From Streptomyces hokutonensis (GTDB taxonomy: Bacteria; Actinomycetota; Actinomycetes; Streptomycetales; Streptomycetaceae): DNA of 64,000 nt. The notes under the pieces were generated by a model. It was not told the DNA's origin, did not search any database, and was given only the letters and a program-made list of their open reading frames with translations. The first letter of the stretch is position 1, and every line of letters begins with the position of its first letter. The DNA is taken from the NCBI RefSeq assembly GCF_000376565.1, contig NZ_BARG01000033.1:1-64000 (forward strand). The letters are read 5' to 3'. Made by a program: the position numbers and the translations under genes. This document shows, one piece after another, positions 1-64,000 of this stretch.

Positions 1-567
1 CGCGGTGGTCTTGGACTGGCTCAGCGCGCCGGTGATCTTGCGGAGTGCCTGGCTCATCAGACGGGCCTGCAGACCCATGTGGGAGTCGCCCATCTCGCCC
101 TCGATCTCGGCGCGTGGCACAAGGGCCGCGACGGAGTCGATCACGATCAAGTCGATCGCGCCGGAGCGGATCAGGATGTCGACGATCTCCAGCGCCTGTT
201 CACCGTTGTCCGGCTGGGACAGGATGAGGTTGTCGGTGTCGACGCCGAGCTTCTTGGCGTACTCGGGGTCGAGTGCGTGCTCGGCGTCGATGAAGGCCAC
301 CGAGCCGCCGGCCTTCTGTGCGTTCGCCACCGCGTGCAACGTCAGGGTCGTCTTGCCGGAGGACTCCGGCCCGTACACCTCCACCACACGGCCGCGGGGC
401 AGACCGCCCACGCCGAGCGCCACGTCCAGCGCGGTCGATCCTGTGGGGATCACCTCGATGGGCTCATTGGGCCGCTCGCCCAGGCGCATCACCGCGCCCC
501 TGCCAAATTTCCGCTCGATCTGTGCGAGCGCGGTGTCCAGCGCCTTTTCGTGGTCGGTTCCTGCCAT
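1..567 (-). CDS. recA: Recombinase RecA, N-terminal part (cut by window edge)
   Basis: RecA binds single-stranded DNA, catalyses strand exchange and triggers LexA self-cleavage in the SOS response. The visible 189 residues start [18 protein letters not shown] and contain the Walker A loop GPESSGKTT near residue 66, then the Walker B-type stretch [10 protein letters not shown] and the [19 protein letters not shown] segment, all diagnostic of RecA. The ATG is at 567-565. The C-terminal half, and recX which usually follows in Streptomyces, would lie to the left of the window. A probable SOS operator lies about 100 bp upstream. This is a backbone gene and marks the left limit of the accessory region. 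Confidence 0.98.
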
Positions 568-661
568 GAGCTTTCACCCGGTCCGATTGTGTGGCACGCC
601 GCACGTCGGAGAACGTGAGCGTCTGCTGCCGACAACGGACGTCTCGGAGATCCCAGTAAGC

Positions 662-673
662 GAACATCCGATC
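662..673. promoter_or_regulatory. Putative SOS (LexA/Cheo-type) box of recA
   Basis: GAACATCCGATC differs at one base from the actinobacterial/Gram-positive SOS consensus GAAC-N4-GTTC and lies about 100 bp upstream of the recA start. The position suits the recA promoter. Assignment rests on the consensus and on known recA regulation, not on any test. Confidence 0.55.
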
Positions 674-844
674 GATTTGCGTGTCCAGTGAAAGGTACCA
701 AACAGAGGGGAGCGGGACGGGTCGCGCACCGGACCGCTCCGGACGCAGACCGCGCCGCCGCCCGCTTTCCCTCGCTGAACCGCGGCGCCGTCGAATGTTG
801 TCACTGCTTCCGAGAATGCCCTCCACCGACTTCGTGACGTATGA

Positions 845-1207
845 GTGCGCTACGACGTCGAGCCGTACAACATCCACACCACGATCGTGGAGCCCGGCTA
901 CTTCCGCACCGAACTCCTCGTGGACGGCTCCACCACCTGGCCCGAACTGTCCATCGACGACTACGCCCCGCGCACCGCCCCGCGGATCGAGGGCATGAAG
1001 AGCATGAACGGCCAGCAGCCCGGCGACCCCGCCAAGCTCGCCCGCGCCCTGCTCACCATCGCCCAGCAGGAGAAGCCGCTGCTGCGATTCGTCGCCGGTG
1101 CGGACGCCATCGAGGCTGCCGAGGCCAAGGCGAAGGAACTCCTCGCGCAGGCCGAAGCCTCCCGCGAACTGGGCGACAGCCTGACCTACGACGACGCCCA
1201 CGCCTGA
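845..1207 (+). pseudogene. Truncated short-chain dehydrogenase, C-terminal half only
   Basis: The 120 residues beginning VRYDVEPYNIHTTIVEPGYF match the part of an SDR that follows the catalytic YxxxK, including the PGYFRTELL segment typical of the classical family. The Rossmann glycine motif, the NAG motif and the catalytic Ser/Tyr/Lys are all missing. The start used is only the first in-frame GTG; no convincing ribosome site precedes it. The fragment is therefore a remnant of a gene of about 280 codons whose 5' half has been lost. Its last 30 bases and the sequence just after the stop recur 756 bp downstream, which indicates local duplication and decay. Confidence 0.7.
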
Positions 1208-1280
1208 GCACCACGCCCCGCACCCCGCCTGGGACGCAGCGCCGCGCCGGGTGCGTTTCGACAGCACGGAGAGAGTCAGC

Positions 1281-1763
1281 ATGCCCATCAAAGGCGAGTA
1301 TGAGCCGAGCAAGGCGCAGTTTGTACGTGACCAGGTGGAGCTGTACGAGAACTCCGGCGGTACGCAAGGGACGACGCTGAGTGTCCTGGTCGCACGGGAA
1401 GAAGACTAGAGGCTCCGGGACCTGCCCGTCGTCATCCTGACCACCCTGGGCGCGAAGAGCGGCAAGATCCGCAAAACCCCGGTCATGCGGGTGGAGCACG
1501 ACGGTACCTACGCCGTCATCGCCTCCATGGCAGGAGCCCCCACCCACCCGGTCTGGTACCACAACGCGGTGGCCGACCCCCGAGTCGAACTCCAGGACGG
1601 CCCGGTGCGCCAGGACATGCTGGCACGCGAGGTGACCGGGGACGAGAAGGCGCTGTGGTGGGCCCGAGCCGTCGAGGCGTTCCCCGACTACGCCGAGTAC
1701 CAGAAGAACACCACTCGTGCGATCCCGGTCCTCGTTCTGGAGCCGGCGGCGCACGAGCACTGA
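1281..1763 (+). pseudogene. Ddn-like F420-dependent nitroreductase/quinone reductase, interrupted by TAG
   Basis: Read from ATG 1281 the frame gives a Ddn/PNPOx-like deazaflavin-dependent reductase: MPIKGEYEPSKAQFVRDQVE, then after the break [20 protein letters not shown], and later [19 protein letters not shown]. These are the family's hallmark segments. Codon 43 (1407-1409) is TAG. Around it are about 13 residues that do not fit the family, because the segment ending GTTL normally runs almost directly into LPVVILTT. The defect therefore looks like a short insertion carrying an in-frame stop. Frame is kept on both sides. A shorter protein could start at ATG 1485 but would lack the cofactor-binding KSGK region. 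It follows the SDR fragment, and both look like decayed stress reductases. Confidence 0.75.
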
Positions 1764-1933
1764 CCCGGCGCAGCCGGTCCAGCCCGCGGATTCCCCGCAG
1801 TCTGTCCCTGGCCACACCAGCGTCGGACCCCACCTGACAGCGGCCGGCTCGAATCCCCCTTGGTCGGGCAGCGCGCGGCCGGCCTGCCTGGACGAAGAAC
1901 ATCACGAACGACCGTGGCACAGATGTTCTCAGA

Positions 1934-1976
1934 AGCCTGACCTACGAGGACGCCCATGCCTGAGCACCATGCCCCG
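1934..1976 (+). repeat. Second copy of a 43-bp direct repeat (first copy 1178-1220)
   Basis: This stretch matches 1178-1220, the end of the SDR fragment plus its stop codon and following bases, at about 40 of 43 positions. No reading frame surrounds the second copy. It is a footprint of a duplication of the SDR 3' end, or of recombination between copies. Confidence 0.75.
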
Positions 1977-2146
1977 GCCGAGGCCGGCAGCCGCCGGGTG
2001 CACCTACGGCTCTGACCAGCTACCCAGGCAACGGTGCCCGCGTCAACAGCGCGGGGATCACCCCAGCACGGTCCGCCAACTGGTGGCGCACCCCACTACT
2101 CATGACCACCGACCGGCCTGACGGCCGTCACGACAAGGAGTACCTG

Positions 2147-3127
<981 letters not shown>

Positions 3128-3218
3128 TCTGACGCCCCGGCAACTTGCTGACCCGTCGCACCCGCCCAACCCACATCCGTTCATCCATTTCACTGATCAC
3201 TGAAGAGGTTTTCTCATC

Positions 3219-3758
3219 ATGTCCAAGGTTCTCCTTGTCGTAGGTCACCCCGACCTGTCCCGGTCGAAGGCCAACGCGGCGCTCGTTGACGCCGTCCGCG
3301 AGCTGGCCCATGTCACCGTGCACGACCTCTACGCCGCCTACCCCGACTTCCGGATCGACGTCGACGCCGAGCAGGCGCTGCTCGCCGAGCACGATGTGAT
3401 CGTCTTCCAGCACCCGGTGTTCTGGTACAACACCACCCCCTTGTTCAAGCAGTGGCAGGACAAGGTCTTCACCCTCGGCTGGGCCTTCACCATGGACGGC
3501 TCGCCCTCGCAACTGGCCGGCAAGAAGGCAGTCGTCGCCGTCACCGCCGGCGTCCCCGCCGACCACTACACCCCCGAAGGCTCGAACAAGACCACCCTCG
3601 AGACCCTCCTCAGCAACTGGCACGCAACCCTGCGGCTGTGCCAGTTCGACATTCAGCCGATGGTCGAGCTGTACGGCACCGCTTTCGGTCTCTCCGACCA
3701 GGATCTGGCCACCGCTGGCAAGCAGTACAACGAACTGCTCGCCTCCTTCGCCGCGTGA
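3219..3758 (+). CDS. NAD(P)H:quinone oxidoreductase, flavodoxin-like (KefG/MdaB type)
   Basis: A 179-residue flavodoxin-fold protein. It starts SKVLLVVGHPDLSRSKAN, the usual beta-strand plus FMN/FAD phosphate loop of the Flavodoxin_2 family, and carries HPVFWYNTTPLFKQWQDKV, the conserved segment following the second strand. Members transfer two electrons from NAD(P)H to quinones and often accompany KefC-type potassium efflux or drug-stress genes; no Kef transporter is present here. GAAGAGG upstream of ATG 3219 serves as ribosome site. It lies downstream of the aldo/keto reductase, and the pair looks like a small redox-detoxification unit. Confidence 0.9.
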   Translation: MSKVLLVVGHPDLSRSKANAALVDAVRELAHVTVHDLYAAYPDFRIDVDAEQALLAEHDVIVFQHPVFWYNTTPLFKQWQDKVFTLGWAFTMDGSPSQLAGKKAVVAVTAGVPADHYTPEGSNKTTLETLLSNWHATLRLCQFDIQPMVELYGTAFGLSDQDLATAGKQYNELLASFAA

Positions 3759-4252
3759 CCGCACCCTCACGACAACGGCCGCCCTCGCCGATCACGAGGC
3801 AGCGGCGATGGGTCCCGCCAGTCTTCGGTCGCCCTTCGCCGGATCGGCGCCAAGCGACCAGAGGCCTGTACTCGGCGACCATGTCGTGAAACAGCGACCA
3901 CTCGTCGCCGAGCGCCGCCGACTCGGCGGATCTGGGGTGCGGTCTCCTCAGCGGTGCTCTTCCGTGCGGGGCCGGCACGGGTGGCAAGGGGCGCTCCAGC
4001 TGGCGGGGAGGGCGAGGGCCTCGACTGCGGGTGCGATCGACCTCGTCGACGACCAGATTCGCCTGCCGTGGACGGGCGTGCGGGTTCGAAGGCGCGTCAG
4101 TGATGAGAACCTCCTGTAGCTCTCGGAGGCCGTCAGACGGCTCCACACTCGCTTGCTGAGGTCCTCACTCGTCAGGGTTGTGCGGTGCACGACTCCGAGC
4201 TCGACCGCCGCTCCTGCCCCCGCCCGGCGCACCGGGGCGGGGCGGCGTCGGT
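3759..4252. other. Gene-free stretch
   Basis: About 490 bp between the quinone reductase and a hydrolase remnant. Several open frames cross it, but none shows family motifs, good third-position bias or a ribosome site. I see no RNA gene or clear hairpin. Confidence 0.5.
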
Positions 4253-4435
4253 TCAGCGGAAGAAGTCGAGCAGTGCCTTGGTGATGGCGTCGGTTGCTTC
4301 TTCGGTGACGAAGTGGCCGGTGCTGGGGACGACCAGTCCCGTCACGTCGGTGGCGACTTCCCGCATGACGCGTTCGACGCCGGCGCCGACCGAGAACTCT
4401 CCGCCGAGGCCCTGGCTGAGTGTGCGGGTGTGCAT
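4253..4435 (-). pseudogene. Alpha/beta hydrolase C-terminal remnant
   Basis: About 60 residues ending the family in the usual way: GGEFSVG, VMREVATDVTGLVVP, then the catalytic-histidine segment STGHFVTEEA and ALLDFF. These match the C-terminus of haloalkane-dehalogenase/epoxide-hydrolase-like proteins of about 290 residues. The nucleophile elbow, oxyanion hole and most of the fold are absent, because upstream sequence changes abruptly to non-coding. The TGA is at 4255-4253. Confidence 0.7.
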
Positions 4436-4586
4436 CGTGGCGCTCCTTGCGCGGTGGCGCGTGATGGTGAACGAAAGCCTGGCCCTGGCGCGGGGAGTCC
4501 GTTCATGGCGCGGGAGTCGGACCAGCTGAGGGCACGGTGGACGGTGTCGGCCGTCTGCCGTCGGAGTCGTGGAGCGGCCGGCGGGG

Positions 4587-4830
4587 TCAGGTGAGGGGTG
4601 GCGAGGCTGGCAGGTGTGGGTCGGCGGCCCAGGAGGCGAGGATGCGCAGTCGTTCCTGGGCGGCGGAGATCTGTGCGGAGGTCTCCCAGTCGGCGTACAG
4701 GGTGCGCATGTCCGGGTCGGTGAACTGGATCCGGGGATAGTCGCGGTGCTTTTCCGGGATGCGGGAGAAGTCGGTGACCAGGGCTGCGGCCAGTGCGTTC
4801 CAGGCGAGGATGTCCCCGCGTCGGTGTGGC
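4587..4830 (-). pseudogene. MmyB-like regulator fragment (ligand-binding domain only)
   Basis: On the minus strand RGDILAWNALAAALVTDFS, then QFTDPDMRTLYADWE, matches the MmyB-like ligand-binding domain found after an Xre-type helix-turn-helix in many actinobacterial regulators. The N-terminal helix-turn-helix is missing, no start codon fits, and the C-terminus after YADWE is atypical. TGA is at 4589-4587. It is a remnant lying next to the hydrolase remnant. Confidence 0.65.
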
Positions 4831-4956
4831 TACCCACCCTTCCGGCGTCGCCGTGGCATTCGCCGCCCTGGAGGCGAGCGTCCGCCTGCTTGGTTCCGAC
4901 GGGGAGAGGTCGCCCTCAACACCGCTCACGAACCTCGAAGTCACCCGGTGCGCCCT

Positions 4957-5016
4957 TGGACAGCGAAGTTGGCCGAGAGCGGTTCTGCGACCTGCGGCGA
5001 CCAACTTCGTTGTCCA
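4957..5016. repeat. 16-bp inverted repeat
   Basis: TGGACAGCGAAGTTGG (4957-4972) faces CCAACTTCGTTGTCCA (5001-5016) with one mismatch and a 28-base spacer. It lies in a non-coding scar between the MmyB fragment and the TetR gene. It could be a hairpin or the leftover ends of a lost mobile element. Confidence 0.6.
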
Positions 5017-5105
5017 GGCGGAGGGCTTGATGGCCGGCGATGTCGCTGATGTGGGTGCGGTTCCTCGCCGCGGGTGGCGCGACACGCTCCCGCGGGCACC
5101 TGCTG

Positions 5106-5714
5106 TCAGACGGGTGGCCAGTTCCGCAGCGCGGCGTCGGCCACCTGCTGGAGTTCGGAGCGGGTGGCGCCGCCGACAGCCTGGACGGCGATGCCGTTCG
5201 CCACGGTCATGAGGTATCGGGCGAGCAGTTCCGGGTCCGCGCCGGGGGGCAGATCGTCCTCGTCGACGGCCTGCTGGAACCGGTGGCGGAGGCGAGCACG
5301 GCCGTCGTCGCGCCAGGCGATCAGGGCATCCTGGGCCGCCCGTCCGGAGTCGCCGGCGGCGAGCGAGCCCTGTACGCCCAGGCATCCGGCGGGGCAGTCG
5401 GGGCGGGTGGTCGTGCTGACCGAGCCGGCGAGGAACGCCGTGGCCACCTCGCGGGCGCTCGGCTTCTCCAGTGCGCGGGCCGCATAGGCGGCGGGACCTT
5501 CGGTGTAGCGCTCCAGGGCCTTGCGGAACAGCTCCTCCTTGTTGCCGAAGGCCGCGTACATGCTCTTGCGGGTGATGCCCATGGCGCCGGTCAGGTCGGT
5601 CAGGCTGGCGCCTTCGTAGCCCTGCTCCCAGAAGACCAGCATCGCCTGCTCCAGGGCCTCGTCGGCGTCGAAGCCTCTCGGCCGGCCGATCGGCGCTTTC
5701 CGGGTGATCTCCAT
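5106..5714 (-). CDS. TetR/AcrR family repressor
   Basis: A 202-residue regulator with an N-terminal TetR helix-turn-helix (about residues 15-60), recognisable by ASLTDLTGAMGITRKSMYAAFGNKEEL in which GxxKxSxYxxFxxKEEL is the family signature. The C-terminal half is a TetR_C-like effector domain with CPAGCLG, as in regulators of reductase or efflux genes. It is divergent from the SDR at 5807, and the intergenic region contains an 18-bp inverted repeat whose arms are each palindromic. By position it represses both itself and the SDR. The ligand is unknown. Confidence 0.93.
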   Translation of the reverse strand: MEITRKAPIGRPRGFDADEALEQAMLVFWEQGYEGASLTDLTGAMGITRKSMYAAFGNKEELFRKALERYTEGPAAYAARALEKPSAREVATAFLAGSVSTTTRPDCPAGCLGVQGSLAAGDSGRAAQDALIAWRDDGRARLRHRFQQAVDEDDLPPGADPELLARYLMTVANGIAVQAVGGATRSELQQVADAALRNWPPV

Positions 5715-5734
5715 GGCTCCATCCTACGGCCTCG

Positions 5735-5784
5735 ATACCGATCGGTGCAGAAGTGCTACGGTTCCATTCTGCACCGATCGGTAT
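5735..5784. promoter_or_regulatory. Double operator between tetR and SDR
   Basis: ATACCGATCGGTGCAGAA at 5735-5752 is repeated perfectly in inverse orientation at 5767-5784, 14 bases apart. Each arm contains the perfect palindrome ACCGATCGGT. This is the expected form of a TetR operator pair and covers the space where both divergent promoters must lie. Confidence 0.85.
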
Positions 5785-5806
5785 CTAAGTTTCGGGAGTT
5801 CAAGCA

Positions 5807-6553
5807 ATGGGACAGCTGGAAGGCAAGACCGCCGTCGTCACCGGCGGGAGCACGGGAATCGGCCTGGCCACCGCCGCGCGCCTGGCGTCAGAGGGCGCCC
5901 ACGTGTTCATCACCGGCCGGCGCAAGGACGCGCTCGACAGGGCCGTCGAGTCGATCGGTCCCGCGGTCACCGCAGTGCCGGGCGACATATCCGAACCGAC
6001 CGACCTGGACCGGCTCTACGACGCGGTCCGTGACCGCGGCCGGGGCCTGGACGTGCTCTTCGCCAACGCGGGCATGGCCACGCTCGCACCGCTGGCGCAG
6101 GCCACCGGGGAACAGTTCGACCAGCTCTTCGGCGTCAACGTCCGGGGCACACTGCTCACCGTGCAGAAGGCGCTGCCGCTGCTCAACGACGGCGCCTCGG
6201 TGATCTTCAACGACTCCATCCGCGCCGACGACGGCCGGGAGGCCTTCGGACTGTACGCGGCGTCGAAGGCCGCGATCCGCTCCCTCGCGCGGACCTGGGC
6301 CAACGAGCTGAAGGACAGGGGCATCCGGGTCAACACGGTCGCGCCGGGCGCGATCGACACCCCCGGAGTCGACATCGCCATCGGCGAGGAGAACGCGGCC
6401 GCCGTCAAGGCGGAACTCGCGGCGGGAGTGCCGATCGGCCGCAGGGGGCGCCCGGAGGAGGTCGCCGCCGCGGTGGCCTTCCTCGCCTCCGCGGACAGCA
6501 GCTTCATGCTCGGCACCACCCTGCACGTCAACGGCGGCGAGAACCAGTTCTGA
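5807..6553 (+). CDS. SDR family oxidoreductase (TetR-controlled)
   Basis: A 248-residue classical short-chain dehydrogenase: NAD(P) motif TGGSTGIG near residue 13, NAG at about 87, catalytic Ser in SVIFNDS and YAASK near 151, then the PGAIDTPG loop. The C-terminus VNGGENQF resembles the FabG-like/quinone-linked group. GGGAG precedes ATG 5807. It is transcribed divergently from its probable repressor through the double operator and is followed by a strong hairpin terminator, so it is probably a single-gene unit. Substrate unknown. Confidence 0.93.
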   Translation: MGQLEGKTAVVTGGSTGIGLATAARLASEGAHVFITGRRKDALDRAVESIGPAVTAVPGDISEPTDLDRLYDAVRDRGRGLDVLFANAGMATLAPLAQATGEQFDQLFGVNVRGTLLTVQKALPLLNDGASVIFNDSIRADDGREAFGLYAASKAAIRSLARTWANELKDRGIRVNTVAPGAIDTPGVDIAIGEENAAAVKAELAAGVPIGRRGRPEEVAAAVAFLASADSSFMLGTTLHVNGGENQF

Positions 6554-6571
6554 CCCCGCCACGCGGAGTCC

Positions 6572-6609
6572 CGGACTGTCGCGGGCGAGTCGTCGCCCGC
6601 GACAGTCCG
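6572..6609. terminator. Hairpin terminator after SDR
   Basis: A perfect 17-bp stem, CGGACTGTCGCGGGCGA paired with its complement, with loop GTCG. It starts 19 bp after the SDR stop and lies before the convergent MFS gene. There is no T-run, as is common in this genus. Confidence 0.8.
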
Positions 6610-6702
6610 CCTGGCCGACACGAGCATCCGCGCAGCACGCCCAGACCGGTGTTGCGGCCCCCTCGGGAGTGAGCAGCTCTTCGAGGCCGACCTGTGCATT
6701 GC

Positions 6703-8298
6703 TCAGCCGTGCGGCCGGTAGCGGCGGTCGTCCTCCCGGCCTCGAAGGCCCAACGCGGCCAGGGCGGCGCCCACGAGGGCGAGGATGCCGGTGACCAGGA
6801 CGGCGGTGTGGACGCCGTTCATGAAGGCGGTGTGGCTGCCCTCCACCACGGCCGCCCTGAGCTGTGCGGGCATCGCGTCGGAGACCGGGGCGACGCCCAT
6901 CGCGACCGCGTCCTTCGCCTCCTCGAAGCGGGCCGCCGCCGAGCGGGGCACGCCGGCGTCGGTCAGTGAGTCCGTGAGCGTGGAGCCGACACGGCTGCTG
7001 ATGAGGGAGACGAGCACCGAGGTGCCGAGCGCGCCGCCGACCTGGAGCGAGGTGGCCTGCAGGCCACCCGCGATGCCGCCGTCCTTGACGGGGGCGTTGC
7101 CCACGATCGCGTCGGAGGACGCGGCCATCACGATGCCGACGCCGAGACCGAGCGCGACGAACGGCGGCCACATGGCGGCGTACGAGGAGTCGGCGCTCCA
7201 CGCGAGCATCGCGAACGCGGCGCCGGCCTGGAGCACCATCCCCAGCGGCATGGTCAGGCGCGGGCCGAACTTCTCGGTGAGCTTCGCGCCGAGCGGCGAG
7301 GCCACCATGGAGGCGAGGCTGAGCGGCAGGGTGCGCACACCGGACTCGACGGGCGTGAATCCGTGCACGTTCTGGAGGTACAGCATCACGAAGAAGATCG
7401 CGCCGAGCAGGACGAAGAAGTTCAGCGCGGTGACGAACACACCGATGGTCAGGGCCGGGTTGCGGAACAGCCGCATGGGCAGGAGAGGGTGCGCGACGCG
7501 GGTCTCGTACCAGCCGAAGAGGACCAAGGCGACGACACCGCCGACGATCGCGCCGAGCGTGCCGGCCGAAGTCCAGCCCCACGTCTCGCCCTTGACGACG
7601 CCGAAGACGACGGCGATCAGGCCGAGCGCGAGCAGGACGACGCCGGGCACGTCGAACTTCTCGCTCGCCGCCGCCTCGTTCCTGGACTGCGGCAGCACCA
7701 CGAGACCGAAGACCAGGGCGATCACGCCGATGGGGGCGTTGATGTAGAAGACGGACTCCCAGTTGACATGCTGGACGAGCAGTCCGCCGACGATCGGGCC
7801 GAGCGCGGTGGCGACGGAGGAGATCATCGCCCAGATGCCGACCGCCATGCCGAACTTCTTCGGCGGGAACACCGCACGGAGCAACGCCAGGGTGTTGGGC
7901 ATGAGCATCGCGCCGAAGAGGCCCTGCGCGGCGCGGAAGGCGATGACGCCCTCGACCGAGCCGGCGAGGCCGATCGCGACGGACGCGACGGTGAATCCGA
8001 CGACGCCGACGAGGTAGACCGTGCGGCGCCCGAAGCGGTCGCCGAGCTTGCCGCCGAGGATGAGGGCGGCGGCGAGGGCGAGCAAGTAGGAGTTGGTCAC
8101 CCACTGCAGTTCGGCGGTGGTGGCGTTCAGGTCGCGGGCGATCTCGGCGTTGGCGATCGAGACGACTGAGCCGTCGAGGCCGACCATGAACAGGCCGAGC
8201 CCGACCGCGAGCAGTGTCAGCCAGGGGTTGGCGCGCGGACCGCGGGGGTGGGGGTCGGATACGGGAGTGGACGCTGTGGAAACAGCGGTGACAGACAT
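6703..8298 (-). CDS. MFS drug-efflux transporter, DHA2 (EmrB/QacA) family
   Basis: A 531-residue integral membrane protein with about 14 predicted transmembrane segments. Helix 1 contains GLFMVGLDGSVVSIANAEI, the DHA2 motif. Loop 2-3 has GGKLGDRFGRRTVYLVG (motif A) and helix 5 has ALGPIVGGLL (motif C of antiporters). It exports hydrophobic compounds in exchange for protons. ATG 8298 is chosen because it precedes the MSVTAVS leader directly before helix 1 and has GAGGAC upstream; longer frames add only arginine-rich shadow sequence. It lies 148 bp downstream of a MarR regulator on the same strand, a typical regulator-pump pair. Confidence 0.93.
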   Translation of the reverse strand: MSVTAVSTASTPVSDPHPRGPRANPWLTLLAVGLGLFMVGLDGSVVSIANAEIARDLNATTAELQWVTNSYLLALAAALILGGKLGDRFGRRTVYLVGVVGFTVASVAIGLAGSVEGVIAFRAAQGLFGAMLMPNTLALLRAVFPPKKFGMAVGIWAMISSVATALGPIVGGLLVQHVNWESVFYINAPIGVIALVFGLVVLPQSRNEAAASEKFDVPGVVLLALGLIAVVFGVVKGETWGWTSAGTLGAIVGGVVALVLFGWYETRVAHPLLPMRLFRNPALTIGVFVTALNFFVLLGAIFFVMLYLQNVHGFTPVESGVRTLPLSLASMVASPLGAKLTEKFGPRLTMPLGMVLQAGAAFAMLAWSADSSYAAMWPPFVALGLGVGIVMAASSDAIVGNAPVKDGGIAGGLQATSLQVGGALGTSVLVSLISSRVGSTLTDSLTDAGVPRSAAARFEEAKDAVAMGVAPVSDAMPAQLRAAVVEGSHTAFMNGVHTAVLVTGILALVGAALAALGLRGREDDRRYRPHG

Positions 8299-8446
8299 GT
8301 GTGAGCTGTCCTCGGGACGTGTGGCGCGCGGCTGGGGCGCGTGGACATGTGGGGGCGAGCTGTGTGTGGGGTGGCAGGGAGCAGCACACCGAGCCCTGCC
8401 GCGGCAGCGGCAAGGGCAGTAGGCGTACGGGAGCCGGACCGAACGG

Positions 8447-8929
8447 TCAGACGGCGGAGTCGTCGCGCAGGCGCCGGGTGAGAGCCTCAAGGGCACCGAG
8501 CGCCGAGCCAAGGGCGTCGCGGTCGCCGTCCGTGAGAGTCCGCAGCGCGGCCACGAGCTGTCGCGCCGCGACGTCCTCGGCCTGGCGGATGCGTTGACGC
8601 GCCTCGGCGGTGACACGCAGGTGCGCGACGCGCTTGTCGGTGTCGTCCTGGTGCCGTTCCAGCAGGCCCGCGTCGGTGAGGCGGGTGACCAGGGCGCTGA
8701 CGTTGTTCGGCATCATCCGCAGCGCGTCGGCCGCCTCGTGGACGGTCGCGCCGTCGTGCTCGGCGACGTACTGGAGCAGGGCCAACTGCCGCTCGGGGAG
8801 CTTGAGATGGGGCAGTCGCCGGTCGATGCTCTGTTTGACGAACCGGTTCAGCGCGGGCAGGCACGCCACGAGGCCCGCGGCCACCTGGTCGACACCCTGG
8901 CTCGGACGAGCCTCACTGATTCCGGTCAC
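8447..8929 (-). CDS. MarR family regulator (pump-associated)
   Basis: A 160-residue winged-helix protein. The recognition region LPERQLALLQYVAEHDGATV through MMPNNVSALVTRLTDAGLLE, followed by the wing DDTDKRVAHLRVT, is characteristic of MarR. Start is GTG 8929. Just upstream are two CCTATGWCAA direct repeats overlapping a TTGACA -35-like hexamer, so autoregulation is likely. It probably controls the MFS pump immediately downstream. Confidence 0.92.
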   Translation of the reverse strand: MTGISEARPSQGVDQVAAGLVACLPALNRFVKQSIDRRLPHLKLPERQLALLQYVAEHDGATVHEAADALRMMPNNVSALVTRLTDAGLLERHQDDTDKRVAHLRVTAEARQRIRQAEDVAARQLVAALRTLTDGDRDALGSALGALEALTRRLRDDSAV

Positions 8930-8941
8930 GACCCCAAGCTA

Positions 8942-8965
8942 CCTATGACAAGAAACCTATGTCAA
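8942..8965. promoter_or_regulatory. Promoter/operator of the marR-MFS unit
   Basis: CCTATGACAA (8942-8951) and CCTATGTCAA (8956-8965) are direct repeats. On the minus strand they form TTGACA, then about 18 bases, then TAGCTT, a plausible -35/-10 pair, so a regulator bound there would block transcription. Confidence 0.55.
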
Positions 8966-9311
8966 AATACTAATTCCCCCTTGGTGGCCGGTGCCTCCTG
9001 GCGCCTACCTGATCATCCATGCGTCCCCGTACCGTGAGTGAGCCGGTGCTTTCCCGGAGGATGATCGGTGAAGCGGCACGTTTCCCCAGGTCAGGGATCA
9101 AAGCCCGGTCGGCGTCCTGTCGGCGCTCCGGAGCCTCGCCGGCCGGTGTCTTCCACAGCCGGGCCAGCCGCGGAAGAGCCCACGATCGAGTGATCCCATC
9201 GCTTTACAGTGCGGATCCGGTGAGGGGGCGCAGGTCGACGGCCATCTCGTCGCCGGACCTGACCAGGAGGCCGCTGAGAGCTGAGAGGGGGCGCCCACTC
9301 CGAAGAGCCCC
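8966..9311. other. Mostly non-coding stretch, possible 3' remnant
   Basis: About 345 bp. On the minus strand, directly after the SDR stop, an open frame reads LLVRSGDEMAVDLRPLTGSA before a TAA near 9208. It has coding-like composition but no start and no family I recognise, so it may be the tail of a lost gene. Nothing else is visible. Confidence 0.35.
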
Positions 9312-10058
9312 TCAGCGGCGCGTACTTCCGCCGTCCGCGACGACGATCTGTCCCGTGATGAACGCGGCGTCGTCGGAGGCGAGAAACGCCACGACGCCCG
9401 ACACGTCGGCCGGCATCTGGACACGCTTGATGTTCTGCATCCGCACGGTCTGCTCGAAGAAGAACTCGCTCGTCTTCTCCGCGGCCGTGGCCGTCCGGAC
9501 CAGGCTCGCCGCGACGCCGTTGACGGTGATGTGGTGAGCGGCGAGGTTGGCGGCCAGGACCGAGGTGAGTCCGTTCAGCGCGCCCTTGGCGGAGACATAG
9601 GAGACGAACGCAGGCGGCGGAGTCCAGTAGCTCGCGGACGTGATGTTGATGATCCGTCCCGACCCGGACTCCTTCAGGTCGGGCAGGAACGCCCTGGAGG
9701 CCAGGAAGGGGCCGTCCACGTTGACGGCGAAGGTGCGACGCCATTCGTCGAAGGTCACGTGGTCGATATCGGCCAGCAGAACGACAGCCGCGTTGTTCAC
9801 CAGGATGTCGGCGGCGCCGAGCTCACGTCGGACCCGGGCGGCGAACGCGTGGATCGCGTCCTCGTCCGAGACGTCGACCTTGTCGCTGAGGAATCGCCGA
9901 CCGGTCTCCGCGACGAGATCCCTCGTCTCGTCGGCCGGATCGATGTCCGCGACCGCGATGTCCGCTCCCTCCGCCGCGAGCCTGCGGGCGATCTCCTGCC
10001 CGATGCCCGTACTGCCCCCGGTCACGACGGCGGTCCTGCCCGTCAGCCTCCCCATCAT
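9312..10058 (-). CDS. SDR family oxidoreductase
   Basis: A 248-residue short-chain dehydrogenase with TGGSTGIG (residue 13), NNA motif near 88, catalytic Ser in IINITSAS and YVSAK near 154. The C-terminus ITGQIVVADGGST is that of FabG-like enzymes. Two consecutive ATG codons occur; GGAAGGAG suits the first (10058). It is divergent from the MFS transporter at 10400, and a member of the IclR-type palindrome set lies between them about 92 bp upstream of this gene, so it may belong to the same regulon. Confidence 0.93.
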   Translation of the reverse strand: MMGRLTGRTAVVTGGSTGIGQEIARRLAAEGADIAVADIDPADETRDLVAETGRRFLSDKVDVSDEDAIHAFAARVRRELGAADILVNNAAVVLLADIDHVTFDEWRRTFAVNVDGPFLASRAFLPDLKESGSGRIINITSASYWTPPPAFVSYVSAKGALNGLTSVLAANLAAHHITVNGVAASLVRTATAAEKTSEFFFEQTVRMQNIKRVQMPADVSGVVAFLASDDAAFITGQIVVADGGSTRR

Positions 10059-10149
10059 GAGTCACTGCTCCTTCCGCTGCTTCCGGGCGGCCGTGGCAAG
10101 GCCGTCCTCCAGGGATGGTGCGCTCCGGGACCGCGGATCAGCGGCGGCT

Positions 10150-10166
10150 TGTCCGTCCAATGAACA
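10150..10166. promoter_or_regulatory. IclR-type operator, site A
   Basis: TGTCCGTCCAATGAACA, one of five close matches in this window to a 17-bp imperfect palindrome. It lies between the divergent SDR (9312-10058) and the MFS gene (10400). Confidence 0.7.
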
Positions 10167-10399
10167 TGACTGTTGAGCGTGACGGGGGTCATTCCTACCT
10201 TGACGCTGCCCGGCGGGTCGGCCACCGCGCCGAGCGTCCTGAATCAGGTCCGGTGAAAGGGCGGCGCGGAGGCACTCCGCAAGGCTCAGGGGCGGCACGG
10301 CAGCGGTGTTGCCGGGAAGACCGCGACAAAAGCACCCACAGCAGGTTCCGGCAGCGGACGCCGGTTCCGACAGCAGCGCTTTGCGCCAAGGAGTCGTCC

Positions 10400-12109
10400 A
10401 TGGTTCAGATCGATTCAGCCAAGGCGGCGGAGGGAGAGGGTGGCAGATACACCCTTGCCCCGGGCACCCTGGCCGCGGTGGTCCTCGCCGTGTGCCTCGC
10501 GCAGATAGCCCTTTCCGTCCCCTCGCTCATCAACGGGCTGATCCAGCAGGATCTCGCGCCGTCCTCGGCCCAACTGACGTGGATCACCGAGGCCTTCATG
10601 CTTCCCGTCGCCGCCCTGGGACTGGGCTTCGGCGTTTTCGGCGACCTCTTCGGCCGTAAGCGCCTGCTCGTCGGGGGCGCCGCGCTCATTGCCGTGGGAT
10701 CGGCTCTCGCGATCCTGGTTCCGGGTACGGGACACTCGTCCGACACCCGGGTGACGTTGCTGATCCTTGCCCAGGTCCTCGGTGGTGTCGGGGCCGCGGC
10801 CATCTTCCCGACGAGCCTGGCCATGGTGGCGGCCGGTACGCACACCACCGCCACCCGCGCGCGGGGCGTGGCGATCTGGGCCACCGCGCTCTCGGTCGGC
10901 GGCTTCCTCGGCCCGCTGCTGGCGGGCCTCGCCGCCAAGATCGACCTCGGCTGGGCCGGGAACGCGAACTGGCGATGGGCCTTCGTCGGCGTCCTTGTCA
11001 TCGCCGTGGTGAGCGTGGTCCTGTCGCTGGCCCTCGCCCAGAACTCCGCCTCGCCCGAGGGCCGTTCCGTCGACTGGCCGGGGCAGATCACTGCCGCGCT
11101 CGGCCTGTTCGCTCTGATGTACGCCGTGATCCAGGGCTCCGAGAGCGGCTGGGGGAGCGCCCAGATCGCCATCGCGTTCGTCGCCGCGGCCGTCTTCCTC
11201 GTGCTGTTCGTCTTCGCCGAGAGCCGTGCGGCCGCGCCGCTGCTTCTCCTGAGCGTGTTCCGGAACCGGGCGTTCGCCATGAACTCGGTGGTCACCCTGA
11301 TCGGTATGTTCGCGTTCCTCGTGATCATGTACAGCACCAGTATCCGCCTCACCATCATCCAGGGATTCAGCCCACTGCAGAGCTCAGTCGCCTACCTCTT
11401 CTTCGGGGGCATCGGCTTCGTGCTGCTGCCTCTCACCTCCCAGCTGCTCGAGCGCTACAACCCCCGGTGGGTTCTCTGCGCGGCCCTGACCCTCATCGGT
11501 GCCAGCGGGCTGTGGTTTGCCGTCGTCCCGACGACCAGTCGGTCCATCGGCGCCATCGTCGGGCCGCTGATCCTCGCCGGTGTCGGCTCGGCACTCGCCT
11601 TCGCCTCCATCACCGCGGTCGCGGTCAACACGTTGCCCAACCACCTCGCCGGTATGGCGAGCGGCGTCACGAGCACGTTCCGGGACCTCGGGTTCGCCCT
11701 CGGCCCCGCGATCGCCGGTGCTGTCGCACTGGGCCGGGCCTCCGACGAGATCGCCCGAAAGCTGGGCGGCGATCCCGCACTGAGCAAGGCCTACGAGGCC
11801 TTCCAGGCATCCGCGGCCCATGCTCCCGCGGATCAGAGACCACAGCTCGAGGCAGCGGTGCGCGCCGTGCAGTCGGGCCCGCTCGGCGCCAACTCGGTCC
11901 CGGCCGACATCACACTGCCGGATGGCAAGGTGGTGCCTTTCAACCCGCTCAAGGACGTCGCTTTCGACGCCCTCAGCAGCAGCTACTCCATCGCGTACGT
12001 GCTCGCCGGCGTGGCGGCTCTCGTGGCGGCGGCGCTCATTCTCGTCGGCGTGCGCGGCGGCGTGGACCAGGCTCATCTCGACGACGACCCGCACACCCTC
12101 GCCGACTGA
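10400..12109 (+). CDS. MFS transporter, DHA2-like, in aromatic gene cluster
   Basis: A 569-residue transporter with about 14 membrane segments. Motif A is FGDLFGRKRLLVGG, the motif C-like helix is SVGGFLGPLLAGL, and there is a long extracytoplasmic loop (about residues 450-530) before the last helix, common in Streptomyces DHA2 pumps. ATG 10400 has AAGGAG six bases upstream, whereas the longer frame has no ribosome site and an arginine-rich N-terminus. Site A of the IclR-type palindromes lies 234 bp upstream. It may import the aromatic substrate or export toxic intermediates; the DHA2 family suggests export. A hairpin follows, then an NTF2-like gene. Confidence 0.9.
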   Translation: MVQIDSAKAAEGEGGRYTLAPGTLAAVVLAVCLAQIALSVPSLINGLIQQDLAPSSAQLTWITEAFMLPVAALGLGFGVFGDLFGRKRLLVGGAALIAVGSALAILVPGTGHSSDTRVTLLILAQVLGGVGAAAIFPTSLAMVAAGTHTTATRARGVAIWATALSVGGFLGPLLAGLAAKIDLGWAGNANWRWAFVGVLVIAVVSVVLSLALAQNSASPEGRSVDWPGQITAALGLFALMYAVIQGSESGWGSAQIAIAFVAAAVFLVLFVFAESRAAAPLLLLSVFRNRAFAMNSVVTLIGMFAFLVIMYSTSIRLTIIQGFSPLQSSVAYLFFGGIGFVLLPLTSQLLERYNPRWVLCAALTLIGASGLWFAVVPTTSRSIGAIVGPLILAGVGSALAFASITAVAVNTLPNHLAGMASGVTSTFRDLGFALGPAIAGAVALGRASDEIARKLGGDPALSKAYEAFQASAAHAPADQRPQLEAAVRAVQSGPLGANSVPADITLPDGKVVPFNPLKDVAFDALSSSYSIAYVLAGVAALVAAALILVGVRGGVDQAHLDDDPHTLAD

Positions 12110-12170
12110 CCGCATGACGAACGCGCCAGGGCCGGGACACGGGTAGCAGACCGGCCAGGCCAACCGACCG

Positions 12171-12216
12171 CCCGCCGCGACTCGGCCTCCTCCTCAGGAG
12201 CAGCAGTCGCGGCGGG
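12171..12216. terminator. Hairpin terminator after MFS gene
   Basis: CCCGCCGCGACT (12171-12182) pairs perfectly with AGTCGCGGCGGG (12205-12216), with a second inner stem CTCCT/AGGAG. It lies 62 bp beyond the MFS stop. Confidence 0.75.
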
Positions 12217-12270
12217 CCGCGGCGTACACGACACAACGATCGACAGACGCACTCGGACAGGAGTCGAACA

Positions 12271-12690
12271 ATGACCACCGCATACTCGGAGCCGACCGGC
12301 ACGAACGACGACCGCATGCCGGCCACGGTCGCTCAGGCGGAGGCGGCGTGGCTCGTCGCGATCACCAAGGGCGACGAGGAGCAGCGTCACCTCATGCTCC
12401 GCGACTGTGTGATCGTCCACGGCCCGGTCGGGAACGTCCATGACCGCGAGCGCTTCCTCACCTACAACGCGTCCATGGGAGCCACCGAGACGGCCGAGAC
12501 CAGCGAAGTGATGTGCCGTGAGCGAGGGGGACGGGCCATCGTGACGTGCTATCAGAAGATGAACATCCGGCGCGTGCCCGACCTGCCGCCGTTCCTGGTG
12601 CAGGCCGTGGCCACCCGGGTGTGGTTCTCGACCCACGAGGGATGGCGCCTCGGCCACATGCAGCTCTCCCGGCGGCAACCGTCGGTATGA
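12271..12690 (+). CDS. NTF2-like protein (paralogue of the Rieske-linked NTF2 proteins)
   Basis: A 139-residue SnoaL/DUF4440-type protein. Conserved blocks QAEAAWLVAITKGDEEQ, VHGPVGNVHD, VTCYQKM, VQAVATRVWF and GWRLGHMQLSRR align with the proteins encoded at 23336-23752 and 42396-42839, which are each the last gene of a Rieske oxygenase set. This copy is alone, convergent with iclR. It may act as a lone hydratase/isomerase or as a partner subunit supplied in trans. ATG 12271 has ACAGGAG nearby. Confidence 0.85.
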   Translation: MTTAYSEPTGTNDDRMPATVAQAEAAWLVAITKGDEEQRHLMLRDCVIVHGPVGNVHDRERFLTYNASMGATETAETSEVMCRERGGRAIVTCYQKMNIRRVPDLPPFLVQAVATRVWFSTHEGWRLGHMQLSRRQPSV

Positions 12691-12718
12691 CGTGCCGGTT
12701 CCCTCGCCCCGCGAGGGG

Positions 12719-13498
12719 TTACGCCGTGCGAATGGGAATGCCCGGTCTCCAGCCGAGACTCCTGGACAGTCCCAGTCCGCTCGTGACCAGGGAGGGAACG
12801 GCCGCCTGCAGTTTGATCGAGCCGGCGGCCACCACGACGGACAGAGCCGCGACGACCTTGCCGCTGCCGTCGACGATGCGCGTCGCGACCGACTCGGCCC
12901 CTTCGCTCAGCTCTTCCTTGACGACCACCGTTCCGGTCGAGCGGCAGGACGCCAGCTCGCGGCGGAGTTCGGCCGGGTCCACGATCGTCCTGGGAGTGAA
13001 GCGCTGGAGCCTCCCCGCCAGCACCTCATCGATGAAGGCCGGACTGCCGTGGCTCAGCAGCACCTTGCCCACACCTGAGCAGTGCAAGGGCAGAAGGCCG
13101 CCGACCTGCGACGTCAGACCGACGGCGTTGACCGCCGACAGCCGCTCGATGATCACGGCCCGGTCACCCTCGAGGACGGCCAACTGCACATGCTGGCGAA
13201 GCGCCGTGTACAGGTCCTCCACGAACGGCTGCGCGGCGCTGCGCAGCGTCTCGGCCCGCGGTGCGAGAGTCCCGAGGCGCCACAGGGGCAGGCCGATCGC
13301 GAACCGGTTGTCGCTGGTGCGCTCCAGCGCGCCGGCCGCCACGAGTTCGAGTGTCAGGCGCCTGGCGGTGGCGTGCGGCATGCCGGTGCGCCGGACCAGG
13401 TCGGCGAGGGTCAGCTCGGTGTTGTTGGGGTCGAAGGCGAACAGCAGATCCCAGAGTCGGGAGCTGACGGTGCGTCCTGGCTCGTTCGCGCGAGGCAT
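12719..13498 (-). CDS. IclR family regulator of the aromatic regulon
   Basis: A 259-residue IclR protein. The N-terminal winged helix-turn-helix (about residues 20-75) includes LTLADLVRRTGMPHATARRL, and the C-terminal GAF-like effector domain contains LLPLHCSGVGKVLL, the family signature. IclR proteins such as PcaU, PobR and CatR-like members sense aromatic intermediates. ATG 13498 is chosen because AAGGAG lies seven bases upstream; an upstream ATG at 13516 lacks a site. It is divergent from the FAD monooxygenase with site B of the 17-bp palindrome between, so it is the likely reader of all five sites. Confidence 0.92.
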   Translation of the reverse strand: MPRANEPGRTVSSRLWDLLFAFDPNNTELTLADLVRRTGMPHATARRLTLELVAAGALERTSDNRFAIGLPLWRLGTLAPRAETLRSAAQPFVEDLYTALRQHVQLAVLEGDRAVIIERLSAVNAVGLTSQVGGLLPLHCSGVGKVLLSHGSPAFIDEVLAGRLQRFTPRTIVDPAELRRELASCRSTGTVVVKEELSEGAESVATRIVDGSGKVVAALSVVVAAGSIKLQAAVPSLVTSGLGLSRSLGWRPGIPIRTA

Positions 13499-13543
13499 GG
13501 GCCTCTCCTTCATCATGTGCGGCCTTGGTCACTCTACCTTCGA

Positions 13544-13560
13544 TGTTCGTTGGACGGATG
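13544..13560. promoter_or_regulatory. IclR-type operator, site B
   Basis: TGTTCGTTGGACGGATG, which on the other strand reads CATCCGTCCAACGAACA and matches the set. It sits in the 147-bp divergent promoter region of iclR and the FAD monooxygenase. Confidence 0.75.
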
Positions 13561-13645
13561 AAGTAGTTCTTTCAGTGCGTACTTTGCCGAACTCTTGCAG
13601 GCAGCCAGTTGCCACCTCGCCACAGGCCCACGGGAGTGAAAGAGC

Positions 13646-14854
13646 ATGATGAGTACGGAAGCAGGACCCAGGATCGCGATCCTCGGCGGCGGCATCGGAG
13701 GCCTCGCTGCTGCGGCCTTCCTCCGCGACAAGGGCTTCCACAGTGACGTCTACGAGCAGGCCGCCGCCCTGACCGAGGTCGGTGCCGGACTGGTGATCGC
13801 CCCCAACGCCGCCCGCCTGCTCCGGCGTCTCGGCGTGCTGGACCGGTTCCACAAGCGCGCGGTCAGGATGGAGATCGGTTGGGAGTTCCGGCGCTGGGAG
13901 AACGGCACGGTCCTCTCGGCGGAGAACCTCCAGGAGGGGTGCATACGCCTGTACGGCGAGCACACCTACGCCGCCCACCGCGCCGACCTGCTGGACGCCT
14001 TGAGGTCGGCCGTCCCCGAGCACTCGGTCCACCTCGGCAAGCGCTGCGTCTCGGTCGAGTTCGAAGGCGACCAGGCGGTTCTGCGGTTCGAGGACGGTGA
14101 CACGATCCGCCCGGACATCCTCATCGGCGCCGACGGAGTCCACTCACGCGTGCGCGGCGCCGTCGTCGGTCCGACTCAGGCCAGGGAGTCGGGCATCTGC
14201 GCCTTCCGCGCCCTCGTACCGGCGGCGAAGGCGCCCGACTTCGCCAGGCGGCACGCCCAGACCCTCTGGATCGGCCCGGACCGCCACCTCGTGCACTACC
14301 CGGTCTCCGGCGAGGAGTACGTCAACCTCGTCGCCTTCGCACCGGCCGGAACGAGCAGTGTCGAGTCGTGGACGGCCACCGCGACGCTCGAGGAACTGCT
14401 CGACGAGTTCGCCGGCTGGGATCCGCGTCTGGTGGAGCTGATCAGGGCCGCGGACACGCCGGGGCGCTGGGCGTTGCTCGACCGCGAGCCCCTCGACCAC
14501 TGGAACCGTGGAAACGCGACCCTCCTGGGTGATGCGGCCCACCCGATGTTCCCGTTCTTCGCCCAGGGCGCCGCCCAGGCGATCGAGGACGGCGCTGTCC
14601 TGGCCCTCTGCCTTGCCGAGGACCCGGACAACCCGGTCGCGGCGCTGGGCCGCTACGAAGAGCTTCGTCGGCATCGCACGGCACGCCTGCAGGAGGTGTC
14701 GCACGGAAGGTCCCACGTCAACCACCTTCCGGACGGCCCCGAGCAGCAGGCCCGCGACCTCGCCTACTCGCAGGCCGACCCACTCAGGGCGAACGGCTGG
14801 ATCTACGAGTACGACCCCGAGGTCGCGATGTTCCTAAGTCGATCAAGGCGTTGA
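13646..14854 (+). CDS. FAD-dependent aromatic monooxygenase (salicylate hydroxylase-like)
   Basis: A 402-residue class A flavoprotein hydroxylase. It has an N-terminal FAD motif GGGIGGLAAA near residue 12, the DG motif in ILIGADGVHSRVRGA (binding FAD and NADPH) and the GD motif in LLGDAAHPMFPFFAQGAAQA. Relatives are salicylate 1-hydroxylase, 3-hydroxybenzoate 6-hydroxylase and 6-hydroxynicotinate 3-monooxygenase. In hydroxyquinol routes such an enzyme turns a 2,4-dihydroxybenzoate-type acid into hydroxyquinol by decarboxylative hydroxylation; this role is inference. Another ATG follows at 13649. The stop codon is part of operator site C, which serves the following ThDP operon. Confidence 0.9.
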   Translation: MMSTEAGPRIAILGGGIGGLAAAAFLRDKGFHSDVYEQAAALTEVGAGLVIAPNAARLLRRLGVLDRFHKRAVRMEIGWEFRRWENGTVLSAENLQEGCIRLYGEHTYAAHRADLLDALRSAVPEHSVHLGKRCVSVEFEGDQAVLRFEDGDTIRPDILIGADGVHSRVRGAVVGPTQARESGICAFRALVPAAKAPDFARRHAQTLWIGPDRHLVHYPVSGEEYVNLVAFAPAGTSSVESWTATATLEELLDEFAGWDPRLVELIRAADTPGRWALLDREPLDHWNRGNATLLGDAAHPMFPFFAQGAAQAIEDGAVLALCLAEDPDNPVAALGRYEELRRHRTARLQEVSHGRSHVNHLPDGPEQQARDLAYSQADPLRANGWIYEYDPEVAMFLSRSRR

Positions 14855-14868
14855 CCATCCAACGAACA
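14852..14868. promoter_or_regulatory. IclR-type operator, site C
   Basis: TGACCATCCAACGAACA, overlapping the TGA of the monooxygenase and lying 120 bp upstream of the ThDP enzyme. It suggests a separate regulated promoter for the ThDP-SDR-VOC operon. Confidence 0.7.
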
Positions 14869-14987
14869 CGGTCATTGTCGTCACCCAGGCCACGCCGGAG
14901 ACTCCAGTGCGGACGGCCTGAGACACGGCCCTGTCCCCAGTGACTTCTCTTGAAACCCTGAGCACGTCCAGAAGGGCGGATCATCGA

Positions 14988-16685
14988 ATGGCACCCGCAA
15001 CCGGTAGTGGGCTCGTCGTGCGAACGCTGCAGCGAGCCGGAGTCAACGTCGCCTTCGGCCTGCCCGGAGCACATATCGACGGCATCCTCCAGGACGCCCT
15101 GGATGCCAAGCTCCGGATCGTCGACGTGCGCCACGAGATGAACGCGGGCCACGCGGCCGAGGGCTATGCGCGGGTCACCGGAAACCTGGGGGTTGCCGTC
15201 GTCACGGCCGGCGGCGGCTTCACCAACGTCCTGACCTCTGTCGCCAACGCCCATCTGGACCGGACCCCGGTCCTCTATGTCGTGGGCTCCGGGCCCCTCG
15301 AGACGGACCAGGTCAACGACCAGCAGGCCGGGTTCGACCAGGTGGCGATGGCAACCCCGGTGACCAAGTTCGCGCACCGCGTCACCCGTACCGAGCTGAT
15401 CCCCCGCCTGGTCGCGCAGGCGATCCGGATCGCTCAGTCGGAGCCCAAGGGGCCGGTGCTCCTCGACATTCCCTGGGACATCCTCCGCCAGCAGGTCGAT
15501 GTCGAAGAGGCCGAGGACTACCGCGTCGAGATCGACGGCAGCGGCATCGCCTCCGCCGACGGCGTCGATCGGATCGTCGAGGCGCTCAGCACAGCCGAGC
15601 GGCCGATCGCGCTGGTCGGCAAGTCCTTCGTCACCGCCGACGCACGGGCCCGGTTGCACGAGTTCGCCGCCCGTACCGGAGTGCCCCTCTTCTCCGACTG
15701 GGAGGGTCTCGGGGCGATCGTCGGCTCCGAGCGGCACGTCGGTCTCCTCCAGACCCTGGCCACCGTCACCGAGGACGAGCGGCCCGACCTGGTCCTCCTG
15801 CTGGGGCTGCGCTTCGGCATGGCCACCCAGTTCGGCACGGGCCGACTGCTCCCGAAGAGCGCGCGGATCTTCCAGATCGACCCTGACGGCCGTGAACTCG
15901 GCCGTCTCCAGGAGGTCGAACTCGGCATCCAGGCCGACGCGGTCGGCACGGTCGGCGTGCTGAACGAGCGCCTGGGCGACAGCCCCGTGCCCCCCGGGCG
16001 CGACGACTGGCTGAAGACCCTGCGGGACATCTCGGCCACCCGGCGATCCGCGCTCGCCGCCGAGACCGAGGAGCACGGGGACGACGCGATCCACCCGTAC
16101 CTCGCGGTCCGCACCATCGCCGAGAGCGTCCCCGACAACGCCACCGTGGTTGTCGACGGTGCCCTGACCGAGCTGTGGCTCTCCGAGACGATCGCCCTCG
16201 CCCCGCTGGCCCACTACCTCGGGCACGGCTACCTCAGCTCGATGGGGAGCAACTTCGGCGTGGCCGTCGGAGCGCAGTACGCGACCCCCGACAAAGCGAC
16301 CATCCTCGTCACCGGCGACGGCGCCGTCGGCTACAGCCTCGCCGAGTTCGACACCCTCGTCCGCGCGGGACTCCCGGTCATCGTGATCGTCCTCAACAAC
16401 CAGGCCTGGGGCGCCACCCTGCACACCCAGCAGTTCTTCTTCGGACAGGACCGCGTCACCAACAACCGCCTGCAGAACGGCTCCTACAGCGGCGTGGCAC
16501 GAGCTCTGGGCGCGGACGGTGTCGACGTCACGGAACTCGACCAGCTCCGACCCGCGATCGAGGCCGCTCTCGCGGGCCGCCGGCCGACGTGCATCGACGT
16601 GCGCGTGAGCCTTGCCCCCATCCCGCCGGAGGAGCGCGTCCTCAACGGCGGAGCTCCGTTCGGCGGCATCGAGATCGACGCATGA
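14988..16685 (+). CDS. Thiamine diphosphate-dependent enzyme, acetolactate synthase/benzoylformate decarboxylase-like
   Basis: A 565-residue three-domain ThDP enzyme. The N-terminal Pyr domain carries the catalytic Glu50 in DVRHEMNAGHAAEGYAR, the central domain resembles the FAD/nucleotide-binding domain of the family, and the C-terminal PP domain has the ThDP motif GDGAVGYSL ending in LNNQAWG. Possible activities are 2-keto acid decarboxylation (benzoylformate-like) or carboligation; sequence alone cannot decide. ATG 14988 has GAAGGGCGG nine bases before it; GTG 14940 has no ribosome site. The operon continues with an SDR and a VOC protein, which suggests handling of an aromatic 2-oxo acid. 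Confidence 0.9.
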   Translation: MAPATGSGLVVRTLQRAGVNVAFGLPGAHIDGILQDALDAKLRIVDVRHEMNAGHAAEGYARVTGNLGVAVVTAGGGFTNVLTSVANAHLDRTPVLYVVGSGPLETDQVNDQQAGFDQVAMATPVTKFAHRVTRTELIPRLVAQAIRIAQSEPKGPVLLDIPWDILRQQVDVEEAEDYRVEIDGSGIASADGVDRIVEALSTAERPIALVGKSFVTADARARLHEFAARTGVPLFSDWEGLGAIVGSERHVGLLQTLATVTEDERPDLVLLLGLRFGMATQFGTGRLLPKSARIFQIDPDGRELGRLQEVELGIQADAVGTVGVLNERLGDSPVPPGRDDWLKTLRDISATRRSALAAETEEHGDDAIHPYLAVRTIAESVPDNATVVVDGALTELWLSETIALAPLAHYLGHGYLSSMGSNFGVAVGAQYATPDKATILVTGDGAVGYSLAEFDTLVRAGLPVIVIVLNNQAWGATLHTQQFFFGQDRVTNNRLQNGSYSGVARALGADGVDVTELDQLRPAIEAALAGRRPTCIDVRVSLAPIPPEERVLNGGAPFGGIEIDA

Positions 16686-16718
16686 ACTGCCACTCCTGAC
16701 CCCCCACGAAGGAGAACC

Positions 16719-17543
16719 ATGAACGACACGACTGACACCGGAGCCCACGACCGGACCGTCGAAGACCGGCGTCAGCGTTTCCTCGGGAAGACCTGCCTCG
16801 TCACCGGCGGCAGCAGAGGACTGGGACTGGCAGCCGCACAGGCGTTCGCGCGCGAGGGCGCACGCGTGGTCGTCATCGCGCGCGACCCCGAGCAACTGAA
16901 GATCGCGAGCGGTCTGATCGGCGAGGGCACGATCGCCGTGGCAGCCGACCTCTCCTCGCCGGCGGCCATTAAGGCCGCGGTCACGGAGGTCGCCGCACAA
17001 GTCGACCACGTCGATGCCGCGTTCCTCAATGCCGGGCAGGCAGGCATCAGGCGACTCGACGACATGGACGAAGCCACCTGGGACACGGTGTTCAACACCA
17101 ACGTCAAGGGCTCGTTCTTCCTCATGCAGGGTCTCAGGCCCTTGCTCGCGCCCCGCGGGGCCGTCGTCTTCTGCGGCTCGGCGGCCGGCCGACGGGCCAG
17201 CGCGGGAACCGCCGCCTACGGGACCAGCAAAGCCGCACTCGAGCACCTGACACGCATCCTCGCCGCCGAAGTCATCGGCGAGGGAATCCGGGTCAACATC
17301 GTCATCCCCGGCGGTATGAACACCGACATCGCCGCCCGGACGACGGGCCTTCCACCGGGCGGAGCCGAGGCCTTCCGGGAGCGGGTCAGGCTCAGTACTC
17401 CCATGCTCCGAGAAGGAGAACCGGACGAGCTCGCCGACGCCGTGCTCTTCCTGGCCTCGTCCGAGGCCAGCTACATCACAGGTGCGGCCCTCCCCGTGGA
17501 CGGCGGCGCCACCGGCTTCACCCGCCCGCCGGCCCAGCGGTGA
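16719..17543 (+). CDS. SDR family oxidoreductase (ThDP operon)
   Basis: A 274-residue short-chain dehydrogenase with a 25-residue N-terminal extension, TGGSRGLG near residue 28, NAG near 104, catalytic Ser in VVFCGSAAG and YGTSK near 167. The C-terminus ends ITGAALPVDGGATGF. AAGGAG precedes ATG 16719 by six bases. It starts 33 bp after the ThDP gene and 53 bp before the VOC gene. In a mandelate-like scheme it could oxidise an alpha-hydroxy acid to the 2-oxo acid used by the ThDP enzyme; that is inference. Confidence 0.92.
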   Translation: MNDTTDTGAHDRTVEDRRQRFLGKTCLVTGGSRGLGLAAAQAFAREGARVVVIARDPEQLKIASGLIGEGTIAVAADLSSPAAIKAAVTEVAAQVDHVDAAFLNAGQAGIRRLDDMDEATWDTVFNTNVKGSFFLMQGLRPLLAPRGAVVFCGSAAGRRASAGTAAYGTSKAALEHLTRILAAEVIGEGIRVNIVIPGGMNTDIAARTTGLPPGGAEAFRERVRLSTPMLREGEPDELADAVLFLASSEASYITGAALPVDGGATGFTRPPAQR

Positions 17544-17596
17544 CGGGCGCCGTCGATCACCAGTCGCACCCCAGGACCCGAGCGAGGACAACCACC

Positions 17597-18145
17597 ATGG
17601 AGTTTCCCTTCGGCCAGCCGACCGACGCCATCATCCAGGTCGCGTACACGGTCCCCGACCTCGCTGCCGGGATGCGCTGGTGGACCGACGAACTCGGCGT
17701 CGGGCCCTGGTTCGTGAACGAGAGGATCGGCGGCGAGGGCTCCACCTACCGTGGTGAGCCGGGGGAGGCCGAGTTCGCCCTCGCCCTCGCCTTCTCGGGG
17801 CACACGATGGTCGAGCTCATCCAGACCCTCGACGACGAGCCGTCCATCTACAAGGACGCCTACGAACGCCACGGCTACGGCTTCCACCACATCGCCAAGG
17901 CCGTGCCGAACGTCAGGGAAGAGGTCGAACGTCGTGAGGCGAGCGGAGCGTCGGTGCGTTTTCACGATCTGACCCCAGGAGGTGACGTCTACTTCCTGGA
18001 CGCCGGTGAAGATCCCCCGGGGATGATCGAGCTCGTCCAGGACAGCGAGATCACGCGAGAGATCTTCACCGGCGTCTGGCGGGCATCAGTCGACTGGGAC
18101 GGGTCGCGACCTCTGCGCGACTTCGCGGAGTTGCTGCCGGCCTGA
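17597..18145 (+). CDS. VOC/glyoxalase-fold protein
   Basis: A 182-residue vicinal-oxygen-chelate protein of the Glyoxalase_4/methylmalonyl-CoA-epimerase-like group: IIQVAYTVPDLAAGMRWW at the start, GYGFHHIAKAV in the middle (metal His) and PPGMIELVQ with the second metal Glu near the end. VOC members include extradiol dioxygenases, isomerases and epimerases, but the length and motifs do not match a ring-cleaving dioxygenase. Last gene of the ThDP operon, followed by a perfect terminator hairpin. Confidence 0.85.
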   Translation: MEFPFGQPTDAIIQVAYTVPDLAAGMRWWTDELGVGPWFVNERIGGEGSTYRGEPGEAEFALALAFSGHTMVELIQTLDDEPSIYKDAYERHGYGFHHIAKAVPNVREEVERREASGASVRFHDLTPGGDVYFLDAGEDPPGMIELVQDSEITREIFTGVWRASVDWDGSRPLRDFAELLPA

Positions 18146-18161
18146 CTCCTGTCGAAGGCCC

Positions 18162-18201
18162 GACGAACGCTGCGGACGACCGGTCGTCCGCAGCATTCGT
18201 C
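18162..18201. terminator. Bidirectional hairpin terminator
   Basis: Two adjoining 20-base arms (18162-18181 and 18182-18201) are complementary at 19 positions, giving a nearly perfect 40-bp palindrome 16 bp after the VOC stop. Confidence 0.85.
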
Positions 18202-18211
18202 GTCGTTGCCC

Positions 18212-18640
18212 GTGGGCCGCTCCTGGCCGTTGGTGAGTTCGATGTGGGTGTTGCCGGTGACCGGGCGACGGTCGTAGGTGCCGGTGACGGCGGCGCTGCC
18301 TTCGTAGCCGGGTCCAGGGCCCGTCAGTTTCTGGTGCTTGGCGTGGACGGTGACGTTCAGCTCGGCGTGCTCGCCCGGGATGGTGACCTTCCAGCGTGTG
18401 GGGTGGCTCTTGCCGGTGGTCGGGCTGGTCCAGAGGGTGGACTCGTCGGGTGCAAGGGTCGCCTCGGCAACGGTCTGGGTGCAGTCAGGGCTCCAGGACT
18501 GTCGCGCCGTTGGTCTTCTTGCTGTCGCCCGCCCAGGTGATGTCGTGGGCCAGGAACACGTACCGGTGGCACCCGGCGGTCTCGCACCAGAACTGGTTGG
18601 CCTGGTCGGGGGCATGGGTGAGGCCTGTGGCGGGGGCCAT
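18212..18640 (-). pseudogene. Lipocalin-like (AttH/CrtC-type) gene remnant, frameshifted
   Basis: Two minus-strand frames together give part of an AttH/CrtC lipocalin-like domain: NQFWCETAGCHRYVFLAHDI then KKTNGATVLEP in one frame, and EATLAPDESTLWTSPTTGKS, TRWKVTIPGEHAELNVTVHA and YEGSAAVTGTY in the next. The frame changes near 18485-18500. The N-terminal two-thirds of the usual protein is missing. It lies between two convergent units and looks like inert debris. Confidence 0.6.
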
Positions 18641-18830
18641 GGGGAATGGACGTCCTGCTCTTCGCCGTCGTCGTTCCCGTGGCAGGACCGGTGCATGAGC
18701 CTTTCGCCCGGCGCCTGGGCCGCCCCGAGCACCTGTCACAGACGGACCGTCCCGCCAGGGCTGAGGCCCTGGCCGGCCTGTTGGTGGACGGCGTGCCGGC
18801 CCTGGGAGACACGAAGCGTTGGTAGGCAGG

Positions 18831-19763
18831 TCATACGCCCTTGGGGGCGAGCACGATGTCGAAGCGCACCCGGCTCCATGTGCCGTCGATGACGCGGCCG
18901 TCGGGCGTGGGCGTGCCGGCGGCCTGCTGCTCGAACCGCTTGATCAGTGAGTCCTTCACGCCGAAGACGGTGTCCTTGCGGCCGATCGGGTCGCCCTCGG
19001 GGAAGATGTGCGTCACCAGCGTGCGCCCGCCCTCGTGGGACACCATGAAGTGCAGATGGGCGGCGCGCAGCGGTGAGCGGCCGACCGCGTCGAGCATCTT
19101 GCCGACGGGTCCGTCGTTGGGGATGGGGTACGGCGTCGGGGTGAGGCCCCAGAAGCGGTAGCCGCCGTCGGCCGCGGAGAAGAGGTGCGCCCGGCCGGCC
19201 CGCTTGCCGGCCTCGTACTGCACGTCGTAGAGCCCGTCCTCGTCGGCCTCCCAGACCTCGATCCGCGCGCCGGCGAGCGGGGTGCCGTCGGTGTCGGTGA
19301 CGGTGCCCTCGACCCAGCAGGGCTCACCGGGGGCGCCGAAGGCCAGGTCGTCGCCGAGCTCGATCGACGGGGAGTCCTCGACGAAGAACGGACCGAAGAC
19401 GGTCGCCTCGGTGGCGCCCTGGTAGGCCTGGTTGTTGACGTTGATCGTCTGCATGCTCGCGCCGAGGGTGTCGGACAGCAGGATGAACTCCTGCCGGACC
19501 TCGTCGGTGATGTGGCCGGCCCTGGTGAGGAAGTCGATCGCCGTCCCCCACTCCTCCTCGGTCAGCCGGACCTCGCGGATGAAGGAGTGCAGGTGCTTGA
19601 CCAGGGAGGCCATGAGTTCCCGCAGCCGTGGGTCCTGGCAGGCGTCGAATGAGGCCAGGACGTTGTCGACGAGCCGCTGCTCGACCGCCTGCTGCTCCGG
19701 TGACACCTCGCGGTAGACGGTGCCGTGGGCCTGGGCCGAGCCGGGGTTGACGTAGGTAGCCAT
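18831..19763 (-). CDS. Hydroxyquinol 1,2-dioxygenase (intradiol)
   Basis: A 310-residue intradiol ring-cleavage enzyme with the N-terminal dioxygenase_N dimerisation domain ([19 protein letters not shown]), then the catalytic beta-sandwich. Fe(III) ligands are visible: Y179 in EDGLYD, Y212 in [14 protein letters not shown]236 and H238 in LRAAHLHFM. The long N-terminal domain and the pairing with maleylacetate reductase point to hydroxyquinol rather than catechol; it would open 1,2,4-trihydroxybenzene to maleylacetate. It is the last gene of the site-D operon (ALDH, small ORF, NTF2-like, maleylacetate reductase), 11 bp after the reductase. A dead N-terminal copy exists at 48091. Confidence 0.93.
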
Positions 19764-19774
19764 GACGGCCTCCT

Positions 19775-20842
19775 TCAGTTGATCGGGTCGCCGGCCCACG
19801 CCGCCTTCAGCAGCGCGGTCAGGTTCTCGTCGGTGACGGCGGTGGGGTTGTCGGAGGGGATCGCCTGCGTGATCGGCCCCAGCGCCTTGGCGATGCCGTC
19901 CTCGGGCATGCCGCAGTCGCGCAGCGCCTTCGGGGCGTCCAGCACCTGGCGCAGGGCGGCCAGGCCGCCGTTCGCGGTCCGGGTACGGAAGACCGTGCCG
20001 AAGGCCTGGGCGATCCGCGCCTCCGCCTCGGGCGCGTGCGGGGCGTTGAAGGCCAGCACGTAGGGGAGTACGACCGCGTGGGTCTGTGCGTGCGGGAGAT
20101 TGAACATGCCGCCGAGGACATGGCAGATCTTGTGATGCATCCCGGATCCGGCGGAGGCGAACGCGACAGCGGCGAGGTAGGCGCCGTACAGCGTCTGCTC
20201 GATGCCCTCCACGCTCGTCGAGTCGTCGGCCACCGTCTGCAGGCCGGTCGCCAGTGCGCGGATGCCCTCCTGCGCCAGCGCCCGGTCGATCGGGTCGGTA
20301 CGCGGCGCCCACATGGAGTCCACGCAGTGCGCCATCGCGTTCAGACCGCTGGCCACGGTCATCTCCCCGGGCAGCGTGGTCAGCAGACCGGCGTCGTAGA
20401 CGACCGACGCGGGCAGCACCCTGCCGTCCACACCGGTGGACTTGGTCTCACCCTCGGTCAGGCCCCACACGTTGGTCGCCTCCGAGCCGGCGTACGTGGT
20501 GGGTACCGCGACGATCGGCAGCCCGGTGGTCAACGCCACCGCCTTGGCCAGACCCGTGGTCGAGCCGCCGCCGACGCTGACCAGGATGTCCGCGCCCGCG
20601 CCGGCTGCGGCCTGGAGGGCTCGTGCCGCGACTTCGACCGGTACGTGCATCACGACCTCCTCGTGACGCAGCACGACCGGGATCTCCTTGGCGATCGGGT
20701 CGGCCAGGTCCTTCTCGCGGTCCGACGCGATCAGCATGACCTTGGAACCGCCGAGCGCCTGGACCTCCGCGGCCACGGCGGTGGGCGACTCCCCGGCCGC
20801 GAACACCACCCGCTGGGGGAGGGTTTCGTGCGTGAATCTCAT
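19775..20842 (-). CDS. Maleylacetate reductase
   Basis: A 355-residue iron-type alcohol dehydrogenase family member. It reduces maleylacetate to 3-oxoadipate with NAD(P)H, the step after hydroxyquinol cleavage. Visible are the nucleotide-binding [14 protein letters not shown], the conserved [14 protein letters not shown] and the C-terminal histidine region [10 protein letters not shown] and [22 protein letters not shown] precedes ATG 20842. It lies between the NTF2-like gene and the dioxygenase in one operon. A truncated copy lies at 48329-49285. Confidence 0.95.
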
Positions 20843-20870
20843 CGCTTGCTCCTTCGGTGGCTCTGCGGCC

Positions 20871-21467
20871 TCAGGCCCCGGCCAGCCATCGCGTGCCTTC
20901 GGAGTAGAGGTGCTCGACCGCTGGGCCGGTGAGACCGGGGAGCCCGTCCTTCACCATGAAACCCGCCTTGGTCTGCAGGTAGGCCAAGTGCCGGTAGCCG
21001 GCCGGGAACCGGTCCAGGAGCTCGGGATCCAACGACAGTGAGACAGCGGGGTCGACGACGTCGAGCCGGTCCTTCTCGTAGATCGGTTGCCGGCGCACGA
21101 GGGTCCAGCGCCCCTCGTGCCGGGAGAGGAAGTCGTAGAAGCGGCCGGTGCAGACGACATCGACCTCGACGCCGTCGATGGTCTCGCGCTGGTTGATCGT
21201 CATCTTCGTCTGGGCGATGGCCCGTTCGCCGGCGATGTCCGCGGTGTGGCCACCCAGGAAGTGGAGGATGCTGACTCCGTTCTCGAAGCCCTCACGACTG
21301 GCCTTGATGAAGTCGGTGGCACTTCCCTGGAACCAGGTGGCGCTCATCCAGCCGTCGCGCGGATGCCAGACCGTGGCGAAGCGGCCCCAGTCCGCGGCAT
21401 CGCGCCACAGCGCCCAGTTCTCGATGAGCTGCCGGATCTCGTGGCGGTCGTTGTCGACCCGCGACAT
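20871..21467 (-). CDS. SnoaL/NTF2-like protein
   Basis: A 198-residue SnoaL_4-type protein: HEIRQLIENWALWRDAADWG at the N-terminus, then WHPRDGWMSATWFQGSATDF and GRFYDFLSRHEGRWTLVRRQ. NTF2-fold proteins of this type act as isomerases, dehydratases or oxygenase small subunits. AAGGAG lies six bases before ATG 21467. It differs in sequence from the DUF4440-like group at 12271, 23336 and 42396. Its position between the aldehyde dehydrogenase and maleylacetate reductase suggests a role in the same route, not known exactly. Confidence 0.88.
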   Translation of the reverse strand: MSRVDNDRHEIRQLIENWALWRDAADWGRFATVWHPRDGWMSATWFQGSATDFIKASREGFENGVSILHFLGGHTADIAGERAIAQTKMTINQRETIDGVEVDVVCTGRFYDFLSRHEGRWTLVRRQPIYEKDRLDVVDPAVSLSLDPELLDRFPAGYRHLAYLQTKAGFMVKDGLPGLTGPAVEHLYSEGTRWLAGA

Positions 21468-21511
21468 TGTTGACTCCTTGGAAGGGTGGGGGCCCTGGTG
21501 CAGGGGCCTCG

Positions 21512-21700
21512 TCAGAAGGACCGGAGGAACTCCTCCACCTCTCGGTGGAGCTGCTCGAGGGCCTCTGTCTCTCGGACCTCCGCCAGCCATGCCGCTCCCA
21601 CCGCCGGGCTGAAAGCCGCGGCAAGGCACCACATCCAGCCGGGCAAGGCCCGGGGGCCCGGCGCACGCCGTGTCACGTGCGCCGTACGACTTCGTCGCAT
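21512..21700 (-). CDS. Small coupled ORF, 62 residues
   Basis: An open frame starts two bases after the TGA of the aldehyde dehydrogenase (ATG 21700) and ends in a charged helix ETEALEQLHREVEEFLRSF. The last 26 codons have about 85% G or C at the third position, the coding pattern of this DNA. The N-terminus is basic with a hydrophobic middle around WMWCLAAAF. I recognise no family. It may be a short accessory protein or the relic of a longer gene. Confidence 0.45.
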   Translation of the reverse strand: MRRSRTAHVTRRAPGPRALPGWMWCLAAAFSPAVGAAWLAEVRETEALEQLHREVEEFLRSF

Positions 21701-21702
21701 CG

Positions 21703-23193
21703 TCAGATGGGGTAGTGGCGGGATCCGGACTGGATGGTGATCCAGCGCAACTCGGTGAACTCCTCCAGCGCGGCCCGGGACCCGAACCGGCCCCAGCCGC
21801 TGGCGCCGACACCGCCGAAGGGCATCTGGGGTTCGTCGTGCACGGTGGCGCCGTTGATGTGGCAGATGCCGGACCTGATCCGGCGGGCCACGTCGAGCGC
21901 GGCGGCCGCGTCCTTGCCGAAGACCGCTGCGGAGAGTCCGTACTCGGTGTCGTTGGCGACCGCGACAGCCTCGTCGGTCGAATCCACCTCGATGATCGAG
22001 ACCACCGGTCCGAAGGATTCCTCGCTGTAGACGCGCATGTCCGGAGTGACTCCGCGCAGCACGGTGGGCTGCACGAACAGGCCGTCGGCCGTGCCACCGG
22101 TCAGGACCTGGGCGCCCTTGGCGCGGGCGTCGTCGATCAACGCGACCACGTGCTCTCGGGCGGCGGCGTGGACCAGCGGACCGATCTGTGAGGAGGGATC
22201 GCTCGGCGGTCCGACGACCAGCTTGGCGGCACGCTCGGCCAGACGGGAGGAGAGCTCGTCGGCGACGGTCCTGTTCACGATGACGCGTTCGGTCGACATG
22301 CAGATCTCGCCCTGGTTCATGAAGGCCCCGAAGCTGGCCGCGGCGGCGGCCTCCTCCAGATCGGCGTCGGGAAGCACCAGGAAGGGCGCCTTGCCACCGA
22401 GTTCGAGGACCACACGGGTCAGGTGGCGACCGCCGAGCTCGCCGATGATGCGGCCGACCTTGCTGGATCCCGTGAAGTTCACACGGGTCACGGCCGGGTG
22501 GGCGATCAACGCCTCGACGACGCTCGGACCGTCCTGAGGCGCGTTGCTGATGAGGTTGACCGCTCCGGCGGGCACGCCGGCATCGTGCAGCACCCGCACG
22601 ATGGCGGCCTGGGTGAGCGGCGTCTGCTCGGAGGACTTCAGGACCACGGTGTTGCCCCACACCAGCGGCCACACGATGGCGCGTACGCCGAGGATCAGCG
22701 GTGCGTTCCACGGTGCGATGCCGACGACGACACCGACCGGCTGACGTACGCCGAGAGCGGTGAGGCCGGGCACGTCCGACGGGATGACCTCGCCGACGGC
22801 CGCGTACGCCTGGGCGGCCGCCTCGACGAACATGCCCTTCGCGACATGCACGTTGAAACCGCACCAGGGGAGAGTGGCCCCCATCTCGCGGCTCATCGTG
22901 GCCACGATCTCGTTGGTGCGCTCGCCCAGCAGGACGGCCGCACGCTCCAGCACCGACCGGCGTGCGGCCGGCGGGAGGCTCGACCACTCCGGAAGGGCGG
23001 CCGCCGCCGCGTCCACCGCGAGGTTGACGTCCTCGACGGAGGCCGCCGCGACCCGCGCGATCGGTTCACCGGTCAGGGCCTCGGTCGTCTCGAAATAGCG
23101 GCCGTCCCTGGCCGCGACGTACTCGCCCGCGATGAGGAGATCGCTGGTCCGGACCGCACCGGACGTGGGTGCCTCGGTCTCAGTGGCTGACAT
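21703..23193 (-). CDS. Aldehyde dehydrogenase, vanillin/benzaldehyde dehydrogenase-like
   Basis: A 496-residue NAD(P)-dependent aldehyde dehydrogenase. Catalytic residues are E264 in VVLELGGKAP and C298 in NQGEICMSTERV; NAD contacts lie in GIAPWNAP and FTGSSKVG. The sequence resembles vanillin, salicylaldehyde and benzaldehyde dehydrogenases, consistent with oxidation of an aromatic aldehyde to the acid. ATG 23193 has AGGTGAGG six bases upstream; a GTG at 23211 is less likely. First gene of a five-gene operon behind operator site D. Confidence 0.92.
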   Translation of the reverse strand: MSATETEAPTSGAVRTSDLLIAGEYVAARDGRYFETTEALTGEPIARVAAASVEDVNLAVDAAAAALPEWSSLPPAARRSVLERAAVLLGERTNEIVATMSREMGATLPWCGFNVHVAKGMFVEAAAQAYAAVGEVIPSDVPGLTALGVRQPVGVVVGIAPWNAPLILGVRAIVWPLVWGNTVVLKSSEQTPLTQAAIVRVLHDAGVPAGAVNLISNAPQDGPSVVEALIAHPAVTRVNFTGSSKVGRIIGELGGRHLTRVVLELGGKAPFLVLPDADLEEAAAAASFGAFMNQGEICMSTERVIVNRTVADELSSRLAERAAKLVVGPPSDPSSQIGPLVHAAAREHVVALIDDARAKGAQVLTGGTADGLFVQPTVLRGVTPDMRVYSEESFGPVVSIIEVDSTDEAVAVANDTEYGLSAAVFGKDAAAALDVARRIRSGICHINGATVHDEPQMPFGGVGASGWGRFGSRAALEEFTELRWITIQSGSRHYPI

Positions 23194-23282
23194 GTGTTGC
23201 CTCACCTTCACGACAGCGGCGATCGCCGCGCGAACTCTTCGTGTGGAACTCTCTGGGGCCGACGGCCCGCGCTGAAGCCTCT

Positions 23283-23299
23283 TGTCCGTTCATCGAACA
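23283..23299. promoter_or_regulatory. IclR-type operator, site D
   Basis: TGTCCGTTCATCGAACA, 90 bp upstream of the aldehyde dehydrogenase start and after the stop of the Rieske-linked NTF2 gene, so it should control the ALDH-to-dioxygenase operon. Confidence 0.7.
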
Positions 23300-23335
23300 G
23301 CGGAGTGGGGGTGACGTGGCCGGCCTTCCCGGGCC

Positions 23336-23752
23336 TCAGGCCGGCGGCATCCGCTTCGACTGGTGCAGGTGCGCCAGGCGCCAGCCCTCCGGGGTCTCCT
23401 CCCAGACGCGCGTCACCGTCTCCTGGACCGGGAACGGCGGGAGGCTCTCGTCGAAGATGATGTGCATCTCCTGGAGACAGGTGGTGATCGCCGTGGTGCC
23501 ACGCACCGTGATGCTGAGCTCCTCGGCCTTGGCGAAAACGTGGCGGCGGCGGGTCCAGGTGAAATGGGCGAAGGTCCTGCCGTCGTCGATCTTTCCGACG
23601 GGGCCGTGGACGGCCCGGCTGTCCTCCAGCATGAGAGAGGCGATCGCGTCTTCGCTCTCGGTGAGAGCCGCGAGCCACGCGGCCTCTGCCTGCTCGATCG
23701 CCTCGATGGTCCCGGTGGTTGCGGTGGATGTGGTGGATGTGGTTGTCGTCAT
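23336..23752 (-). CDS. NTF2-like protein linked to Rieske set 1
   Basis: A 138-residue DUF4440/SnoaL-like protein with blocks EQAEAAWLAALTESED, VHGPVGKIDD, TCLQEMHIIFD, VQETVTRVWEE and GWRLAHLHQSKR. Its ATG overlaps the reductase stop by four bases (ATGA), so translation is coupled. Ring-hydroxylating dioxygenase beta subunits also have the NTF2 fold, but this sequence is not a standard beta subunit. It may be a small subunit or a product-processing enzyme of the Rieske system. It has close relatives at 12271 and 42396. Confidence 0.85.
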   Translation of the reverse strand: MTTTTSTTSTATTGTIEAIEQAEAAWLAALTESEDAIASLMLEDSRAVHGPVGKIDDGRTFAHFTWTRRRHVFAKAEELSITVRGTTAITTCLQEMHIIFDESLPPFPVQETVTRVWEETPEGWRLAHLHQSKRMPPA

Positions 23753-24711
23753 AGGTCCAGCTCCAGAATCGGTGAGTGTGCTCGCGAGGAGCACGTGGTG
23801 AACATGCCGTCGGCGCGCTCACGGTCGGTCAGGATGTCGTCGCGGTGGTCGGGGTCTCCCGCGAGTACGCGCACGATGCACTCGCCGCAGATTCCCTGCT
23901 GGCAGGAGTAGGGGGCGTCGACGCCGGCCGCGAGCAGGACGTCGAGGACGCTCTCGCCGTCCTTGATCTCGTACTCGTCCCCGGACTTGGCGAGCCGCAC
24001 GGTGAAGGCCCCGCCGGCCGTGTGCGCGGCGGTGTCGTCCACGGGTGCGAAACGCTCCTTGTGGATCGCTTCGGCGGGCCATCCCGCTCCGCGTGCGGAG
24101 GAGATCACGAAGTCGATGAAGCCTCCGGGACCACACACGTAGATCGCCGTCTCGGGGTCGGGCGGGCCGATGTCGCCGGTGACGCTGAAGCGCTGGTCGT
24201 CCGGGCCGTCGTCGAAGTGGAGCCGCACGCGGGGGTTGTTCTCCAGCTCCTCGACGAACGCCGAATCCGCCCGACTCCGGGCGCAGTAGTGCAACTCGTA
24301 CTCCGCGCCCCTGGCTTCGAGCGCGTGCGCCATCGCCAGCAGGGGAGTGACGCCGATGCCGCCGGCCACCAGCAGATGGCGACGTGCCTCGTCCGAGACC
24401 CCGAACCTGTTGCGCGGACGGGAGATCCGCAGCCTGTCGCCCTCACGGAGCCGGTGCATCCCCAGCGAGCCGCCGCGCGACGCCGCCTCGGCCAGCACGG
24501 CCAGCCGATAGCGGGTGCGGTCCTGCGGCGGCCCGCACAGGGAGTACTGACGGACCAGCCCGGTGGCACGGTCCACGAGGACGTCGACATGGGCGCCGGC
24601 GGCGAACTCCGGGAGCTCGGCGGCGTCGCGACTGACCAGGTCGAGCACCACGATCCGGGCGGTCGCGTCGCGCCGGGCGACCACGATGGTGTCGAACCAC
24701 TCGTTGCTCAT
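23749..24711 (-). CDS. Rieske oxygenase reductase, phthalate-dioxygenase-reductase type (set 1)
   Basis: A 320-residue electron-transfer flavoprotein with the class IA order: flavin domain (RQYSLCGPP), NAD domain (GGIGVTPLL and YVCGPGGFIDF) and C-terminal plant-type [2Fe-2S] ferredoxin with C-x4-C-x2-C-x29-C in SCQQGICGECIVRV and the final FTTCSSR. It passes electrons from NAD(P)H to the Rieske centre of the oxygenase encoded nine bases upstream. Its stop overlaps the NTF2-like start. Confidence 0.95.
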   Translation of the reverse strand: MSNEWFDTIVVARRDATARIVVLDLVSRDAAELPEFAAGAHVDVLVDRATGLVRQYSLCGPPQDRTRYRLAVLAEAASRGGSLGMHRLREGDRLRISRPRNRFGVSDEARRHLLVAGGIGVTPLLAMAHALEARGAEYELHYCARSRADSAFVEELENNPRVRLHFDDGPDDQRFSVTGDIGPPDPETAIYVCGPGGFIDFVISSARGAGWPAEAIHKERFAPVDDTAAHTAGGAFTVRLAKSGDEYEIKDGESVLDVLLAAGVDAPYSCQQGICGECIVRVLAGDPDHRDDILTDRERADGMFTTCSSRAHSPILELDL

Positions 24712-24720
24712 GGTTCTGGC

Positions 24721-26010
24721 TCAGACGCCGGCGGCGGCCGCGGCGGCGTCGCCCGCCGGGCGCCTGCCGAGGGTGAAGAGGCCGGTCTCGACGCGGTGGA
24801 CCTGCGACGCGTCGCGGACGATGTTGATCGGGTCGCGCCCGGCCTCGACGTCGTCGGCCATCGCGAGAAGCATGCGACGCAGCATGACCACGCCGCGGTC
24901 TCCGGTGGCCAGGGTCTCCTCGGAGTCCAGGGTGATCGCTCCCTGCGAGCCCTGGGCCTCCGTGTCCCCGGGGAACCTCTGGCGCTCCTCGTCGGTCAGC
25001 TCGTGGTTCTGCTTGCCGTTCTGCGTGATGCCGATGACGAAGCGGAGCATGCGCTCGGGATCGTTCGTGCGGATCGAGAAGAAGAGCCGGTGGCTGGTGT
25101 CGTCGGAGGGCACGACCCACAGCAACTGGTCTGCCCGCCCATCGGGGGTGGGCTTCACGTAGTCCGGCAGGCCGAAGACGTTGGGCAGGTGTTGATCGAC
25201 CGCGAAACCGTACTCGGTGACCTCGCCGTCCTCGCCCTCCATCTCGAACCTCTGGGTGTACTTCAGACCGTGGTCGGTGCGCTCGTACGTCAGGCGCTCG
25301 GCGATGGTGGCCGGGTCGAAGAAGTTCTCGGGGTAGCCGAAGGTGCCGGTGCCCAGCATCTGGTATCCGCTGTGCGTGGAGTGGAGCCAGGTGACGTGTG
25401 TCGGGTCGGCGGAGTTCTCGTAGATGTTGAGCCAGCTGAAGTCCGTCGGCATGCCGAGTACCGCGGCGTGCGGGACAGGCCAGCTGGCGAGGTACTTCTC
25501 GTCTTCGGCGGGGTTCTCCAGTGCGTCGTAGCGGGGGAGTTCGGGCTTGAGTTCGGGCGGGCCCATGTAGACGAAGACCAGGCCGTAGCGCTCCTCCACG
25601 GGGTACCACGGCTGACGGGCGGCGTCGCGCCTGCGTCCCAGGCCCGGCTCGCACGCCTGCTCGATGCAGCGGCCCTGGACGTCGAACTTCCAGCCGTGGT
25701 AGCAGCAGCGGATGCCGTCGTCCTCGACACGGCCGTAGAAGAGGCTGGCGCCGCGGTGGGCGCAGCGCTCGATCACGACACCGGGATTGCCCTGTCCGTC
25801 CCGGAACACGACCAGGTCCTCGCCCAGTACGCGGGTCTTCTGCGGCAGGGCACCGGCGATCAGTGTTTCCGAGCTGGCGATCGGGTGCCAGTAGCGGCGC
25901 AGGGCCTCGCCCATCGGTGTACCGGGCCCGACCTCCCGCAGGCGGGCGTTGTACGAGGGCTTCGGGCGGCCGTAGGCCGTGCCGGTGTCGATCTCTGAAG
26001 TGGTGGTCAT
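24721..26010 (-). CDS. Rieske non-heme iron oxygenase, phthalate-type (set 1)
   Basis: A 429-residue oxygenase component. Rieske [2Fe-2S] ligands are C83, H85, C102 and H105 (C-x-H-x16-C-x2-H in RCAHRG and RCCYHGW). The mononuclear iron site has N199, D202, H205 and H210 in ENSADPTHVTWLH. The N-terminal RYWHPIASSE and the overall order are those of the phthalate 4,5-dioxygenase/vanillate O-demethylase/LigXa class, which normally forms alpha-only multimers. Likely reactions are hydroxylation, demethylation or decarboxylating dioxygenation of an aromatic acid; the substrate is unknown. Regulated from the divergent region shared with tetR at 26233. The protein encoded at 40128 is a close paralogue. 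Confidence 0.95.
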   Translation of the reverse strand: MTTTSEIDTGTAYGRPKPSYNARLREVGPGTPMGEALRRYWHPIASSETLIAGALPQKTRVLGEDLVVFRDGQGNPGVVIERCAHRGASLFYGRVEDDGIRCCYHGWKFDVQGRCIEQACEPGLGRRRDAARQPWYPVEERYGLVFVYMGPPELKPELPRYDALENPAEDEKYLASWPVPHAAVLGMPTDFSWLNIYENSADPTHVTWLHSTHSGYQMLGTGTFGYPENFFDPATIAERLTYERTDHGLKYTQRFEMEGEDGEVTEYGFAVDQHLPNVFGLPDYVKPTPDGRADQLLWVVPSDDTSHRLFFSIRTNDPERMLRFVIGITQNGKQNHELTDEERQRFPGDTEAQGSQGAITLDSEETLATGDRGVVMLRRMLLAMADDVEAGRDPINIVRDASQVHRVETGLFTLGRRPAGDAAAAAAGV

Positions 26011-26123
26011 CGCGCTGTCTCCCGTGCGGCTCGGGGGCACAGGCGGTGGCCCCGTGCAGGGCTGTGGGGGGAAAAAACCTGCGAGGGCACCGTCCTGTGA
26101 GACCCTCAAACTGATAAGTTGAT

Positions 26124-26135
26124 TCACATTCGCAT
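26124..26135. promoter_or_regulatory. TetR-type operator candidate upstream of Rieske set 1
   Basis: TCACATTCGCAT occurs here and, with one change (TCACATTCACAT), on the minus strand at 26895-26906 on the other side of tetR. It lies 114 bp upstream of the Rieske start, next to AACTGATAAGTT, a small inverted repeat. Confidence 0.5.
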
Positions 26136-26232
26136 TTTGCGTGGCGAGGCGTCAAGGGGCAGTTCCGGTGCCGCCTTGATCGCGGGTCGCGGAGGTGTCG
26201 GGGCGGATGCCGGCTCCGTATACGGTGGGCCG

Positions 26233-26874
26233 GTGACTACCGAACCGTCGCTCGATCTGCCGCAGCCACAGCAGGCGCGCAGTCGGCGGACCCAGCAGCG
26301 GATCCTGGAAGCGGGCACGGCCCTTCTCGAGGAGGGCGGCACCGAAGCGCTCACCATCGCGGCCGTCGCCTCTCGGGCGGGCGTCTCCGTGGGCAGTGTC
26401 TATCGGCGTTTCGGTGGCAAGGACCGTCTGATCGCGGGCCTGCAGCACGCCATGATCGACCAGTTCCGCGCCGACATCATTCGCCGGTTCGCTCCGCTGC
26501 GCACCGATCCGGCCACCCTGGTCGCCTCGGCGGTCGCCGGGCTCGCTGAGACGTTCGAGGCGCACGCGCGTCTGATGCGTGTCTTCATCACCGCGGGCAC
26601 CACTGATCCCGGAGTGGCTCAAGTGGGATCCGAGGCCAGCGTCGATGCCGGCCGGGTCTTCCGGACATTCCTGGAGCCGGTTGTGCCGGTGATCGGCGCG
26701 CCGGAGTCTGAGCTGCGCCTGGATGTCGCCTTCCGTCTGGTGTACGCAGCGTGCATGAACCGCGTGCTGCACGGCGAACGCTTCGAGTCCGAGCGGCCGC
26801 TGACGTGGCGTCAACTCACCGACGAATTGATCAACGCCGTCTGTCTGTACCTGCTCGGCGCTGCGCCGCAGTGA
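26233..26874 (+). CDS. TetR family regulator of Rieske set 1
   Basis: A 213-residue TetR regulator. The helix-turn-helix (about residues 17-63) has ALTIAAVASRAGVSVGSVYR and FGGKDRLIAGL. GTG 26233 is chosen because it starts just before the RSRRTQQRILEAG helix; a TTG at 26119 would add 38 residues without motif. Divergent from the Rieske operon and upstream of an HbpS-like gene, with the same 12-bp motif on both sides, so it probably controls both. Confidence 0.88.
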   Translation: MTTEPSLDLPQPQQARSRRTQQRILEAGTALLEEGGTEALTIAAVASRAGVSVGSVYRRFGGKDRLIAGLQHAMIDQFRADIIRRFAPLRTDPATLVASAVAGLAETFEAHARLMRVFITAGTTDPGVAQVGSEASVDAGRVFRTFLEPVVPVIGAPESELRLDVAFRLVYAACMNRVLHGERFESERPLTWRQLTDELINAVCLYLLGAAPQ

Positions 26875-26893
26875 GTCCGGCGGTAGATCTCCC

Positions 26894-26927
26894 GATGTGA
26901 ATGTGATTCTATCTTCATGTTCACATC
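26894..26927. promoter_or_regulatory. Inverted-repeat operator upstream of HbpS-like gene
   Basis: GATGTGAA (26894-26901) and TTCACATC (26920-26927) form an inverted repeat. The left arm is part of the 12-bp motif shared with 26124-26135. It lies between the tetR stop and the HbpS-like start. Confidence 0.55.
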
Positions 26928-27001
26928 TGGCGGCGGCACAGTGGCCCGACCCACGAAGACGGCCGGTTGACCGTCCGCCCGACGAGGGAAGGAACCGCTC
27001 C

Positions 27002-27424
27002 ATGCGAGAGCCGCTCAGCTACGAGATCGCGCACGGCGCCGCACTCGCCGCTCTCGAAGCGGGAAGGGCCGACGGGCACAAGGTGTGTGCTGTCGTGGTC
27101 AACCGCAGTGGCGTCACGAAGGTCCTTCTCAGCGACGACGGCGTTGGACTCCTCGGCGTGGAGACCGCGCGACGCAAGGCCTACACGTCGGCCGTGAGTG
27201 GTGTCCCCACGGCCAAGTTCGCGGCATTCGCCGCGTCCCCGCAGATGCAGGTGGCGCCTCCCCACCTGGTCGATGCCAACCTTCTGCCGGTCGCCGGCGG
27301 CGTGCCGATCATGACGGCCGACGGGGAGGTCATCGGCGCGATCGGCGTGGGCGGGGCGGACGACGTCACTGACGACCGCATCGCGCAGCAGGCTCGCGAT
27401 TCCGTCGCGAAGATCGTCGCGTAA
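27002..27424 (+). CDS. HbpS/GlcG-like protein (DUF336)
   Basis: A 140-residue protein of the GlcG/HbpS (Haem_degrading) family, starting MREPLSYEIAHGAALAALEA and containing VVNRSGVTKVLLSDDG, RRKAYTSAVSG, PVAGGVPI and EVIGAIGVGGA. Family members bind haem or corrinoids or act in glycolate or aromatic loci with unclear chemistry. A very similar gene (37580-38002) sits in the GMC operon next to Rieske set 2, so this family accompanies each Rieske locus here. Confidence 0.9.
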   Translation: MREPLSYEIAHGAALAALEAGRADGHKVCAVVVNRSGVTKVLLSDDGVGLLGVETARRKAYTSAVSGVPTAKFAAFAASPQMQVAPPHLVDANLLPVAGGVPIMTADGEVIGAIGVGGADDVTDDRIAQQARDSVAKIVA

Positions 27425-27981
27425 GTCGTTGCCTGGACCTCCCTCCGGTCGGTGCGGCGGCTGGGCTGGGCGTCTCTGCCGTCGTCGCGGCCCCTGGGTA
27501 TGGCTGATCTCCGGGTGCCGGTCCGTGTGACCTCGCGTGACGTGCCCGGCGCTCCCAGGAACGTCGACCCGGGTCGATGCGATGACGGCGCCCCTCGCGC
27601 GGAAGGGTGAGCCGGAGTTCGCGGCCGAAGCGTGTGTGCCGGACTTCATGCCCAGGCCGGACGCGGTGGCGATCACGCCCCGCGCTTGTCGCATGAGAGG
27701 TCGGCTCTCCGTCGCTCTTGGTCGGAGCTGGTGCAGATCGTCCATCTGGACTCTGATGCGACGCCGGCCCCGCGGCCTCGCGCCTTCCGCGGCTGTTCAT
27801 CTCGTTGGGCGGCGCCGTCGCCAGGAAGTGTTCGATATTCGCGAGAAGTGGCGGTAGAGAGAAGCGGCAGCAGGCGGCCGTGCGAGCCGGCTTGTCCGTG
27901 TGTTTGCCCCGAGAGGCGCGCCGACGTCGGGGAGACGGCGCGCCTGAGCCCACAGGTGGGCGCCCGGCCGGTGTGAGGGGC
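27425..27981. other. Gene-free stretch with hairpin
   Basis: About 560 bp between the HbpS-like gene and the convergent marR. No open frame has family motifs. AGGCGCGCCG (27914-27923) pairs with CGGCGCGCCT (27936-27945), a 10-bp stem that could terminate marR or the HbpS-like transcript. Confidence 0.5.
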
Positions 27982-28476
27982 TCAGCCGCGGTCGCCGTCG
28001 CTGTGGTCGGGGTCGATGGCGTGCAGGATGCGACGGCCGATGTGGGAGAGCTGTTTGACCTGCGCCTTGGTCAGCGGGTCGAACACCAGGCGGCGCACTT
28101 CTGCGACGTGGCCAGGAGCGGCGTTGACGATCTTCTCGTATCCCTCGTCGGTCAGGGCGGCCAGGGTGTAGCGGCCGTCGGCCGGATCGGGGCGGCGGTG
28201 GGCATACGCCTTGCGCTCGAGACGAGCCACGACCTGGGAAAGACGGGAGAGCGAGCCCTCGGCGTACGCGGCGAGCGCGCTCATGCGCAGTTCCCGCTGC
28301 GGTGACTCCGACAGTGCCGCCATCACCCCGTACTCGAAGTGTGTCAGCCCCTCTTCGCGCAGTTGCGTGTCGAGCACGTGTTCCAGCCGCCTCATGATGC
28401 CGACCAGGCCGAGCCAGGCCCGGCGTTCCTCCTCGTCAAGCCAGCGGGGCGCCTCGTCAGCGGGGGTGTTCGTCAT
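27982..28476 (-). CDS. MarR family regulator
   Basis: A 164-residue MarR protein: LTHFEYGVMAALSESPQREL, then MSALAAYAEGSLSRLSQVVARLE for the recognition helix, and the wing DPADGRYTLAALT. The ATG at 28476 sits very close behind GGAGGG; a TTG at 28485 is the alternative. It is divergent from the NAD(P)-binding protein at 28625, with repeated CTTTAAGT motifs between them. This arrangement is the standard MarR regulator and target pair. Confidence 0.92.
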   Translation of the reverse strand: MTNTPADEAPRWLDEEERRAWLGLVGIMRRLEHVLDTQLREEGLTHFEYGVMAALSESPQRELRMSALAAYAEGSLSRLSQVVARLERKAYAHRRPDPADGRYTLAALTDEGYEKIVNAAPGHVAEVRRLVFDPLTKAQVKQLSHIGRRILHAIDPDHSDGDRG

Positions 28477-28502
28477 GCCCTCCAATGTACCGACGCTTCA
28501 TT

Positions 28503-28582
28503 CTTTAAGTGAATCCACCTCGTCTTCACTTGAAGCTTTAAGTCATTGCGGCTAGTTTTGACTTCATGCTTTAAGTCACTGC
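28503..28582. promoter_or_regulatory. Multiple MarR-type operator motifs
   Basis: CTTTAAGTGAA (28503-28513) faces TTCACTTGAAG (28525-28535). GCTTTAAGTCAYTGC occurs twice as a direct repeat (28535-28549 and 28568-28582), 33 bp apart. All lie between marR and its divergent neighbour. Confidence 0.65.
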
Positions 28583-28624
28583 CCGGGGGTTCCGTGCAGC
28601 GTCGACGCCTTGAGGAGTTCTCCC

Positions 28625-29233
28625 GTGAAGCTGCTTGTACTCGGTGCCACCGGTGCCACCGGGCGCCTCGTCGTCGCCCAGGCCCTGGCCGCGGGCCACA
28701 CCGTGCGCGCGCTCGTTCGCTCACCCCAGAAGCTGGATGCCCGGCCCGGCCTCGACGTGGTTGCAGGGCAGGCCACCGACGCCGGCGACGTCACGCGGGC
28801 CATGTCGGGCGTCGGCGCGGTGATCAGCACGCTCGGCGCCACCGGCGGAACCGTCATCACCGACGCCACACGTGCCGTCATATCCGGTGCCGCCACCACC
28901 GGCGTCACCCGGTTCGTGGAGCTTTCCTCCTTCGCCGTGCTGCGCGAGCGCCTGAGCGCGCCCGCCAAGCTCATGTCCAGCACGGCCATGGGCGCCATGG
29001 TCAAGGACAAGGCGGCCGCCGAGGACGCGCTGCGCGCCAGCGACCTCGACTACACCCTGGTCCACGCCGTCCGCCTCACCAACGGCCCCGCCACAGGTGT
29101 CACCAAGCTGCTGCCCGGGTCGGGCACCCTGCGCATGGCGGACACCATCAGCCGCGCCGACGTCGCCGCGTGGATGCTCGCCGCGCTCACCGACACGACC
29201 ACCAGCCGTCGCGCTGTCGTCATCGCCGGCTGA
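28625..29233 (+). CDS. NAD(P)-binding protein, NmrA/SDR-a5-like
   Basis: A 202-residue atypical short-chain dehydrogenase: KLLVLGATGATGRLVVAQAL at the N-terminus with the GATGATG dinucleotide motif, RALVRSPQKL, FVELSSFAVL and DYTLVHAVRLTNG. Such proteins include flavin reductase/NmrA-like redox sensors and quinone reductases. The GTG at 28625 is used because GAGGAG lies seven bases upstream; a TTG at 28610 would leave no ribosome site. Probably MarR-controlled. The next gene encodes a small membrane protein. Confidence 0.88.
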   Translation: MKLLVLGATGATGRLVVAQALAAGHTVRALVRSPQKLDARPGLDVVAGQATDAGDVTRAMSGVGAVISTLGATGGTVITDATRAVISGAATTGVTRFVELSSFAVLRERLSAPAKLMSSTAMGAMVKDKAAAEDALRASDLDYTLVHAVRLTNGPATGVTKLLPGSGTLRMADTISRADVAAWMLAALTDTTTSRRAVVIAG

Positions 29234-29298
29234 CCCGACTCTGTTTCCCCCGTCTGCTCTTCCCCCGGTCTCCTCCTCACCCGATCCGGAGAATCACC

Positions 29299-29739
29299 AT
29301 GAGCCACCAGCTCGCCACCCACCCGGCCCGTCCCGGCGGCCTCGTCGTCACCGGCGGTCTGATCGGCACCGCTGCCGTCGCCGTCGCCGTCAACGCCGTT
29401 GTCGCCGCGACAGCCCACGCTGCCGGCGCCTCGGACGACTTCCAGCCCCTCCAACTCTCCGCCTACGCCCCCCTCACCGTTTTCGGCGCTCTGGCCGCCG
29501 CTGCCGCCTGGGCGATCATCCGCGCACGCTCGTCACACCCGGCCCGGCTGATGCGCACCCTCGTGCCCGCCATCCTGATCGTCAGCCTGATCCCGGACAT
29601 CATGGTCGGCATCTCCGACAGCCGGCCCGGCACCAGTTGGGGTGCTGTCATCGCCTTGATGGTCATGCACGTCGTCGTCGCCGCCATCGCCGTCCCTGCT
29701 TACCGGCGACTCCTGCCCTTCCCCGCTGCCCAGGACTGA
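29299..29739 (+). CDS. DUF6069-like membrane protein
   Basis: A 146-residue protein with about four transmembrane helices (around residues 13-37, 50-72, 85-103 and 113-135). The pattern GGLIGTAAVAVAVNAVV, then SAYAPLTVFGALAAAAAWAI and LVPAILIVSLIPDIMVGI, fits the DUF6069 family of uncharacterised actinobacterial membrane proteins. It follows the NmrA-like gene by 65 bp, probably in one transcript, and is followed by a strong hairpin. Confidence 0.8.
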   Translation: MSHQLATHPARPGGLVVTGGLIGTAAVAVAVNAVVAATAHAAGASDDFQPLQLSAYAPLTVFGALAAAAAWAIIRARSSHPARLMRTLVPAILIVSLIPDIMVGISDSRPGTSWGAVIALMVMHVVVAAIAVPAYRRLLPFPAAQD

Positions 29740-29750
29740 CCACGCAACAC

Positions 29751-29770
29751 GCCGGGGCGACTGCCCCGGC
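29751..29770. terminator. Hairpin terminator
   Basis: GCCGGGGC and GCCCCGGC with loop GACT, starting 12 bp after the stop of the DUF6069-like gene. Confidence 0.7.
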
Positions 29771-29835
29771 CCCCCTTCATGTCCCACTTCCCGCGCAGGC
29801 ACATCTGCGCCCCTCGAGAAGAGTGCGAAGCCCAC

Positions 29836-30861
29836 ATGGACATCTCCGAAGCGGTCCCCACAGCAACCCTCCTGAACAAGCGGTCCGGACTGGCGGCGTT
29901 GATCGCCGCGGCGGCCGTCCTCGCCTCGGCGCCGTACGCATCCGCAGTGACACAACAAGAGTTCTCCAAGCCGCTCGTCGCCGACGTGAGAACTCTCGCC
30001 GCACTCGACTTCACCGCCGGCGACTCTCCGGAGAACATCACCGTCAACCCGGACAACTCGCTGACCGTCTCCACTCTGGGCGGCCACACCGCGGCGGGCG
30101 AGCGCCCGGCACTGTTGCGGATCGACCCGTCCGGGCGCAGCACGGTGATCGTGGCCGGGCAGCAGGGCGACGCCTTCAGCGGCATCGCGCGCGACCGCGA
30201 CGGCACCACCTATTACAACGTGGTCTCTGATGACGCCTCCCGGGCCGGCGTATGGAAGCTGCCCCCGGGCGGCGCCCCTCGCCGCGTCGCCGCTCTGCCC
30301 ACCGACGGACTCCCCAACGGCCTGGCCCTCGACCGCGCCGGGCGCACCCTGTACGTGGCCGACAGCAACAAGGGCATCGTCTGGGCCGTCCCGGCCTCGG
30401 GCGGGAAGGCGACCGCCTGGCTGACCGACCCCGCCCTCGCGCCCGACCCGTCCGTCCCGTTCGGCGCGAACGGGCTCCGCTTCCACCGAGGCGCCGTCTG
30501 GGTCTCCAACCTCGCCAAGGGCACCCTGCTGCGGATCCCCGTCACCGCCACCGGTGCCCCGGGCCGTATCCGCACCGTGACCAGCGGCCTCACCGGCGTC
30601 GACGACTTCACCTTCCTCAACGACCGCTCCGACGTGGTGTTCGCCGCGCAGAACAGCCTCAACCAGGTCGCGGTCGTCCACCCCGACGGGGCCACCGAGA
30701 CTGTCCTGACCGCCTCGGACGGCCTCGCTTCACCCACCTCCGTCGCCATACGCGGAAACCGGATCTACATCACCAACGCCGGCTTCGCCGAGCCTCACGA
30801 CGCGAAGGTGCAGCGCGGAACGATCGACCCGGCCTCGCTGAACTGCGGCCCGGCCTCCTGA
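29836..30861 (+). CDS. Secreted SMP-30/gluconolactonase-like beta-propeller
   Basis: A 341-residue protein with an N-terminal signal sequence (SGLAALIAAAAVLASAPYASA). Repeated propeller blades follow, seen in PENITVNPDNSLTVSTLGG, GIARDRDGTTYYNVVS, PNGLALDRAGRTLYVADSN and GANGLRFHRGAVWVSN. SMP-30/SGL proteins bind a divalent metal and hydrolyse lactones or similar esters; here the function is unknown. ATG 29836 is preferred to 29779 because it gives a normal signal peptide. It stands alone after the terminator. Confidence 0.85.
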   Translation: MDISEAVPTATLLNKRSGLAALIAAAAVLASAPYASAVTQQEFSKPLVADVRTLAALDFTAGDSPENITVNPDNSLTVSTLGGHTAAGERPALLRIDPSGRSTVIVAGQQGDAFSGIARDRDGTTYYNVVSDDASRAGVWKLPPGGAPRRVAALPTDGLPNGLALDRAGRTLYVADSNKGIVWAVPASGGKATAWLTDPALAPDPSVPFGANGLRFHRGAVWVSNLAKGTLLRIPVTATGAPGRIRTVTSGLTGVDDFTFLNDRSDVVFAAQNSLNQVAVVHPDGATETVLTASDGLASPTSVAIRGNRIYITNAGFAEPHDAKVQRGTIDPASLNCGPAS

Positions 30862-31262
30862 AGCTGCCGCTGCCGGAACCGAGAGCAGTGCCTGCCGCCG
30901 ATTCCGGCAATCAGGAGCAGCCGAATCGCATGATCACACTGAACGGCCGGAAGTGACCGGGATCCGATCGAAGACGGTGCTCGTGGAGCTCGACCCGGTC
31001 GCTCCTTCAGCGGCAGGCTGACCCCACAGGCGTCGATCCGGGCCAGACTCTTCGCGCTGCCCGACGAGAGCGCGGCGCGCACCGGCCACGGCGACCTCCT
31101 GGTGAGGGGATGAGCTCGGTAAAGGCCGAGCCCAGGGGGAGGGACGGCAGTTGGGGTGGCAGCTCCGCAGGCCGGCGCCCACCGGGCCCACTGAGTCGCC
31201 CGACGTTGCCAGGCAGGGTTGTCGCGCCGAGCGGGGGGCCTTGTCCGGCGTCGGTGGACGTC
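30862..31262. other. Gene-free convergent stretch
   Basis: About 400 bp between the SMP-30-like gene and convergent LysR. A short plus-strand frame ending near 31112 reads LTPQASIRARLFALPDESAA; it has no start or neighbour context and I assign it nothing. I see no strong hairpin. Confidence 0.4.
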
Positions 31263-32144
31263 TCAGAACATCGCGCGGATGATCCCCACGGTGCGTTCCA
31301 GGTGCGGCTCGGAGCGGTCCGCGCGGTGGGCGACGGCCAGCTCCACGCGGGCGTCGGCGCCGGCCAGCGGCAGGTAGGTGACGCCGTCGAGTGCCAGCGC
31401 TGTCACGGGTTCGGGCACGATCGCGACGCCGAGGCCGCCGGCCACGAGCGTGACCAGCGTCGAGGTCTCGCCGACCTCGTGGCGGATGCGCGGCTCGACA
31501 CCGGCGTCGCGTAGAAGGCCCAGCACCACGTCGTACATCACCGACCGGCGGTCGGCGGAGTGGACGATCAGGTCGGCACCGGCCAGGTCCGCTGCCCGCA
31601 GTCGTTTACGGCGGGCCAGTGGGTGGTCGACCGGTACGGCGACGACGAGCCGGTCCCGGCGCAGGGTGCGCACGGTGAGGGACAGGTCGGCCGCCGGAGG
31701 ACGCAGCAGGGCGACATCGATCGCGCCGGTGCGCAGTGCCTCGACCTGGTCGGGGGCGAGCATCTCACCGCGGAAGGAGAAGTCGACGCCGGGCAGCTCC
31801 TCCGTGAGCCGCCGGGAGAGCGCGGGCAGGAGGCTGTACGTCGCCGAGCCCACGCACCCGATCGAGAGGTGGCCCACCGAGCCGGCGGCGACGAGCCGTG
31901 CGTGGTGGGTGGCCTCGTCGACGTCGGAGAGGATCGCGCGCGCCCGCTCGAGGTAGGCCCGGCCGGCCTCGGTGAGGTCGACGCGGCGTGTGGTGCGGTG
32001 GAGGAGTTCGACGCCGAGTTCGTCCTCGAGCTGGCGGATCTGCGTGGAGAGAGGCGGCTGGGCCATGTGGAGCCGCTCGGCGGCGCGACCGAAGTGACGC
32101 TCCTCGGCCACTGCCACGAAGTATCGCAGGTGGCGCAGATCCAT
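31263..32144 (-). CDS. LysR family regulator of the 3-oxoadipate operon
   Basis: A 293-residue LysR protein with the N-terminal winged helix (HLRYFVAVAEERHFGRAAER, then QPPLSTQIRQLEDELGVELL) and a type 2 periplasmic-binding effector domain (IDVALLRPP, GGLGVAIVPEP). It is divergent from pcaF with 71 bp between. CatR/CatM-like members respond to muconate or related metabolites and activate the adjoining genes, so it probably activates pcaFIJ in response to a pathway intermediate. This unit lacks the IclR-type palindrome. Confidence 0.92.
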   Translation of the reverse strand: MDLRHLRYFVAVAEERHFGRAAERLHMAQPPLSTQIRQLEDELGVELLHRTTRRVDLTEAGRAYLERARAILSDVDEATHHARLVAAGSVGHLSIGCVGSATYSLLPALSRRLTEELPGVDFSFRGEMLAPDQVEALRTGAIDVALLRPPAADLSLTVRTLRRDRLVVAVPVDHPLARRKRLRAADLAGADLIVHSADRRSVMYDVVLGLLRDAGVEPRIRHEVGETSTLVTLVAGGLGVAIVPEPVTALALDGVTYLPLAGADARVELAVAHRADRSEPHLERTVGIIRAMF

Positions 32145-32152
32145 ATGTCGTC

Positions 32153-32190
32153 CGTATCAATTGGCTCGGATATACGTACTTCAGAATATC
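32153..32190. promoter_or_regulatory. lysR-pcaF divergent promoter with LysR-type dyads
   Basis: Two overlapping dyads: CGTAT (32153-32157) with ATACG (32172-32176), and GATAT (32169-32173) with ATATC (32186-32190). The spacing fits LysR T-N11-A-type boxes. Confidence 0.5.
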
Positions 32191-32215
32191 GCGGCCCGGG
32201 ACTAGCGTCGTTGCC

Positions 32216-33421
32216 ATGAGTGCTTTCCTGTACGCCGCCACTCGCACGCCGTTCGGCCGCTTCAACGGCGCGCTGGCCGGGGTGCGCCCCGACGACCTGG
32301 CCGCCGCCGCGATCACCTCCACACTCGCCCGGGTGCCGGGTCTCGACCCCGCCGCGATCGACGACGTGGTGTGGGGCAACGCCAACGGCGCCGGTGAGGA
32401 GAACCGCAACGTCGGCCGTATGGCGGCGCTGCTCGCCGGGCTCCCGGTAAGCGTGCCCGGCACCACGGTCAACCGGCTGTGCGGGTCGAGCCTCGACGCG
32501 GCGATGACGGCCAGTCGCACGATCGAGTCCGGGGACGCCGAGGTGGTGCTGACCGGTGGTGTGGAGTCGATGACGCGTGCGCCGTGGGTGCTGCCGAAGT
32601 CGGCGAAGCCGTTCCCGGCCGGCGATGTCACCGCGGTGTCGACCACGCTCGGCTGGCGGCTGGTCAACCCGCGGATGCCGAAGGAGTGGACGGTGAGCCT
32701 CGGCGAGGCCAACGAGCAGCTGCGGGAGCGCTTCGGGATCTCCCGCGAGCGGCAGGACGCGTTCGCCGCCCGCTCCCACCAACTCGCCCACCAGGCATGG
32801 GAGTCGGGCTTCTACGACGACCTGGTGGCGCCGGTCGAAGGCGTCGGCCTGGCCCGCGACGAGGGCATCCGGGCCGGATCCACGCCGGAGGTCCTGGCCG
32901 GGCTGCGGCCGGTCTTCCGTACGGCGGAGCAGGGCGGCACCATCACGGCGGGCAACGCCAGCCCGCTCAACGACGGTGCCTCCGCGGTGCTGTTGGGCAG
33001 CGAGAAGGCCGCGGCTGTGATCGGGGCCGACCCGATCGCCCGTATCGCGGGCCGCGGTGTGATGGCGCTGGAACCGCAGGCCTTCGGCTACGCCCCCGTC
33101 GAGGCCGCGAACCGTGCGCTGGCGCGGGCCGGGATCGGCTGGGACCAGGTGGGCGCGGTCGAGCTCAACGAGGCCTTCGCCGTGCAGTCGCTCGCCTGCC
33201 TCGACGCGTGGAAGATCGACCCGGCCATCGTCAACCAGAAGGGCGGCGCCATCGCGATCGGCCACCCCCTGGGCGCCTCGGGCGGCCGCGTTCTCGCCAC
33301 GCTGGCCAAGGTGCTGCGCGAGACGAGGCAACGCTACGGCGTCGCCGCGATCTGCATCGGGGTGGGTCAGGGCCTGGCCGTCGTACTCGAGAACTGCGAC
33401 GTCACGGAGTCGGACCGATGA
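32216..33421 (+). CDS. pcaF: 3-Oxoadipyl-CoA thiolase
   Basis: A 401-residue thiolase cleaving 3-oxoadipyl-CoA to succinyl-CoA and acetyl-CoA, the last step of the 3-oxoadipate pathway. The acyl-accepting Cys89 is in NRLCGSSLDA, His350 in IAIGHPLGASGG and Cys380 in AICIGVGQG; the GVGQG variant is the one typical of PcaF. NEAFAVQ precedes the His. ATG 32216. Its stop overlaps the start of the CoA-transferase A subunit by four bases, giving a tightly coupled pcaF-pcaI-pcaJ operon in that order. Confidence 0.95.
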   Translation: MSAFLYAATRTPFGRFNGALAGVRPDDLAAAAITSTLARVPGLDPAAIDDVVWGNANGAGEENRNVGRMAALLAGLPVSVPGTTVNRLCGSSLDAAMTASRTIESGDAEVVLTGGVESMTRAPWVLPKSAKPFPAGDVTAVSTTLGWRLVNPRMPKEWTVSLGEANEQLRERFGISRERQDAFAARSHQLAHQAWESGFYDDLVAPVEGVGLARDEGIRAGSTPEVLAGLRPVFRTAEQGGTITAGNASPLNDGASAVLLGSEKAAAVIGADPIARIAGRGVMALEPQAFGYAPVEAANRALARAGIGWDQVGAVELNEAFAVQSLACLDAWKIDPAIVNQKGGAIAIGHPLGASGGRVLATLAKVLRETRQRYGVAAICIGVGQGLAVVLENCDVTESDR

Positions 33422-34113
33422 GCCGGGCAGAAATCCTCGAAAGCACCGACGCTGCGGTCGCCGGGATCGAGGACGAGTCCACGATCCTCGTCGGAGGCTT
33501 CGGCCTGGCCGGGATGCCGTTCGACCTGATCGACGCGCTCATCCGGCAGGGCGCCAAGGACCTCACCATCGTGTCCAACAACGCCGGCAACGGCGACGTC
33601 GGGCTGGCCGCGCTGCTGGCCGCGGGCCGGGTGCGCAAGGTGCTGTGCTCCTTCCCGCGCCAGGCCGACTCCTGGGTCTTCGACGGCCTCTACCGCGCCG
33701 GGAAGATCGAACTCGAGGTGGTGCCACAGGGCAACCTCGCCGAGCGGATGCGCGCGGCCGGTGCCGGTATCGGCGCGTTCTACTGCCCGACCGCGGTCGG
33801 CACACCGCTGGCCGAGGGGAAGGAGGAGCGGGAGATCGACGGCCGGAAGTACCTGCTGGAGTACCCCATCAAGGGCGACTACGCGCTGATCGGTGCGCAC
33901 ATCGCGGACGCGCTGGGCAACCTCGTGTACCGAAAGACCGCCCGCAACTTTGGACCGGTCATGGCCACGGCCGCCACGACGACCATCGTCCAGGTCGACG
34001 AGGTCGTCGAGCCCGGAAAGCTCGACCCCGAGGCCGTCGTCACCCCCTCCATCTACGTCGACCGGATCGTCCAGGTCGAGGCCCGCCACTACACCGTCCA
34101 GGGGGCACGATGA
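33418..34113 (+). CDS. pcaI: 3-Oxoadipate CoA-transferase subunit A
   Basis: A 231-residue CoA-transferase family I alpha subunit. STILVGGFGLAGMPFDLIDAL carries the oxyanion-forming GGF(G)xxGxP motif, and GAFYCPTAVGTPLAEGKEE is the conserved mid-region. With subunit B it moves CoA from succinyl-CoA to 3-oxoadipate. It overlaps pcaF and pcaJ by ATGA at both ends, so stoichiometric coupled translation is expected. Confidence 0.94.
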   Translation: MSRAEILESTDAAVAGIEDESTILVGGFGLAGMPFDLIDALIRQGAKDLTIVSNNAGNGDVGLAALLAAGRVRKVLCSFPRQADSWVFDGLYRAGKIELEVVPQGNLAERMRAAGAGIGAFYCPTAVGTPLAEGKEEREIDGRKYLLEYPIKGDYALIGAHIADALGNLVYRKTARNFGPVMATAATTTIVQVDEVVEPGKLDPEAVVTPSIYVDRIVQVEARHYTVQGAR

Positions 34114-34772
34114 CCACCACGCCAAGCGATCAGGTGCGCGCCGACCACCAACTCTCGATGGACGAGCTGGCCGCCGTCATCGCACGTGACATCCCGGCCG
34201 GTTCCTTCGTCAACCTCGGTATCGGGCAGCCCACCAGGATCGCCGACCATCTGCCGGCCGACTCGGGGGTGGTGCTGCACACCGAGAACGGCATGCTCAA
34301 CATGGGCCCGAAGGCCGAGGGCGACGCGGTCGACCCCGACCTGACCAACGCCGGCAAGGTCCCGGTGACCGAGCTGCCCGGGGCGGCGTACTTCCACCAC
34401 GCCGACTCCTTCGCGAAGATGCGCGGCGGGCACCTCGACGTCTGCGTCCTGGGGGCCTACCAGGTCGCCTTCGACGGCGACCTCGCCAACTGGACCACCG
34501 GCAAGCCCGAGGACATCCCCGCCGTCGGGGGCGCCATGGACCTCGCCATCGGCGCCAAGGACGTCTACGTGATGATGACGCTCTTCACGCGCTCCGGTGA
34601 GCCGAAACTCGTGCCCCGGTGCGGGTACCCGCTCACCGGCGTCGGCTGCGTCAGCCGCGTCTACACCGACCACGGCGTCTTCGACGTCGGCCCCGACGGC
34701 GTACGGATCCGTGAGACGTACGGCGTCAGCGCCCACGAAATCGCGGAACGACTCGGCATCCAACTGTCGTAG
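34110..34772 (+). CDS. pcaJ: 3-Oxoadipate CoA-transferase subunit B
   Basis: A 220-residue beta subunit. The catalytic glutamate lies in GVVLHTENGMLNMG; FVNLGIGQPTRIADHL precedes it and GGHLDVCVLGAYQV and GGAMDLAIGAKDVYV follow. It completes the pcaFIJ operon. A decayed copy with a 20-residue deletion occurs at 47872-48046. A 15-bp-stem terminator follows 104 bp downstream. Confidence 0.94.
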   Translation: MTTTPSDQVRADHQLSMDELAAVIARDIPAGSFVNLGIGQPTRIADHLPADSGVVLHTENGMLNMGPKAEGDAVDPDLTNAGKVPVTELPGAAYFHHADSFAKMRGGHLDVCVLGAYQVAFDGDLANWTTGKPEDIPAVGGAMDLAIGAKDVYVMMTLFTRSGEPKLVPRCGYPLTGVGCVSRVYTDHGVFDVGPDGVRIRETYGVSAHEIAERLGIQLS

Positions 34773-34875
34773 GCCGCTTCCTTGCCGCACCGCCCGCACT
34801 GTGCCGGGCTCCGGCGGAAGGCGACCATCTGGCCGGCCGACCGGCCCCGCTCTCCCGGCCGCTGAACAGCGTCAA

Positions 34876-34908
34876 CAAGGGTCGGGGTCGTCCCGACCCT
34901 GACCCTTG
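34876..34908. terminator. Terminator of the pcaFIJ operon
   Basis: CAAGGGTCGGGGTCG and CGACCCTGACCCTTG form a 15-bp stem (one G-T pair) with a three-base loop. Confidence 0.8.
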
Positions 34909-35072
34909 CTGCGTGCCGCGAAAGGTGGTGGACAACGCCGAGCGGCAACCGGACAGCGCGCCGGCACGAGACGCCTGGTGTGACGATGAGGTGCGCACGA
35001 TGCCGTGAGCCGGAGGTGAGTCACGGAGGCGGCAGCGGAGCGCGGCAGATGTCGTCGTAGCGCCGTGGTGTG

Positions 35073-36080
35073 TCAGGTGTTCCAGGGGTCCGTTCGCAGG
35101 TGGCGGTCGAAGAAGCGCTCGATCAGCTGGGGGGTAAGCCGCACGGAGCCCTCGGCGTCCGGGAATCGTGAGGACCGCACCGTGGCCGTCATGGGGTTCA
35201 GTTCCCAGGCGCCGGTGTTGAGGAGGCCGTGGTCGGCGCCGTGCACCAGCAGCAGATGGGACTCGGCGCCCGCGGCGACCAGGGTGTCGTGGAGGCGGCG
35301 GCTCTGGGCCGGGCCGATGAGCAGGTCGGCGTCGCCGTGCAGGAGCAGCACGGGCGGCACCCGCGGGTGGGCCTGCCGGGCCGGGCTGGCCTCGACCGCG
35401 GCGGCGGCCCGGTCCGACGGCGGGCCGCCCAGCAGACCCCACGCCGGATCGGAGGGGTCCACGCCCAGCATTCCACCGGGCAGCGCGTCCTCATTGAGCC
35501 GGAGCAGGTCGGTCGGGGGATAGCCCGCCACCACCGCGCGTACGCCGGGCACGCGGGGGGAACCGTCGGTGGCGAAGGCCGTGAGCAGTGCGAGGTGCGC
35601 ACCGGACGAGCTGCCCCACAGGCCGATCGACGCCGGGTCCAGGCCGTAGGCGTCCGCGAGGTCGTGCAGGCGGCCCAACGCGGCCTGGACGTCGTGCAGT
35701 TGCGCGGGCCAGACGGCGACCTCGGAGGAGCGGTACTCGATGTCCGCCATGGCGTATCCGCGTTCGGCGAAGAGCCGGGGCAAGTGGGGTCCGTAGCCCC
35801 GGCGTTGATGCCGCCAGCCGCCACCCGGCAGCCATACGATCACGGGGGTGGGGGTCGTCGCGGACGACGTCGGCAGGTACAGATCCATCCGCAGGTCCAC
35901 GCCCGGTGCCGCGCCGTAGGCGATGTCGCGCACCACCCGGACGGACGTGGTGTCGACCCTCTCGGGCGGGAGCGGTGCCCGGCTGAGCCCTTCCATGAAG
36001 CGGCCCATGACCGCGGCGTTGTTCGCCGCCACGGCCGTCGGGTCTGAGGTGTGCGGCTGCTGTGAGGTCTTACTGGTCAA
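35073..36080 (-). CDS. Alpha/beta hydrolase (HSL-like carboxylesterase)
   Basis: A 335-residue esterase. The oxyanion-hole motif is WLPGGGW (HGGG-type with Pro in place of His), the nucleophile elbow GSSSGAH, with an Asp in LLLHGDADLLIG and the His in HGADHGLLN. The start TTG 36080 overlaps the end of the DUF59 gene and has AGGA seven bases before it, so translation is probably coupled; a later ATG (MGRFMEG) is possible. It ends the five-gene GMC operon and may hydrolyse an ester or lactone in the same route. Confidence 0.88.
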   Translation of the reverse strand: MTSKTSQQPHTSDPTAVAANNAAVMGRFMEGLSRAPLPPERVDTTSVRVVRDIAYGAAPGVDLRMDLYLPTSSATTPTPVIVWLPGGGWRHQRRGYGPHLPRLFAERGYAMADIEYRSSEVAVWPAQLHDVQAALGRLHDLADAYGLDPASIGLWGSSSGAHLALLTAFATDGSPRVPGVRAVVAGYPPTDLLRLNEDALPGGMLGVDPSDPAWGLLGGPPSDRAAAAVEASPARQAHPRVPPVLLLHGDADLLIGPAQSRRLHDTLVAAGAESHLLLVHGADHGLLNTGAWELNPMTATVRSSRFPDAEGSVRLTPQLIERFFDRHLRTDPWNT

Positions 36081-36468
36081 CGGCTGGTCCTGTTCTGGTC
36101 ATGGTGAGAAGGGGGAGGGTGCGACGCTTGTGTGCACGGTGTTCGTCGAGCCGTTGCCGGTAGTGCGGTGCGAGCCGGTCCGGGGTCCAGTCGAAGTCGT
36201 CGGCCAGCCGCACGTCCACTGCGGAGACACCGGGCAGAGCGATGAGCCGGACCTGGGCCTCGGTCGCGAACGAGCCGATGAGCACGCAGCTCGGCTCTGT
36301 CACGCCGACGGTGACCGCGATGCGCTGACCGCCGGCGCCGTCGTCCTGTACGCGAACGTCACCGACGAGTCCCATGTCGTCGAGTCCGGCGGGGACCCCC
36401 GCGGTGATGCTGCACGGATCGAGGATCGCGTTGAGCGTCGCGCGGACCTGGGTTTCCGTGACCGTCAT
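36070..36468 (-). CDS. DUF59/MIP18-type metal-sulfur cluster assembly factor
   Basis: A 132-residue protein with the FeS_assembly_P (DUF59) domain: VRATLNAILDPCSITAGVPAG, the motif normally containing DPE here reading DPC, then MGLVGDVRV, and GVTEPSCVLIG with the conserved T-x-P-x-C. Related SufT and PaaD proteins help load iron-sulfur clusters. ATG overlaps the amidohydrolase stop (ATGA). Its presence in a catabolic operon divergent from a Rieske oxygenase suggests it matures an Fe-S or metal enzyme of this route. Confidence 0.85.
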   Translation of the reverse strand: MTVTETQVRATLNAILDPCSITAGVPAGLDDMGLVGDVRVQDDGAGGQRIAVTVGVTEPSCVLIGSFATEAQVRLIALPGVSAVDVRLADDFDWTPDRLAPHYRQRLDEHRAHKRRTLPLLTMTRTGPAVDQ

Positions 36469-37541
36469 CGGGCACCGGCCAGTACGTCGTCGACCGGGGC
36501 GGCCCGTCCGCCCCACGGCTGTCGGAGTTCGGTGGTGTCGAACTCGTCGCCGCGGATGCGCGCGCGGACGTCCTTCTCGTCGATGCCGTGCATCCGCAGG
36601 AAGTTGCGGCCGAGGATGTCGGCTTTGATCTCCTTGGTGAGCTCGGGCAGCCCGTACTCCTCGATCAGGTCACGGGGCATCTCGAAGTTCCAGAACGCCT
36701 CGATGGCCGGCCGGGGGTGGACGGCGTCGCAGCCGGTCGCCCAGATGATCCGCTCGGCGGCACCGGCCTGGAGGAAGGCACCCATCGCCTGGGCGAAGCG
36801 GCGGGGCGCGTAGACGGCCATGAACGACGTGGCCTCCAGGTTGACCCATATGTTGCGGAAGGACTCCAGCTGAAGGGCCGTTTCCTCGACGAAGGCCATG
36901 CCGCCGTGGACGACTTCGAAGGTGAGGTCGGGGAAGGCCAGCGCGGCGGCTTCCACGTCACTCATCCCGAGGGCGGAGGTCGGCCCGGGCCCGACCGGGA
37001 GGGCCTTGTGGATGGCCACGACCTTCAGACCGTGCTGCCGCGCCCGCTCCAGCAGCGGGAAGCAGATCTCCGGGTCACCCATGTCCAGCGCGGTCACCCG
37101 GCCCTCGACGACGTCGATCGGATAGAGCTTGAGGGCATTGACCCGGTGCTTCTCCACCAGCTCGTCCACCCGGTCCAGGGCGCCGGGGCGCAGCGGGGAC
37201 ACCGCGCCGTAGATCAGCACGCGCTCCGGCCACTTCTCGCGCATCTCAAGGCCGATGCCGAGCGCCGAGCCCCCGTCCCGGAAGTGGCCGTAGATGGGCG
37301 TCTCGTGGTAGGCGATCACGTCGGTCTGGCTCTCCGCGAGCAGGGCCCGGCCGATGATGTCCGCGCCCGCGCCCTGCATGTAGGTGGAGCGTTCGAGGGT
37401 GTATTCGGGGCCGCTGACCCGCTTGTGCAGGCCGTAGAGGTGCTCGCCGATGGCCGCTCCGATGTGCGGGTTGACGCAGTTCTCGGGCCGGAAGTTGTAG
37501 TTGTGGGCCACGCCCTCGACGACGAGGAAGTCCTCGATCAC
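36465..37541 (-). CDS. Amidohydrolase family protein (COG2159-like)
   Basis: A 358-residue TIM-barrel metal-dependent hydrolase/decarboxylase. Visible metal or catalytic regions are VVAIHKALPV, FEVVHGGMAF and WATGCDAVHP with the terminal Asp. The N-terminus has VEGVAHNYNF instead of the usual D-x-H-x-H, so the metal site is not standard. Relatives include 6-methylsalicylate and gamma-resorcylate decarboxylases as well as plain hydrolases. GTG 37541 has AAGGAG seven bases upstream. It is translationally linked to DUF59 downstream. Confidence 0.85.
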   Translation of the reverse strand: MIEDFLVVEGVAHNYNFRPENCVNPHIGAAIGEHLYGLHKRVSGPEYTLERSTYMQGAGADIIGRALLAESQTDVIAYHETPIYGHFRDGGSALGIGLEMREKWPERVLIYGAVSPLRPGALDRVDELVEKHRVNALKLYPIDVVEGRVTALDMGDPEICFPLLERARQHGLKVVAIHKALPVGPGPTSALGMSDVEAAALAFPDLTFEVVHGGMAFVEETALQLESFRNIWVNLEATSFMAVYAPRRFAQAMGAFLQAGAAERIIWATGCDAVHPRPAIEAFWNFEMPRDLIEEYGLPELTKEIKADILGRNFLRMHGIDEKDVRARIRGDEFDTTELRQPWGGRAAPVDDVLAGAR

Positions 37542-37579
37542 GGTCGTTCTCCTTCGGGTGTCACGGGTGGTACGGCTGC

Positions 37580-38002
37580 TCAGGCGAGCAGGTCCTTCAG
37601 GCCTTCCAGGGCGCGGGAGGCGAGTCGTTCGTCGGTCTCGGCGTCGGCTCCGCCGACGCCGACGGCACCGATGACCTCGCCGTCGTCCACGGTGATGGGC
37701 ATCCCGCCCGGTACGGCGAGGAGGCCGGCGTCGACGTGGTGCACGGGCGCGACCGCCATCGCGGGTGACGCGGCGAAAGCGGCGAACTTCGAGGTCGGCA
37801 CGCCGGTGACGGCGGCGGTGTAGGCCTTGCGGCGCGCGGTCTCGATCCCGAGGGGGCCGACTCCGTCGTCGCTGAGCAGCACCTTGGTGATGCCGCTGCG
37901 GTTGACGACCGCCACGCAGATTCGCGCCCCCTCGGCCCGCGCCGCGTCCAGCGCGGCCTCGGCCGCCTTGTGCGCGATGGCGTACGACAGCGGTTCCCTC
38001 AT
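37580..38002 (-). CDS. HbpS/GlcG-like protein (DUF336), second copy
   Basis: A 140-residue DUF336 protein, close in sequence along its whole length to the protein at 27002: MREPLSYAIAHKAAEAALDA, VVNRSGITKVLLSDDGVGPL, RRKAYTAAVTGVPTSKFAAF and GEVIGAVGVGGAD. ATG overlaps the GMC stop by ATGA. The 36-bp gap to the amidohydrolase contains that gene's AAGGAG. The repeated association with Rieske loci suggests haem or small-molecule binding in the pathway; no activity can be read off. Confidence 0.9.
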   Translation of the reverse strand: MREPLSYAIAHKAAEAALDAARAEGARICVAVVNRSGITKVLLSDDGVGPLGIETARRKAYTAAVTGVPTSKFAAFAASPAMAVAPVHHVDAGLLAVPGGMPITVDDGEVIGAVGVGGADAETDERLASRALEGLKDLLA

Positions 38003-39660
38003 CCCGCGGTCCTCTCCTGGAGCGGGGCACCGGAGGCCGCCGGAATGCCACGGATCAGGTCCGAGGCCTTCTCCGCCACGGCGATGACGGTGGCGTTGAT
38101 GTTCGCGCCGGGCACGGTCGGCAGCACCGACGCGTCGACGACACGCAGTCCGTCGATGCCGCGCACCCGCAGCTCGAGGTCGACGACCGAGGTCTCGGAG
38201 GTTCCGATGGCGCACGTGCCGCAGGCGTGGTTGGCGGAGTAACCGGTCTCGCGCAGATAGCGCTCGAAGTCGGCGTCGGTGCGCACGTCGGGGCCCGGTG
38301 CGAGCTCCGCCCGGATCATCGGGGAGACCTCCGGGCTGCGCAGGAGGGCCAGCGTGGTGCGCACGGTCTCCCGCAGCGCGGCGACGTCCTCCGGCTCGGT
38401 GAGCAGGTTGAACGTGATCCGCGGCGGGGCGGCCGGGTCGGCGGAGCCCAGCCTGACCTCGCCGCGGCTGCGGGGGGTCGCGACGGCGTTGAGGGCCACG
38501 CAGTGCCGGTCCTTCAGCGGCCGGATACCGGGGAACCACGGCCGGGCGTCGAAACCGCCGGCCAGGATGCCGAGGAACCCGTCGGGACGGTCCAGGTCGG
38601 GGCGGGTGCGAATGTACGCGGAGAGGAACTCGGGCATCCCGGCCAGCGGACCGTTCCCCGTGAGCAGCCAGCGGAGCGCGCCCACCGCCGCGCGGTCGGC
38701 GCGCAGGTGCTCGTGGAAGGTCACCGGATCCCTGACGTCGAACAGCACGGGAGCCGCCGGGTGGTCCTGGAGGTTGGCGCCGACGCCGGCCAGGTCCGCC
38801 ACCGGTCCGATGCCGTGCTCGCGCAGGTGATCCGCAGGTCCGATGCCCGAACGCATCAGCAGCTGCGGCGAGTTGTAGACACCCGCACAGACCACGACCT
38901 CGCGAGCCGCCCGGATCACCCGGCTTCGCCCGCCCTTCACGACACGGACGCCCGTCACGCGTCCCCGGTCGAGCACGAGCGTGTCCACCAGCACCCCGGT
39001 GAGCAGGGCGAGGCCGGGGCGTCGACGCAGCGCGGGGCGCAGGTACGCGGCGGCGGTGCTGTGCCGCCGCCCGCGGTGGATGGCGTTCTCGACCTGGCCT
39101 GCTCCGGTGGGGTCCCCGCTCTGGGTGTCGTCGGGGAACCCGATGCCCAGCGATCGGGCGGCGCGGTCCAGACGGCGGCCGAAGGGACCTCGCCGGACCG
39201 TGGTCGACACGGTGACGGGTCCGTACCCGCCGTGGTGCTCGGTGTCCCCGCGCCAACTGCTCTCCGAGCGGCGGAAGTACGGCAGCAGGTCATCCCAACC
39301 CCAGCCCGTCGCACCGGACTTGACCCAGTCGTCGTAGTCGAGGCGGTGCGCGCGGACATGGGTCGAGCCGTTGATCGATCCGGTGCCGCCGACCAGCCGG
39401 CCACGCGGAACCGGGATACGCCTGCCGTTCAGGCCCGGCTCGGGCTCCGACTCGTAACCCCAGCCGATGTCCTCGCGTCCCGACAGCAGCCCTACCCCGA
39501 GGGGGAGTTGAACGAGCAGACCGCGGTCCGCGGGCGGGCCGGCCTCGATCAGCAGCACCCGTGTCCCGGTGTCCGCGGACAGGCGCGCGGCGAGGACGCA
39601 GCCGGCCGTGCCGGCGCCGACGACGACGTAGTCGTACTCGGCGCTGTGTCCGGTGCTCAT
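37999..39660 (-). CDS. GMC family FAD-dependent oxidoreductase
   Basis: A 553-residue GMC oxidoreductase (choline dehydrogenase/alcohol oxidase group). FAD motif VVVGAGTAGCVLAARLS lies near residue 10, and GMC signature 1 is in GRLVGGTGSINGSTHVRAH. Signature 2 lies in VVVCAGVYNSPQLLMRSG, and the active-site His is in SANHACGTCAIG. It oxidises a primary alcohol, possibly aromatic. ATG 39660 starts directly before the FAD strand; longer frames add only arginine-rich sequence. First gene of the five-gene operon, divergent from Rieske set 2. Confidence 0.93.
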   Translation of the reverse strand: MSTGHSAEYDYVVVGAGTAGCVLAARLSADTGTRVLLIEAGPPADRGLLVQLPLGVGLLSGREDIGWGYESEPEPGLNGRRIPVPRGRLVGGTGSINGSTHVRAHRLDYDDWVKSGATGWGWDDLLPYFRRSESSWRGDTEHHGGYGPVTVSTTVRRGPFGRRLDRAARSLGIGFPDDTQSGDPTGAGQVENAIHRGRRHSTAAAYLRPALRRRPGLALLTGVLVDTLVLDRGRVTGVRVVKGGRSRVIRAAREVVVCAGVYNSPQLLMRSGIGPADHLREHGIGPVADLAGVGANLQDHPAAPVLFDVRDPVTFHEHLRADRAAVGALRWLLTGNGPLAGMPEFLSAYIRTRPDLDRPDGFLGILAGGFDARPWFPGIRPLKDRHCVALNAVATPRSRGEVRLGSADPAAPPRITFNLLTEPEDVAALRETVRTTLALLRSPEVSPMIRAELAPGPDVRTDADFERYLRETGYSANHACGTCAIGTSETSVVDLELRVRGIDGLRVVDASVLPTVPGANINATVIAVAEKASDLIRGIPAASGAPLQERTAG

Positions 39661-39878
39661 ACGGAGGGTCCTGCGCTGGGTCCCGACATTTCGTCTCCTT
39701 CGGCTCTGGAGCGAACGCGCGCTGGAGGAGCTGCGGGACATCGCGGGGAGGCGGTCGCCGGCTCGGCACGTTCTCAGGTGTTGTCGCGAGGTGCGGCTGG
39801 TCCGCGAGTGGGGCGTCACCTCGGTGCCGGGTCACCGTAACAAGGGTGTCCGCCGATCCGACAGGGGTCTGCAAGTAA

Positions 39879-39922
39879 TTCATCAAAGCAGGTCGGAGCC
39901 ATTGACAGTTTTTCATCAGAGC
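39879..39922. promoter_or_regulatory. Direct repeats in the GMC-Rieske 2 divergent promoter
   Basis: TTCATCAAAGC (39879-39889) and TTCATCAGAGC (39912-39922), 33 bp apart, about three helix turns, with TTGACA between. The AT-rich patch is the likely control region for both divergent operons. Confidence 0.5.
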
Positions 39923-40127
39923 CGTACAACAGCATGAACGCCTCAGGGGCGCACACCGCTCGAGGTGCCCGTCCGCCCCTGTGCGAGCGTGCCGGAAGAG
40001 CCGCCGCACGCTCGTGCCATGACGCCTCGCGACAGCGCGAAGCAGCCTCGACCGCGGGCCGTCCGACCCCTTCGAGCGGCCCTCGTACACGCGTCCCCAC
40101 TGCCTCAACGCCGAGGAGATGGTCCAC

Positions 40128-41426
40128 ATGACCGACACGACCGTGCCCGACACGGGAACCGGCTACGGCCGTAAGCCCTCCTCCCACGACGCCCGCCTGA
40201 CCGAGGTCGGCCCCGGCACTCCGATGGGCGAGGCGCTGCGCCGCCACTGGCAGCCGATCGCCAGCTCCACCGCTCTGACCAGCGACGTTCCGCATCGCGT
40301 GCGCCTGCTGGGCGAGAACCTGATCGTCTTCCGGGATGGCCGGGGCCGCCCCGGCGTCGTCTTCGAGCGGTGCGCGCACCGAGGCAGCAGCCTCTTCTAC
40401 GGTCGCGTCGAGGAGGACGGCATCCGCTGCTGCTACCACGGCTGGAAGTTCGACGTGCAGGGCCACTGCCTGGACCAGGCCTGCGAACTCGACGGCGGCA
40501 AGCGCCGCAATCTCGCACGTCAGCCGTGGTATCCGGTGGAGGAGGCCTACGGCCTGGTCTTCGTCTACATTGGCCCGCCCGAACTCAAGCCCCCGCTGCC
40601 GCGCTACGACAGCCTCGAACCCCTGGGCGAGGGCGAGAGCTACCACACCAGCTGGACGGTGCCCGGCGCCGAGGTCATCGGCCTGGAGCAGGACTACAAC
40701 TGGCTCCAGCTGTTCGAGAACGCCGTCGACCCCGTCCACGCCGCGTGGCTGCACTCCAACCACAGCGGGTTCCAGTTCCAGGGTACCGGCACGACCGGCT
40801 TCCCCGAGCACTACTACGACCACCGTACCGCCGCCGAGCGCACCACCTACCACCGCACCGACAACGGCGTGAAGTACGTCTGGCGCTACCAGGACACCAA
40901 GGGCGACGGTGGCGCACCCGTCGACCTGGAGTGGTCGGTGGAGTGCATGCTGCCCAACATCATCGCCCTGCCCGACTTCATCCGCTCGACCCCCGACGTC
41001 CGCAACGACATGCTGATCTGGGTCGTCCCCGCCGACGACACCCACCACCGGCTGGTCTTCTCCATCCGCTCCGCCGACCCCGAGCGGGCCACCTCCTTCA
41101 TGTTCGGCATCAAGCAGAACGGCAAGGACGGCTGGCAGCTGAGCGAGGAGGAGAAACAGCGCTTCCCCGGCGACTACGAGGCCCAGTGGTCCCAGGGCCC
41201 CATCACCCAGCACTCCGAGGAGACCCTGGCGCCGTCCGACAAGGGCGTCGTCATGCTCCGGCGCATGCTGCGCACGATGCTGGACGACGTCGAGGCCGGA
41301 CGCACCCCGCTCGGCGTCGCTACCCCCGGCGAGCCGGTCCGCCGTGTGGAGGCCGGCCTCGTCACCCGGCCGGAGGCGCCCACGGAGACGGATTGGGCGG
41401 CAGCGCCCACGGCGGCAGGGGCGTGA
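40128..41426 (+). CDS. Rieske non-heme iron oxygenase, phthalate-type (set 2)
   Basis: A 432-residue oxygenase component paralogous to 24721-26010. Rieske ligands C82, H84, C101, H104; mononuclear iron site D201, H204, H209 in ENAVDPVHAAWLH. ATG 40128 is preferred over 40119 because GAGGAG lies nine bases before it. The reductase starts eight bases after the stop and the NTF2-like gene follows, repeating the order of set 1. Phthalate-type single-subunit oxygenases act on aromatic acids and ethers; which one is not evident. Confidence 0.95.
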   Translation: MTDTTVPDTGTGYGRKPSSHDARLTEVGPGTPMGEALRRHWQPIASSTALTSDVPHRVRLLGENLIVFRDGRGRPGVVFERCAHRGSSLFYGRVEEDGIRCCYHGWKFDVQGHCLDQACELDGGKRRNLARQPWYPVEEAYGLVFVYIGPPELKPPLPRYDSLEPLGEGESYHTSWTVPGAEVIGLEQDYNWLQLFENAVDPVHAAWLHSNHSGFQFQGTGTTGFPEHYYDHRTAAERTTYHRTDNGVKYVWRYQDTKGDGGAPVDLEWSVECMLPNIIALPDFIRSTPDVRNDMLIWVVPADDTHHRLVFSIRSADPERATSFMFGIKQNGKDGWQLSEEEKQRFPGDYEAQWSQGPITQHSEETLAPSDKGVVMLRRMLRTMLDDVEAGRTPLGVATPGEPVRRVEAGLVTRPEAPTETDWAAAPTAAGA

Positions 41427-41433
41427 CCGAAGC

Positions 41434-42399
41434 GTGAGCACCATCTGGACGGACGCGGTCGTCGTGGCCCGGTACGACGCCACGCCGAGAATCGCGGTCC
41501 TCGACCTCGCCCGGGCCGACGGCGACGAACTGTGGGAGTACGAGCCGGGTGCCCACATCGACGTACAGGTCGGTACGGCGGGACTGATCCGGCAGTACTC
41601 CCTGTGCGGACCACCGGGCATCCGCAAGCAGTACCGGCTCGCGGTCCTCGACGAGCCCGCCTCGCGGGGCGGTTCACGCGCCATGCACGCCCTCGCCGAG
41701 GGCGACACGCTGCGCATCGCCGCACCGCGCAACCGCTTCGGCCTGACGTCCGCGCGCCGGCACGTGCTTCTCGCGGGCGGCATCGGTATCACCCCGCTGC
41801 TGTCGATGGCCCAGAGCCTCGACGCCACCGGGGGCGACTACCACCTGCACTACTGCGCCCGCAGCCGCAGCGAGGCCGCCTTCCTCACCGACCTGGAGAA
41901 CCACCCGCGGGTCACCCTCCACTTCGACGACGAGCCCCCGGAGCAACGCCTGGATCTGGCAAGCGACTTGGGGGACCCCGCTCCCGGGACCGCGGTCTAC
42001 GTCTGCGGCCCCGGCGGGTTCATGGACTACGCGCTGGGGCGGGCGGCCGAGCTCGGATGGCCCGCGTCCGCCCTGCACAAGGAGCGCTTCAGCGCCTCGC
42101 CCCCGGTCGCGACCGAGCCCGGCGGGGGAGGGGAAGGCGGATTCACCGTGCGCCTGTCCTCCACGGGCGCGGAATACCTCGTCCCCGAGGACCAGAGCGT
42201 CCTGGACGTCCTGCTGGCGAACGGCGTCGCGGCGCCCAACTCGTGCGGACAGGGCATCTGCGGCGAATGCATCGTGCGGGTGCGCGCCGGTGAGCCCGAC
42301 CACCGGGACGACGTCCTGACCGACGAGGAGCGCGGGGAGGGTCTGTTCACCCCCTGCTCGTCCCGGTCGAAGTCCCCGATCCTGGAGCTGGAACTGTGA
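41434..42399 (+). CDS. Rieske oxygenase reductase (set 2)
   Basis: A 321-residue phthalate-dioxygenase-reductase-type protein: flavin motif RQYSLCGPPG, NAD motifs GGIGITPLL and YVCGPGGFMDY, C-terminal [2Fe-2S] with C-x4-C-x2-C-x29-C (NSCGQGICGECIV, ending FTPCSSR). GTG 41434. A glycine-rich linker precedes the ferredoxin domain. The stop overlaps the NTF2-like start (GTGA). Confidence 0.95.
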   Translation: MSTIWTDAVVVARYDATPRIAVLDLARADGDELWEYEPGAHIDVQVGTAGLIRQYSLCGPPGIRKQYRLAVLDEPASRGGSRAMHALAEGDTLRIAAPRNRFGLTSARRHVLLAGGIGITPLLSMAQSLDATGGDYHLHYCARSRSEAAFLTDLENHPRVTLHFDDEPPEQRLDLASDLGDPAPGTAVYVCGPGGFMDYALGRAAELGWPASALHKERFSASPPVATEPGGGGEGGFTVRLSSTGAEYLVPEDQSVLDVLLANGVAAPNSCGQGICGECIVRVRAGEPDHRDDVLTDEERGEGLFTPCSSRSKSPILELEL

Positions 42400-42839
42400 C
42401 CACCTCATCGACCGCGGCGAAAGACCTCGCCGACGCTGCCCCCGACCCCGCCTCCGCTCCCGCCACGGTCGAGGAGGCCGAGGCCGCCTGGCTCGCCGCC
42501 CAGACCCTCCCGGACCCGGAACCGGCGCTCCGCGCCCTGATGCATCCCGACTGCGTGATCGTGCACTCGGCGGTGGGCCACATCCACGGCGTCGACGACT
42601 GGCTGCGGTACGCGGCACGCCTGGGGCGTACCAGTCAGGTGGACACCCATGACGTGACCGTCCAGCGCTTCGGCACCACGGCCGTGGTCAGCTGTCTCCA
42701 GGAGATGCGGGTCGCCTTCGTGCCCGAGCTGACCCCGTTCGTCATCCAGGCCGTCGTCACCCGGGTCTGGGTGCGCTCCCCGTCGGGCGGCCGGCAGTTG
42801 GCGCACCTCCAGATGGCCCGGCGGCTGCCGCCCGGCTGA
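42396..42839 (+). CDS. NTF2-like protein linked to Rieske set 2
   Basis: A 147-residue DUF4440/SnoaL-like protein. After a 20-residue Ala/Pro-rich leader come VEEAEAAWLAAQT, MHPDCVIVHSAVGHIHGVDD, VVSCLQEMRVAF, IQAVVTRVWVR and LAHLQMARR. GTG 42396 is coupled to the reductase stop. It is the counterpart of 23336-23752 and supports the idea of a fixed three-gene Rieske cassette. Confidence 0.85.
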   Translation: MTTSSTAAKDLADAAPDPASAPATVEEAEAAWLAAQTLPDPEPALRALMHPDCVIVHSAVGHIHGVDDWLRYAARLGRTSQVDTHDVTVQRFGTTAVVSCLQEMRVAFVPELTPFVIQAVVTRVWVRSPSGGRQLAHLQMARRLPPG

Positions 42840-42879
42840 GCGGCGCACGGACTCCCGGAACCCGGGGATCCGGTGGTTG

Positions 42880-43593
42880 TCAGTCCTGGGGCTCGCCGTC
42901 CACCGGCGAGCTCTCGTCCAGTGGCGCCTGTGTCGCCGTTGTCGCTTCGGCGAGCGCGGAGACGATCCGGCCCACCTGCTCCGCATAGTGGTCGATGAAC
43001 TCCGGTGACTCCGGGTCCTGTTGGCCGAGTTCACGGGCGATCCACGGGATGGCCACCGGAGCGATCGAGGCGGCGAAGAAGACGAGGGCCACGGCCCCCA
43101 CGTCGAGGTCGCTCCGGAATTCACCGCGCGCCTGCCGCTCGCGGAGTTCCTCGACGTGCTTGAACAGCTCGGCGGCCCGCTCGTCCTCGGCGGGCGGGCG
43201 CGTGCCGGGCTCTTCGCGCGTCAGCGTGTGCACCCACGCGGGGTCCTCATGCGCCCAGTGGACGTAGCGCCGCGCGGCATCCGCGAAGGTACGGGCCTGG
43301 CTGACGCGCATGGACTCCTCGAGCCACTGATCGCTCAGCGCCTCGTACAGCCCGCGTTTTCCCCCGAAGTAGTAGGTGATCAGCTGATGGCTGACGCCGG
43401 CGGACTCCGCGATCCGCACGACCCGGGCCCCGTCGAAACCGTGGGCGGCGAACTCCGCGCCGGCGGCGGCCAGAATGGCCCGCCGGGTGCCCACCGGGTC
43501 GCGCTGACGACCGGGATCATCGGGGTGCCTCCGGCGCTGCTGCCTGCCGGACGCCGCTCCCGACTTTCCTGGTGTCGCCTCTTCCCCTGTCAC
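42880..43593 (-). CDS. TetR family regulator
   Basis: A 237-residue TetR protein: GTRRAILAAAGAEFAAHGFD, then VVRIAESAGVSHQLITYYFGGKRGLYEAL for the helix-turn-helix (about residues 33-80), and a C-terminal ligand domain. GTG 43593 is the only start consistent with a normal N-terminus, though it leaves a 30-residue basic leader and weak AAGG. Convergent with Rieske set 2 and probably its local regulator. A palindrome lies 25 bp upstream. Confidence 0.88.
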   Translation of the reverse strand: MTGEEATPGKSGAASGRQQRRRHPDDPGRQRDPVGTRRAILAAAGAEFAAHGFDGARVVRIAESAGVSHQLITYYFGGKRGLYEALSDQWLEESMRVSQARTFADAARRYVHWAHEDPAWVHTLTREEPGTRPPAEDERAAELFKHVEELRERQARGEFRSDLDVGAVALVFFAASIAPVAIPWIARELGQQDPESPEFIDHYAEQVGRIVSALAEATTATQAPLDESSPVDGEPQD

Positions 43594-43617
43594 ATGGACG
43601 ACCTTACCGGCGGCCTT

Positions 43618-43632
43618 GTTGGACGGGCCAAC
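43618..43632. promoter_or_regulatory. Palindrome upstream of tetR
   Basis: GTTGGACGGGCCAAC: five-base arms around a five-base centre, located at the expected promoter of the tetR gene. Candidate autoregulatory operator. Confidence 0.45.
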
Positions 43633-43715
43633 TACCTGCGGCGTCCGTTGTGCCCACCGCCGCGGCAGCACGTGTTTGCCTCCAGTCGAAGGGCACCCGG
43701 CTCCACGTTCCGCCG

Positions 43716-45008
43716 TCAGGCCGAATACTGCGACTCCGCGGGGTCGACGACATCGACCAGATGGAGCGCTGCCCACAGAATGCCCTGCTGTTCCTTGACA
43801 CTCCGCCCCAGCATCTCTTCAGCACGCCGGATGCGGTACACAACGGTGTTCTTCACCACGTCGAGCCGCGCCGCTGCAGTCGCGGGGCTGCAGTTGCATT
43901 CGAGGTAGACGCGCACGGTCTCCCGGAGCAGCGCCTCTCGCGGATGCCCCAGGGCCCCGAGCTCGTCCCGGACGAAGTCTTGCGCCCGCTCCGGGTCCGA
44001 GGTGAGCAGTGCCGCGAGCCGGACGTCCTCGAAGAAGACCGTGCGGGCGCGTGAGCGGGAGGCCGAGTACAGCGTGACGCGGGCCGCTGCCTTCGCCTCT
44101 TCGTACGTGGCCCGGAAGCCGTCGAGGCCACGCGACGGGCGACCGACCGCGACCAGGGCACCCGGCAGCACCGGGATCGAGCGGACCGCCGCACTCCGCG
44201 GGTCGGTGAACCCGCCCCATGCCCATACCTCGCGATCGTCCGACGGGATCACCAGGTGCGCGGTCGCGCCGATGCGCGTCAAGAGCTTGGCAGCCACCCG
44301 ATCGAGTCCCTCCGACTCCGCGTCGTCGCGCGCGTCGCGTCGCAGGATCAGGCCGACATGGGTCCGGTTCGCGAGCTCGTACCGCAGGGCCTTGGCGGGG
44401 TCCAGGTCCGTGTGGTCGCCACGCAGCAGCGTCCTGACCAGCTCCCCACGCGAGCCGTCGATGCTCGTGAGCCACAATTGCTCCTCGGCCGCGTACGCGG
44501 CGCTGCATGCGAGCGAGAACGAACTCACGAGGTCGACCAGAAACCGCGACAGGTCGGAGAACCCCTCCGACTGCTGATCGGCCGGCACAAGACGACGGAA
44601 CTCGCGGACAAGGGCGTCGCTGAAGCGAGCATGGGAAACACGCTGGAACGCGAGTATGCGCTCCAGCGGAATCCGTTGTCTCACCGCTCGGGCGATCTGT
44701 CGTGTGGTTTCCGGGGGGACCGTCGTGGGGACCGGCCGGCCGAGGCAAAGAGCCACCAGGGCCTCCATGACGACCGCCTCGGCGGTGGGGCGCAGCTCTT
44801 CCGTGGCCTCGGCGCGGCGCAGGGCAAGGACGTCGGGGTCGACAGCGAGCCCCGCGAGCTCGTGACAGAACTCGACGGCCCACGAGGACGCCCCGATTCC
44901 GATGCCGGCAACGGTCCGGTTCCAGGTCTCCGGGAGGCAGGTCGGCTCGAGCTCGTCAGGGGGAGCGGTGGGGTGCAGCCGACACACCCAGGACCCGGTG
45001 GCGGACAT
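43716..45008 (-). CDS. PucR/CdaR-type transcriptional regulator
   Basis: A 430-residue regulator. The C-terminal PucR helix-turn-helix (HTH_30) is clear: LLRETVRVYLECNCSPATAAARL, VVKNTVVYRIRRAEEMLG. A GGDEF-like CdaR central domain (HVGLILRRDA to EEAKAAARVTLYSAS) precedes it, and the N-terminal part resembles RsbT/PucR sensor regions. ATG 45008 has AGGGG at suitable spacing; ATG 45014 and 45026 are alternatives. Members activate purine, amino acid or aromatic catabolic genes. Its targets may be the Rieske 2/GMC region or the VOC gene. Confidence 0.88.
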   Translation of the reverse strand: MSATGSWVCRLHPTAPPDELEPTCLPETWNRTVAGIGIGASSWAVEFCHELAGLAVDPDVLALRRAEATEELRPTAEAVVMEALVALCLGRPVPTTVPPETTRQIARAVRQRIPLERILAFQRVSHARFSDALVREFRRLVPADQQSEGFSDLSRFLVDLVSSFSLACSAAYAAEEQLWLTSIDGSRGELVRTLLRGDHTDLDPAKALRYELANRTHVGLILRRDARDDAESEGLDRVAAKLLTRIGATAHLVIPSDDREVWAWGGFTDPRSAAVRSIPVLPGALVAVGRPSRGLDGFRATYEEAKAAARVTLYSASRSRARTVFFEDVRLAALLTSDPERAQDFVRDELGALGHPREALLRETVRVYLECNCSPATAAARLDVVKNTVVYRIRRAEEMLGRSVKEQQGILWAALHLVDVVDPAESQYSA

Positions 45009-45106
45009 CCGCATCCCCTCTCGCATCGTCGCGAGCGCCCGAGGTGGTCGGGCCTGCCGGCAGGACACTCTCTGCGCGCATCCCGCTGAAGGGGCGGCGC
45101 CGGCGG

Positions 45107-45139
45107 GAAGGGCGGGGACGGTGCTCCGCCCCTCCCTTC
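45107..45139. terminator. Hairpin terminator after VOC gene
   Basis: GAAGGGCGGGG (45107-45117) and CCCCTCCCTTC (45129-45139) pair with one mismatch, beginning 14 bp beyond the VOC stop on the minus strand. Confidence 0.65.
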
Positions 45140-45152
45140 GATTCAGCCCATG

Positions 45153-45635
45153 CTACTGCTCGGCCTCCGGGTACAGCTCGATCGCGGAGTGCAGGATGCG
45201 CTCCCACGTGGTGTCGTTCACTTCGAGGATGTTGCCGTCCGGGTCCTTGACGTAGGCGTATTTCGCGGGGTCGCTCGGAGCCCACCCGGCCGGATCGCCG
45301 AAGCTCTCCCCGCCGTTCGCCACTGCACGCGCCAACGTGGCCTCGACGTCGTCGACGGCGATGGCGAAGTGCATGAACGACGCCTCCGGCTGCGGCACCC
45401 CGATCGTAGGGTGGCGATCGGGGAGGAACTGGAACAGTTCGAGGCCGAAGCCGTCGGGCAGCTCGATGAATCCGATCCGGTAGTCGGTGTCCTTCAGGCC
45501 GAAGATGATCTCGGTCATCTGCTTGCCGGTGTGGTACGGGTGGAGGACTTTCTTACCGCCGAATGTCTCGACGTAGAACCTCGTGGAGCGCTCGATGTCC
45601 GAGACGCGTACGGCCAGGTGCTGGACACTCGCCAT
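45153..45635 (-). CDS. VOC/glyoxalase-fold protein
   Basis: A 160-residue glyoxalase I-like protein with VQHLAVRVSDIERSTRFYVE at the start (first metal His), ELPDGFGLELFQF, MHFAIAVDDVEATLARAV and the final VKDPDGNILEVND with metal Glu. The PDGNxxEV ending is typical of glyoxalase/lactoylglutathione lyase relatives. ATG overlaps the stop of the preceding small ORF by one base (TGATG). Function in this route is unknown; isomerase or glyoxalase activity is possible. Confidence 0.88.
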   Translation of the reverse strand: MASVQHLAVRVSDIERSTRFYVETFGGKKVLHPYHTGKQMTEIIFGLKDTDYRIGFIELPDGFGLELFQFLPDRHPTIGVPQPEASFMHFAIAVDDVEATLARAVANGGESFGDPAGWAPSDPAKYAYVKDPDGNILEVNDTTWERILHSAIELYPEAEQ

Positions 45636-45778
45636 CAGAAGCGCCCTTCTTCGGCCGGCTCGCGCAGGCTCGCTGCCCGATCCGCCAGTGGGTACGAAAA
45701 GTCTTCGTCGACCATCGCCACCAACTCTTCCGTCGTTTCGTCGTAGGACTGCGCGTTCATCGAGCAGCCGCTTCTCAT
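45635..45778 (-). CDS. Small ORF coupled to VOC gene, 47 residues
   Basis: The frame, from ATG 45778 or 45760, reads TTEELVAMVDEDFSYPLADR and ends EEGRF, with mostly G or C third positions. Its TGA shares a base with the VOC ATG. No family is recognised. It may be a small protein or a leader that sets VOC translation. Confidence 0.4.
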   Translation of the reverse strand: MRSGCSMNAQSYDETTEELVAMVDEDFSYPLADRAASLREPAEEGRF

Positions 45779-45944
45779 GCTCGTTCCGCGCGCGCCGATT
45801 TCGCTTGCCTCCCTGGGGCAATCCGCTGCGCCGGATTTGGCGTATCGGGGCAAGCGACGCGCGGGTGCGGGGGGTTTGACTCGATCCACTCCTCATCCCA
45901 CGGCAACGAGGCCGGGTGAGAAGGAGCGGACGAAGGGAACGACG

Positions 45945-47195
45945 ATGTCGTCGAACGACACAACCGCTGTGATCGGCGATCTCCGGGTACCGGAGCCGGA
46001 CCTCACCCCGCAGGAGGTCATCGCCCGTGCCGCGGCGATGCGCCCGACTCTTCGCGAGAATCGCGTGAAAGCAGCGGAGGAGGGCAGGTACTCGGCCGAG
46101 CTCCACAAGGCGTTCGAGGACGCCGGCTTCTACCGCCTCGTGCAGCCGCGGAAGTACGGCGGGTACGAGTTCGGCCTGGAGACGTACTACCGGACGATGA
46201 TCGAGATCTCGCGCGGCGACCCCGGCATCGGCTGGTGCCTGACCCTGGGGACCGGTCACACGGTCCCCTTGGTCGCGCACTTCCCGGAGGAGGTGGTGCG
46301 GGAGGCCTTCGGCGAGGACGGTGTCTTCATCGCGCCGCACTCCGCCACCCCCCGAGGAGCGCTCGTCCCCACGGAAGGCGGATACCGCCTCACGGGGGAG
46401 TGGCCGTACTCGTCCGGTGTCCCGTACTCGACCCACGCGATGGTGAGCACGATCATCCTGGCCGAGGGCAGTGACCCCGTCCCGGCCGTGGCTCTCCTCC
46501 CACGCGGCGACTACTCCGTCCGGGACGACTGGGGAGCGCACGCCACGATGGCCCTCGGCGCGAGCGGGTCGAACACGGTCGTCGTGGAGGACGTCGTCAT
46601 CCCGGCCGAGAACGTGTCTCCCCTGTTCGAGTGGGGATACTCGAACTTCCCCGACGGCACGCACGGCACCCGTTCCACCGGCAACCCCCTGTACCTGGGC
46701 CAGATCCAGCCGCTGTATCCGGCCTCGCTCGCGGCTGTCCAGGTCGGAGCGGCGTGGGCGGCACTAGACGCCTACGAAGAGACCATCCTGACCAAGAAGC
46801 GCCTGTACCCGCCGCTGGTCGAGCGGTACAAGCACGAAGAGAGCCAGAGGATCTGGGGCCAGGCACGGGCGACGATCGACGCCGCGCAGGCCGTCCTTCT
46901 CACAGCGGCACGCGACTACGAGCGGCTGGGCGAGCGTTGGGCGAGCGGTGACCACCCGACCTTCGAGGACTGGGTTGCCCTCGGCAACGTGCTGTACGCG
47001 TCGTGTCGGCTGTCCCACGAGGCCACTGAACTGCTGTTCCGCTCGGTGGGCTCCTCGGTGGCGCGGAAGGGGCTGCCGCTGCAGGACTACTTCCTGGTGA
47101 CGCAGATGTCGAAGGCGCAGATCGCGGAGCACGTGCCCGTCATCACCATGACGACGGCGAGGGCCCACTTCGGGCTGGACCTGAACACCATCTAG
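45945..47195 (+). CDS. Acyl-CoA dehydrogenase-fold flavin monooxygenase (HsaA/HpaB-like, group D)
   Basis: A 416-residue protein with the acyl-CoA dehydrogenase fold: N-terminal helices (AFEDAGFYRLVQPRKYGGYE), the flavin-contact region GEWPYSSGVPYSTHAMVST, VVVEDVVIPAENVSP and a C-terminal helical domain. It lacks the CoA-enzyme catalytic Glu context and looks like a group D two-component hydroxylase that uses FMNH2 or FADH2 from a separate reductase (HsaA, HpaB, resorcinol or chlorophenol hydroxylases). ATG 45945. Divergent from the VOC unit. The likely reductase is at 49953, separated by broken genes. Confidence 0.85.
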   Translation: MSSNDTTAVIGDLRVPEPDLTPQEVIARAAAMRPTLRENRVKAAEEGRYSAELHKAFEDAGFYRLVQPRKYGGYEFGLETYYRTMIEISRGDPGIGWCLTLGTGHTVPLVAHFPEEVVREAFGEDGVFIAPHSATPRGALVPTEGGYRLTGEWPYSSGVPYSTHAMVSTIILAEGSDPVPAVALLPRGDYSVRDDWGAHATMALGASGSNTVVVEDVVIPAENVSPLFEWGYSNFPDGTHGTRSTGNPLYLGQIQPLYPASLAAVQVGAAWAALDAYEETILTKKRLYPPLVERYKHEESQRIWGQARATIDAAQAVLLTAARDYERLGERWASGDHPTFEDWVALGNVLYASCRLSHEATELLFRSVGSSVARKGLPLQDYFLVTQMSKAQIAEHVPVITMTTARAHFGLDLNTI

Positions 47196-47487
47196 GGCCG
47201 ACGAGCCATTCCGACCTGCCGTCGGGGCACGGCAGTTGGGCTGACCATGCGGTGGAGCCCCTGGCGTGTGCTCACCCGGCAGTCGCGGTGACGCCGCCGC
47301 GAGATCGGCTCCCGTCGCCGGTGGCAATCACGTCTACGGCCGCCCCGGCGACCGCAGGAAGCGAACGGCATCGCGCGCCACTGTTCGGCACCCGGTAGCC
47401 CCTTGATCCGCGCGGCCTTCCCCCCGGGTCGGCGCCAAGCTGGACAAAGCCCTGATGGGCCGACACCTCACCAGAAAGAGAAAAGCA
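47196..47487. other. Gene-free stretch
   Basis: About 290 bp between the monooxygenase and an NTF2-like gene. No coding frame or clear hairpin seen. Confidence 0.4.
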
Positions 47488-47868
47488 ATGACTCGTACGA
47501 TCGAGACAGTGGTGGACCGCTACATGACGACCGTCGACCGCGCGGTGCACGAGCCCGAAGCACTGACGCAGCTCGAGGCGGTGTTCGCGCCCAAGGCCAC
47601 TGTGCAGTTCGGTGAACTCCCTCCGGTGACCGGTCTGGCCGACATCACGGAGTTCTACCGAAACCTCTACTCGGACATGGCCGACAGCAAGCATGTGTGG
47701 ACCACCACGGTGCTCGACGACGGAACGAACGAGGTCCGCTTCATAGCCGCGTGGCGCGCCGCCGACGGCCGACTCGGATCCCAGAGTGGCATCGAGCGCG
47801 TGACCGTCGACGAGGACGGGCTGATCACGGAGCTGCAGGTGCTCATCCCGAAGAACGACGGCGCCTGA
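47488..47868 (+). CDS. SnoaL-like NTF2-fold protein
   Basis: A 126-residue SnoaL-like protein: TVVDRYMTTVDRAVHEPEA, LEAVFAPKATVQFGELPPVTG, FYRNLYSDMADSKHVWTT and EVRFIAAWRAADG. Short ketosteroid-isomerase-like polypeptides of this type act as isomerases or are of unknown function. It is different from the DUF4440-like group in this window. The ribosome site is the purine stretch GAAAGAGAAAAG before ATG 47488. A pcaJ remnant begins just after its stop on the other strand. Confidence 0.82.
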   Translation: MTRTIETVVDRYMTTVDRAVHEPEALTQLEAVFAPKATVQFGELPPVTGLADITEFYRNLYSDMADSKHVWTTTVLDDGTNEVRFIAAWRAADGRLGSQSGIERVTVDEDGLITELQVLIPKNDGA

Positions 47869-47871
47869 CCA

Positions 47872-48046
47872 AGCACGCCGCCGTGGGCAGTTCGGTCACC
47901 GAGACTTTGCCGGCGTTGGTCAGGTCGGGGTCGACCGCGTCGCCCTCGGCCTTCGGTCCTGTGTTGAGCGTGCCGTTCTCGGTGTGCGGCACCACCCCGG
48001 AGCCGGCCGGGACGGCACGTGCGATGACGGGGGCCAGTTCGTCCAC
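47872..48046 (-). pseudogene. pcaJ remnant with internal deletion
   Basis: On the minus strand VDELAPVIARAVPAGS is followed directly by GVVPHTENGTLN, then KAEGDAVDPDLTNAGK and VTELP. This matches the intact PcaJ at 34110 from its residue 17, except that the 20 residues FVNLGIGQPTRIADHLPADS are missing. After ELP the match ends. Similarity at DNA level is high, so the copy is recent. Confidence 0.85.
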
Positions 48047-48090
48047 CGGGATCCGTTTCCTCGATCGCCCGCCGCCACTGGAGGTATGCC

Positions 48091-48325
48091 ATGCCCGGAA
48101 CCGACGAAGCGGCGAAGGCGATAACGGCCGCCGCCGTGGACAGTTTCCGTGACACCCCGGACCCTCGGCTGCGTGAACTGCTCCAAGGGCTCGTGCGCCA
48201 TCTGCACGGCTACGTCCGTGAGTTGCGCCCCACGATCCAGGAGTGGGAGTACGCGGTGGACTACCTCACCGCCGTCGGGCACAAATGTGATCCCACCCGT
48301 CAGGAGTTCATCCTGCTCTCCGACG
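48091..48325 (+). pseudogene. Hydroxyquinol dioxygenase N-terminal remnant
   Basis: The frame from ATG 48091 gives DTPDPRLRELLQGLVRHLHG, then EWEYAVDYLTAVGHKCDP and QEFILLSDV, which match residues of about 25-98 of the intact dioxygenase at 18831. At LSDV homology stops and the sequence runs out of frame into maleylacetate reductase. All iron ligands are missing. Confidence 0.85.
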
Positions 48326-49285
48326 TGCGTGCTGTGCTCGCCCGGACAGCGGGAGCTCGCCGCGACGGTCGCCGGTCTCATCGGTCCCCGCGCCGTGGAC
48401 ATCCACCCCCACGCCCGTATGCACGTGCCCGCCGAGTCGGCGGCCGAGTCCCAACGACGCGCGAAATTGGTGAACGCGGACGGCTGCGTCGCCGTCGGCG
48501 GCGGCTCGGCGATCGGCCTCGGGAAAATCGTCGCCCTCCGCTACGGCCTGCCGGTCATCGCCGTCCCGACGACCTACGCCGGGTCCGAGATGACGCCCGT
48601 GTGGGGTGTGACCGAGAACGGCGTCAAGCGCACCGGCCGCGATCCATGCGTCCTGCCGGTCTCCGTGCTGTACGACCCCGCGCTAACCGTGACCCTGCCC
48701 CCGGCCGTCTCCGTGACCAGCGGCATGAACGCCGTCGCGCACGCGGTCGAGGCCCTGTACGCCCCGGACGCCTCCCCCATCGTCGACCTGATGGCCGAGG
48801 AAGGCGTACGGGCGCTGGCCGTCGCACTCCCGGACCTCGTGGCCGACGGCACCGACCTCGACGCCCGCGCCCAGGCCCAGTACGGCGCCTGGCTGTGCGG
48901 CGCCTGCCTCGGGGCCACCACCATGTCCCTGCACCACAAGCTCTGCCACGCCCTCGGCGGCACCCTCGACCTGCCGCACGCCCCCACCCACTCCGTGGTC
49001 CTCCCGCACGCCCTCGCCCACAACCAGGGCACGGCGCCCAAGGCGGTGGCCGCGCTAGGCCGCGCCCTGGGCACCCCCGCCGACCCGGCCACCCACCTGT
49101 GGGACCTCGCCGGCCGGCTCGGCGCCCCGCGATCCCTGAGGGAGCTCGGCATGGCCGAGAGCGCCATCGACCGGATCGTCCAGGTCACGCTGGCCAACCC
49201 CTACGCCAACCCCCGTGAGGTGACCGCGGACGGCCTCGGCCGTCTCCTGCGCGCCGCCTGGTCCGGACAACCCCCGACCGCCTGA
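48326..49285 (+). pseudogene. Maleylacetate reductase lacking its N-terminus
   Basis: The frame starts VLCSPGQRELAATVAGLIG, corresponding to about residue 35 of the intact enzyme at 19775, and continues to the normal C-terminus through AVGGGSAIGLGKIVALRYGL, TTYAGSEMTPVWGVTENG, HHKLCHALGG and HAPTHSVVLPHALAHN. GTG 48329 could start a 318-residue product, but the first beta-alpha unit of the NAD-binding domain is gone. It is fused, one frame off, to the dioxygenase remnant. The rest has no stop codon, so loss is recent or partial function remains. Confidence 0.85.
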
Positions 49286-49952
49286 GAACACGCCCGCCCC
49301 AATGGTGCAGCCGGATCACGTCCGAAGCCGGCATGCGCGAACAAGGCCATCGCGTCCACAGCCGAGACTGTGGCGGACGCCGATGGCGAATTCGCCCGCC
49401 AGCACCTTGCCGATGAGCTGGACGTGGAGATGCCGCGGCGGCCGGCCCGCAAACCGCGTCTTCAACAAGTCCACCCGGAACTGCAGCCCGCCGCCCACGA
49501 GGGCGATCCGTATCACCCGCGCGAACAGGTCGAGCCCGGCCACACCGAGCCCCACACCATGAAACAAGCTGAGCGGAAGCGGAGATACACCGCGCGTGCT
49601 GCACGAGACGTTGCGGGCGTGCCTGCGATCCCAACTGCCGACCGCAGGACGTGACTCGCGCCGTGTTCGTGGCGAAGAAGACCGTCGTCTGTCGCGTCAA
49701 GCGCACGGAGGAACCGCTCGGCCGGAGATCAGGCCTCGTCAACTCGAACCGGGCGCCTCGTCGAGCCGCGCGGCCGTCATCGGCCCGGACACAGGTTCTG
49801 CCGCGTCGACCCGCAACAAGTCGCTCGTCGAGACGTTGGTTCGTCGGCGCAATCGGCAAAGGGCAATTTGGTGAGATCGGGCAAGAGGGCAGGTCGGACC
49901 TTCGGGTTCCATGAATACATCGTTTCGTCGATGTTGACTGGAGACGCCGCCG
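49286..49952. other. Gene-free stretch
   Basis: About 670 bp after the maleylacetate reductase remnant. Short frames on both strands (for example 49370-49654 plus, 49316-49567 minus) show no motif I recognise and no ribosome site. It may contain old debris that cannot be identified by eye. Confidence 0.4.
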
Positions 49953-50552
49953 ATGTCCGAACTCACCAATTTCAAGCAGGCGCGAGAGCACGTCGCGCTG
50001 ATCGACGATCTTTCCCTGGAGCCGGGGCTGTCGCCCGACGATTTCCGCGAGGCGTTCCGGAACCATGCGGGCGGCGTAGCGGTAGTGACCGCTGACGCCG
50101 GCCGAGGCCCGGTCGCCCTGACCGCGACATCGGTGATATCGGTGAGCGCAACACCCCCTCTTCTCGTGTTCTCCGCCTCGACCCTCTCTTCGTCGACGTC
50201 GACGATCCTGGAGTCGTCGTCCGTGGTCGTACACCTACTGGGGGCCGGACAGGTCGACCTCGCACGTCTTTGCGCGACGAGCGGAGCGGACCGCTTCGCG
50301 GACACCACCGCCTGGACCCGGCTGCCGACCGGCGAGCCGCATTTCGTCGCGGCTCCGGTAAGCATCCGGGGCAGGATCGCGGCCACCTGCGCGGCCGGGG
50401 CTTCGACGCTCGTGGTCGTCAACGCCACCCACGCGCACCATGCGCCGACGGGCGCCGACGCCCGAAGTGACGCCTCGGGTCCGCTGGTTTACCACAACCG
50501 GACCTGGCATCAGCTGAGCGAGCTGTCCCGGTTGGTCCCGGCCGCGCACTAG
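49953..50552 (+). CDS. Flavin reductase (HpaC/HsaB-like)
   Basis: A 199-residue flavin reductase domain protein: DFREAFRNHAGGVAVVTADA, VALTATSVISVSATPPLLVF with the family's TA-S-x-x-S-x-S-x-x-P-P motif, and ADRFADTTAW. It supplies reduced flavin to two-component monooxygenases. No oxygenase is adjacent; the acyl-CoA-dehydrogenase-fold monooxygenase 2.8 kb upstream on the same strand is the likely partner, separated by the broken lower-pathway genes. The C-terminus ends YHNRTWHQL, as usual. Confidence 0.9.
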   Translation: MSELTNFKQAREHVALIDDLSLEPGLSPDDFREAFRNHAGGVAVVTADAGRGPVALTATSVISVSATPPLLVFSASTLSSSTSTILESSSVVVHLLGAGQVDLARLCATSGADRFADTTAWTRLPTGEPHFVAAPVSIRGRIAATCAAGASTLVVVNATHAHHAPTGADARSDASGPLVYHNRTWHQLSELSRLVPAAH

Positions 50553-50705
50553 CGCGATCGCATCTCGGTACACCCCCACCGCGCCAGAGCCCAAGTCAGT
50601 CGGATCTCCGCCGAGATCAGGAGCTCCGTCATGACGATCCACGCGGTAACAGACCCACATGTCGCCGCACCCCGCGTCCCGTATCAAAGGAGCAGAGAAC
50701 TTCCC

Positions 50706-51284
50706 ATGGCCAAGCTGAAGATCATCATCGCGAGCACGCGGCCGGGCCGGATCGGCCGCACCCTCGGTGAGTGGTTCGAGAACCACGCCAAGGAACACGG
50801 CGGATTCGACGACATCGAGCTGTTGGACCTGGCGGAGGTCGACCTGCCGTTCATGAACGAGCCGCACCACCCGCGCCTGGGTACGTACACCCACCAGCAC
50901 ACCCGTGACTGGAGCGCCAAGGTCGCGGAGGCGGACGCCTTCGTGTTCGTGATGCCGGAGTACAACTTCGGCTACAACGCCGAGTTGAAGAACGCCATCG
51001 ACTACCTGCACCGCGAGTGGCAGTACAAGCCGGTCGGCCTGGTCAGCTACGGGGGTGTCTCGGCCGGCACCCGTGCCGCGCAGATGATCAAGCAGGTCCT
51101 GACCACCTTGAAGATGACACCGGTCGTCGAGTCGGTGTCGATTCCCTTCGTGCACCAACTCATCGACGAGGAAGAGGGCTTGGTTGCGAACGACGTCATG
51201 ACCGGATCCGCGACAGCGATGCTTGACGAACTCGTCCGCGTAGAGGCGGCCTTGCGCGCACTGCGCTCGACCACGAAGGCGTGA
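50706..51284 (+). CDS. NADPH-dependent FMN reductase
   Basis: A 192-residue flavodoxin-like FMN_red protein: KLKIIIASTRPGRIGRTLGEW with the phosphate loop, then ADAFVFVMPEYNFGYNAELKN, the family signature, and GLVSYGGVSAGTRAAQMIK. It reduces FMN or quinones. Start is uncertain: ATG 50706 fits the family but AAAGGAG lies 13 bases upstream, whereas ATG 50631 has AGGAG at seven bases and would add 25 residues. It may serve with the flavin reductase upstream in the same direction. Confidence 0.9.
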   Translation: MAKLKIIIASTRPGRIGRTLGEWFENHAKEHGGFDDIELLDLAEVDLPFMNEPHHPRLGTYTHQHTRDWSAKVAEADAFVFVMPEYNFGYNAELKNAIDYLHREWQYKPVGLVSYGGVSAGTRAAQMIKQVLTTLKMTPVVESVSIPFVHQLIDEEEGLVANDVMTGSATAMLDELVRVEAALRALRSTTKA

Positions 51285-51403
51285 CCTGCGCCAGTCGCGC
51301 AGTCACGCAAGGCGTTCTCGCCGGCCTGGCAGCCGCCCGGGGCCCCGCCAACTGGGCAGGCCGCACAGTGAACTCACCGGGCTGGGACTCATCCGCTTCC
51401 CTC

Positions 51404-52273
51404 TCACCGGGTCCCCGGGTCCCCGCTCGCGGTGGCAGGCGCGGCAGCCGTCGCGGCCTGTTGCCGGAAAGCCTGGGCGAGGGCGTCGGCGCCGCGTGCC
51501 AGCAGGCCTACGTCCACGCCGACGGCGGTGAACGTGCTCCCGAGATCGATGCACCGTCGCGCGAACGCGGGGTTGGTCGTCAGGACGCCGGCCGGTTTGC
51601 CCGCTGATCGCACGCGCCCGATGGCCCCCTCCACCGCCTCGATGACACTCGGTGCGTTGAGGTCTCCGGGGTGACCGAGGCTGGCGGCCAGGTCGCTGGG
51701 GCCGATGAAGATCCCGTCCACGCCATCGACGGACGCGATCTGCCCGATCTGCTCCAGGGCGTGCCGTGATTCCACCTGGATGAGCACGCACAGTTCGGTG
51801 TGTGCCAGTTCGGCGTAGTCGTTGACCCGACCGAAGCGGGTGGCTCTGGTCAATGCCGACACGCCGCGGACGCCGGTGGGGGCGTAACGGGTCGCGGCGA
51901 CGGCGTCGCGCGCTTCTTCGGCCGACTCGACCTGCGGAATCAGCAGCGACTGCGCGCCGACATCCAGGAGCCGCTTGATCACGACGGGATCGTTGACCGG
52001 GGGACGCACCACGGGCGAGCAGGGGTAGGGGGCGACGGCCTGGAGTTGTGAGAGCACCGTCGCGACATCGGCGTGCGAGTGTTCGGTGTCGAGAAGCAGC
52101 CAGTCGAAGCCGGCGCCGGCGACGATCTCGGCCGGGTACGGGTCTGCCAGCGAGCACCACATGCCGATCATCTGCTGGCCTCGGGCAAGCGCCGCCTTGA
52201 ACGCGTTCGGCGGCAGGGGCCACTGGCCCGGTGCGGGCCGCGATGCGCCGACCGACGGGTTGTGCACGGTCAC
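51404..52273 (-). CDS. HpcH/HpaI family aldolase
   Basis: A 289-residue class II pyruvate aldolase: MIGMWCSLADPYPAEIVAGA, DWLLLDTEHSH with metal/substrate contacts, IKRLLDVGAQSLLIPQVESA and IFIGPSDLAASLGHPG. It cleaves 4-hydroxy-2-oxo acids to pyruvate and an aldehyde, as HpaI does after HpaH. GTG 52273 overlaps the hydratase stop (GTGA). Together with the hydratase it forms the last two steps of a meta-cleavage-type lower route. Confidence 0.92.
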   Translation of the reverse strand: MTVHNPSVGASRPAPGQWPLPPNAFKAALARGQQMIGMWCSLADPYPAEIVAGAGFDWLLLDTEHSHADVATVLSQLQAVAPYPCSPVVRPPVNDPVVIKRLLDVGAQSLLIPQVESAEEARDAVAATRYAPTGVRGVSALTRATRFGRVNDYAELAHTELCVLIQVESRHALEQIGQIASVDGVDGIFIGPSDLAASLGHPGDLNAPSVIEAVEGAIGRVRSAGKPAGVLTTNPAFARRCIDLGSTFTAVGVDVGLLARGADALAQAFRQQAATAAAPATASGDPGTR

Positions 52274-53052
52274 CGGAACGACACCCCGATCGAGCCCAGC
52301 GGGCCGAAGTCGGCGTGGATGACGGTGTTCGGTTCGACCGAGACGGGCCGGGTGAACGAGCCCGACAGCAGCAGCTGACCCGCTTCAAGATGCCGGCCGA
52401 CCGCGGCGAGCTTGTTGCCGAGCCAGGCGATGCCTGCCGCCGGGTGTCCCATGACGGCGGCCGAGACCCCGGACTCCTCGATCACCCCGTTCTTCGCCAA
52501 CGTCGCAGCCACCCACCGGACATCGACGTCCATCGGGCGCACGACCCGCCCACCGACGACCATCGCCGCGGCGGCGGCGTTGTCCGCGATGGTGTCGGTG
52601 ATCGAGCGCGGCACCTCGGTGCGGTAATCGATTATCTCCAGCGCGGGGACGATGTACTCCGTCGCCCGCAGGACGTCGTGAACGCGCAGGTTCGGCCCAT
52701 ACAGATCCGCGCCGAGCACGAACGCGAGCTCGACCTCCAGCCTGGGCTTCGTGTACCGGCTCGCGTCGAGGCAGGCGCCGTCGCCCACGACCATGTCGTC
52801 GGTGAGGAAGCCGTAGTCGGGTTCTGTCATCTGCGAGGCCATCTGCATGGCACGAGACGTCAGTCCGATCTTGTGCCCGACGAGCCGAGCTCCGGCCGCC
52901 ACACGCTCGGCGGCCCAGAGTTGCTGAATGGCATAGGCGTCGACGATCTCGAGATCGGGATAGGTCAGGCTGAGCTGGGTGATCGGCTGACGATCACGGT
53001 CGGCCTGCATGAGGGCAGCCGCGGCTGCGCGACGTTCTGCTTCGGTGATCAC
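52270..53052 (-). CDS. 2-Oxo-4-enoate hydratase (HpaH/MhpD-like)
   Basis: A 260-residue FAH-superfamily hydratase: ERVAAGARLVGHKIGLTSRA, PRLEVELAFVLGADL with metal Glu residues, PALEIIDYRTEVP and the DN motif in ITDTIADNAAAA. It adds water to 2-hydroxypenta-2,4-dienoate or 2-oxohept-4-ene-1,7-dioate. GTG 53052. It lies between the intradiol dioxygenase (87 bp upstream) and the aldolase, probably one operon behind operator site E. Confidence 0.92.
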   Translation of the reverse strand: MITEAERRAAAAALMQADRDRQPITQLSLTYPDLEIVDAYAIQQLWAAERVAAGARLVGHKIGLTSRAMQMASQMTEPDYGFLTDDMVVGDGACLDASRYTKPRLEVELAFVLGADLYGPNLRVHDVLRATEYIVPALEIIDYRTEVPRSITDTIADNAAAAAMVVGGRVVRPMDVDVRWVAATLAKNGVIEESGVSAAVMGHPAAGIAWLGNKLAAVGRHLEAGQLLLSGSFTRPVSVEPNTVIHADFGPLGSIGVSFR

Positions 53053-53139
53053 CGGTTTCCTCCCGCGGGTGCGAAGTGTCCTCGTGCGGCGTTCGGGTGG
53101 AACAGGGCATGCACCGGCCCCGGTGACGGCGCGGTCACG

Positions 53140-54060
53140 TCACGCGCTGTCCGGCTCGGTGTCGCGCTTGGCCGACACGGGCGGCGTCGGCAGCCAGGCC
53201 TCACCCGGCTCGACGACGAAGGTGAACTCGAGGCTGTACCAGGCTTCGGTCACGTCCGGATCCGGTGCCGGCTCGTTCTCGTGGCGCGTATAGATGCCGA
53301 CGAGATTCTGTACGACGCCGAACTGCGCGTCGGTCTCCAGGATGGGGTCGTCGTGGCTGTAGAGCTGGGAGGCGATCGTCTTGTAGCCCGGTTTGTGGAT
53401 CAGCGCGTGGAGGTGGGCCGGCCGGAAGGGATGGCGGTTGAGCGCGGTCAGGAGATCGCCCACGGGCCCGTCCATCGGTATCGGGTAACCGGAAGGCCTG
53501 ATGCTGCGGAAGGCGAACACACCTTCCTCGTCGCTGAAGAACTTGCCGCGCAGATTCCACTCGGCCTGCTCGGGGTCCTGGTTCTCGTACAAGCCGGCTG
53601 GTGATGCGTGCCAGATGTCGACTTCCGCGCCGGCGACCGCGTTTCCCTCGGTGCCGACGATCCGGCCAGTGAAGAACAGCGGTGGTCCCTCGGTCGGCGA
53701 GCGGACGATCGACTCGCCGTTGTTCATGGTCGGGCTGCCCTGGCGCCAGAACGGGCCGAGCAGGTTCGCAGAGGTCGGACTGTCCTCGGTGCCGTTGTTC
53801 ATCAGGGAAACCAGCGTCGACAGACCCAACGAACCCGCCATCAGCCTGACTTCGTTGTGGCTGGGCGTGGTGAGCCGGCCGAGCCTGGTCACGATGTTGA
53901 TGGCGGTGTCGAACTCCTTTTCGGTCAACCGTACTTCGCGAGCGAAGCCGTGCAGATGGCGTACCAGCGCCTGGGTGATCTCCTTGACCCGCGGGTCTCC
54001 GGCCCGCTCTGTCTCGGCAAGCACCGCCGCGGTGAGCTGGCTTTCGTCCAGGATGATCAC
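53140..54060 (-). CDS. Intradiol dioxygenase (hydroxyquinol/chlorocatechol type), second gene
   Basis: A 306-residue intradiol dioxygenase. The N-terminal domain has EITQALVRHLHGFAREVRLT, and the iron ligands are Y158 in PAGLYEN, Y192 in PSGYPIPMDGPVG, H216 and H218 in RPAHLHALIH. It differs from the copy at 18831 especially in residues 85-135 and after 240, so substrate choice probably differs. GTG 54060 has GAGGGGA before it. Downstream lie HpaH- and HpaI-like genes, an unusual partner set for ortho cleavage. Operator site E lies 89 bp upstream. Confidence 0.93.
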   Translation of the reverse strand: MIILDESQLTAAVLAETERAGDPRVKEITQALVRHLHGFAREVRLTEKEFDTAINIVTRLGRLTTPSHNEVRLMAGSLGLSTLVSLMNNGTEDSPTSANLLGPFWRQGSPTMNNGESIVRSPTEGPPLFFTGRIVGTEGNAVAGAEVDIWHASPAGLYENQDPEQAEWNLRGKFFSDEEGVFAFRSIRPSGYPIPMDGPVGDLLTALNRHPFRPAHLHALIHKPGYKTIASQLYSHDDPILETDAQFGVVQNLVGIYTRHENEPAPDPDVTEAWYSLEFTFVVEPGEAWLPTPPVSAKRDTEPDSA

Positions 54061-54148
54061 GTCGGCGTCCCCTCGTCACGGTCGGCTGCCGACCCGCGGC
54101 AAGCAGTCACACGAGTATCCGGAGGCCGGTCTGCTCCTACAACGCCCC

Positions 54149-54165
54149 TGTTCATCCAGTGAACA
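54149..54165. promoter_or_regulatory. IclR-type operator, site E
   Basis: TGTTCATCCAGTGAACA, the most symmetrical of the five sites (TGTTCA/TGAACA arms around a five-base centre). It lies 89 bp upstream of the second dioxygenase, about 40 kb from iclR. Confidence 0.75.
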
Positions 54166-54535
54166 TCGAGGCGCCGCGACCTGGATGAAGCACCAGACCC
54201 AGCAGTGCGCCACCGAAGGGGGAGAAGCCAGAACTACTCGCGACGACAGAGGGAAGCACCGCCTGGGCAGCACCGAGTAACTGATCATTTCAGAATCAAA
54301 TATGTTGTGGGGCTTGGCGGTTGGGAGTCGTGTCGGCAGGATCTTTAGGTGCCTGCTGATCTTGCGCCCTGATGATTTGTGAGACGTGTGGCGCCGCTGT
54401 CGCCGGCTCGTGTGCCCAGGCGGCACCGGTGACGCGGGCGTCCGGCAAGAGCATGTCGTGAGGTGTCTTCCTCATCCTCGGATGCGTACTCATCTGCTGG
54501 CGGCGACTGTGCGCTCTGATGCCCGATGCCGTCGG
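54166..54535. other. Gene-free stretch
   Basis: About 370 bp between operator site E and the DUF2750 gene, with locally higher A+T around 54280-54310. No gene or hairpin recognised. Confidence 0.4.
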
Positions 54536-54880
54536 CTAGTTAGCCGCCGCTAGCCGGTTGAGAACTTCCTTGGCGGTGAAGCTCCAGCCGACCAGGCGCG
54601 GCCCGCTCCAGTTGATGCCGATCACGAGTCCATCTCGGCCGGCATCGGGCAGTACGCGATTGCACCAGGTGTCCAAGGGCATGGACTCAACGCGGAGCTC
54701 ATGCCCCCAGATCTTCGCTGCCCTCTGGGTGCGGAGCGAGGTCGACCAGAAGGGGAGACTTCGCCTGCCGTCCGAGGAGAGGTGAGTCGGACTTCCGTCG
54801 CCATCCCGGACAAGCCAGACTACTTTGCCTTGGTGGACATTTCGGAAGAATGCCGCTGCTTGCGAACCGTTCCGACTCAT
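54536..54880 (-). CDS. DUF2750 family protein
   Basis: A 114-residue protein of the DUF2750 family, recognised by QAAAFFRNVHQGKVVWLVRD, SLPFWSTSLRTQRAAKIWG, MPLDTWCNRVLPDAGRDGLV and IGINWSGPRLVGW. Function is unknown; such genes sit in varied contexts including toxin-immunity loci. ATG 54880 is used; a GTG at 54886 is equally possible. Unrelated to the aromatic genes and lying beside mobile debris. Confidence 0.75.
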   Translation of the reverse strand: MSRNGSQAAAFFRNVHQGKVVWLVRDGDGSPTHLSSDGRRSLPFWSTSLRTQRAAKIWGHELRVESMPLDTWCNRVLPDAGRDGLVIGINWSGPRLVGWSFTAKEVLNRLAAAN

Positions 54881-54958
54881 GGCCACCGAGCCTGCCGTTC
54901 CCGAACACCCATTTCGTCAGGAGTTCTTAGAGGACGTCCCGTTTGATTGGGGGATAGT

Positions 54959-55395
54959 TCATGGATTGTGCCAGGTTATGGGCGTTTCGCCGGTTGCTCG
55001 TCTCGCGAGGTTCGAGATCATCGCGAGACGGATCATGCTCTCGGAGTGCGCGGGTTTGGCCTCGTAGTCGCGAGCGAGGCGCCGGTGCATCATGATCCAA
55101 CCGAAACTTCTCTCTACCACCCAGCGTCGCGGTACCACTGAGAAGCCCTTGACCTGGGTGTTTCGCGGGACGACGTCGACGTCGATGCCGAGGGTGGCGC
55201 CGTGTTCGATGGCCTGGGTCTTGTAGCCGGTATCGACCCACGCCTTGGATATCGTGGGGTGGTCGGCGGCGATCTGACTGAGCAGCTGCTTGCCGGCCTC
55301 GTTGTCGGAGACGCTGGCCGCGGTCACCATGACCAGCAGTAATAAGCCGAGGGTGTCGACGACGATGCTGCGCTTACGGGCGTTATCTTGAGCCC
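54959..55395 (-). pseudogene. IS5-type transposase, C-terminal fragment
   Basis: RKRSIVVDTLGLLLLVMVTA, SDNEAGKQLLSQIAADHPTI, then VVPRRWVVERSFGWIMMHRR and the closing RDYEAKPAHSESMIRLAMI are the C-terminal half of an IS5-family DDE transposase, including the final catalytic Glu in VERSFGW. The N-terminal half with the first two Asp residues is absent, and the frame is lost upstream of 55395. A possible element end lies near 54925-54950 (AGAGGACGTCCCGTTTGA). Confidence 0.8.
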
Positions 55396-55457
55396 GCCGA
55401 TCTCGCAGGTTCCTGACCTGGTGTGTTGTGTGGAGGACAGTGTCCTCGACGGTCTCG

Positions 55458-55900
55458 TCAGCAGGGTCCGATGACGGCGGAAGACTTCTTTCTCGGCGTG
55501 TCGTCGTGGCGGCCCGGCAGGTCGGCGGTGCGTCGTTCCCCGAGCGCGAGGGCGAGGGCCTCGCGCAACTCCCGGTTCTCGGACTCCAGTTATCGGTTGC
55601 GCTCGGTGGCAGCCTCCAACCGCCGTAGAAGGGAGGCGTCGGAGGCTCGTTGCCGGTCGGGAACCGGCCGGGCCGCGGGGATCGACTGGCGGCGAGCGCG
55701 AAGTCGCTCGATCTCGGTTCTCAGGTCCGGCTGGTTGTAGAGCCAGGACCGGGAGACGCCCGCTTCGCGGGCGACGGTCCCGAAGGTGATCGCGGTGCCG
55801 GTGGCATCCATCCGCCGCAGGGCGGCGACCGCGCGTCGGCGGGTTGCCGTGGCTCTCCGGCGGGCCGCGGCGACGATCAGGTGGGAGTTGTCACGTCTGG
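55458..55900 (-). pseudogene. DUF6262 transposon-associated protein, nonsense-interrupted
   Basis: The frame reads SHLIVAAARRRATATRRRAV, TFGTVAREAGVSRSWLYNQP, LRTEIERLRARR and RQRASDASLLRRLEAATERN, the pattern of DUF6262 proteins (TnpC-like partners of Tn554-type recombinases). A TAA at 55590-55588 interrupts it before LESENRELREALALALGERR. No normal start remains. Its coiled-coil C-terminus is otherwise intact to TGA 55460-55458. Confidence 0.75.
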
Positions 55901-56381
55901 CAAGGAGTGGACCGACGACGGTGAGGTGCACGAGGTGCACTCGCTCAAGCGTCGCGCGGCAAGCGCGACGCGGCCTGTTCCCATCCCACCGCAATTCGTA
56001 CGCATGCTGCGTGCCCATGTGAAACGGTACGACGTGGCACCCGACGGCCGACTCTTCCGGAACCAGGCTGGCAACTACGTGGACGCTGCCGCATACGGCA
56101 TCACGTGGGCGCGGGCCCGGGAGTACGCCCTGACTCGTACCGAGCGCACTTCTCACCTGGCCAAGCGACCTTACGATCTCCGGCACGCCGGGATCTCGTT
56201 CTGGCTCTACTCCGGCGTGGACCCGGCCGAATGCGCCCGCCGCGCAGGCCAGAGCATCGAGGTTCTCTTCCGCCACTATGCCAAGTTCCTCGACGGTCTT
56301 CGAGAGCAGGCGAACCGCCTCATCGAGCAGTCCATGAACGAGTGGCAGCGCGTCAGCCAAGGTGACGCAGCAGAGGACTGA
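55890..56381 (+). pseudogene. Tyrosine recombinase/integrase, C-terminal half
   Basis: The frame runs VHEVHSLKRRAASATRPVPI, FVRMLRAHVKRYDVAPDGRL, KRPYDLRHAGISFWLYSGVD and GQSIEVLFRHYAKFL. The catalytic H-x-x-R (here LRHAG), later His/Trp-equivalent and Tyr (RHYAKF) of phage-type integrases are visible. The arm-binding, core-binding and first catalytic Arg regions are lost where the DUF6262 fragment begins. A hairpin terminator with T-run follows at 56495. I find no tRNA or att site next to it. Confidence 0.85.
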
Positions 56382-56494
56382 ACCGGGGCTTCGGTCCGCG
56401 ACTGGTCCGGAAGCACTGGTCAGGACGGGTACAGCTGTGGGAGGAATTGGGAGTTAGCACGCAAGCCGGGCTCGGTCGAGAGCGGGCTGTGAGA

Positions 56495-56536
56495 GAGGCG
56501 CCTGACGGGTGAAAGCCCAGGTCAGGCGCCTCTTTT
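56495..56536 (+). terminator. Rho-independent terminator
   Basis: GAGGCGCCTGAC (56495-56506) pairs with GTCAGGCGCCTC (56521-56532), followed by TTTT. It may end both the integrase remnant and the convergent aldehyde dehydrogenase. Confidence 0.85.
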
Positions 56537-56543
56537 CGTATGC

Positions 56544-58067
56544 CTAGAAGAAGCCTAGCTTCTTCGGCGAGTACGACACCAGCAGATTCTTGGTCTGCTG
56601 GTAGTGCTCCAGCATCATCTTGTGGTTCTCACGGCCGATGCCGGACTGCTTGTAGCCGCCGAACGCCGCGTGTGCGGGGTACGCGTGGTAGCAGTTGGTC
56701 CACACCCGGCCCGCCTGGATCGCCCGGCCCGCGCGGTACGCCGTGTTGATGTCCCGGGTCCACACACCGGCGCCGAGACCGTACAGCGTGTCGTTCGCGA
56801 CCTTGATCGCGTCGTCGAAGTCGTCGAACGAGGTCACCGAGACCACCGGTCCGAAGATCTCCTCCTGGAAGATCCGCATCCGGTTGTCGCCCTCGAAGAT
56901 CGTCGGCTGGACGTAGTAGCCGCCCTTCAACTCGCCGTCGTAGTCGAGTCGTTCGCCGCCCGTGAGGATCTTCGCGCCCTCCTGCCGGCCGATGTCCAGG
57001 TAGGAGAGGATCTTCTCCAGCTGGTCGTTGGAGGCCTGGGCGCCGATCATCGTGTCGGTGTCGAGCGGGTGCCCCGGCTTGATCAACTCCGTGCGGGCGA
57101 CAGCCGCCTGGAGGAAGTCGGAGTAGTGGCCGCGCTGGACGAGCGCCCGGGACGGGCAGGTGCACACCTCGCCCTGGTTGAGCGCGAACATCGTGAAGCC
57201 CTCGAGCGCCTTGTCGAGGAAGTCGTCGTTCGCCGACGACACGTCGTCGAAGAAGATGTTCGGCGACTTGCCGCCGAGCTCCAGCGTGACCGGCTTGATG
57301 TTCTCGGAGGCGTACTGCATGATCAGCCGCCCTGTCGTGGTCTCGCCGGTGAAGGCGACCTTCGCCACGCGCGGGCTGGACGCCAGCGGCTTGCCCGCCT
57401 CGACGCCGAAGCCGTTGACGATGTTCACCACCCCCGGCGGCAGCAGGTCCGCGATCAGGCTCATCCAGTAGTGGATGGACGCCGGGGTCTGCTCGGCGGG
57501 CTTGATGACGACCGCGTTGCCCGCCGCGAGCGCCGGGGCCAGCTTCCACGTCGCCATCAGGATGGGGAAGTTCCACGGGATGATCTGCGCCACGACCCCG
57601 AGCGGTTCGTGGAAGTGGTACGCCACCGTGTCGTCGTCGACCTCGCCCAGCGAACCCTCCTGAGCCCGGATCGCCCCCGCGAAGTAGCGGAAGTGGTCGA
57701 TGGCGAGCGGGATGTCGGCCGCGAGGGTCTCGCGGATCGGCTTGCCGTTCTCCCAGCTCTCCGCGACCGCGAGGGGCTCCAGGTGCGCCTCCATCCGGTC
57801 GGCGATCTTGAGCAGGATGTCGGACCGCTCGGTCACCGAGGTGCGCCCCCAGCCCGGCGCGGCGGCGTGCGCCGCGTCCAGCGCCCGTTCCACGTCCTCC
57901 GCGGTGCCGCGCGCGATCTCCGTGAACGGCTGCCCGTTCACCGGTGACGGGTTCTCGAAGTACTGCCCGCGAGCCGGCGGCACGTACTCGCCGCCGATGA
58001 AGTGGTCGTAGCGCGCCTGATAGGAGACGATCGCGCCCTCGGTGCCGGGTGCCGTGTAACGGGTCAT
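56544..58067 (-). CDS. Aldehyde dehydrogenase, ExaC/AldB-type
   Basis: A 507-residue NAD-dependent aldehyde dehydrogenase. Catalytic residues are E263 in [11 protein letters not shown] and C302 in [11 protein letters not shown]; cofactor contacts lie in IIPWNFPIL and FTGETTTGR. The C-terminus ([20 protein letters not shown]) is that of the acetaldehyde/long-lived AldB-ExaC group. ATG 58067. It lies 120 bp downstream of a GAF regulator in the same orientation, a common pairing in which the regulator responds to the alcohol or aldehyde. It appears to be a backbone gene, not part of the island. Confidence 0.94.
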
Positions 58068-58187
58068 GCTGGTGTGCCTCCCGGAGCAGCGCTGCCCGCC
58101 GTTGGGCAGCTCTCGGCGCGAGGCTAGGGAGCGGGACGTTGCATGTACGTTGCGGTGCCTCCCGTGAGGTACGTCAGCCGAGTCACG

Positions 58188-59522
58188 TCAGCGGCCCGTG
58201 CCGCGGGACCAAGGACCCGGTGCCGCCAACTCCGACTCCAGGGCCGCGAGTCGGGAGCGCACCGGTGCCGTCGGACGTATCGCCGCGAGCGCCCGCCATA
58301 CGTCGAGGTCGTCCTCGCCCCACGGCGCGTGCGCCCAGTCGGCCAGCAGGTCGGGGTCGCGGCGGGCGATGAGCGCCGTACGGAGCCCGTCCGCGAGGCG
58401 GGCCCTGAGCCGGACCACCGCCGGGGCCTGCGAACCCGGGAGCAGCGGACCCGTGTACGCCGTCGCGGCTCCCGTGACCGCGCCTCCTTCCAGCCGCCGT
58501 TCGACGATCGCCACATCGGACTCGACCGGCAGCGTGAGCCGGTAGGGGCGCGAGGCGAGCAGCCCCGGTCCCAACAGCCTGCGTAGGCGGGCCAGTTCGG
58601 CCCGCAGTGTCACCGGCGGCACCGACTCGTCCTCGTACAGCGCGCACAGCAGCTCGTCGCCGGTCAGCCCCTCGGGATGCCGGGCCAGCAGAACCAGGAT
58701 CTCGCTGTGCCGACGGCTCAGTCTCATCTTGCGTCCGTCGACGCACAGTTGGGCCTCGTCCCGGCCGAGCGCCGTCAGCTCGGGTCCGTCCACCGATGTC
58801 TGCTCCGGGGCGAGCAGCGCCAACTGGGACTCGGCGGCGCGCGCCACCGCCTGTACGAAACCCAGGCTGTGCGGATGGGCAAGACCGTTCCCGCCGGTGA
58901 TGTCCACGGCACCGAGCACCCGCCCGGTGCGCGGATCGTGCACCGGAGCCGCCGCACACGTCCACGGCTGCACCCGCCGGATGAAGTGCTCGGCCGCGAA
59001 CACCTGCACCGGCCGGTCCACGGCGACGGCCGTACCCGGCGCGTTCGTCCCGACCGCGCTCTCCGCCCAGCGCGCACCCGGCACGAAGTTCATCCGGCCG
59101 GCCTTCCGCCGGGTCGCCGGATGCCCCTCGACCCACAACAGCCTGCCCTGCGCGTCGCACACCGCGAGCAGATGCTCGCCGTCGGCGGCGAACGTGCCCA
59201 TCAACTCCCGGATCAGCGGCATCACCCGCGCCAGCGGATGCTGTGCGCGATAGACGCCCAGGTCGCCGTCCGTGAGCTCCACGTTGGCCGTGCCCTCGGG
59301 ACCGACACCGGCACGTGCCGAACGCCGCCAGGAGTCCGCCACCACCGAGCGCACCGGCTGCGGCACCGTGCCCGCCACGGCGAACGTCTCGTGCGCCCGG
59401 CGCAGCACCCGCACCCGCTCGGCAGGGTCGGCCCCCGCCTCAAGGGCCACCCATGGATCGGTCAACTCGGCCTCCCAGGAAGGCGATACGGCGTCGCGAG
59501 TACCGCGATACAGCGGTGACAC
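58188..59522 (-). CDS. GAF-domain transcriptional regulator
   Basis: A 444-residue protein. An AcoR-like N-terminal region (RRAHETFAVAGTVPQPVRSV) leads to a GAF domain (about residues 90-240; LLAVCDAQGRLLWVEGHPAT, WAESAVGTNAPGTAVAV, AAPVHDPRTGRVLGAVDITG). A C-terminal winged-helix region has LSRRHSEILVLLARHPEGL and RLRRLLGPGLLASRPYRL. It lacks a sigma-54 AAA domain. It probably controls the aldehyde dehydrogenase gene downstream. GTG 59522 start. Confidence 0.88.
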   Translation of the reverse strand: MSPLYRGTRDAVSPSWEAELTDPWVALEAGADPAERVRVLRRAHETFAVAGTVPQPVRSVVADSWRRSARAGVGPEGTANVELTDGDLGVYRAQHPLARVMPLIRELMGTFAADGEHLLAVCDAQGRLLWVEGHPATRRKAGRMNFVPGARWAESAVGTNAPGTAVAVDRPVQVFAAEHFIRRVQPWTCAAAPVHDPRTGRVLGAVDITGGNGLAHPHSLGFVQAVARAAESQLALLAPEQTSVDGPELTALGRDEAQLCVDGRKMRLSRRHSEILVLLARHPEGLTGDELLCALYEDESVPPVTLRAELARLRRLLGPGLLASRPYRLTLPVESDVAIVERRLEGGAVTGAATAYTGPLLPGSQAPAVVRLRARLADGLRTALIARRDPDLLADWAHAPWGEDDLDVWRALAAIRPTAPVRSRLAALESELAAPGPWSRGTGR

Positions 59523-59683
59523 GCCCGCGATACGGCGGGGAAACGCCTGCGGACATCGTCACTCCGGGGAAGGGTACGGACAACCGTTTCGACCGGGCCG
59601 GTCCGAACGCGGCACATCCCGGTCGGATCAGGCGGGGAGCAGCCCCGGATCGGACTCCGGCCCGGTTCGGATCAGGCCGAAGT

Positions 59684-59760
59684 GACCAGCCTCCTCGGGC
59701 CGAACCGACCAGCCTCATCAGGCGAAGCGACCAGCCTTGTCAGACCGAGGTGACCAGCCT
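59684..59760. repeat. Minisatellite derived from amidase 3' end
   Basis: GACCAGCC begins at 59684, 59707, 59729 and 59752, so the unit is 22-23 bp, about four copies. On the minus strand the first copy forms the last codons and stop of the amidase (RLVTSV), and the rest follow the stop. Confidence 0.8.
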
Positions 59761-60339
59761 TATATAGCGGGTCCAGTCCCAGTTCGGCCCCGGATCGGTG
59801 TGGTCGGTGCCCGGCACCTCGTAGTGCCCGATGATGTGGGACCGGTCCTTGGGGAGCCCGTACTTCGCGCAGATCGCCGCCGTGAGACTGGCCGACTGCT
59901 CGTAGAGCGCGTCGGTGAAGTACGCGGGCTGATCCACCCAGCCCTCGTGCTCGATACCGATGCTGCGGGTGTTGTAGTCCCAATTGCCCGCGTGCCAGGC
60001 GATGTTGGCCTCCCGGACGCACTGCGCCACATGCCCGTCGGCCGACCGCACCAGGTAGTGCGCGGACACCTTCTTCTTCGGATTCTGGAAGATGGACAGC
60101 GTCGAGGAGTACGTCTCCTGGGTGACGTGGATGACCACGTAGTCGACGGGATAGCTGCCGGGGCGACTGGACGCCGTGTAGTTGGACGAGGTCGCCGGCT
60201 GCCACTCGGCCGACGGATAGTCGACGGCCTGCGGCTGCGCGTCGGCCTGTGGGGCGGGGAGTAACGCGTAGGGGACGGCGGCGAGGGCGGCGCCCTTCAG
60301 GAGCCATCGCCTGCTCGGGAGCGGTGTTGCCCGTTCCAT
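59740..60339 (-). CDS. Tat-exported N-acetylmuramoyl-L-alanine amidase
   Basis: A 199-residue amidase_2 (PGRP-like) zinc enzyme that cuts the bond between muramic acid and the stem peptide. A twin-arginine signal (LPSRRWLLKGAALAAVPYAL) occupies residues 7-35. The catalytic domain shows VDYVVIHVTQETYSSTLSIF (zinc His), SAHYLVRSADG, IAWHAGNWDYNTRSIGIEHE and HIIGHYEVPGTDHTDPGPNW. ATG 60339. The 3' end is tandemly duplicated. Backbone cell-wall gene. Confidence 0.95.
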   Translation of the reverse strand: MERATPLPSRRWLLKGAALAAVPYALLPAPQADAQPQAVDYPSAEWQPATSSNYTASSRPGSYPVDYVVIHVTQETYSSTLSIFQNPKKKVSAHYLVRSADGHVAQCVREANIAWHAGNWDYNTRSIGIEHEGWVDQPAYFTDALYEQSASLTAAICAKYGLPKDRSHIIGHYEVPGTDHTDPGPNWDWTRYIRLVTSV

Positions 60340-60358
60340 GGTCGGGTTGCCTTTCCGT

Positions 60359-61372
60359 TCAGTGCCGGAGGGCCGCAGCGGTCTCACGCAACCGCGCGTG
60401 CAGCCCTCGGTGAGTCTCGCGCGCGGGCAGCCACTCTTTGCGGATCTTGGCCACGCAGGTGTAGTTGGTGTCGCACACGTTGGCCAACGGCGATTCGACC
60501 GCCTGGGTGGCGAATTGATAGGCGTCCAGTTCACTGAACCCGTAGTCCCGCACCAGCCACCGCACCAGGTCGAGCTGGGAGATGCGGAACGCGTCCTCCA
60601 ACGGGCGTGCCGAACCCGTCGAGATGATGTGCGTGTCCGACTCGATGCGCGGCCAGGGAGTCGCGACGCCCTTGAGCAGCTCGACGATCACCACGGTGTT
60701 CATCGCGCACTCGACCGCGACACCACAGGTCTCGCCCTCGCCCTGCCGGGCGTGCCCGTCACCGAGGCTGAGGAGCGCGCCCTCGACGTTGACCCCGAGA
60801 TAGCAGGTGACTCCGGCCCGCATCTCGGGGGTGTCCATGTTCCCGCCGTGCGCGTCGGGCACCAGCGCCGACCGCACCTCCAAGTTGGCCGGGGCCACGC
60901 CCACCGTGCCGTGCATCGGGTCCATGGGCAGCTCGATCTCGATGTCGCTGTCCCGCGCGCGGAACAACGCCGTACGGCGGGCGCGGTCCAACTGCCAGAT
61001 CCAGACGGTCTCCGGAAGCGGCGGCTGCAGTGTCGCCGTGGTGTGCGTCGACGTGAGCGCGCCGAAGAGGGGGACCGTGGTCGAGGCGGCCCAGTCGCGG
61101 GCCGGTTCGATCGACACGAAGTGCACGGCGACCGTGTCGCCCGGCTCCGCGCCCTCCACATGGAAGGGGCCGGTCTGCGGGTTGAGGAACGGGAACTCGC
61201 ACACCTCGGACACCAGGTCCTTCTCGGACCGCACCCGCCCGGCGAAGCAGTCCTCCGTGTACAGGTCGAGGACAGTGCCGGGCGCGATGCGCGCCACGGG
61301 CGGCGCACCGCCGAACGTCCAGGCGTACTCGCCCGGTTCGGGCCGCACCGTCAGGATCCGGGGGTCGTTCAT
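60359..61372 (-). CDS. Acetamidase/formamidase family protein
   Basis: A 337-residue FmdA_AmdA family amidase that releases ammonia from short amides. It shows GPFHVEGAEPGDTVAVHFVS, PMDPMHGTVGVAPANLEVR, HGGNMDTPEMRAGVTCYLGV and SLGDGHARQGEGETCGVAVE, which include the family's metal-binding HGGNxD and GDxHAxQGxGE motifs. ATG 61372 overlaps the permease stop (ATGA), so amide or amine uptake and hydrolysis are coupled. Confidence 0.93.
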   Translation of the reverse strand: MNDPRILTVRPEPGEYAWTFGGAPPVARIAPGTVLDLYTEDCFAGRVRSEKDLVSEVCEFPFLNPQTGPFHVEGAEPGDTVAVHFVSIEPARDWAASTTVPLFGALTSTHTTATLQPPLPETVWIWQLDRARRTALFRARDSDIEIELPMDPMHGTVGVAPANLEVRSALVPDAHGGNMDTPEMRAGVTCYLGVNVEGALLSLGDGHARQGEGETCGVAVECAMNTVVIVELLKGVATPWPRIESDTHIISTGSARPLEDAFRISQLDLVRWLVRDYGFSELDAYQFATQAVESPLANVCDTNYTCVAKIRKEWLPARETHRGLHARLRETAAALRH

Positions 61373-62853
61373 GGCTGTACTGCTCCGTTCTGAGGAGGAC
61401 CACTGGGGGCGGGGTCGTCGAGGTGGACACGGGCGGTCTCGGCTATTCGCTCGGGGTGGCGCCGTAGCAGAACCAGCAGCACTACGGTCCCTGCCGCCAT
61501 CCAGACGCCGACGACCGGTCCGGCGTACGAGACGGGAGCGGTCAGCTCGGTGACGAAGTCGAAGACCGGGAGACCTGCCGCGGTGAGCAGGGCCGGGACG
61601 AATGCCACGATCCCGAGGAGGGGCACCAGCAGGTGCCGTACCGGTTTGAGCAACTCGGGTCTGCGGCGCAGGAAGTAGCCCGCACAGGCCAGGTTCACGA
61701 CGATGTAGACGGCGATGACGACCGTGACGATCACCGTGGCCAGCAGGAGGAACGCGGTCACCGGGTCGTAGCCGAGGCCGAGGCCCAGTACGGCGCCCAC
61801 CGCGACGACCGTCTGCACGGCGATGCCGGCGACGGGGGAGCGGTGGCGGGGGTGCAGCGTGGCCAGGACGCGGGGGAGTACCCGGATGCGGGCCAGGGCG
61901 AAGGCGGTGCGGGTCGAGACGGTGGCGCACGCGTTGGCGTTGGCGATCGTCGAGTTGACCACGGCCAGGAACACCAGCACCCAGAACAGGCCGAACGACG
62001 CGCGTGCCACCCCCTCCCAGGACGCCGCGCCGGAGGCACCGAATCCGGCGAAGCGGTCCGGGCCGTAGTACACCGTCATGGCGTAGGTCGTCAGCACGTA
62101 GAAGAGGCCGATACCCAGGGCCGCGCCGAGCACCGCGCGGTGCATTGTCCGGCGCGGGTCCCGGGTCTCCTCGGCGAGCGGTGCCGCGGCCTCGAATCCG
62201 GCGAACGCGAGCACGGTGTAGACCGAGCCGGCGAAGACCCCGCCGAGGCCCGAGTAGTCCTTCGCGGTGTGCGAAGTGCCGAAGACGGACAGGGTGTTGG
62301 CGCTGCCGGCCTTGCCGATCAGCCATACGGCGAACACCAGGAAGACGAGGATCTCGAAGACGCCCAGGACCGTGCCGAAGCGGGCGGAGGCGCGCGCTCC
62401 GAACCAGCCCGCCGCCGCGATGATCGCCGCGCCCGCGAGCGCCCACGGCCACCACAGGTTCTCCGGATAAGAGGACCACTCCTGGTGCAGGGTGCCCGCC
62501 GTGGTGAAGCCGAGCTGGAGGAGCAGCAGCGGTGGGACCAGTGCCTCCACGAAGACATAGCCCCAGCCGACCAGGAAGCCGACGGCCGGATGCAGCCCCT
62601 GCGCCGCGTACGTCGCCACCGAACCGGCGGCGGGCAACTCCCGGGCCAGCTCCGCCACGCAGGACGCGGTGAACAGACAGGCCACCAGCGCGATCAGTAC
62701 CGACAGCGGCAGACTGCCGCCCGCGAAGGCCGCGCCCGACGGGATCGACGCGGCGACCGCGGCGGCCGGCGCCATCGCCGTGACGCTCTGGAAGAGAACC
62801 TCGCGCAGGCCGACGGCGTCCCGCCGCAGCCCCTGAACTGTCTCCGCCGACAC
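61369..62853 (-). CDS. APC family amino acid/amine permease
   Basis: A 494-residue transporter with about 12 membrane helices. The N-terminal half has LFQSVTAMAPAAAVAASIPS and GGSLPLSVLIALVACLFTAS, typical of APC-superfamily permeases, then SVYTVLAFAGFEAAAPLAEE, the helix 6 substrate-binding region. GTG 62853 has AGGGGGG upstream. First gene of a two-gene operon with the acetamidase. Confidence 0.9.
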   Translation of the reverse strand: MSAETVQGLRRDAVGLREVLFQSVTAMAPAAAVAASIPSGAAFAGGSLPLSVLIALVACLFTASCVAELARELPAAGSVATYAAQGLHPAVGFLVGWGYVFVEALVPPLLLLQLGFTTAGTLHQEWSSYPENLWWPWALAGAAIIAAAGWFGARASARFGTVLGVFEILVFLVFAVWLIGKAGSANTLSVFGTSHTAKDYSGLGGVFAGSVYTVLAFAGFEAAAPLAEETRDPRRTMHRAVLGAALGIGLFYVLTTYAMTVYYGPDRFAGFGASGAASWEGVARASFGLFWVLVFLAVVNSTIANANACATVSTRTAFALARIRVLPRVLATLHPRHRSPVAGIAVQTVVAVGAVLGLGLGYDPVTAFLLLATVIVTVVIAVYIVVNLACAGYFLRRRPELLKPVRHLLVPLLGIVAFVPALLTAAGLPVFDFVTELTAPVSYAGPVVGVWMAAGTVVLLVLLRRHPERIAETARVHLDDPAPSGPPQNGAVQP

Positions 62854-63049
62854 GTGAATCCCCCCTCGTCCACCTGTCCATCCGTGCACGCCCGCCGTCG
62901 TCACGTCACGACGGCTGCGCCTCGCGTGAATCACGGTACGGCGCTTGCGGGTTGGGCAGTAGGGCGTGGCGTGGTTCCGTGGACGACGGAGGATCTGTGG
63001 AAAACCCGGCCACCCGAACGAGCGAAGGCCGAGTGAAGTCGGTTGTGTT

Positions 63050-64000
63050 TCAGGCCTGTTCGGCCACGATGTCCACAGTCCGTCCGGTCGCGGTCGCCCC
63101 GGCCCGTTCGGCCACGGCCGCCGGGTCGTCGAGCACGGCCCGCACCACCGAGTGCGCGGCCCCGAGCAGCGGACCCTCGGGCCCCAGCAGCGACACCGAC
63201 ACCGGGCAGGGCGGCCCCGCGGTGCGCCGCGCCAATTCGGCCTCCAGCGACGGCAGAAGCCAGGGCGCGAGCCCGGACAACGCGCCGCCCAGCACCACCA
63301 GTTGAGGATCGAGCAGATTGACCGCGCCGGTCAGCGCGATGCCGAGCGCCGTACCCGCGTCGTGCAGGGCACGCCGTACCGCCTCGTCGCCGTCGGCGGC
63401 GCGGTTGGCCAGCAGACCGACCCGGTCCGTGCCGGGCTCGAGGCCGGCGGCGCGCAGCACCGCCTCCTCGCCCGCGTACTGCTCGAGACATCCGCGCCCG
63501 CCGCACGCGCACTCCGGTCCGTCCGGACGGACCGGCACATGCCCCAACTCGCCCGCGAATCCCCGGGTTCCGCGCAGCAGTCCGCCGTCCACCACGACCG
63601 CCGCGCCGATACCGATCTCGGCCGACACATGCAGGAAGTCACGCGGGGTGGTCTCGCCCAGCCAGAGTTCGGCGAGCCCGCCGAAGTTGGCCTCGTTGTC
63701 CACCGTGGGCGGGAGTTCGGCGGGCAGCAGGGCGCCGAGATCCGTGTCGTGCCAGTCGAGGTTCGGGGCGCGGACGACCGTACGGCCGTCGCGGGCCACC
63801 AGACCGGGTACGGCGACCGCGAGCCCGGCCGGCCACAGGCCCTCCGCGTCCGCCTCGGCGACGACCTGCCGTACCAGCGCGGTGAGTTCGGCGAGCACCG
63901 GCTCGGGGGAACGGCCGCGGTTCACACCGTGCCGCACCGCCCGGGCCCGTATCTCGCCGCGAAGGTCGACCGCGCAGACGGCGAGATGGTCGACCCCGAC
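63050..64000 (-). CDS. ROK family protein (sugar kinase or NagC-like repressor), N-terminus beyond window
   Basis: At least 316 residues of a ROK protein. ROK signature regions are LAVAVPGLVARDG, NEANFGGLAELWLG, FLHVSAEIGIGAAVVVDGGL and FAGELGHVPV. The zinc-binding motif CACGGRGCLEQY is intact and the C-terminus GAALSGLAPWLLPSLEAEL is complete. Reading continues upstream to the window edge (VGVDHLAVCAVDLRG), consistent with a preceding helix-turn-helix as in NagC/Mlc-type repressors, which cannot be seen. Stop at 63052-63050. Confidence 0.92.
   Translation of the reverse strand, partial: VGVDHLAVCAVDLRGEIRARAVRHGVNRGRSPEPVLAELTALVRQVVAEADAEGLWPAGLAVAVPGLVARDGRTVVRAPNLDWHDTDLGALLPAELPPTVDNEANFGGLAELWLGETTPRDFLHVSAEIGIGAAVVVDGGLLRGTRGFAGELGHVPVRPDGPECACGGRGCLEQYAGEEAVLRAAGLEPGTDRVGLLANRAADGDEAVRRALHDAGTALGIALTGAVNLLDPQLVVLGGALSGLAPWLLPSLEAELARRTAGPPCPVSVSLLGPEGPLLGAAHSVVRAVLDDPAAVAERAGATATGRTVDIVAEQA

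Follow-up and report, generated by a model that had tools for sequence, protein, structure and literature searches.

DUF59 and Nfu proteins are regarded as general Fe–S helpers, and amidohydrolases are viewed as self-loading enzymes of zinc or manganese. In the Amidohydro_2 family, the canonical ligands are HxH or E/DxH on β1, a His on β5 and an Asp on β8; the decarboxylases of this fold also have ligands at the β1 motif and the β8 Asp. The DUF59 family motif is given as DPE-x26-31-T-x2/3-C in the available text of one report (PMC9045647), and overproduction of Nfu mitigates the loss of SufT in S. aureus (available text of PMC8593673). A DUF59 protein can also be found in a catabolic operon: PaaD, of the phenylacetyl-CoA epoxidase operon, has been suggested to provide an iron service to its neighbor, a diiron oxygenase complex (available text of PMC4498308). 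In the propane/phenol monooxygenase (mim/prm) operons, genes for an “iron-sulfur cluster assembly protein” and an amidohydrolase are labelled, not explained, in the accessible part of the report (PMC9213486). The amidohydrolase-related dinuclear oxygenases (PtmU3, AibH2 and SfbO) have the PF04909 fold, use iron (Fe2) or Mn/Fe for O2-dependent hydroxylation, and have a Rieske ferredoxin as the Fe–S partner encoded next door. Literature searches returned no paper combining DUF59, amidohydrolase and monooxygenase, and one unrelated paper that mentions DUF59 and amidohydrolase together; the other texts available contained drawings or gene lists, and no study of the pair was found among them.

The operon and its DUF59 gene

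The window, a stretch of 64,000 nucleotides from Streptomyces hokutonensis, contains the five-gene operon proposed in the initial annotation, with all genes on the minus strand between positions 35073 and 39660. The first gene encodes a GMC oxidoreductase (37999–39660; PF00732/PF05199, GMC_oxred_N at 1.7e-50) and is followed by genes for an HbpS-like protein (37580–38002; PF03928, 1.1e-28), an amidohydrolase of 358 aa with a GTG start (36465–37541; Amidohydro_2, PF04909, 3.9e-16), a short DUF59 (FeS_assembly_P-like) protein of 132 aa (36070–36468; PF01883, 2.4e-4) and a BD-FAE/alpha-beta hydrolase esterase with a TTG start (35073–36080; PF20434, 2.6e-42). The junctions are as tight as had been claimed: the GMC and HbpS-like genes overlap by ATGA, as do the amidohydrolase and DUF59 genes, and 38 bases separate the HbpS-like gene from the amidohydrolase gene; the DUF59 and esterase genes overlap by 11 bases, provided that the TTG is the esterase start. 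The divergent Rieske set 2 was also found where expected (40119–42839, plus strand) and serves here as context outside the conserved pair: a Rieske oxygenase (40119–41426; PF00355, 4.7e-17), a ferredoxin reductase with Fer2, DmmA-like and NAD_binding_1 matches (41434–42399, its start placed by eye with an alternative at 41428) and a DUF4440/SnoaL-like protein (42396–42839; PF14534, 2.6e-11).

The catabolic setting described for the operon was upheld. Elsewhere in the window, an intradiol dioxygenase lies inside the open reading frame at 18831–20312, which indicates an aromatic setting, and an Fe-ADH at 19775–20842 is presumably a maleylacetate reductase. A 3-oxoadipyl-CoA thiolase-like gene is located at 32237–33421, and CoA-transferase genes, named by eye only, reach 34772. 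Substrate prediction from the genes of the window gave nothing more specific than the aromatic setting.

The DUF59 gene had been flagged as unusual inside a catabolic operon, and it warranted a second look. Against PF01883 the protein scores 21.7 bits, just below the curated cut-off of 23.5, which six of its relatives exceed. The DUF59 fold is present: the model matches the solved structures 3lno (Foldseek 2.3e-7, TM 0.65/0.78), 3cq2 and 1uwd, and a sequence search of the PDB returned 1uwd at 1.5e-9. The protein shares with SufT/DUF59 (MIP18) Fe–S maturation proteins the fold, the T-x3-C cysteine and a small single-domain architecture, but it reads DPC-x37-T-x3-C, so that the T...C half of the family motif is kept and the motif as a whole is not. 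DPC (Asp17-Pro18-Cys19, 36412–36420, minus strand) and Cys61 (36286–36288, minus strand), the conserved reactive cysteine in the motif of PMC9045647 (available text), are both invariant in 32/32 aligned short partners. Because DPC replaces DPE, the short DUF59 has two conserved cysteines. The signature was read in 28/28 readable partners of one set and 50/50 readable short partners of the remainder, whereas 30/30 general DUF59 proteins used for comparison have DPE. Against the PaaD family TIGR02159 (NCBIfam), the protein scores 20.9 bits, below the cut-off of 108.15, and its neighbor is an amidohydrolase-fold protein in place of PaaD's oxygenase complex. The genome holds three further DUF59 genes.

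Distribution of the amidohydrolase and DUF59 genes

Conserved linkage in other genomes, whose absence was to speak against the initial annotation, gave a divided outcome: the five-gene set is kept within Streptomyces (7 of 8 genome loci, and one further set on a Streptomyces plasmid), the only genus in which it was seen in full. Outside it, the amidohydrolase and DUF59 genes alone of the five stay together. The DUF59 gene lies beside the amidohydrolase gene in 14/14 genome loci, and within 2.5 kb of it in 29 of the 30 loci fetched from the phylum, which include the window's own and were drawn from 71 matches; these matches fall in 53 of the 396 genomes searched. A scan of 199 genomes of the genus gave 6 amidohydrolase copies, the window's included, each with a DUF59 gene beside it. 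On plasmids, 34 of 35 amidohydrolase matches have a DUF59 or NifU partner, haloarchaea included. The genes of the pair often overlap.

The association is reciprocal. When single-sequence queries were run over 72,556 plasmid records, the window DUF59 matched 8 records, all beside a type A amidohydrolase; a long DUF59 matched 17, all beside type B; and a NifU variant matched 6, all beside type C (the types are defined below). A second short DUF59 matched 9, of which 8 adjoin an amidohydrolase; the ninth is a 60-residue Haloterrigena fragment in a record outside the amidohydrolase matches. Profile A5 gave 31 strong matches (E ≤ 1.1e-26) in those of the 396 genomes that also have the amidohydrolase, and the 29 for which the locus was fetched are all within 700 bases of that gene; 18 of the 31 went into the profile, leaving 13 new to it. 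As controls, only 1 of 26 Amidohydro_2 genes in the window's own genome, namely the window's, has a DUF59 neighbor within about 1.5 kb (NifU being sought with one sequence only), and none of the best 30 PF01883 loci in 119 genomes adjoins such an amidohydrolase.

Two exceptions are kept in the pairing counts: L052, at a contig edge with two tandem amidohydrolases and a DUF59 match on another contig of the same genome, and H15/L182 of Natrinema caseinilyticum, a truncated amidohydrolase with no partner within 4 kb. Two further loci give weak scores for the short DUF59, L054 at 25 bits and L056 at 47 bits, because their DUF59 proteins read DPE; L056 groups with type B, and L054 has two amidohydrolases in tandem, with the DUF59 gene adjoining the second one, which scores lower.

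Metal site of the amidohydrolase

The amidohydrolase scores 60.1 bits against PF04909 (cut-off 26.4), and its best TIM-barrel model has a pLDDT of 83 and a pTM of 0.87, the mean pLDDT of five models ranging from 83 to 57. The canonical ligand set is incomplete. The standard N-terminal HxH is missing, as had been noted, and reads V11-A12-H13, so that only the second His remains (His13, just past β1; 37503–37505, minus strand); His178 is kept, and Gly270 replaces the usual Asp past the β8 position. Gly270 is followed by a conserved His275 (36717–36734 together, minus strand), with Pro276 next, and Glu236 lies just past β7 (36834–36836, minus strand). Convergence of these residues is read from predicted strand ends alone, and β8 is predicted as two residues. 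Having lost the leading His of HxH as well as the β8 Asp, and having an invariant new His and Glu, the site is, as far as alignments can tell, rewired and not dead. Among 39 aligned rows no Cys column reaches half, which makes a cysteine-held Fe–S cluster in this protein unlikely.

Four types can be distinguished in the alignment. In type A, Glu236 is accompanied by Gly or Ala at position 270 (19/19, Glu236 being invariant in this type only), whereas in types A′, B and C position 236 is Ala or Pro and position 270 is Asp or Glu (20/20). His11 is missing from types A, A′ and C, of which 30/31 have His275; type B shows the reverse, with His11 present and His275 absent (8/8), and position 13 is His in just 6/8 type B proteins. 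Each swap is a single event on the tree, in which the amidohydrolases form one clade, an outcome partly built in by their collection through similarity. The partner differs by branch: type B goes with a long DUF59 of about 240–280 aa that carries DPE, and type C, a single branch, has switched to a NifU variant. Divergence of amidohydrolase and DUF59 is correlated over 30 pairs (r 0.85, against 0.38 for the best of 5000 permutations), a value uncorrected for the species tree. The pairs of the mim/prm operons belong to a sister branch (type B and long DUF59), which, unlike the window amidohydrolase, retains His at position 11 and Asp at position 270.

A single-sequence search of solved structures gave nothing at E 0.01. 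With a profile, the uncharacterised BB4693 (PDB 3irs) ranks first (2.7e-13) and is also the closest by fold (Z 24.4); AibH1H2 is not among the profile matches listed, and of the structures in the SfbO paper only 8sm8 is, at E 0.31 over 26 positions. The gamma-resorcylate, 2,3-dihydroxybenzoate and 5-carboxyvanillate decarboxylases match the fold at Z 19.7–21.1 and share aromatic catabolism with the window, but the window protein has both the first ligand of the β1 motif and the β8 Asp replaced. The fold search brought up the dinuclear oxygenases as a possible family, an assignment dropped after an indirect comparison of ligands. With AibH2 (Asp25, His27, His211, Glu265, Asp337 and His340 in the available text of PMC7782822), Val11 and Gly270 fall at two expected ligand positions through the type B alignment and strand position and not through direct alignment.

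Proposed metal loading and other explanations for the pair

The explanation that we favor, with moderate confidence, is that the DUF59 protein is a dedicated maturation or metal-loading partner of the adjacent amidohydrolase and not of the Rieske enzyme; as parts of the same explanation and with the same confidence, the two genes form a module with its own history, much wider than that of the island, and the operon is part of an accessory island for aromatic catabolism in Streptomyces. This explanation draws on the reciprocal pairing, the NifU switch and the DUF59 motif with two cysteines, on alignments in which ligands have moved, and on the absence of a Rieske link outside Streptomyces. The DUF59 protein with its second conserved cysteine (DPC...T-x3-C) would bind the amidohydrolase and assist in metallating it, most likely with iron, at a TIM-barrel site made up of His13, His178, His212, His275 and Glu236, together with Lys138. 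Once metallated, the enzyme would catalyse a single step, hydrolytic or decarboxylating, whose substrate is an intermediate made or used by the GMC oxidase, the esterase and the Rieske oxygenase. Delivery of iron ions by a DUF59 protein has a weak precedent in the suggestion made for PaaD (available text of PMC4498308), and against loading, SufT of M. tuberculosis binds neither Fe nor Fe–S (available text of PMC9045647).

The initial annotation had proposed that the DUF59 protein matures the [2Fe–2S] cluster of the divergent Rieske oxygenase, which we consider very doubtful. With a positive control, no Rieske motif was detected outside Streptomyces in 26 genome neighborhoods (6.5 to 21 kb) or 29 plasmid stretches (9 to 17 kb), and the pair is kept in 54 of these 55 regions, the exception being the truncated H15. 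The 26 neighborhoods comprise six loci, among them the near-copies L011 and L012, the latter also without the motif, and 20 other genome regions, four of which (L175–L178) have type B and not type A or A′. Within Streptomyces, by contrast, Rieske set 2 adjoins the operon in 7 loci, and among 199 genomes of the genus the 5 with orthologs of this set (84% identity or higher) are also the 5 with the amidohydrolase; DUF59 proteins do serve Fe–S proteins (available texts of PMC9045647 and PMC8593673), and an added effect on the Rieske protein may exist there. In one genome (G513), however, the Rieske ortholog and the pair lie on different contigs, and the three other DUF59 genes of the window's genome also speak against the proposal. 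Another genome (G527) has two Rieske relatives of 60–63% and no strong match to the window DUF59, which is weak evidence because these relatives are no closer to set 2 than is the window's set 1. Ordinary catabolic clustering, with the DUF59 protein in general Fe–S assembly and the amidohydrolase a zinc hydrolase or decarboxylase, would suit the catabolic look of the loci and the cofactor-free or mononuclear Mn or Zn sites of characterised PF04909 enzymes other than the oxygenases (available text of PMC10811679). It is highly improbable, as the reciprocal exclusivity on plasmids (one fragment apart), the partner switching and the own-genome control are at odds with loose clustering.

The pair could instead be a maturation complex for another nearby metalloenzyme, such as a soluble diiron monooxygenase. 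Type B pairs are located in monooxygenase operons with a GroEL-like chaperonin, L169 has an A′ and a B pair in one such neighborhood (in L170 an A′ pair occurs together with a long DUF59), and PaaD is required in vivo for the PaaABCE monooxygenase (available text of PMC4498308). Nevertheless, monooxygenase genes were seen in only 3 of 25 genome neighborhoods, a set that leaves out L012, no metal oxygenase is annotated in the haloarchaeal, Thermomicrobium, Peribacillus and Rhizobium N324 stretches (the plasmid gene tables being incomplete), and Mycobacterium AT1 has the amidohydrolase, an uncharacterised protein and an alcohol dehydrogenase away from the monooxygenase (available text of PMC6849523), all of which make such a complex quite unlikely. 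Somewhat less so, though still improbable, is that DUF59 or NifU is a standing subunit, structural or electron-carrying, of an amidohydrolase that works like the dinuclear oxygenases. The strict one-to-one pairing of often overlapping genes fits this; AibH1H2, SfbO and relatives match the fold at Z 18.3–18.9, and these oxygenases belong to PF04909 and are encoded beside a small redox protein (available text of PMC10811679); and a DUF59 dimer could bind a cluster between its subunits through the two conserved cysteines. On the other side, the six-ligand set of AibH2 seems not to be kept, the aromatic-acid decarboxylases are a somewhat better fold match, and no constant reductase was seen beside the pair in the neighborhoods examined.

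If dedicated metal loading is the function of the DUF59 protein, its range is wide: the pairing across bacteria and archaea suggests that an uncharacterised group of enzymes needs it, and genes labelled “amidohydrolase family protein” in this branch probably need assisted loading. More tentatively, the branch could be a new class of iron enzymes, some perhaps using oxygen, with a site rewired from a β1 to a β8 His and from a β8 to a β7 carboxylate, and unloadable without a private Fe–S-type chaperone (the two-cysteine DUF59, the long DUF59 or the NifU protein). If so, the amidohydrolase genes of the propane/phenol monooxygenase operons would belong to this class. The pairing offers a possible role for the two unexplained genes of those operons, and it could also account for failed heterologous expression of such amidohydrolases.

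The operon and the spread of its parts

Five genes on the minus strand, running from 39660 to 35073, encode a GMC oxidoreductase, an HbpS-like protein, an amidohydrolase (36465..37541), a short DUF59 protein (36070..36468) and an esterase. They are tightly linked by two ATGA overlaps and one 38-base gap, and, with a TTG as the esterase start codon, the DUF59 and esterase genes share 11 bases. The gene names are backed by Pfam, with DUF59 alone scoring just below its cut-off; a fold model also supports the predicted DUF59 identity. The five-gene observation of the initial annotation is therefore confirmed. The G+C content of the window is 69.6%, and the host genome measures 11.8 Mb. The amidohydrolase of the nearest named relatives at the locus (Streptomyces) is 97% identical to that of the window. 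A second HbpS-like gene (27002-27394), 73% identical to that of the operon, lies near Rieske set 1, whose reductase (23752-24717) shares 62% identity with its counterpart in set 2, the divergent genes beside the operon (40119-42839, plus strand).

The linkage of all five genes holds within Streptomyces and reduces to a pair elsewhere. Related amidohydrolases were located in 14 genome loci (eight from Streptomyces and six others), always with a DUF59 gene adjoining (14/14). The full set with the divergent Rieske set occurs in 7 of the 8 Streptomyces loci and only the pair is kept in the six others, which belong to Goekera, Paraburkholderia (three loci), Mycolicibacterium and Jiangella. The eighth Streptomyces locus is cut by a contig end, so that its sequence begins at the amidohydrolase; downstream of DUF59, no esterase was detected. 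The full set is also present on one Streptomyces plasmid. Across the genus, the amidohydrolase was found in 5 of 199 genomes (six copies, each beside a DUF59 gene), a rarity that marks the island as accessory. One of these genomes, G513, carries a second amidohydrolase-DUF59 pair, 71% identical, on another contig (C41:12137-13587).

The pair itself extends much further. In Actinomycetota, a profile search (E <= 1e-40) gave 71 amidohydrolase matches in 53 of 396 genomes; a DUF59 gene lies within 2.5 kb, upstream in some cases and downstream in others, in 29 of the 30 loci fetched (the window's own included), and the sole locus without one is cut by a contig end. Among plasmid records, 34 of 35 amidohydrolase matches have a DUF59 or NifU partner (29 of the 30 opened, and the other five by coordinates from separate searches), in hosts that include Streptomyces, Rhodococcus, Bradyrhizobium, Sphingopyxis, Paracoccus, Peribacillus, Thermomicrobium and haloarchaea. 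The unpartnered match is a shortened gene in Natrinema caseinilyticum (L182, 3998-4747), possibly a decayed copy. There is thus strong evidence that the conserved unit is the pair of amidohydrolase and helper, a module found throughout this amidohydrolase branch.

Partner types and reciprocity

In a tree built by a quick method, 39 pair amidohydrolases form one group against 25 others of the host genome (SH-aLRT 97), a result expected in part because the 39 were collected by similarity. This group comprises types A (19 sequences), A' (11), B (8) and C (1). Types A and A' are accompanied by a short DUF59 protein, type B by a long DUF59 protein and type C by a NifU protein (Pfam NifU, 3.3e-12). 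On Shinella and Ensifer plasmids (L062, 4797-6100; L091; L184), a NifU-like CxxC protein replaces DUF59 as the partner. For a client enzyme, such a swap of the Fe-S helper family beside it would be expected. Extra Nfu is reported to mitigate the loss of SufT in S. aureus (PMC8593673).

The association is also seen from the side of the helper. On plasmids, the window DUF59 matched 8 records, all beside type A amidohydrolases; the long DUF59 matched 17, all beside type B; and the NifU variant matched 6, all beside type C. A second short DUF59 gave nine matches, eight of them beside an amidohydrolase and one a 60-residue fragment from Haloterrigena alkaliphila (NZ_CP084319.1, 31790-31969), a record absent from the amidohydrolase matches of the plasmid search; this lone fragment may be a decayed copy. 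In the 396 genomes, 31 genes rank above a score drop with a short-DUF59 profile (built from 18 of them, 13 being new to it), and all 29 with fetched loci lie within 700 bases of an amidohydrolase. The DUF59 protein of L158, a locus under the drop, reads DPE, as in SufT, and is not within 700 bases of an amidohydrolase. As controls, only the window's copy among 26 Amidohydro_2 genes of the host genome has a DUF59 gene within about 1.5 kb on either side (NifU neighbours were sought with one query sequence only). No such amidohydrolase lies within 700 bases of any of the 30 best PF01883 loci (119 genomes), a biased sample given that weaker matches of the same list adjoin type B amidohydrolases (for instance, G085:C3:361097, beside an amidohydrolase at 361430).

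The predicted metal site and the candidate client

Alignment of the 39 amidohydrolases shows that Lys138, His178 and His212 (numbered as in the 358-residue window protein) are invariant. Type B follows the usual plan, with His at position 11 and Asp at position 270 in 8/8 sequences, and with His at position 13 in only 6/8. No type A sequence has His at position 11, and all 19 have Gly or Ala at position 270 together with His275 and Glu236; type A' has His275 in 10/11 and Glu270 in 11/11. According to these column patterns, a histidine seems to have shifted from beta1 to beta8 and, in type A, a carboxylate from beta8 to beta7, each swap being a single change on the tree. In the predicted structures, His13, Lys138, His178, His212, Glu236 and His275 lie at the ends of beta1, beta4, beta5, beta6, beta7 and beta8 or immediately beyond them, positions that would form the active-site face of the TIM barrel; beta8 is predicted as two residues only (265-266), with confidence varying among five models. 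The arrangement looks like that of a metal site that has been rewired.

The helper differs from its general family as well. The published DUF59 motif is DPE-x26-31-T-x2/3-C, and M. tuberculosis SufT has one strictly conserved cysteine and binds no iron (PMC9045647). General DUF59 loci read DPE in 30/30 cases, whereas the short partners read DPC in 32/32 aligned sequences, in 28/28 readable partners of L129-L157 (overlapping the 32) and in 50/50 readable partners of other loci, setting apart SufT-like L158 and two loci with DPE (L054 and L056). The short helper thereby has two invariant cysteines, the minimum for carrying a metal or a cluster.

The initial annotation had suggested that the unit might mature a cluster-containing enzyme, perhaps the Rieske protein. 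Close Rieske orthologs occur in the five genomes that also carry the pair, which favours a common pathway in Streptomyces. Outside Streptomyces, a Rieske motif was detected in 0/26 genome neighbourhoods (the six non-Streptomyces loci plus 20 regions between 6.5 and 20 kb long, of which 16 carry type A or A' and 4 carry type B) and in 0/29 opened plasmid stretches, while the window, the Streptomyces plasmid and seven Streptomyces loci each show it once or twice. Genome G527 encodes two Rieske relatives (60-63%), which resemble set 2 no more closely than set 1 does, with a single weaker general DUF59 match and no amidohydrolase at E 1e-60. Rieske maturation is therefore disfavoured, and we infer with moderate confidence that the helper acts on the adjoining amidohydrolase.

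Monooxygenase operons and the possible reaction

Type B pairs are two genes of propane and phenol monooxygenase operons, named amidohydrolase and "iron-sulfur cluster assembly protein" in a figure legend (PMC9213486); both are also listed in PMC12783916 and in PMC6849523, where the second has no assigned function. A proteome table (PMC7176365) gives 3.2 +/- 0.5, taken as percent relative abundance, for an amidohydrolase-like protein from such a cluster. Earlier work cited in PMC6849523 found that functional heterologous expression requires the chaperonin. No role for the pair was found in the literature searched. In L169 (7291-19896), pairs of types A' and B share one neighbourhood with soluble diiron monooxygenase genes and an alcohol dehydrogenase; in L170 (5420-19900), a type A' pair and a long DUF59 do so. 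In L172 (9170-13967), an A' (short-DUF59) and a long-DUF59 pair, or the long DUF59 alone, occur with an alcohol dehydrogenase. It is as if two such modules served one pathway.

Fold matches of the window amidohydrolase range widely, from the uncharacterised BB4693 (Z 24.4) through aromatic-acid decarboxylases (Z 19.7-21.1) to the amidohydrolase-related dinuclear oxygenases, AibH1H2 and SfbO among them (Z 18.3-18.9). These oxygenases were found through an adjoining small Rieske ferredoxin gene (PMC10811679). Their six-ligand set (PMC7782822) seems absent from the window protein, which is consequently not placed among them.

The window also contains an intradiol dioxygenase gene adjoining an Fe-ADH gene (18831-20842), a second Fe-ADH gene (48149-49285), a 3-oxoadipyl-CoA thiolase-like gene and CoA-transferase genes named by eye. 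Together these make likely a hydroxyquinol-type aromatic route to 3-oxoadipate, possibly with a duplicated step given the second Fe-ADH. The amidohydrolase substrate is probably a carboxylated or ester-derived intermediate. An acyl-CoA-dehydrogenase-like protein (45777-47195) and an NADPH-dependent FMN reductase (50631-51284) may constitute a two-component flavin monooxygenase. Elsewhere, a type B pair in Rhizobium sp. N324 (L093) lies beside gloA and a gene labelled "C-terminal binding protein", and another adjoins a DJ-1 family gene in Peribacillus (L060), neighbours that hint at dicarbonyl or ketone chemistry.
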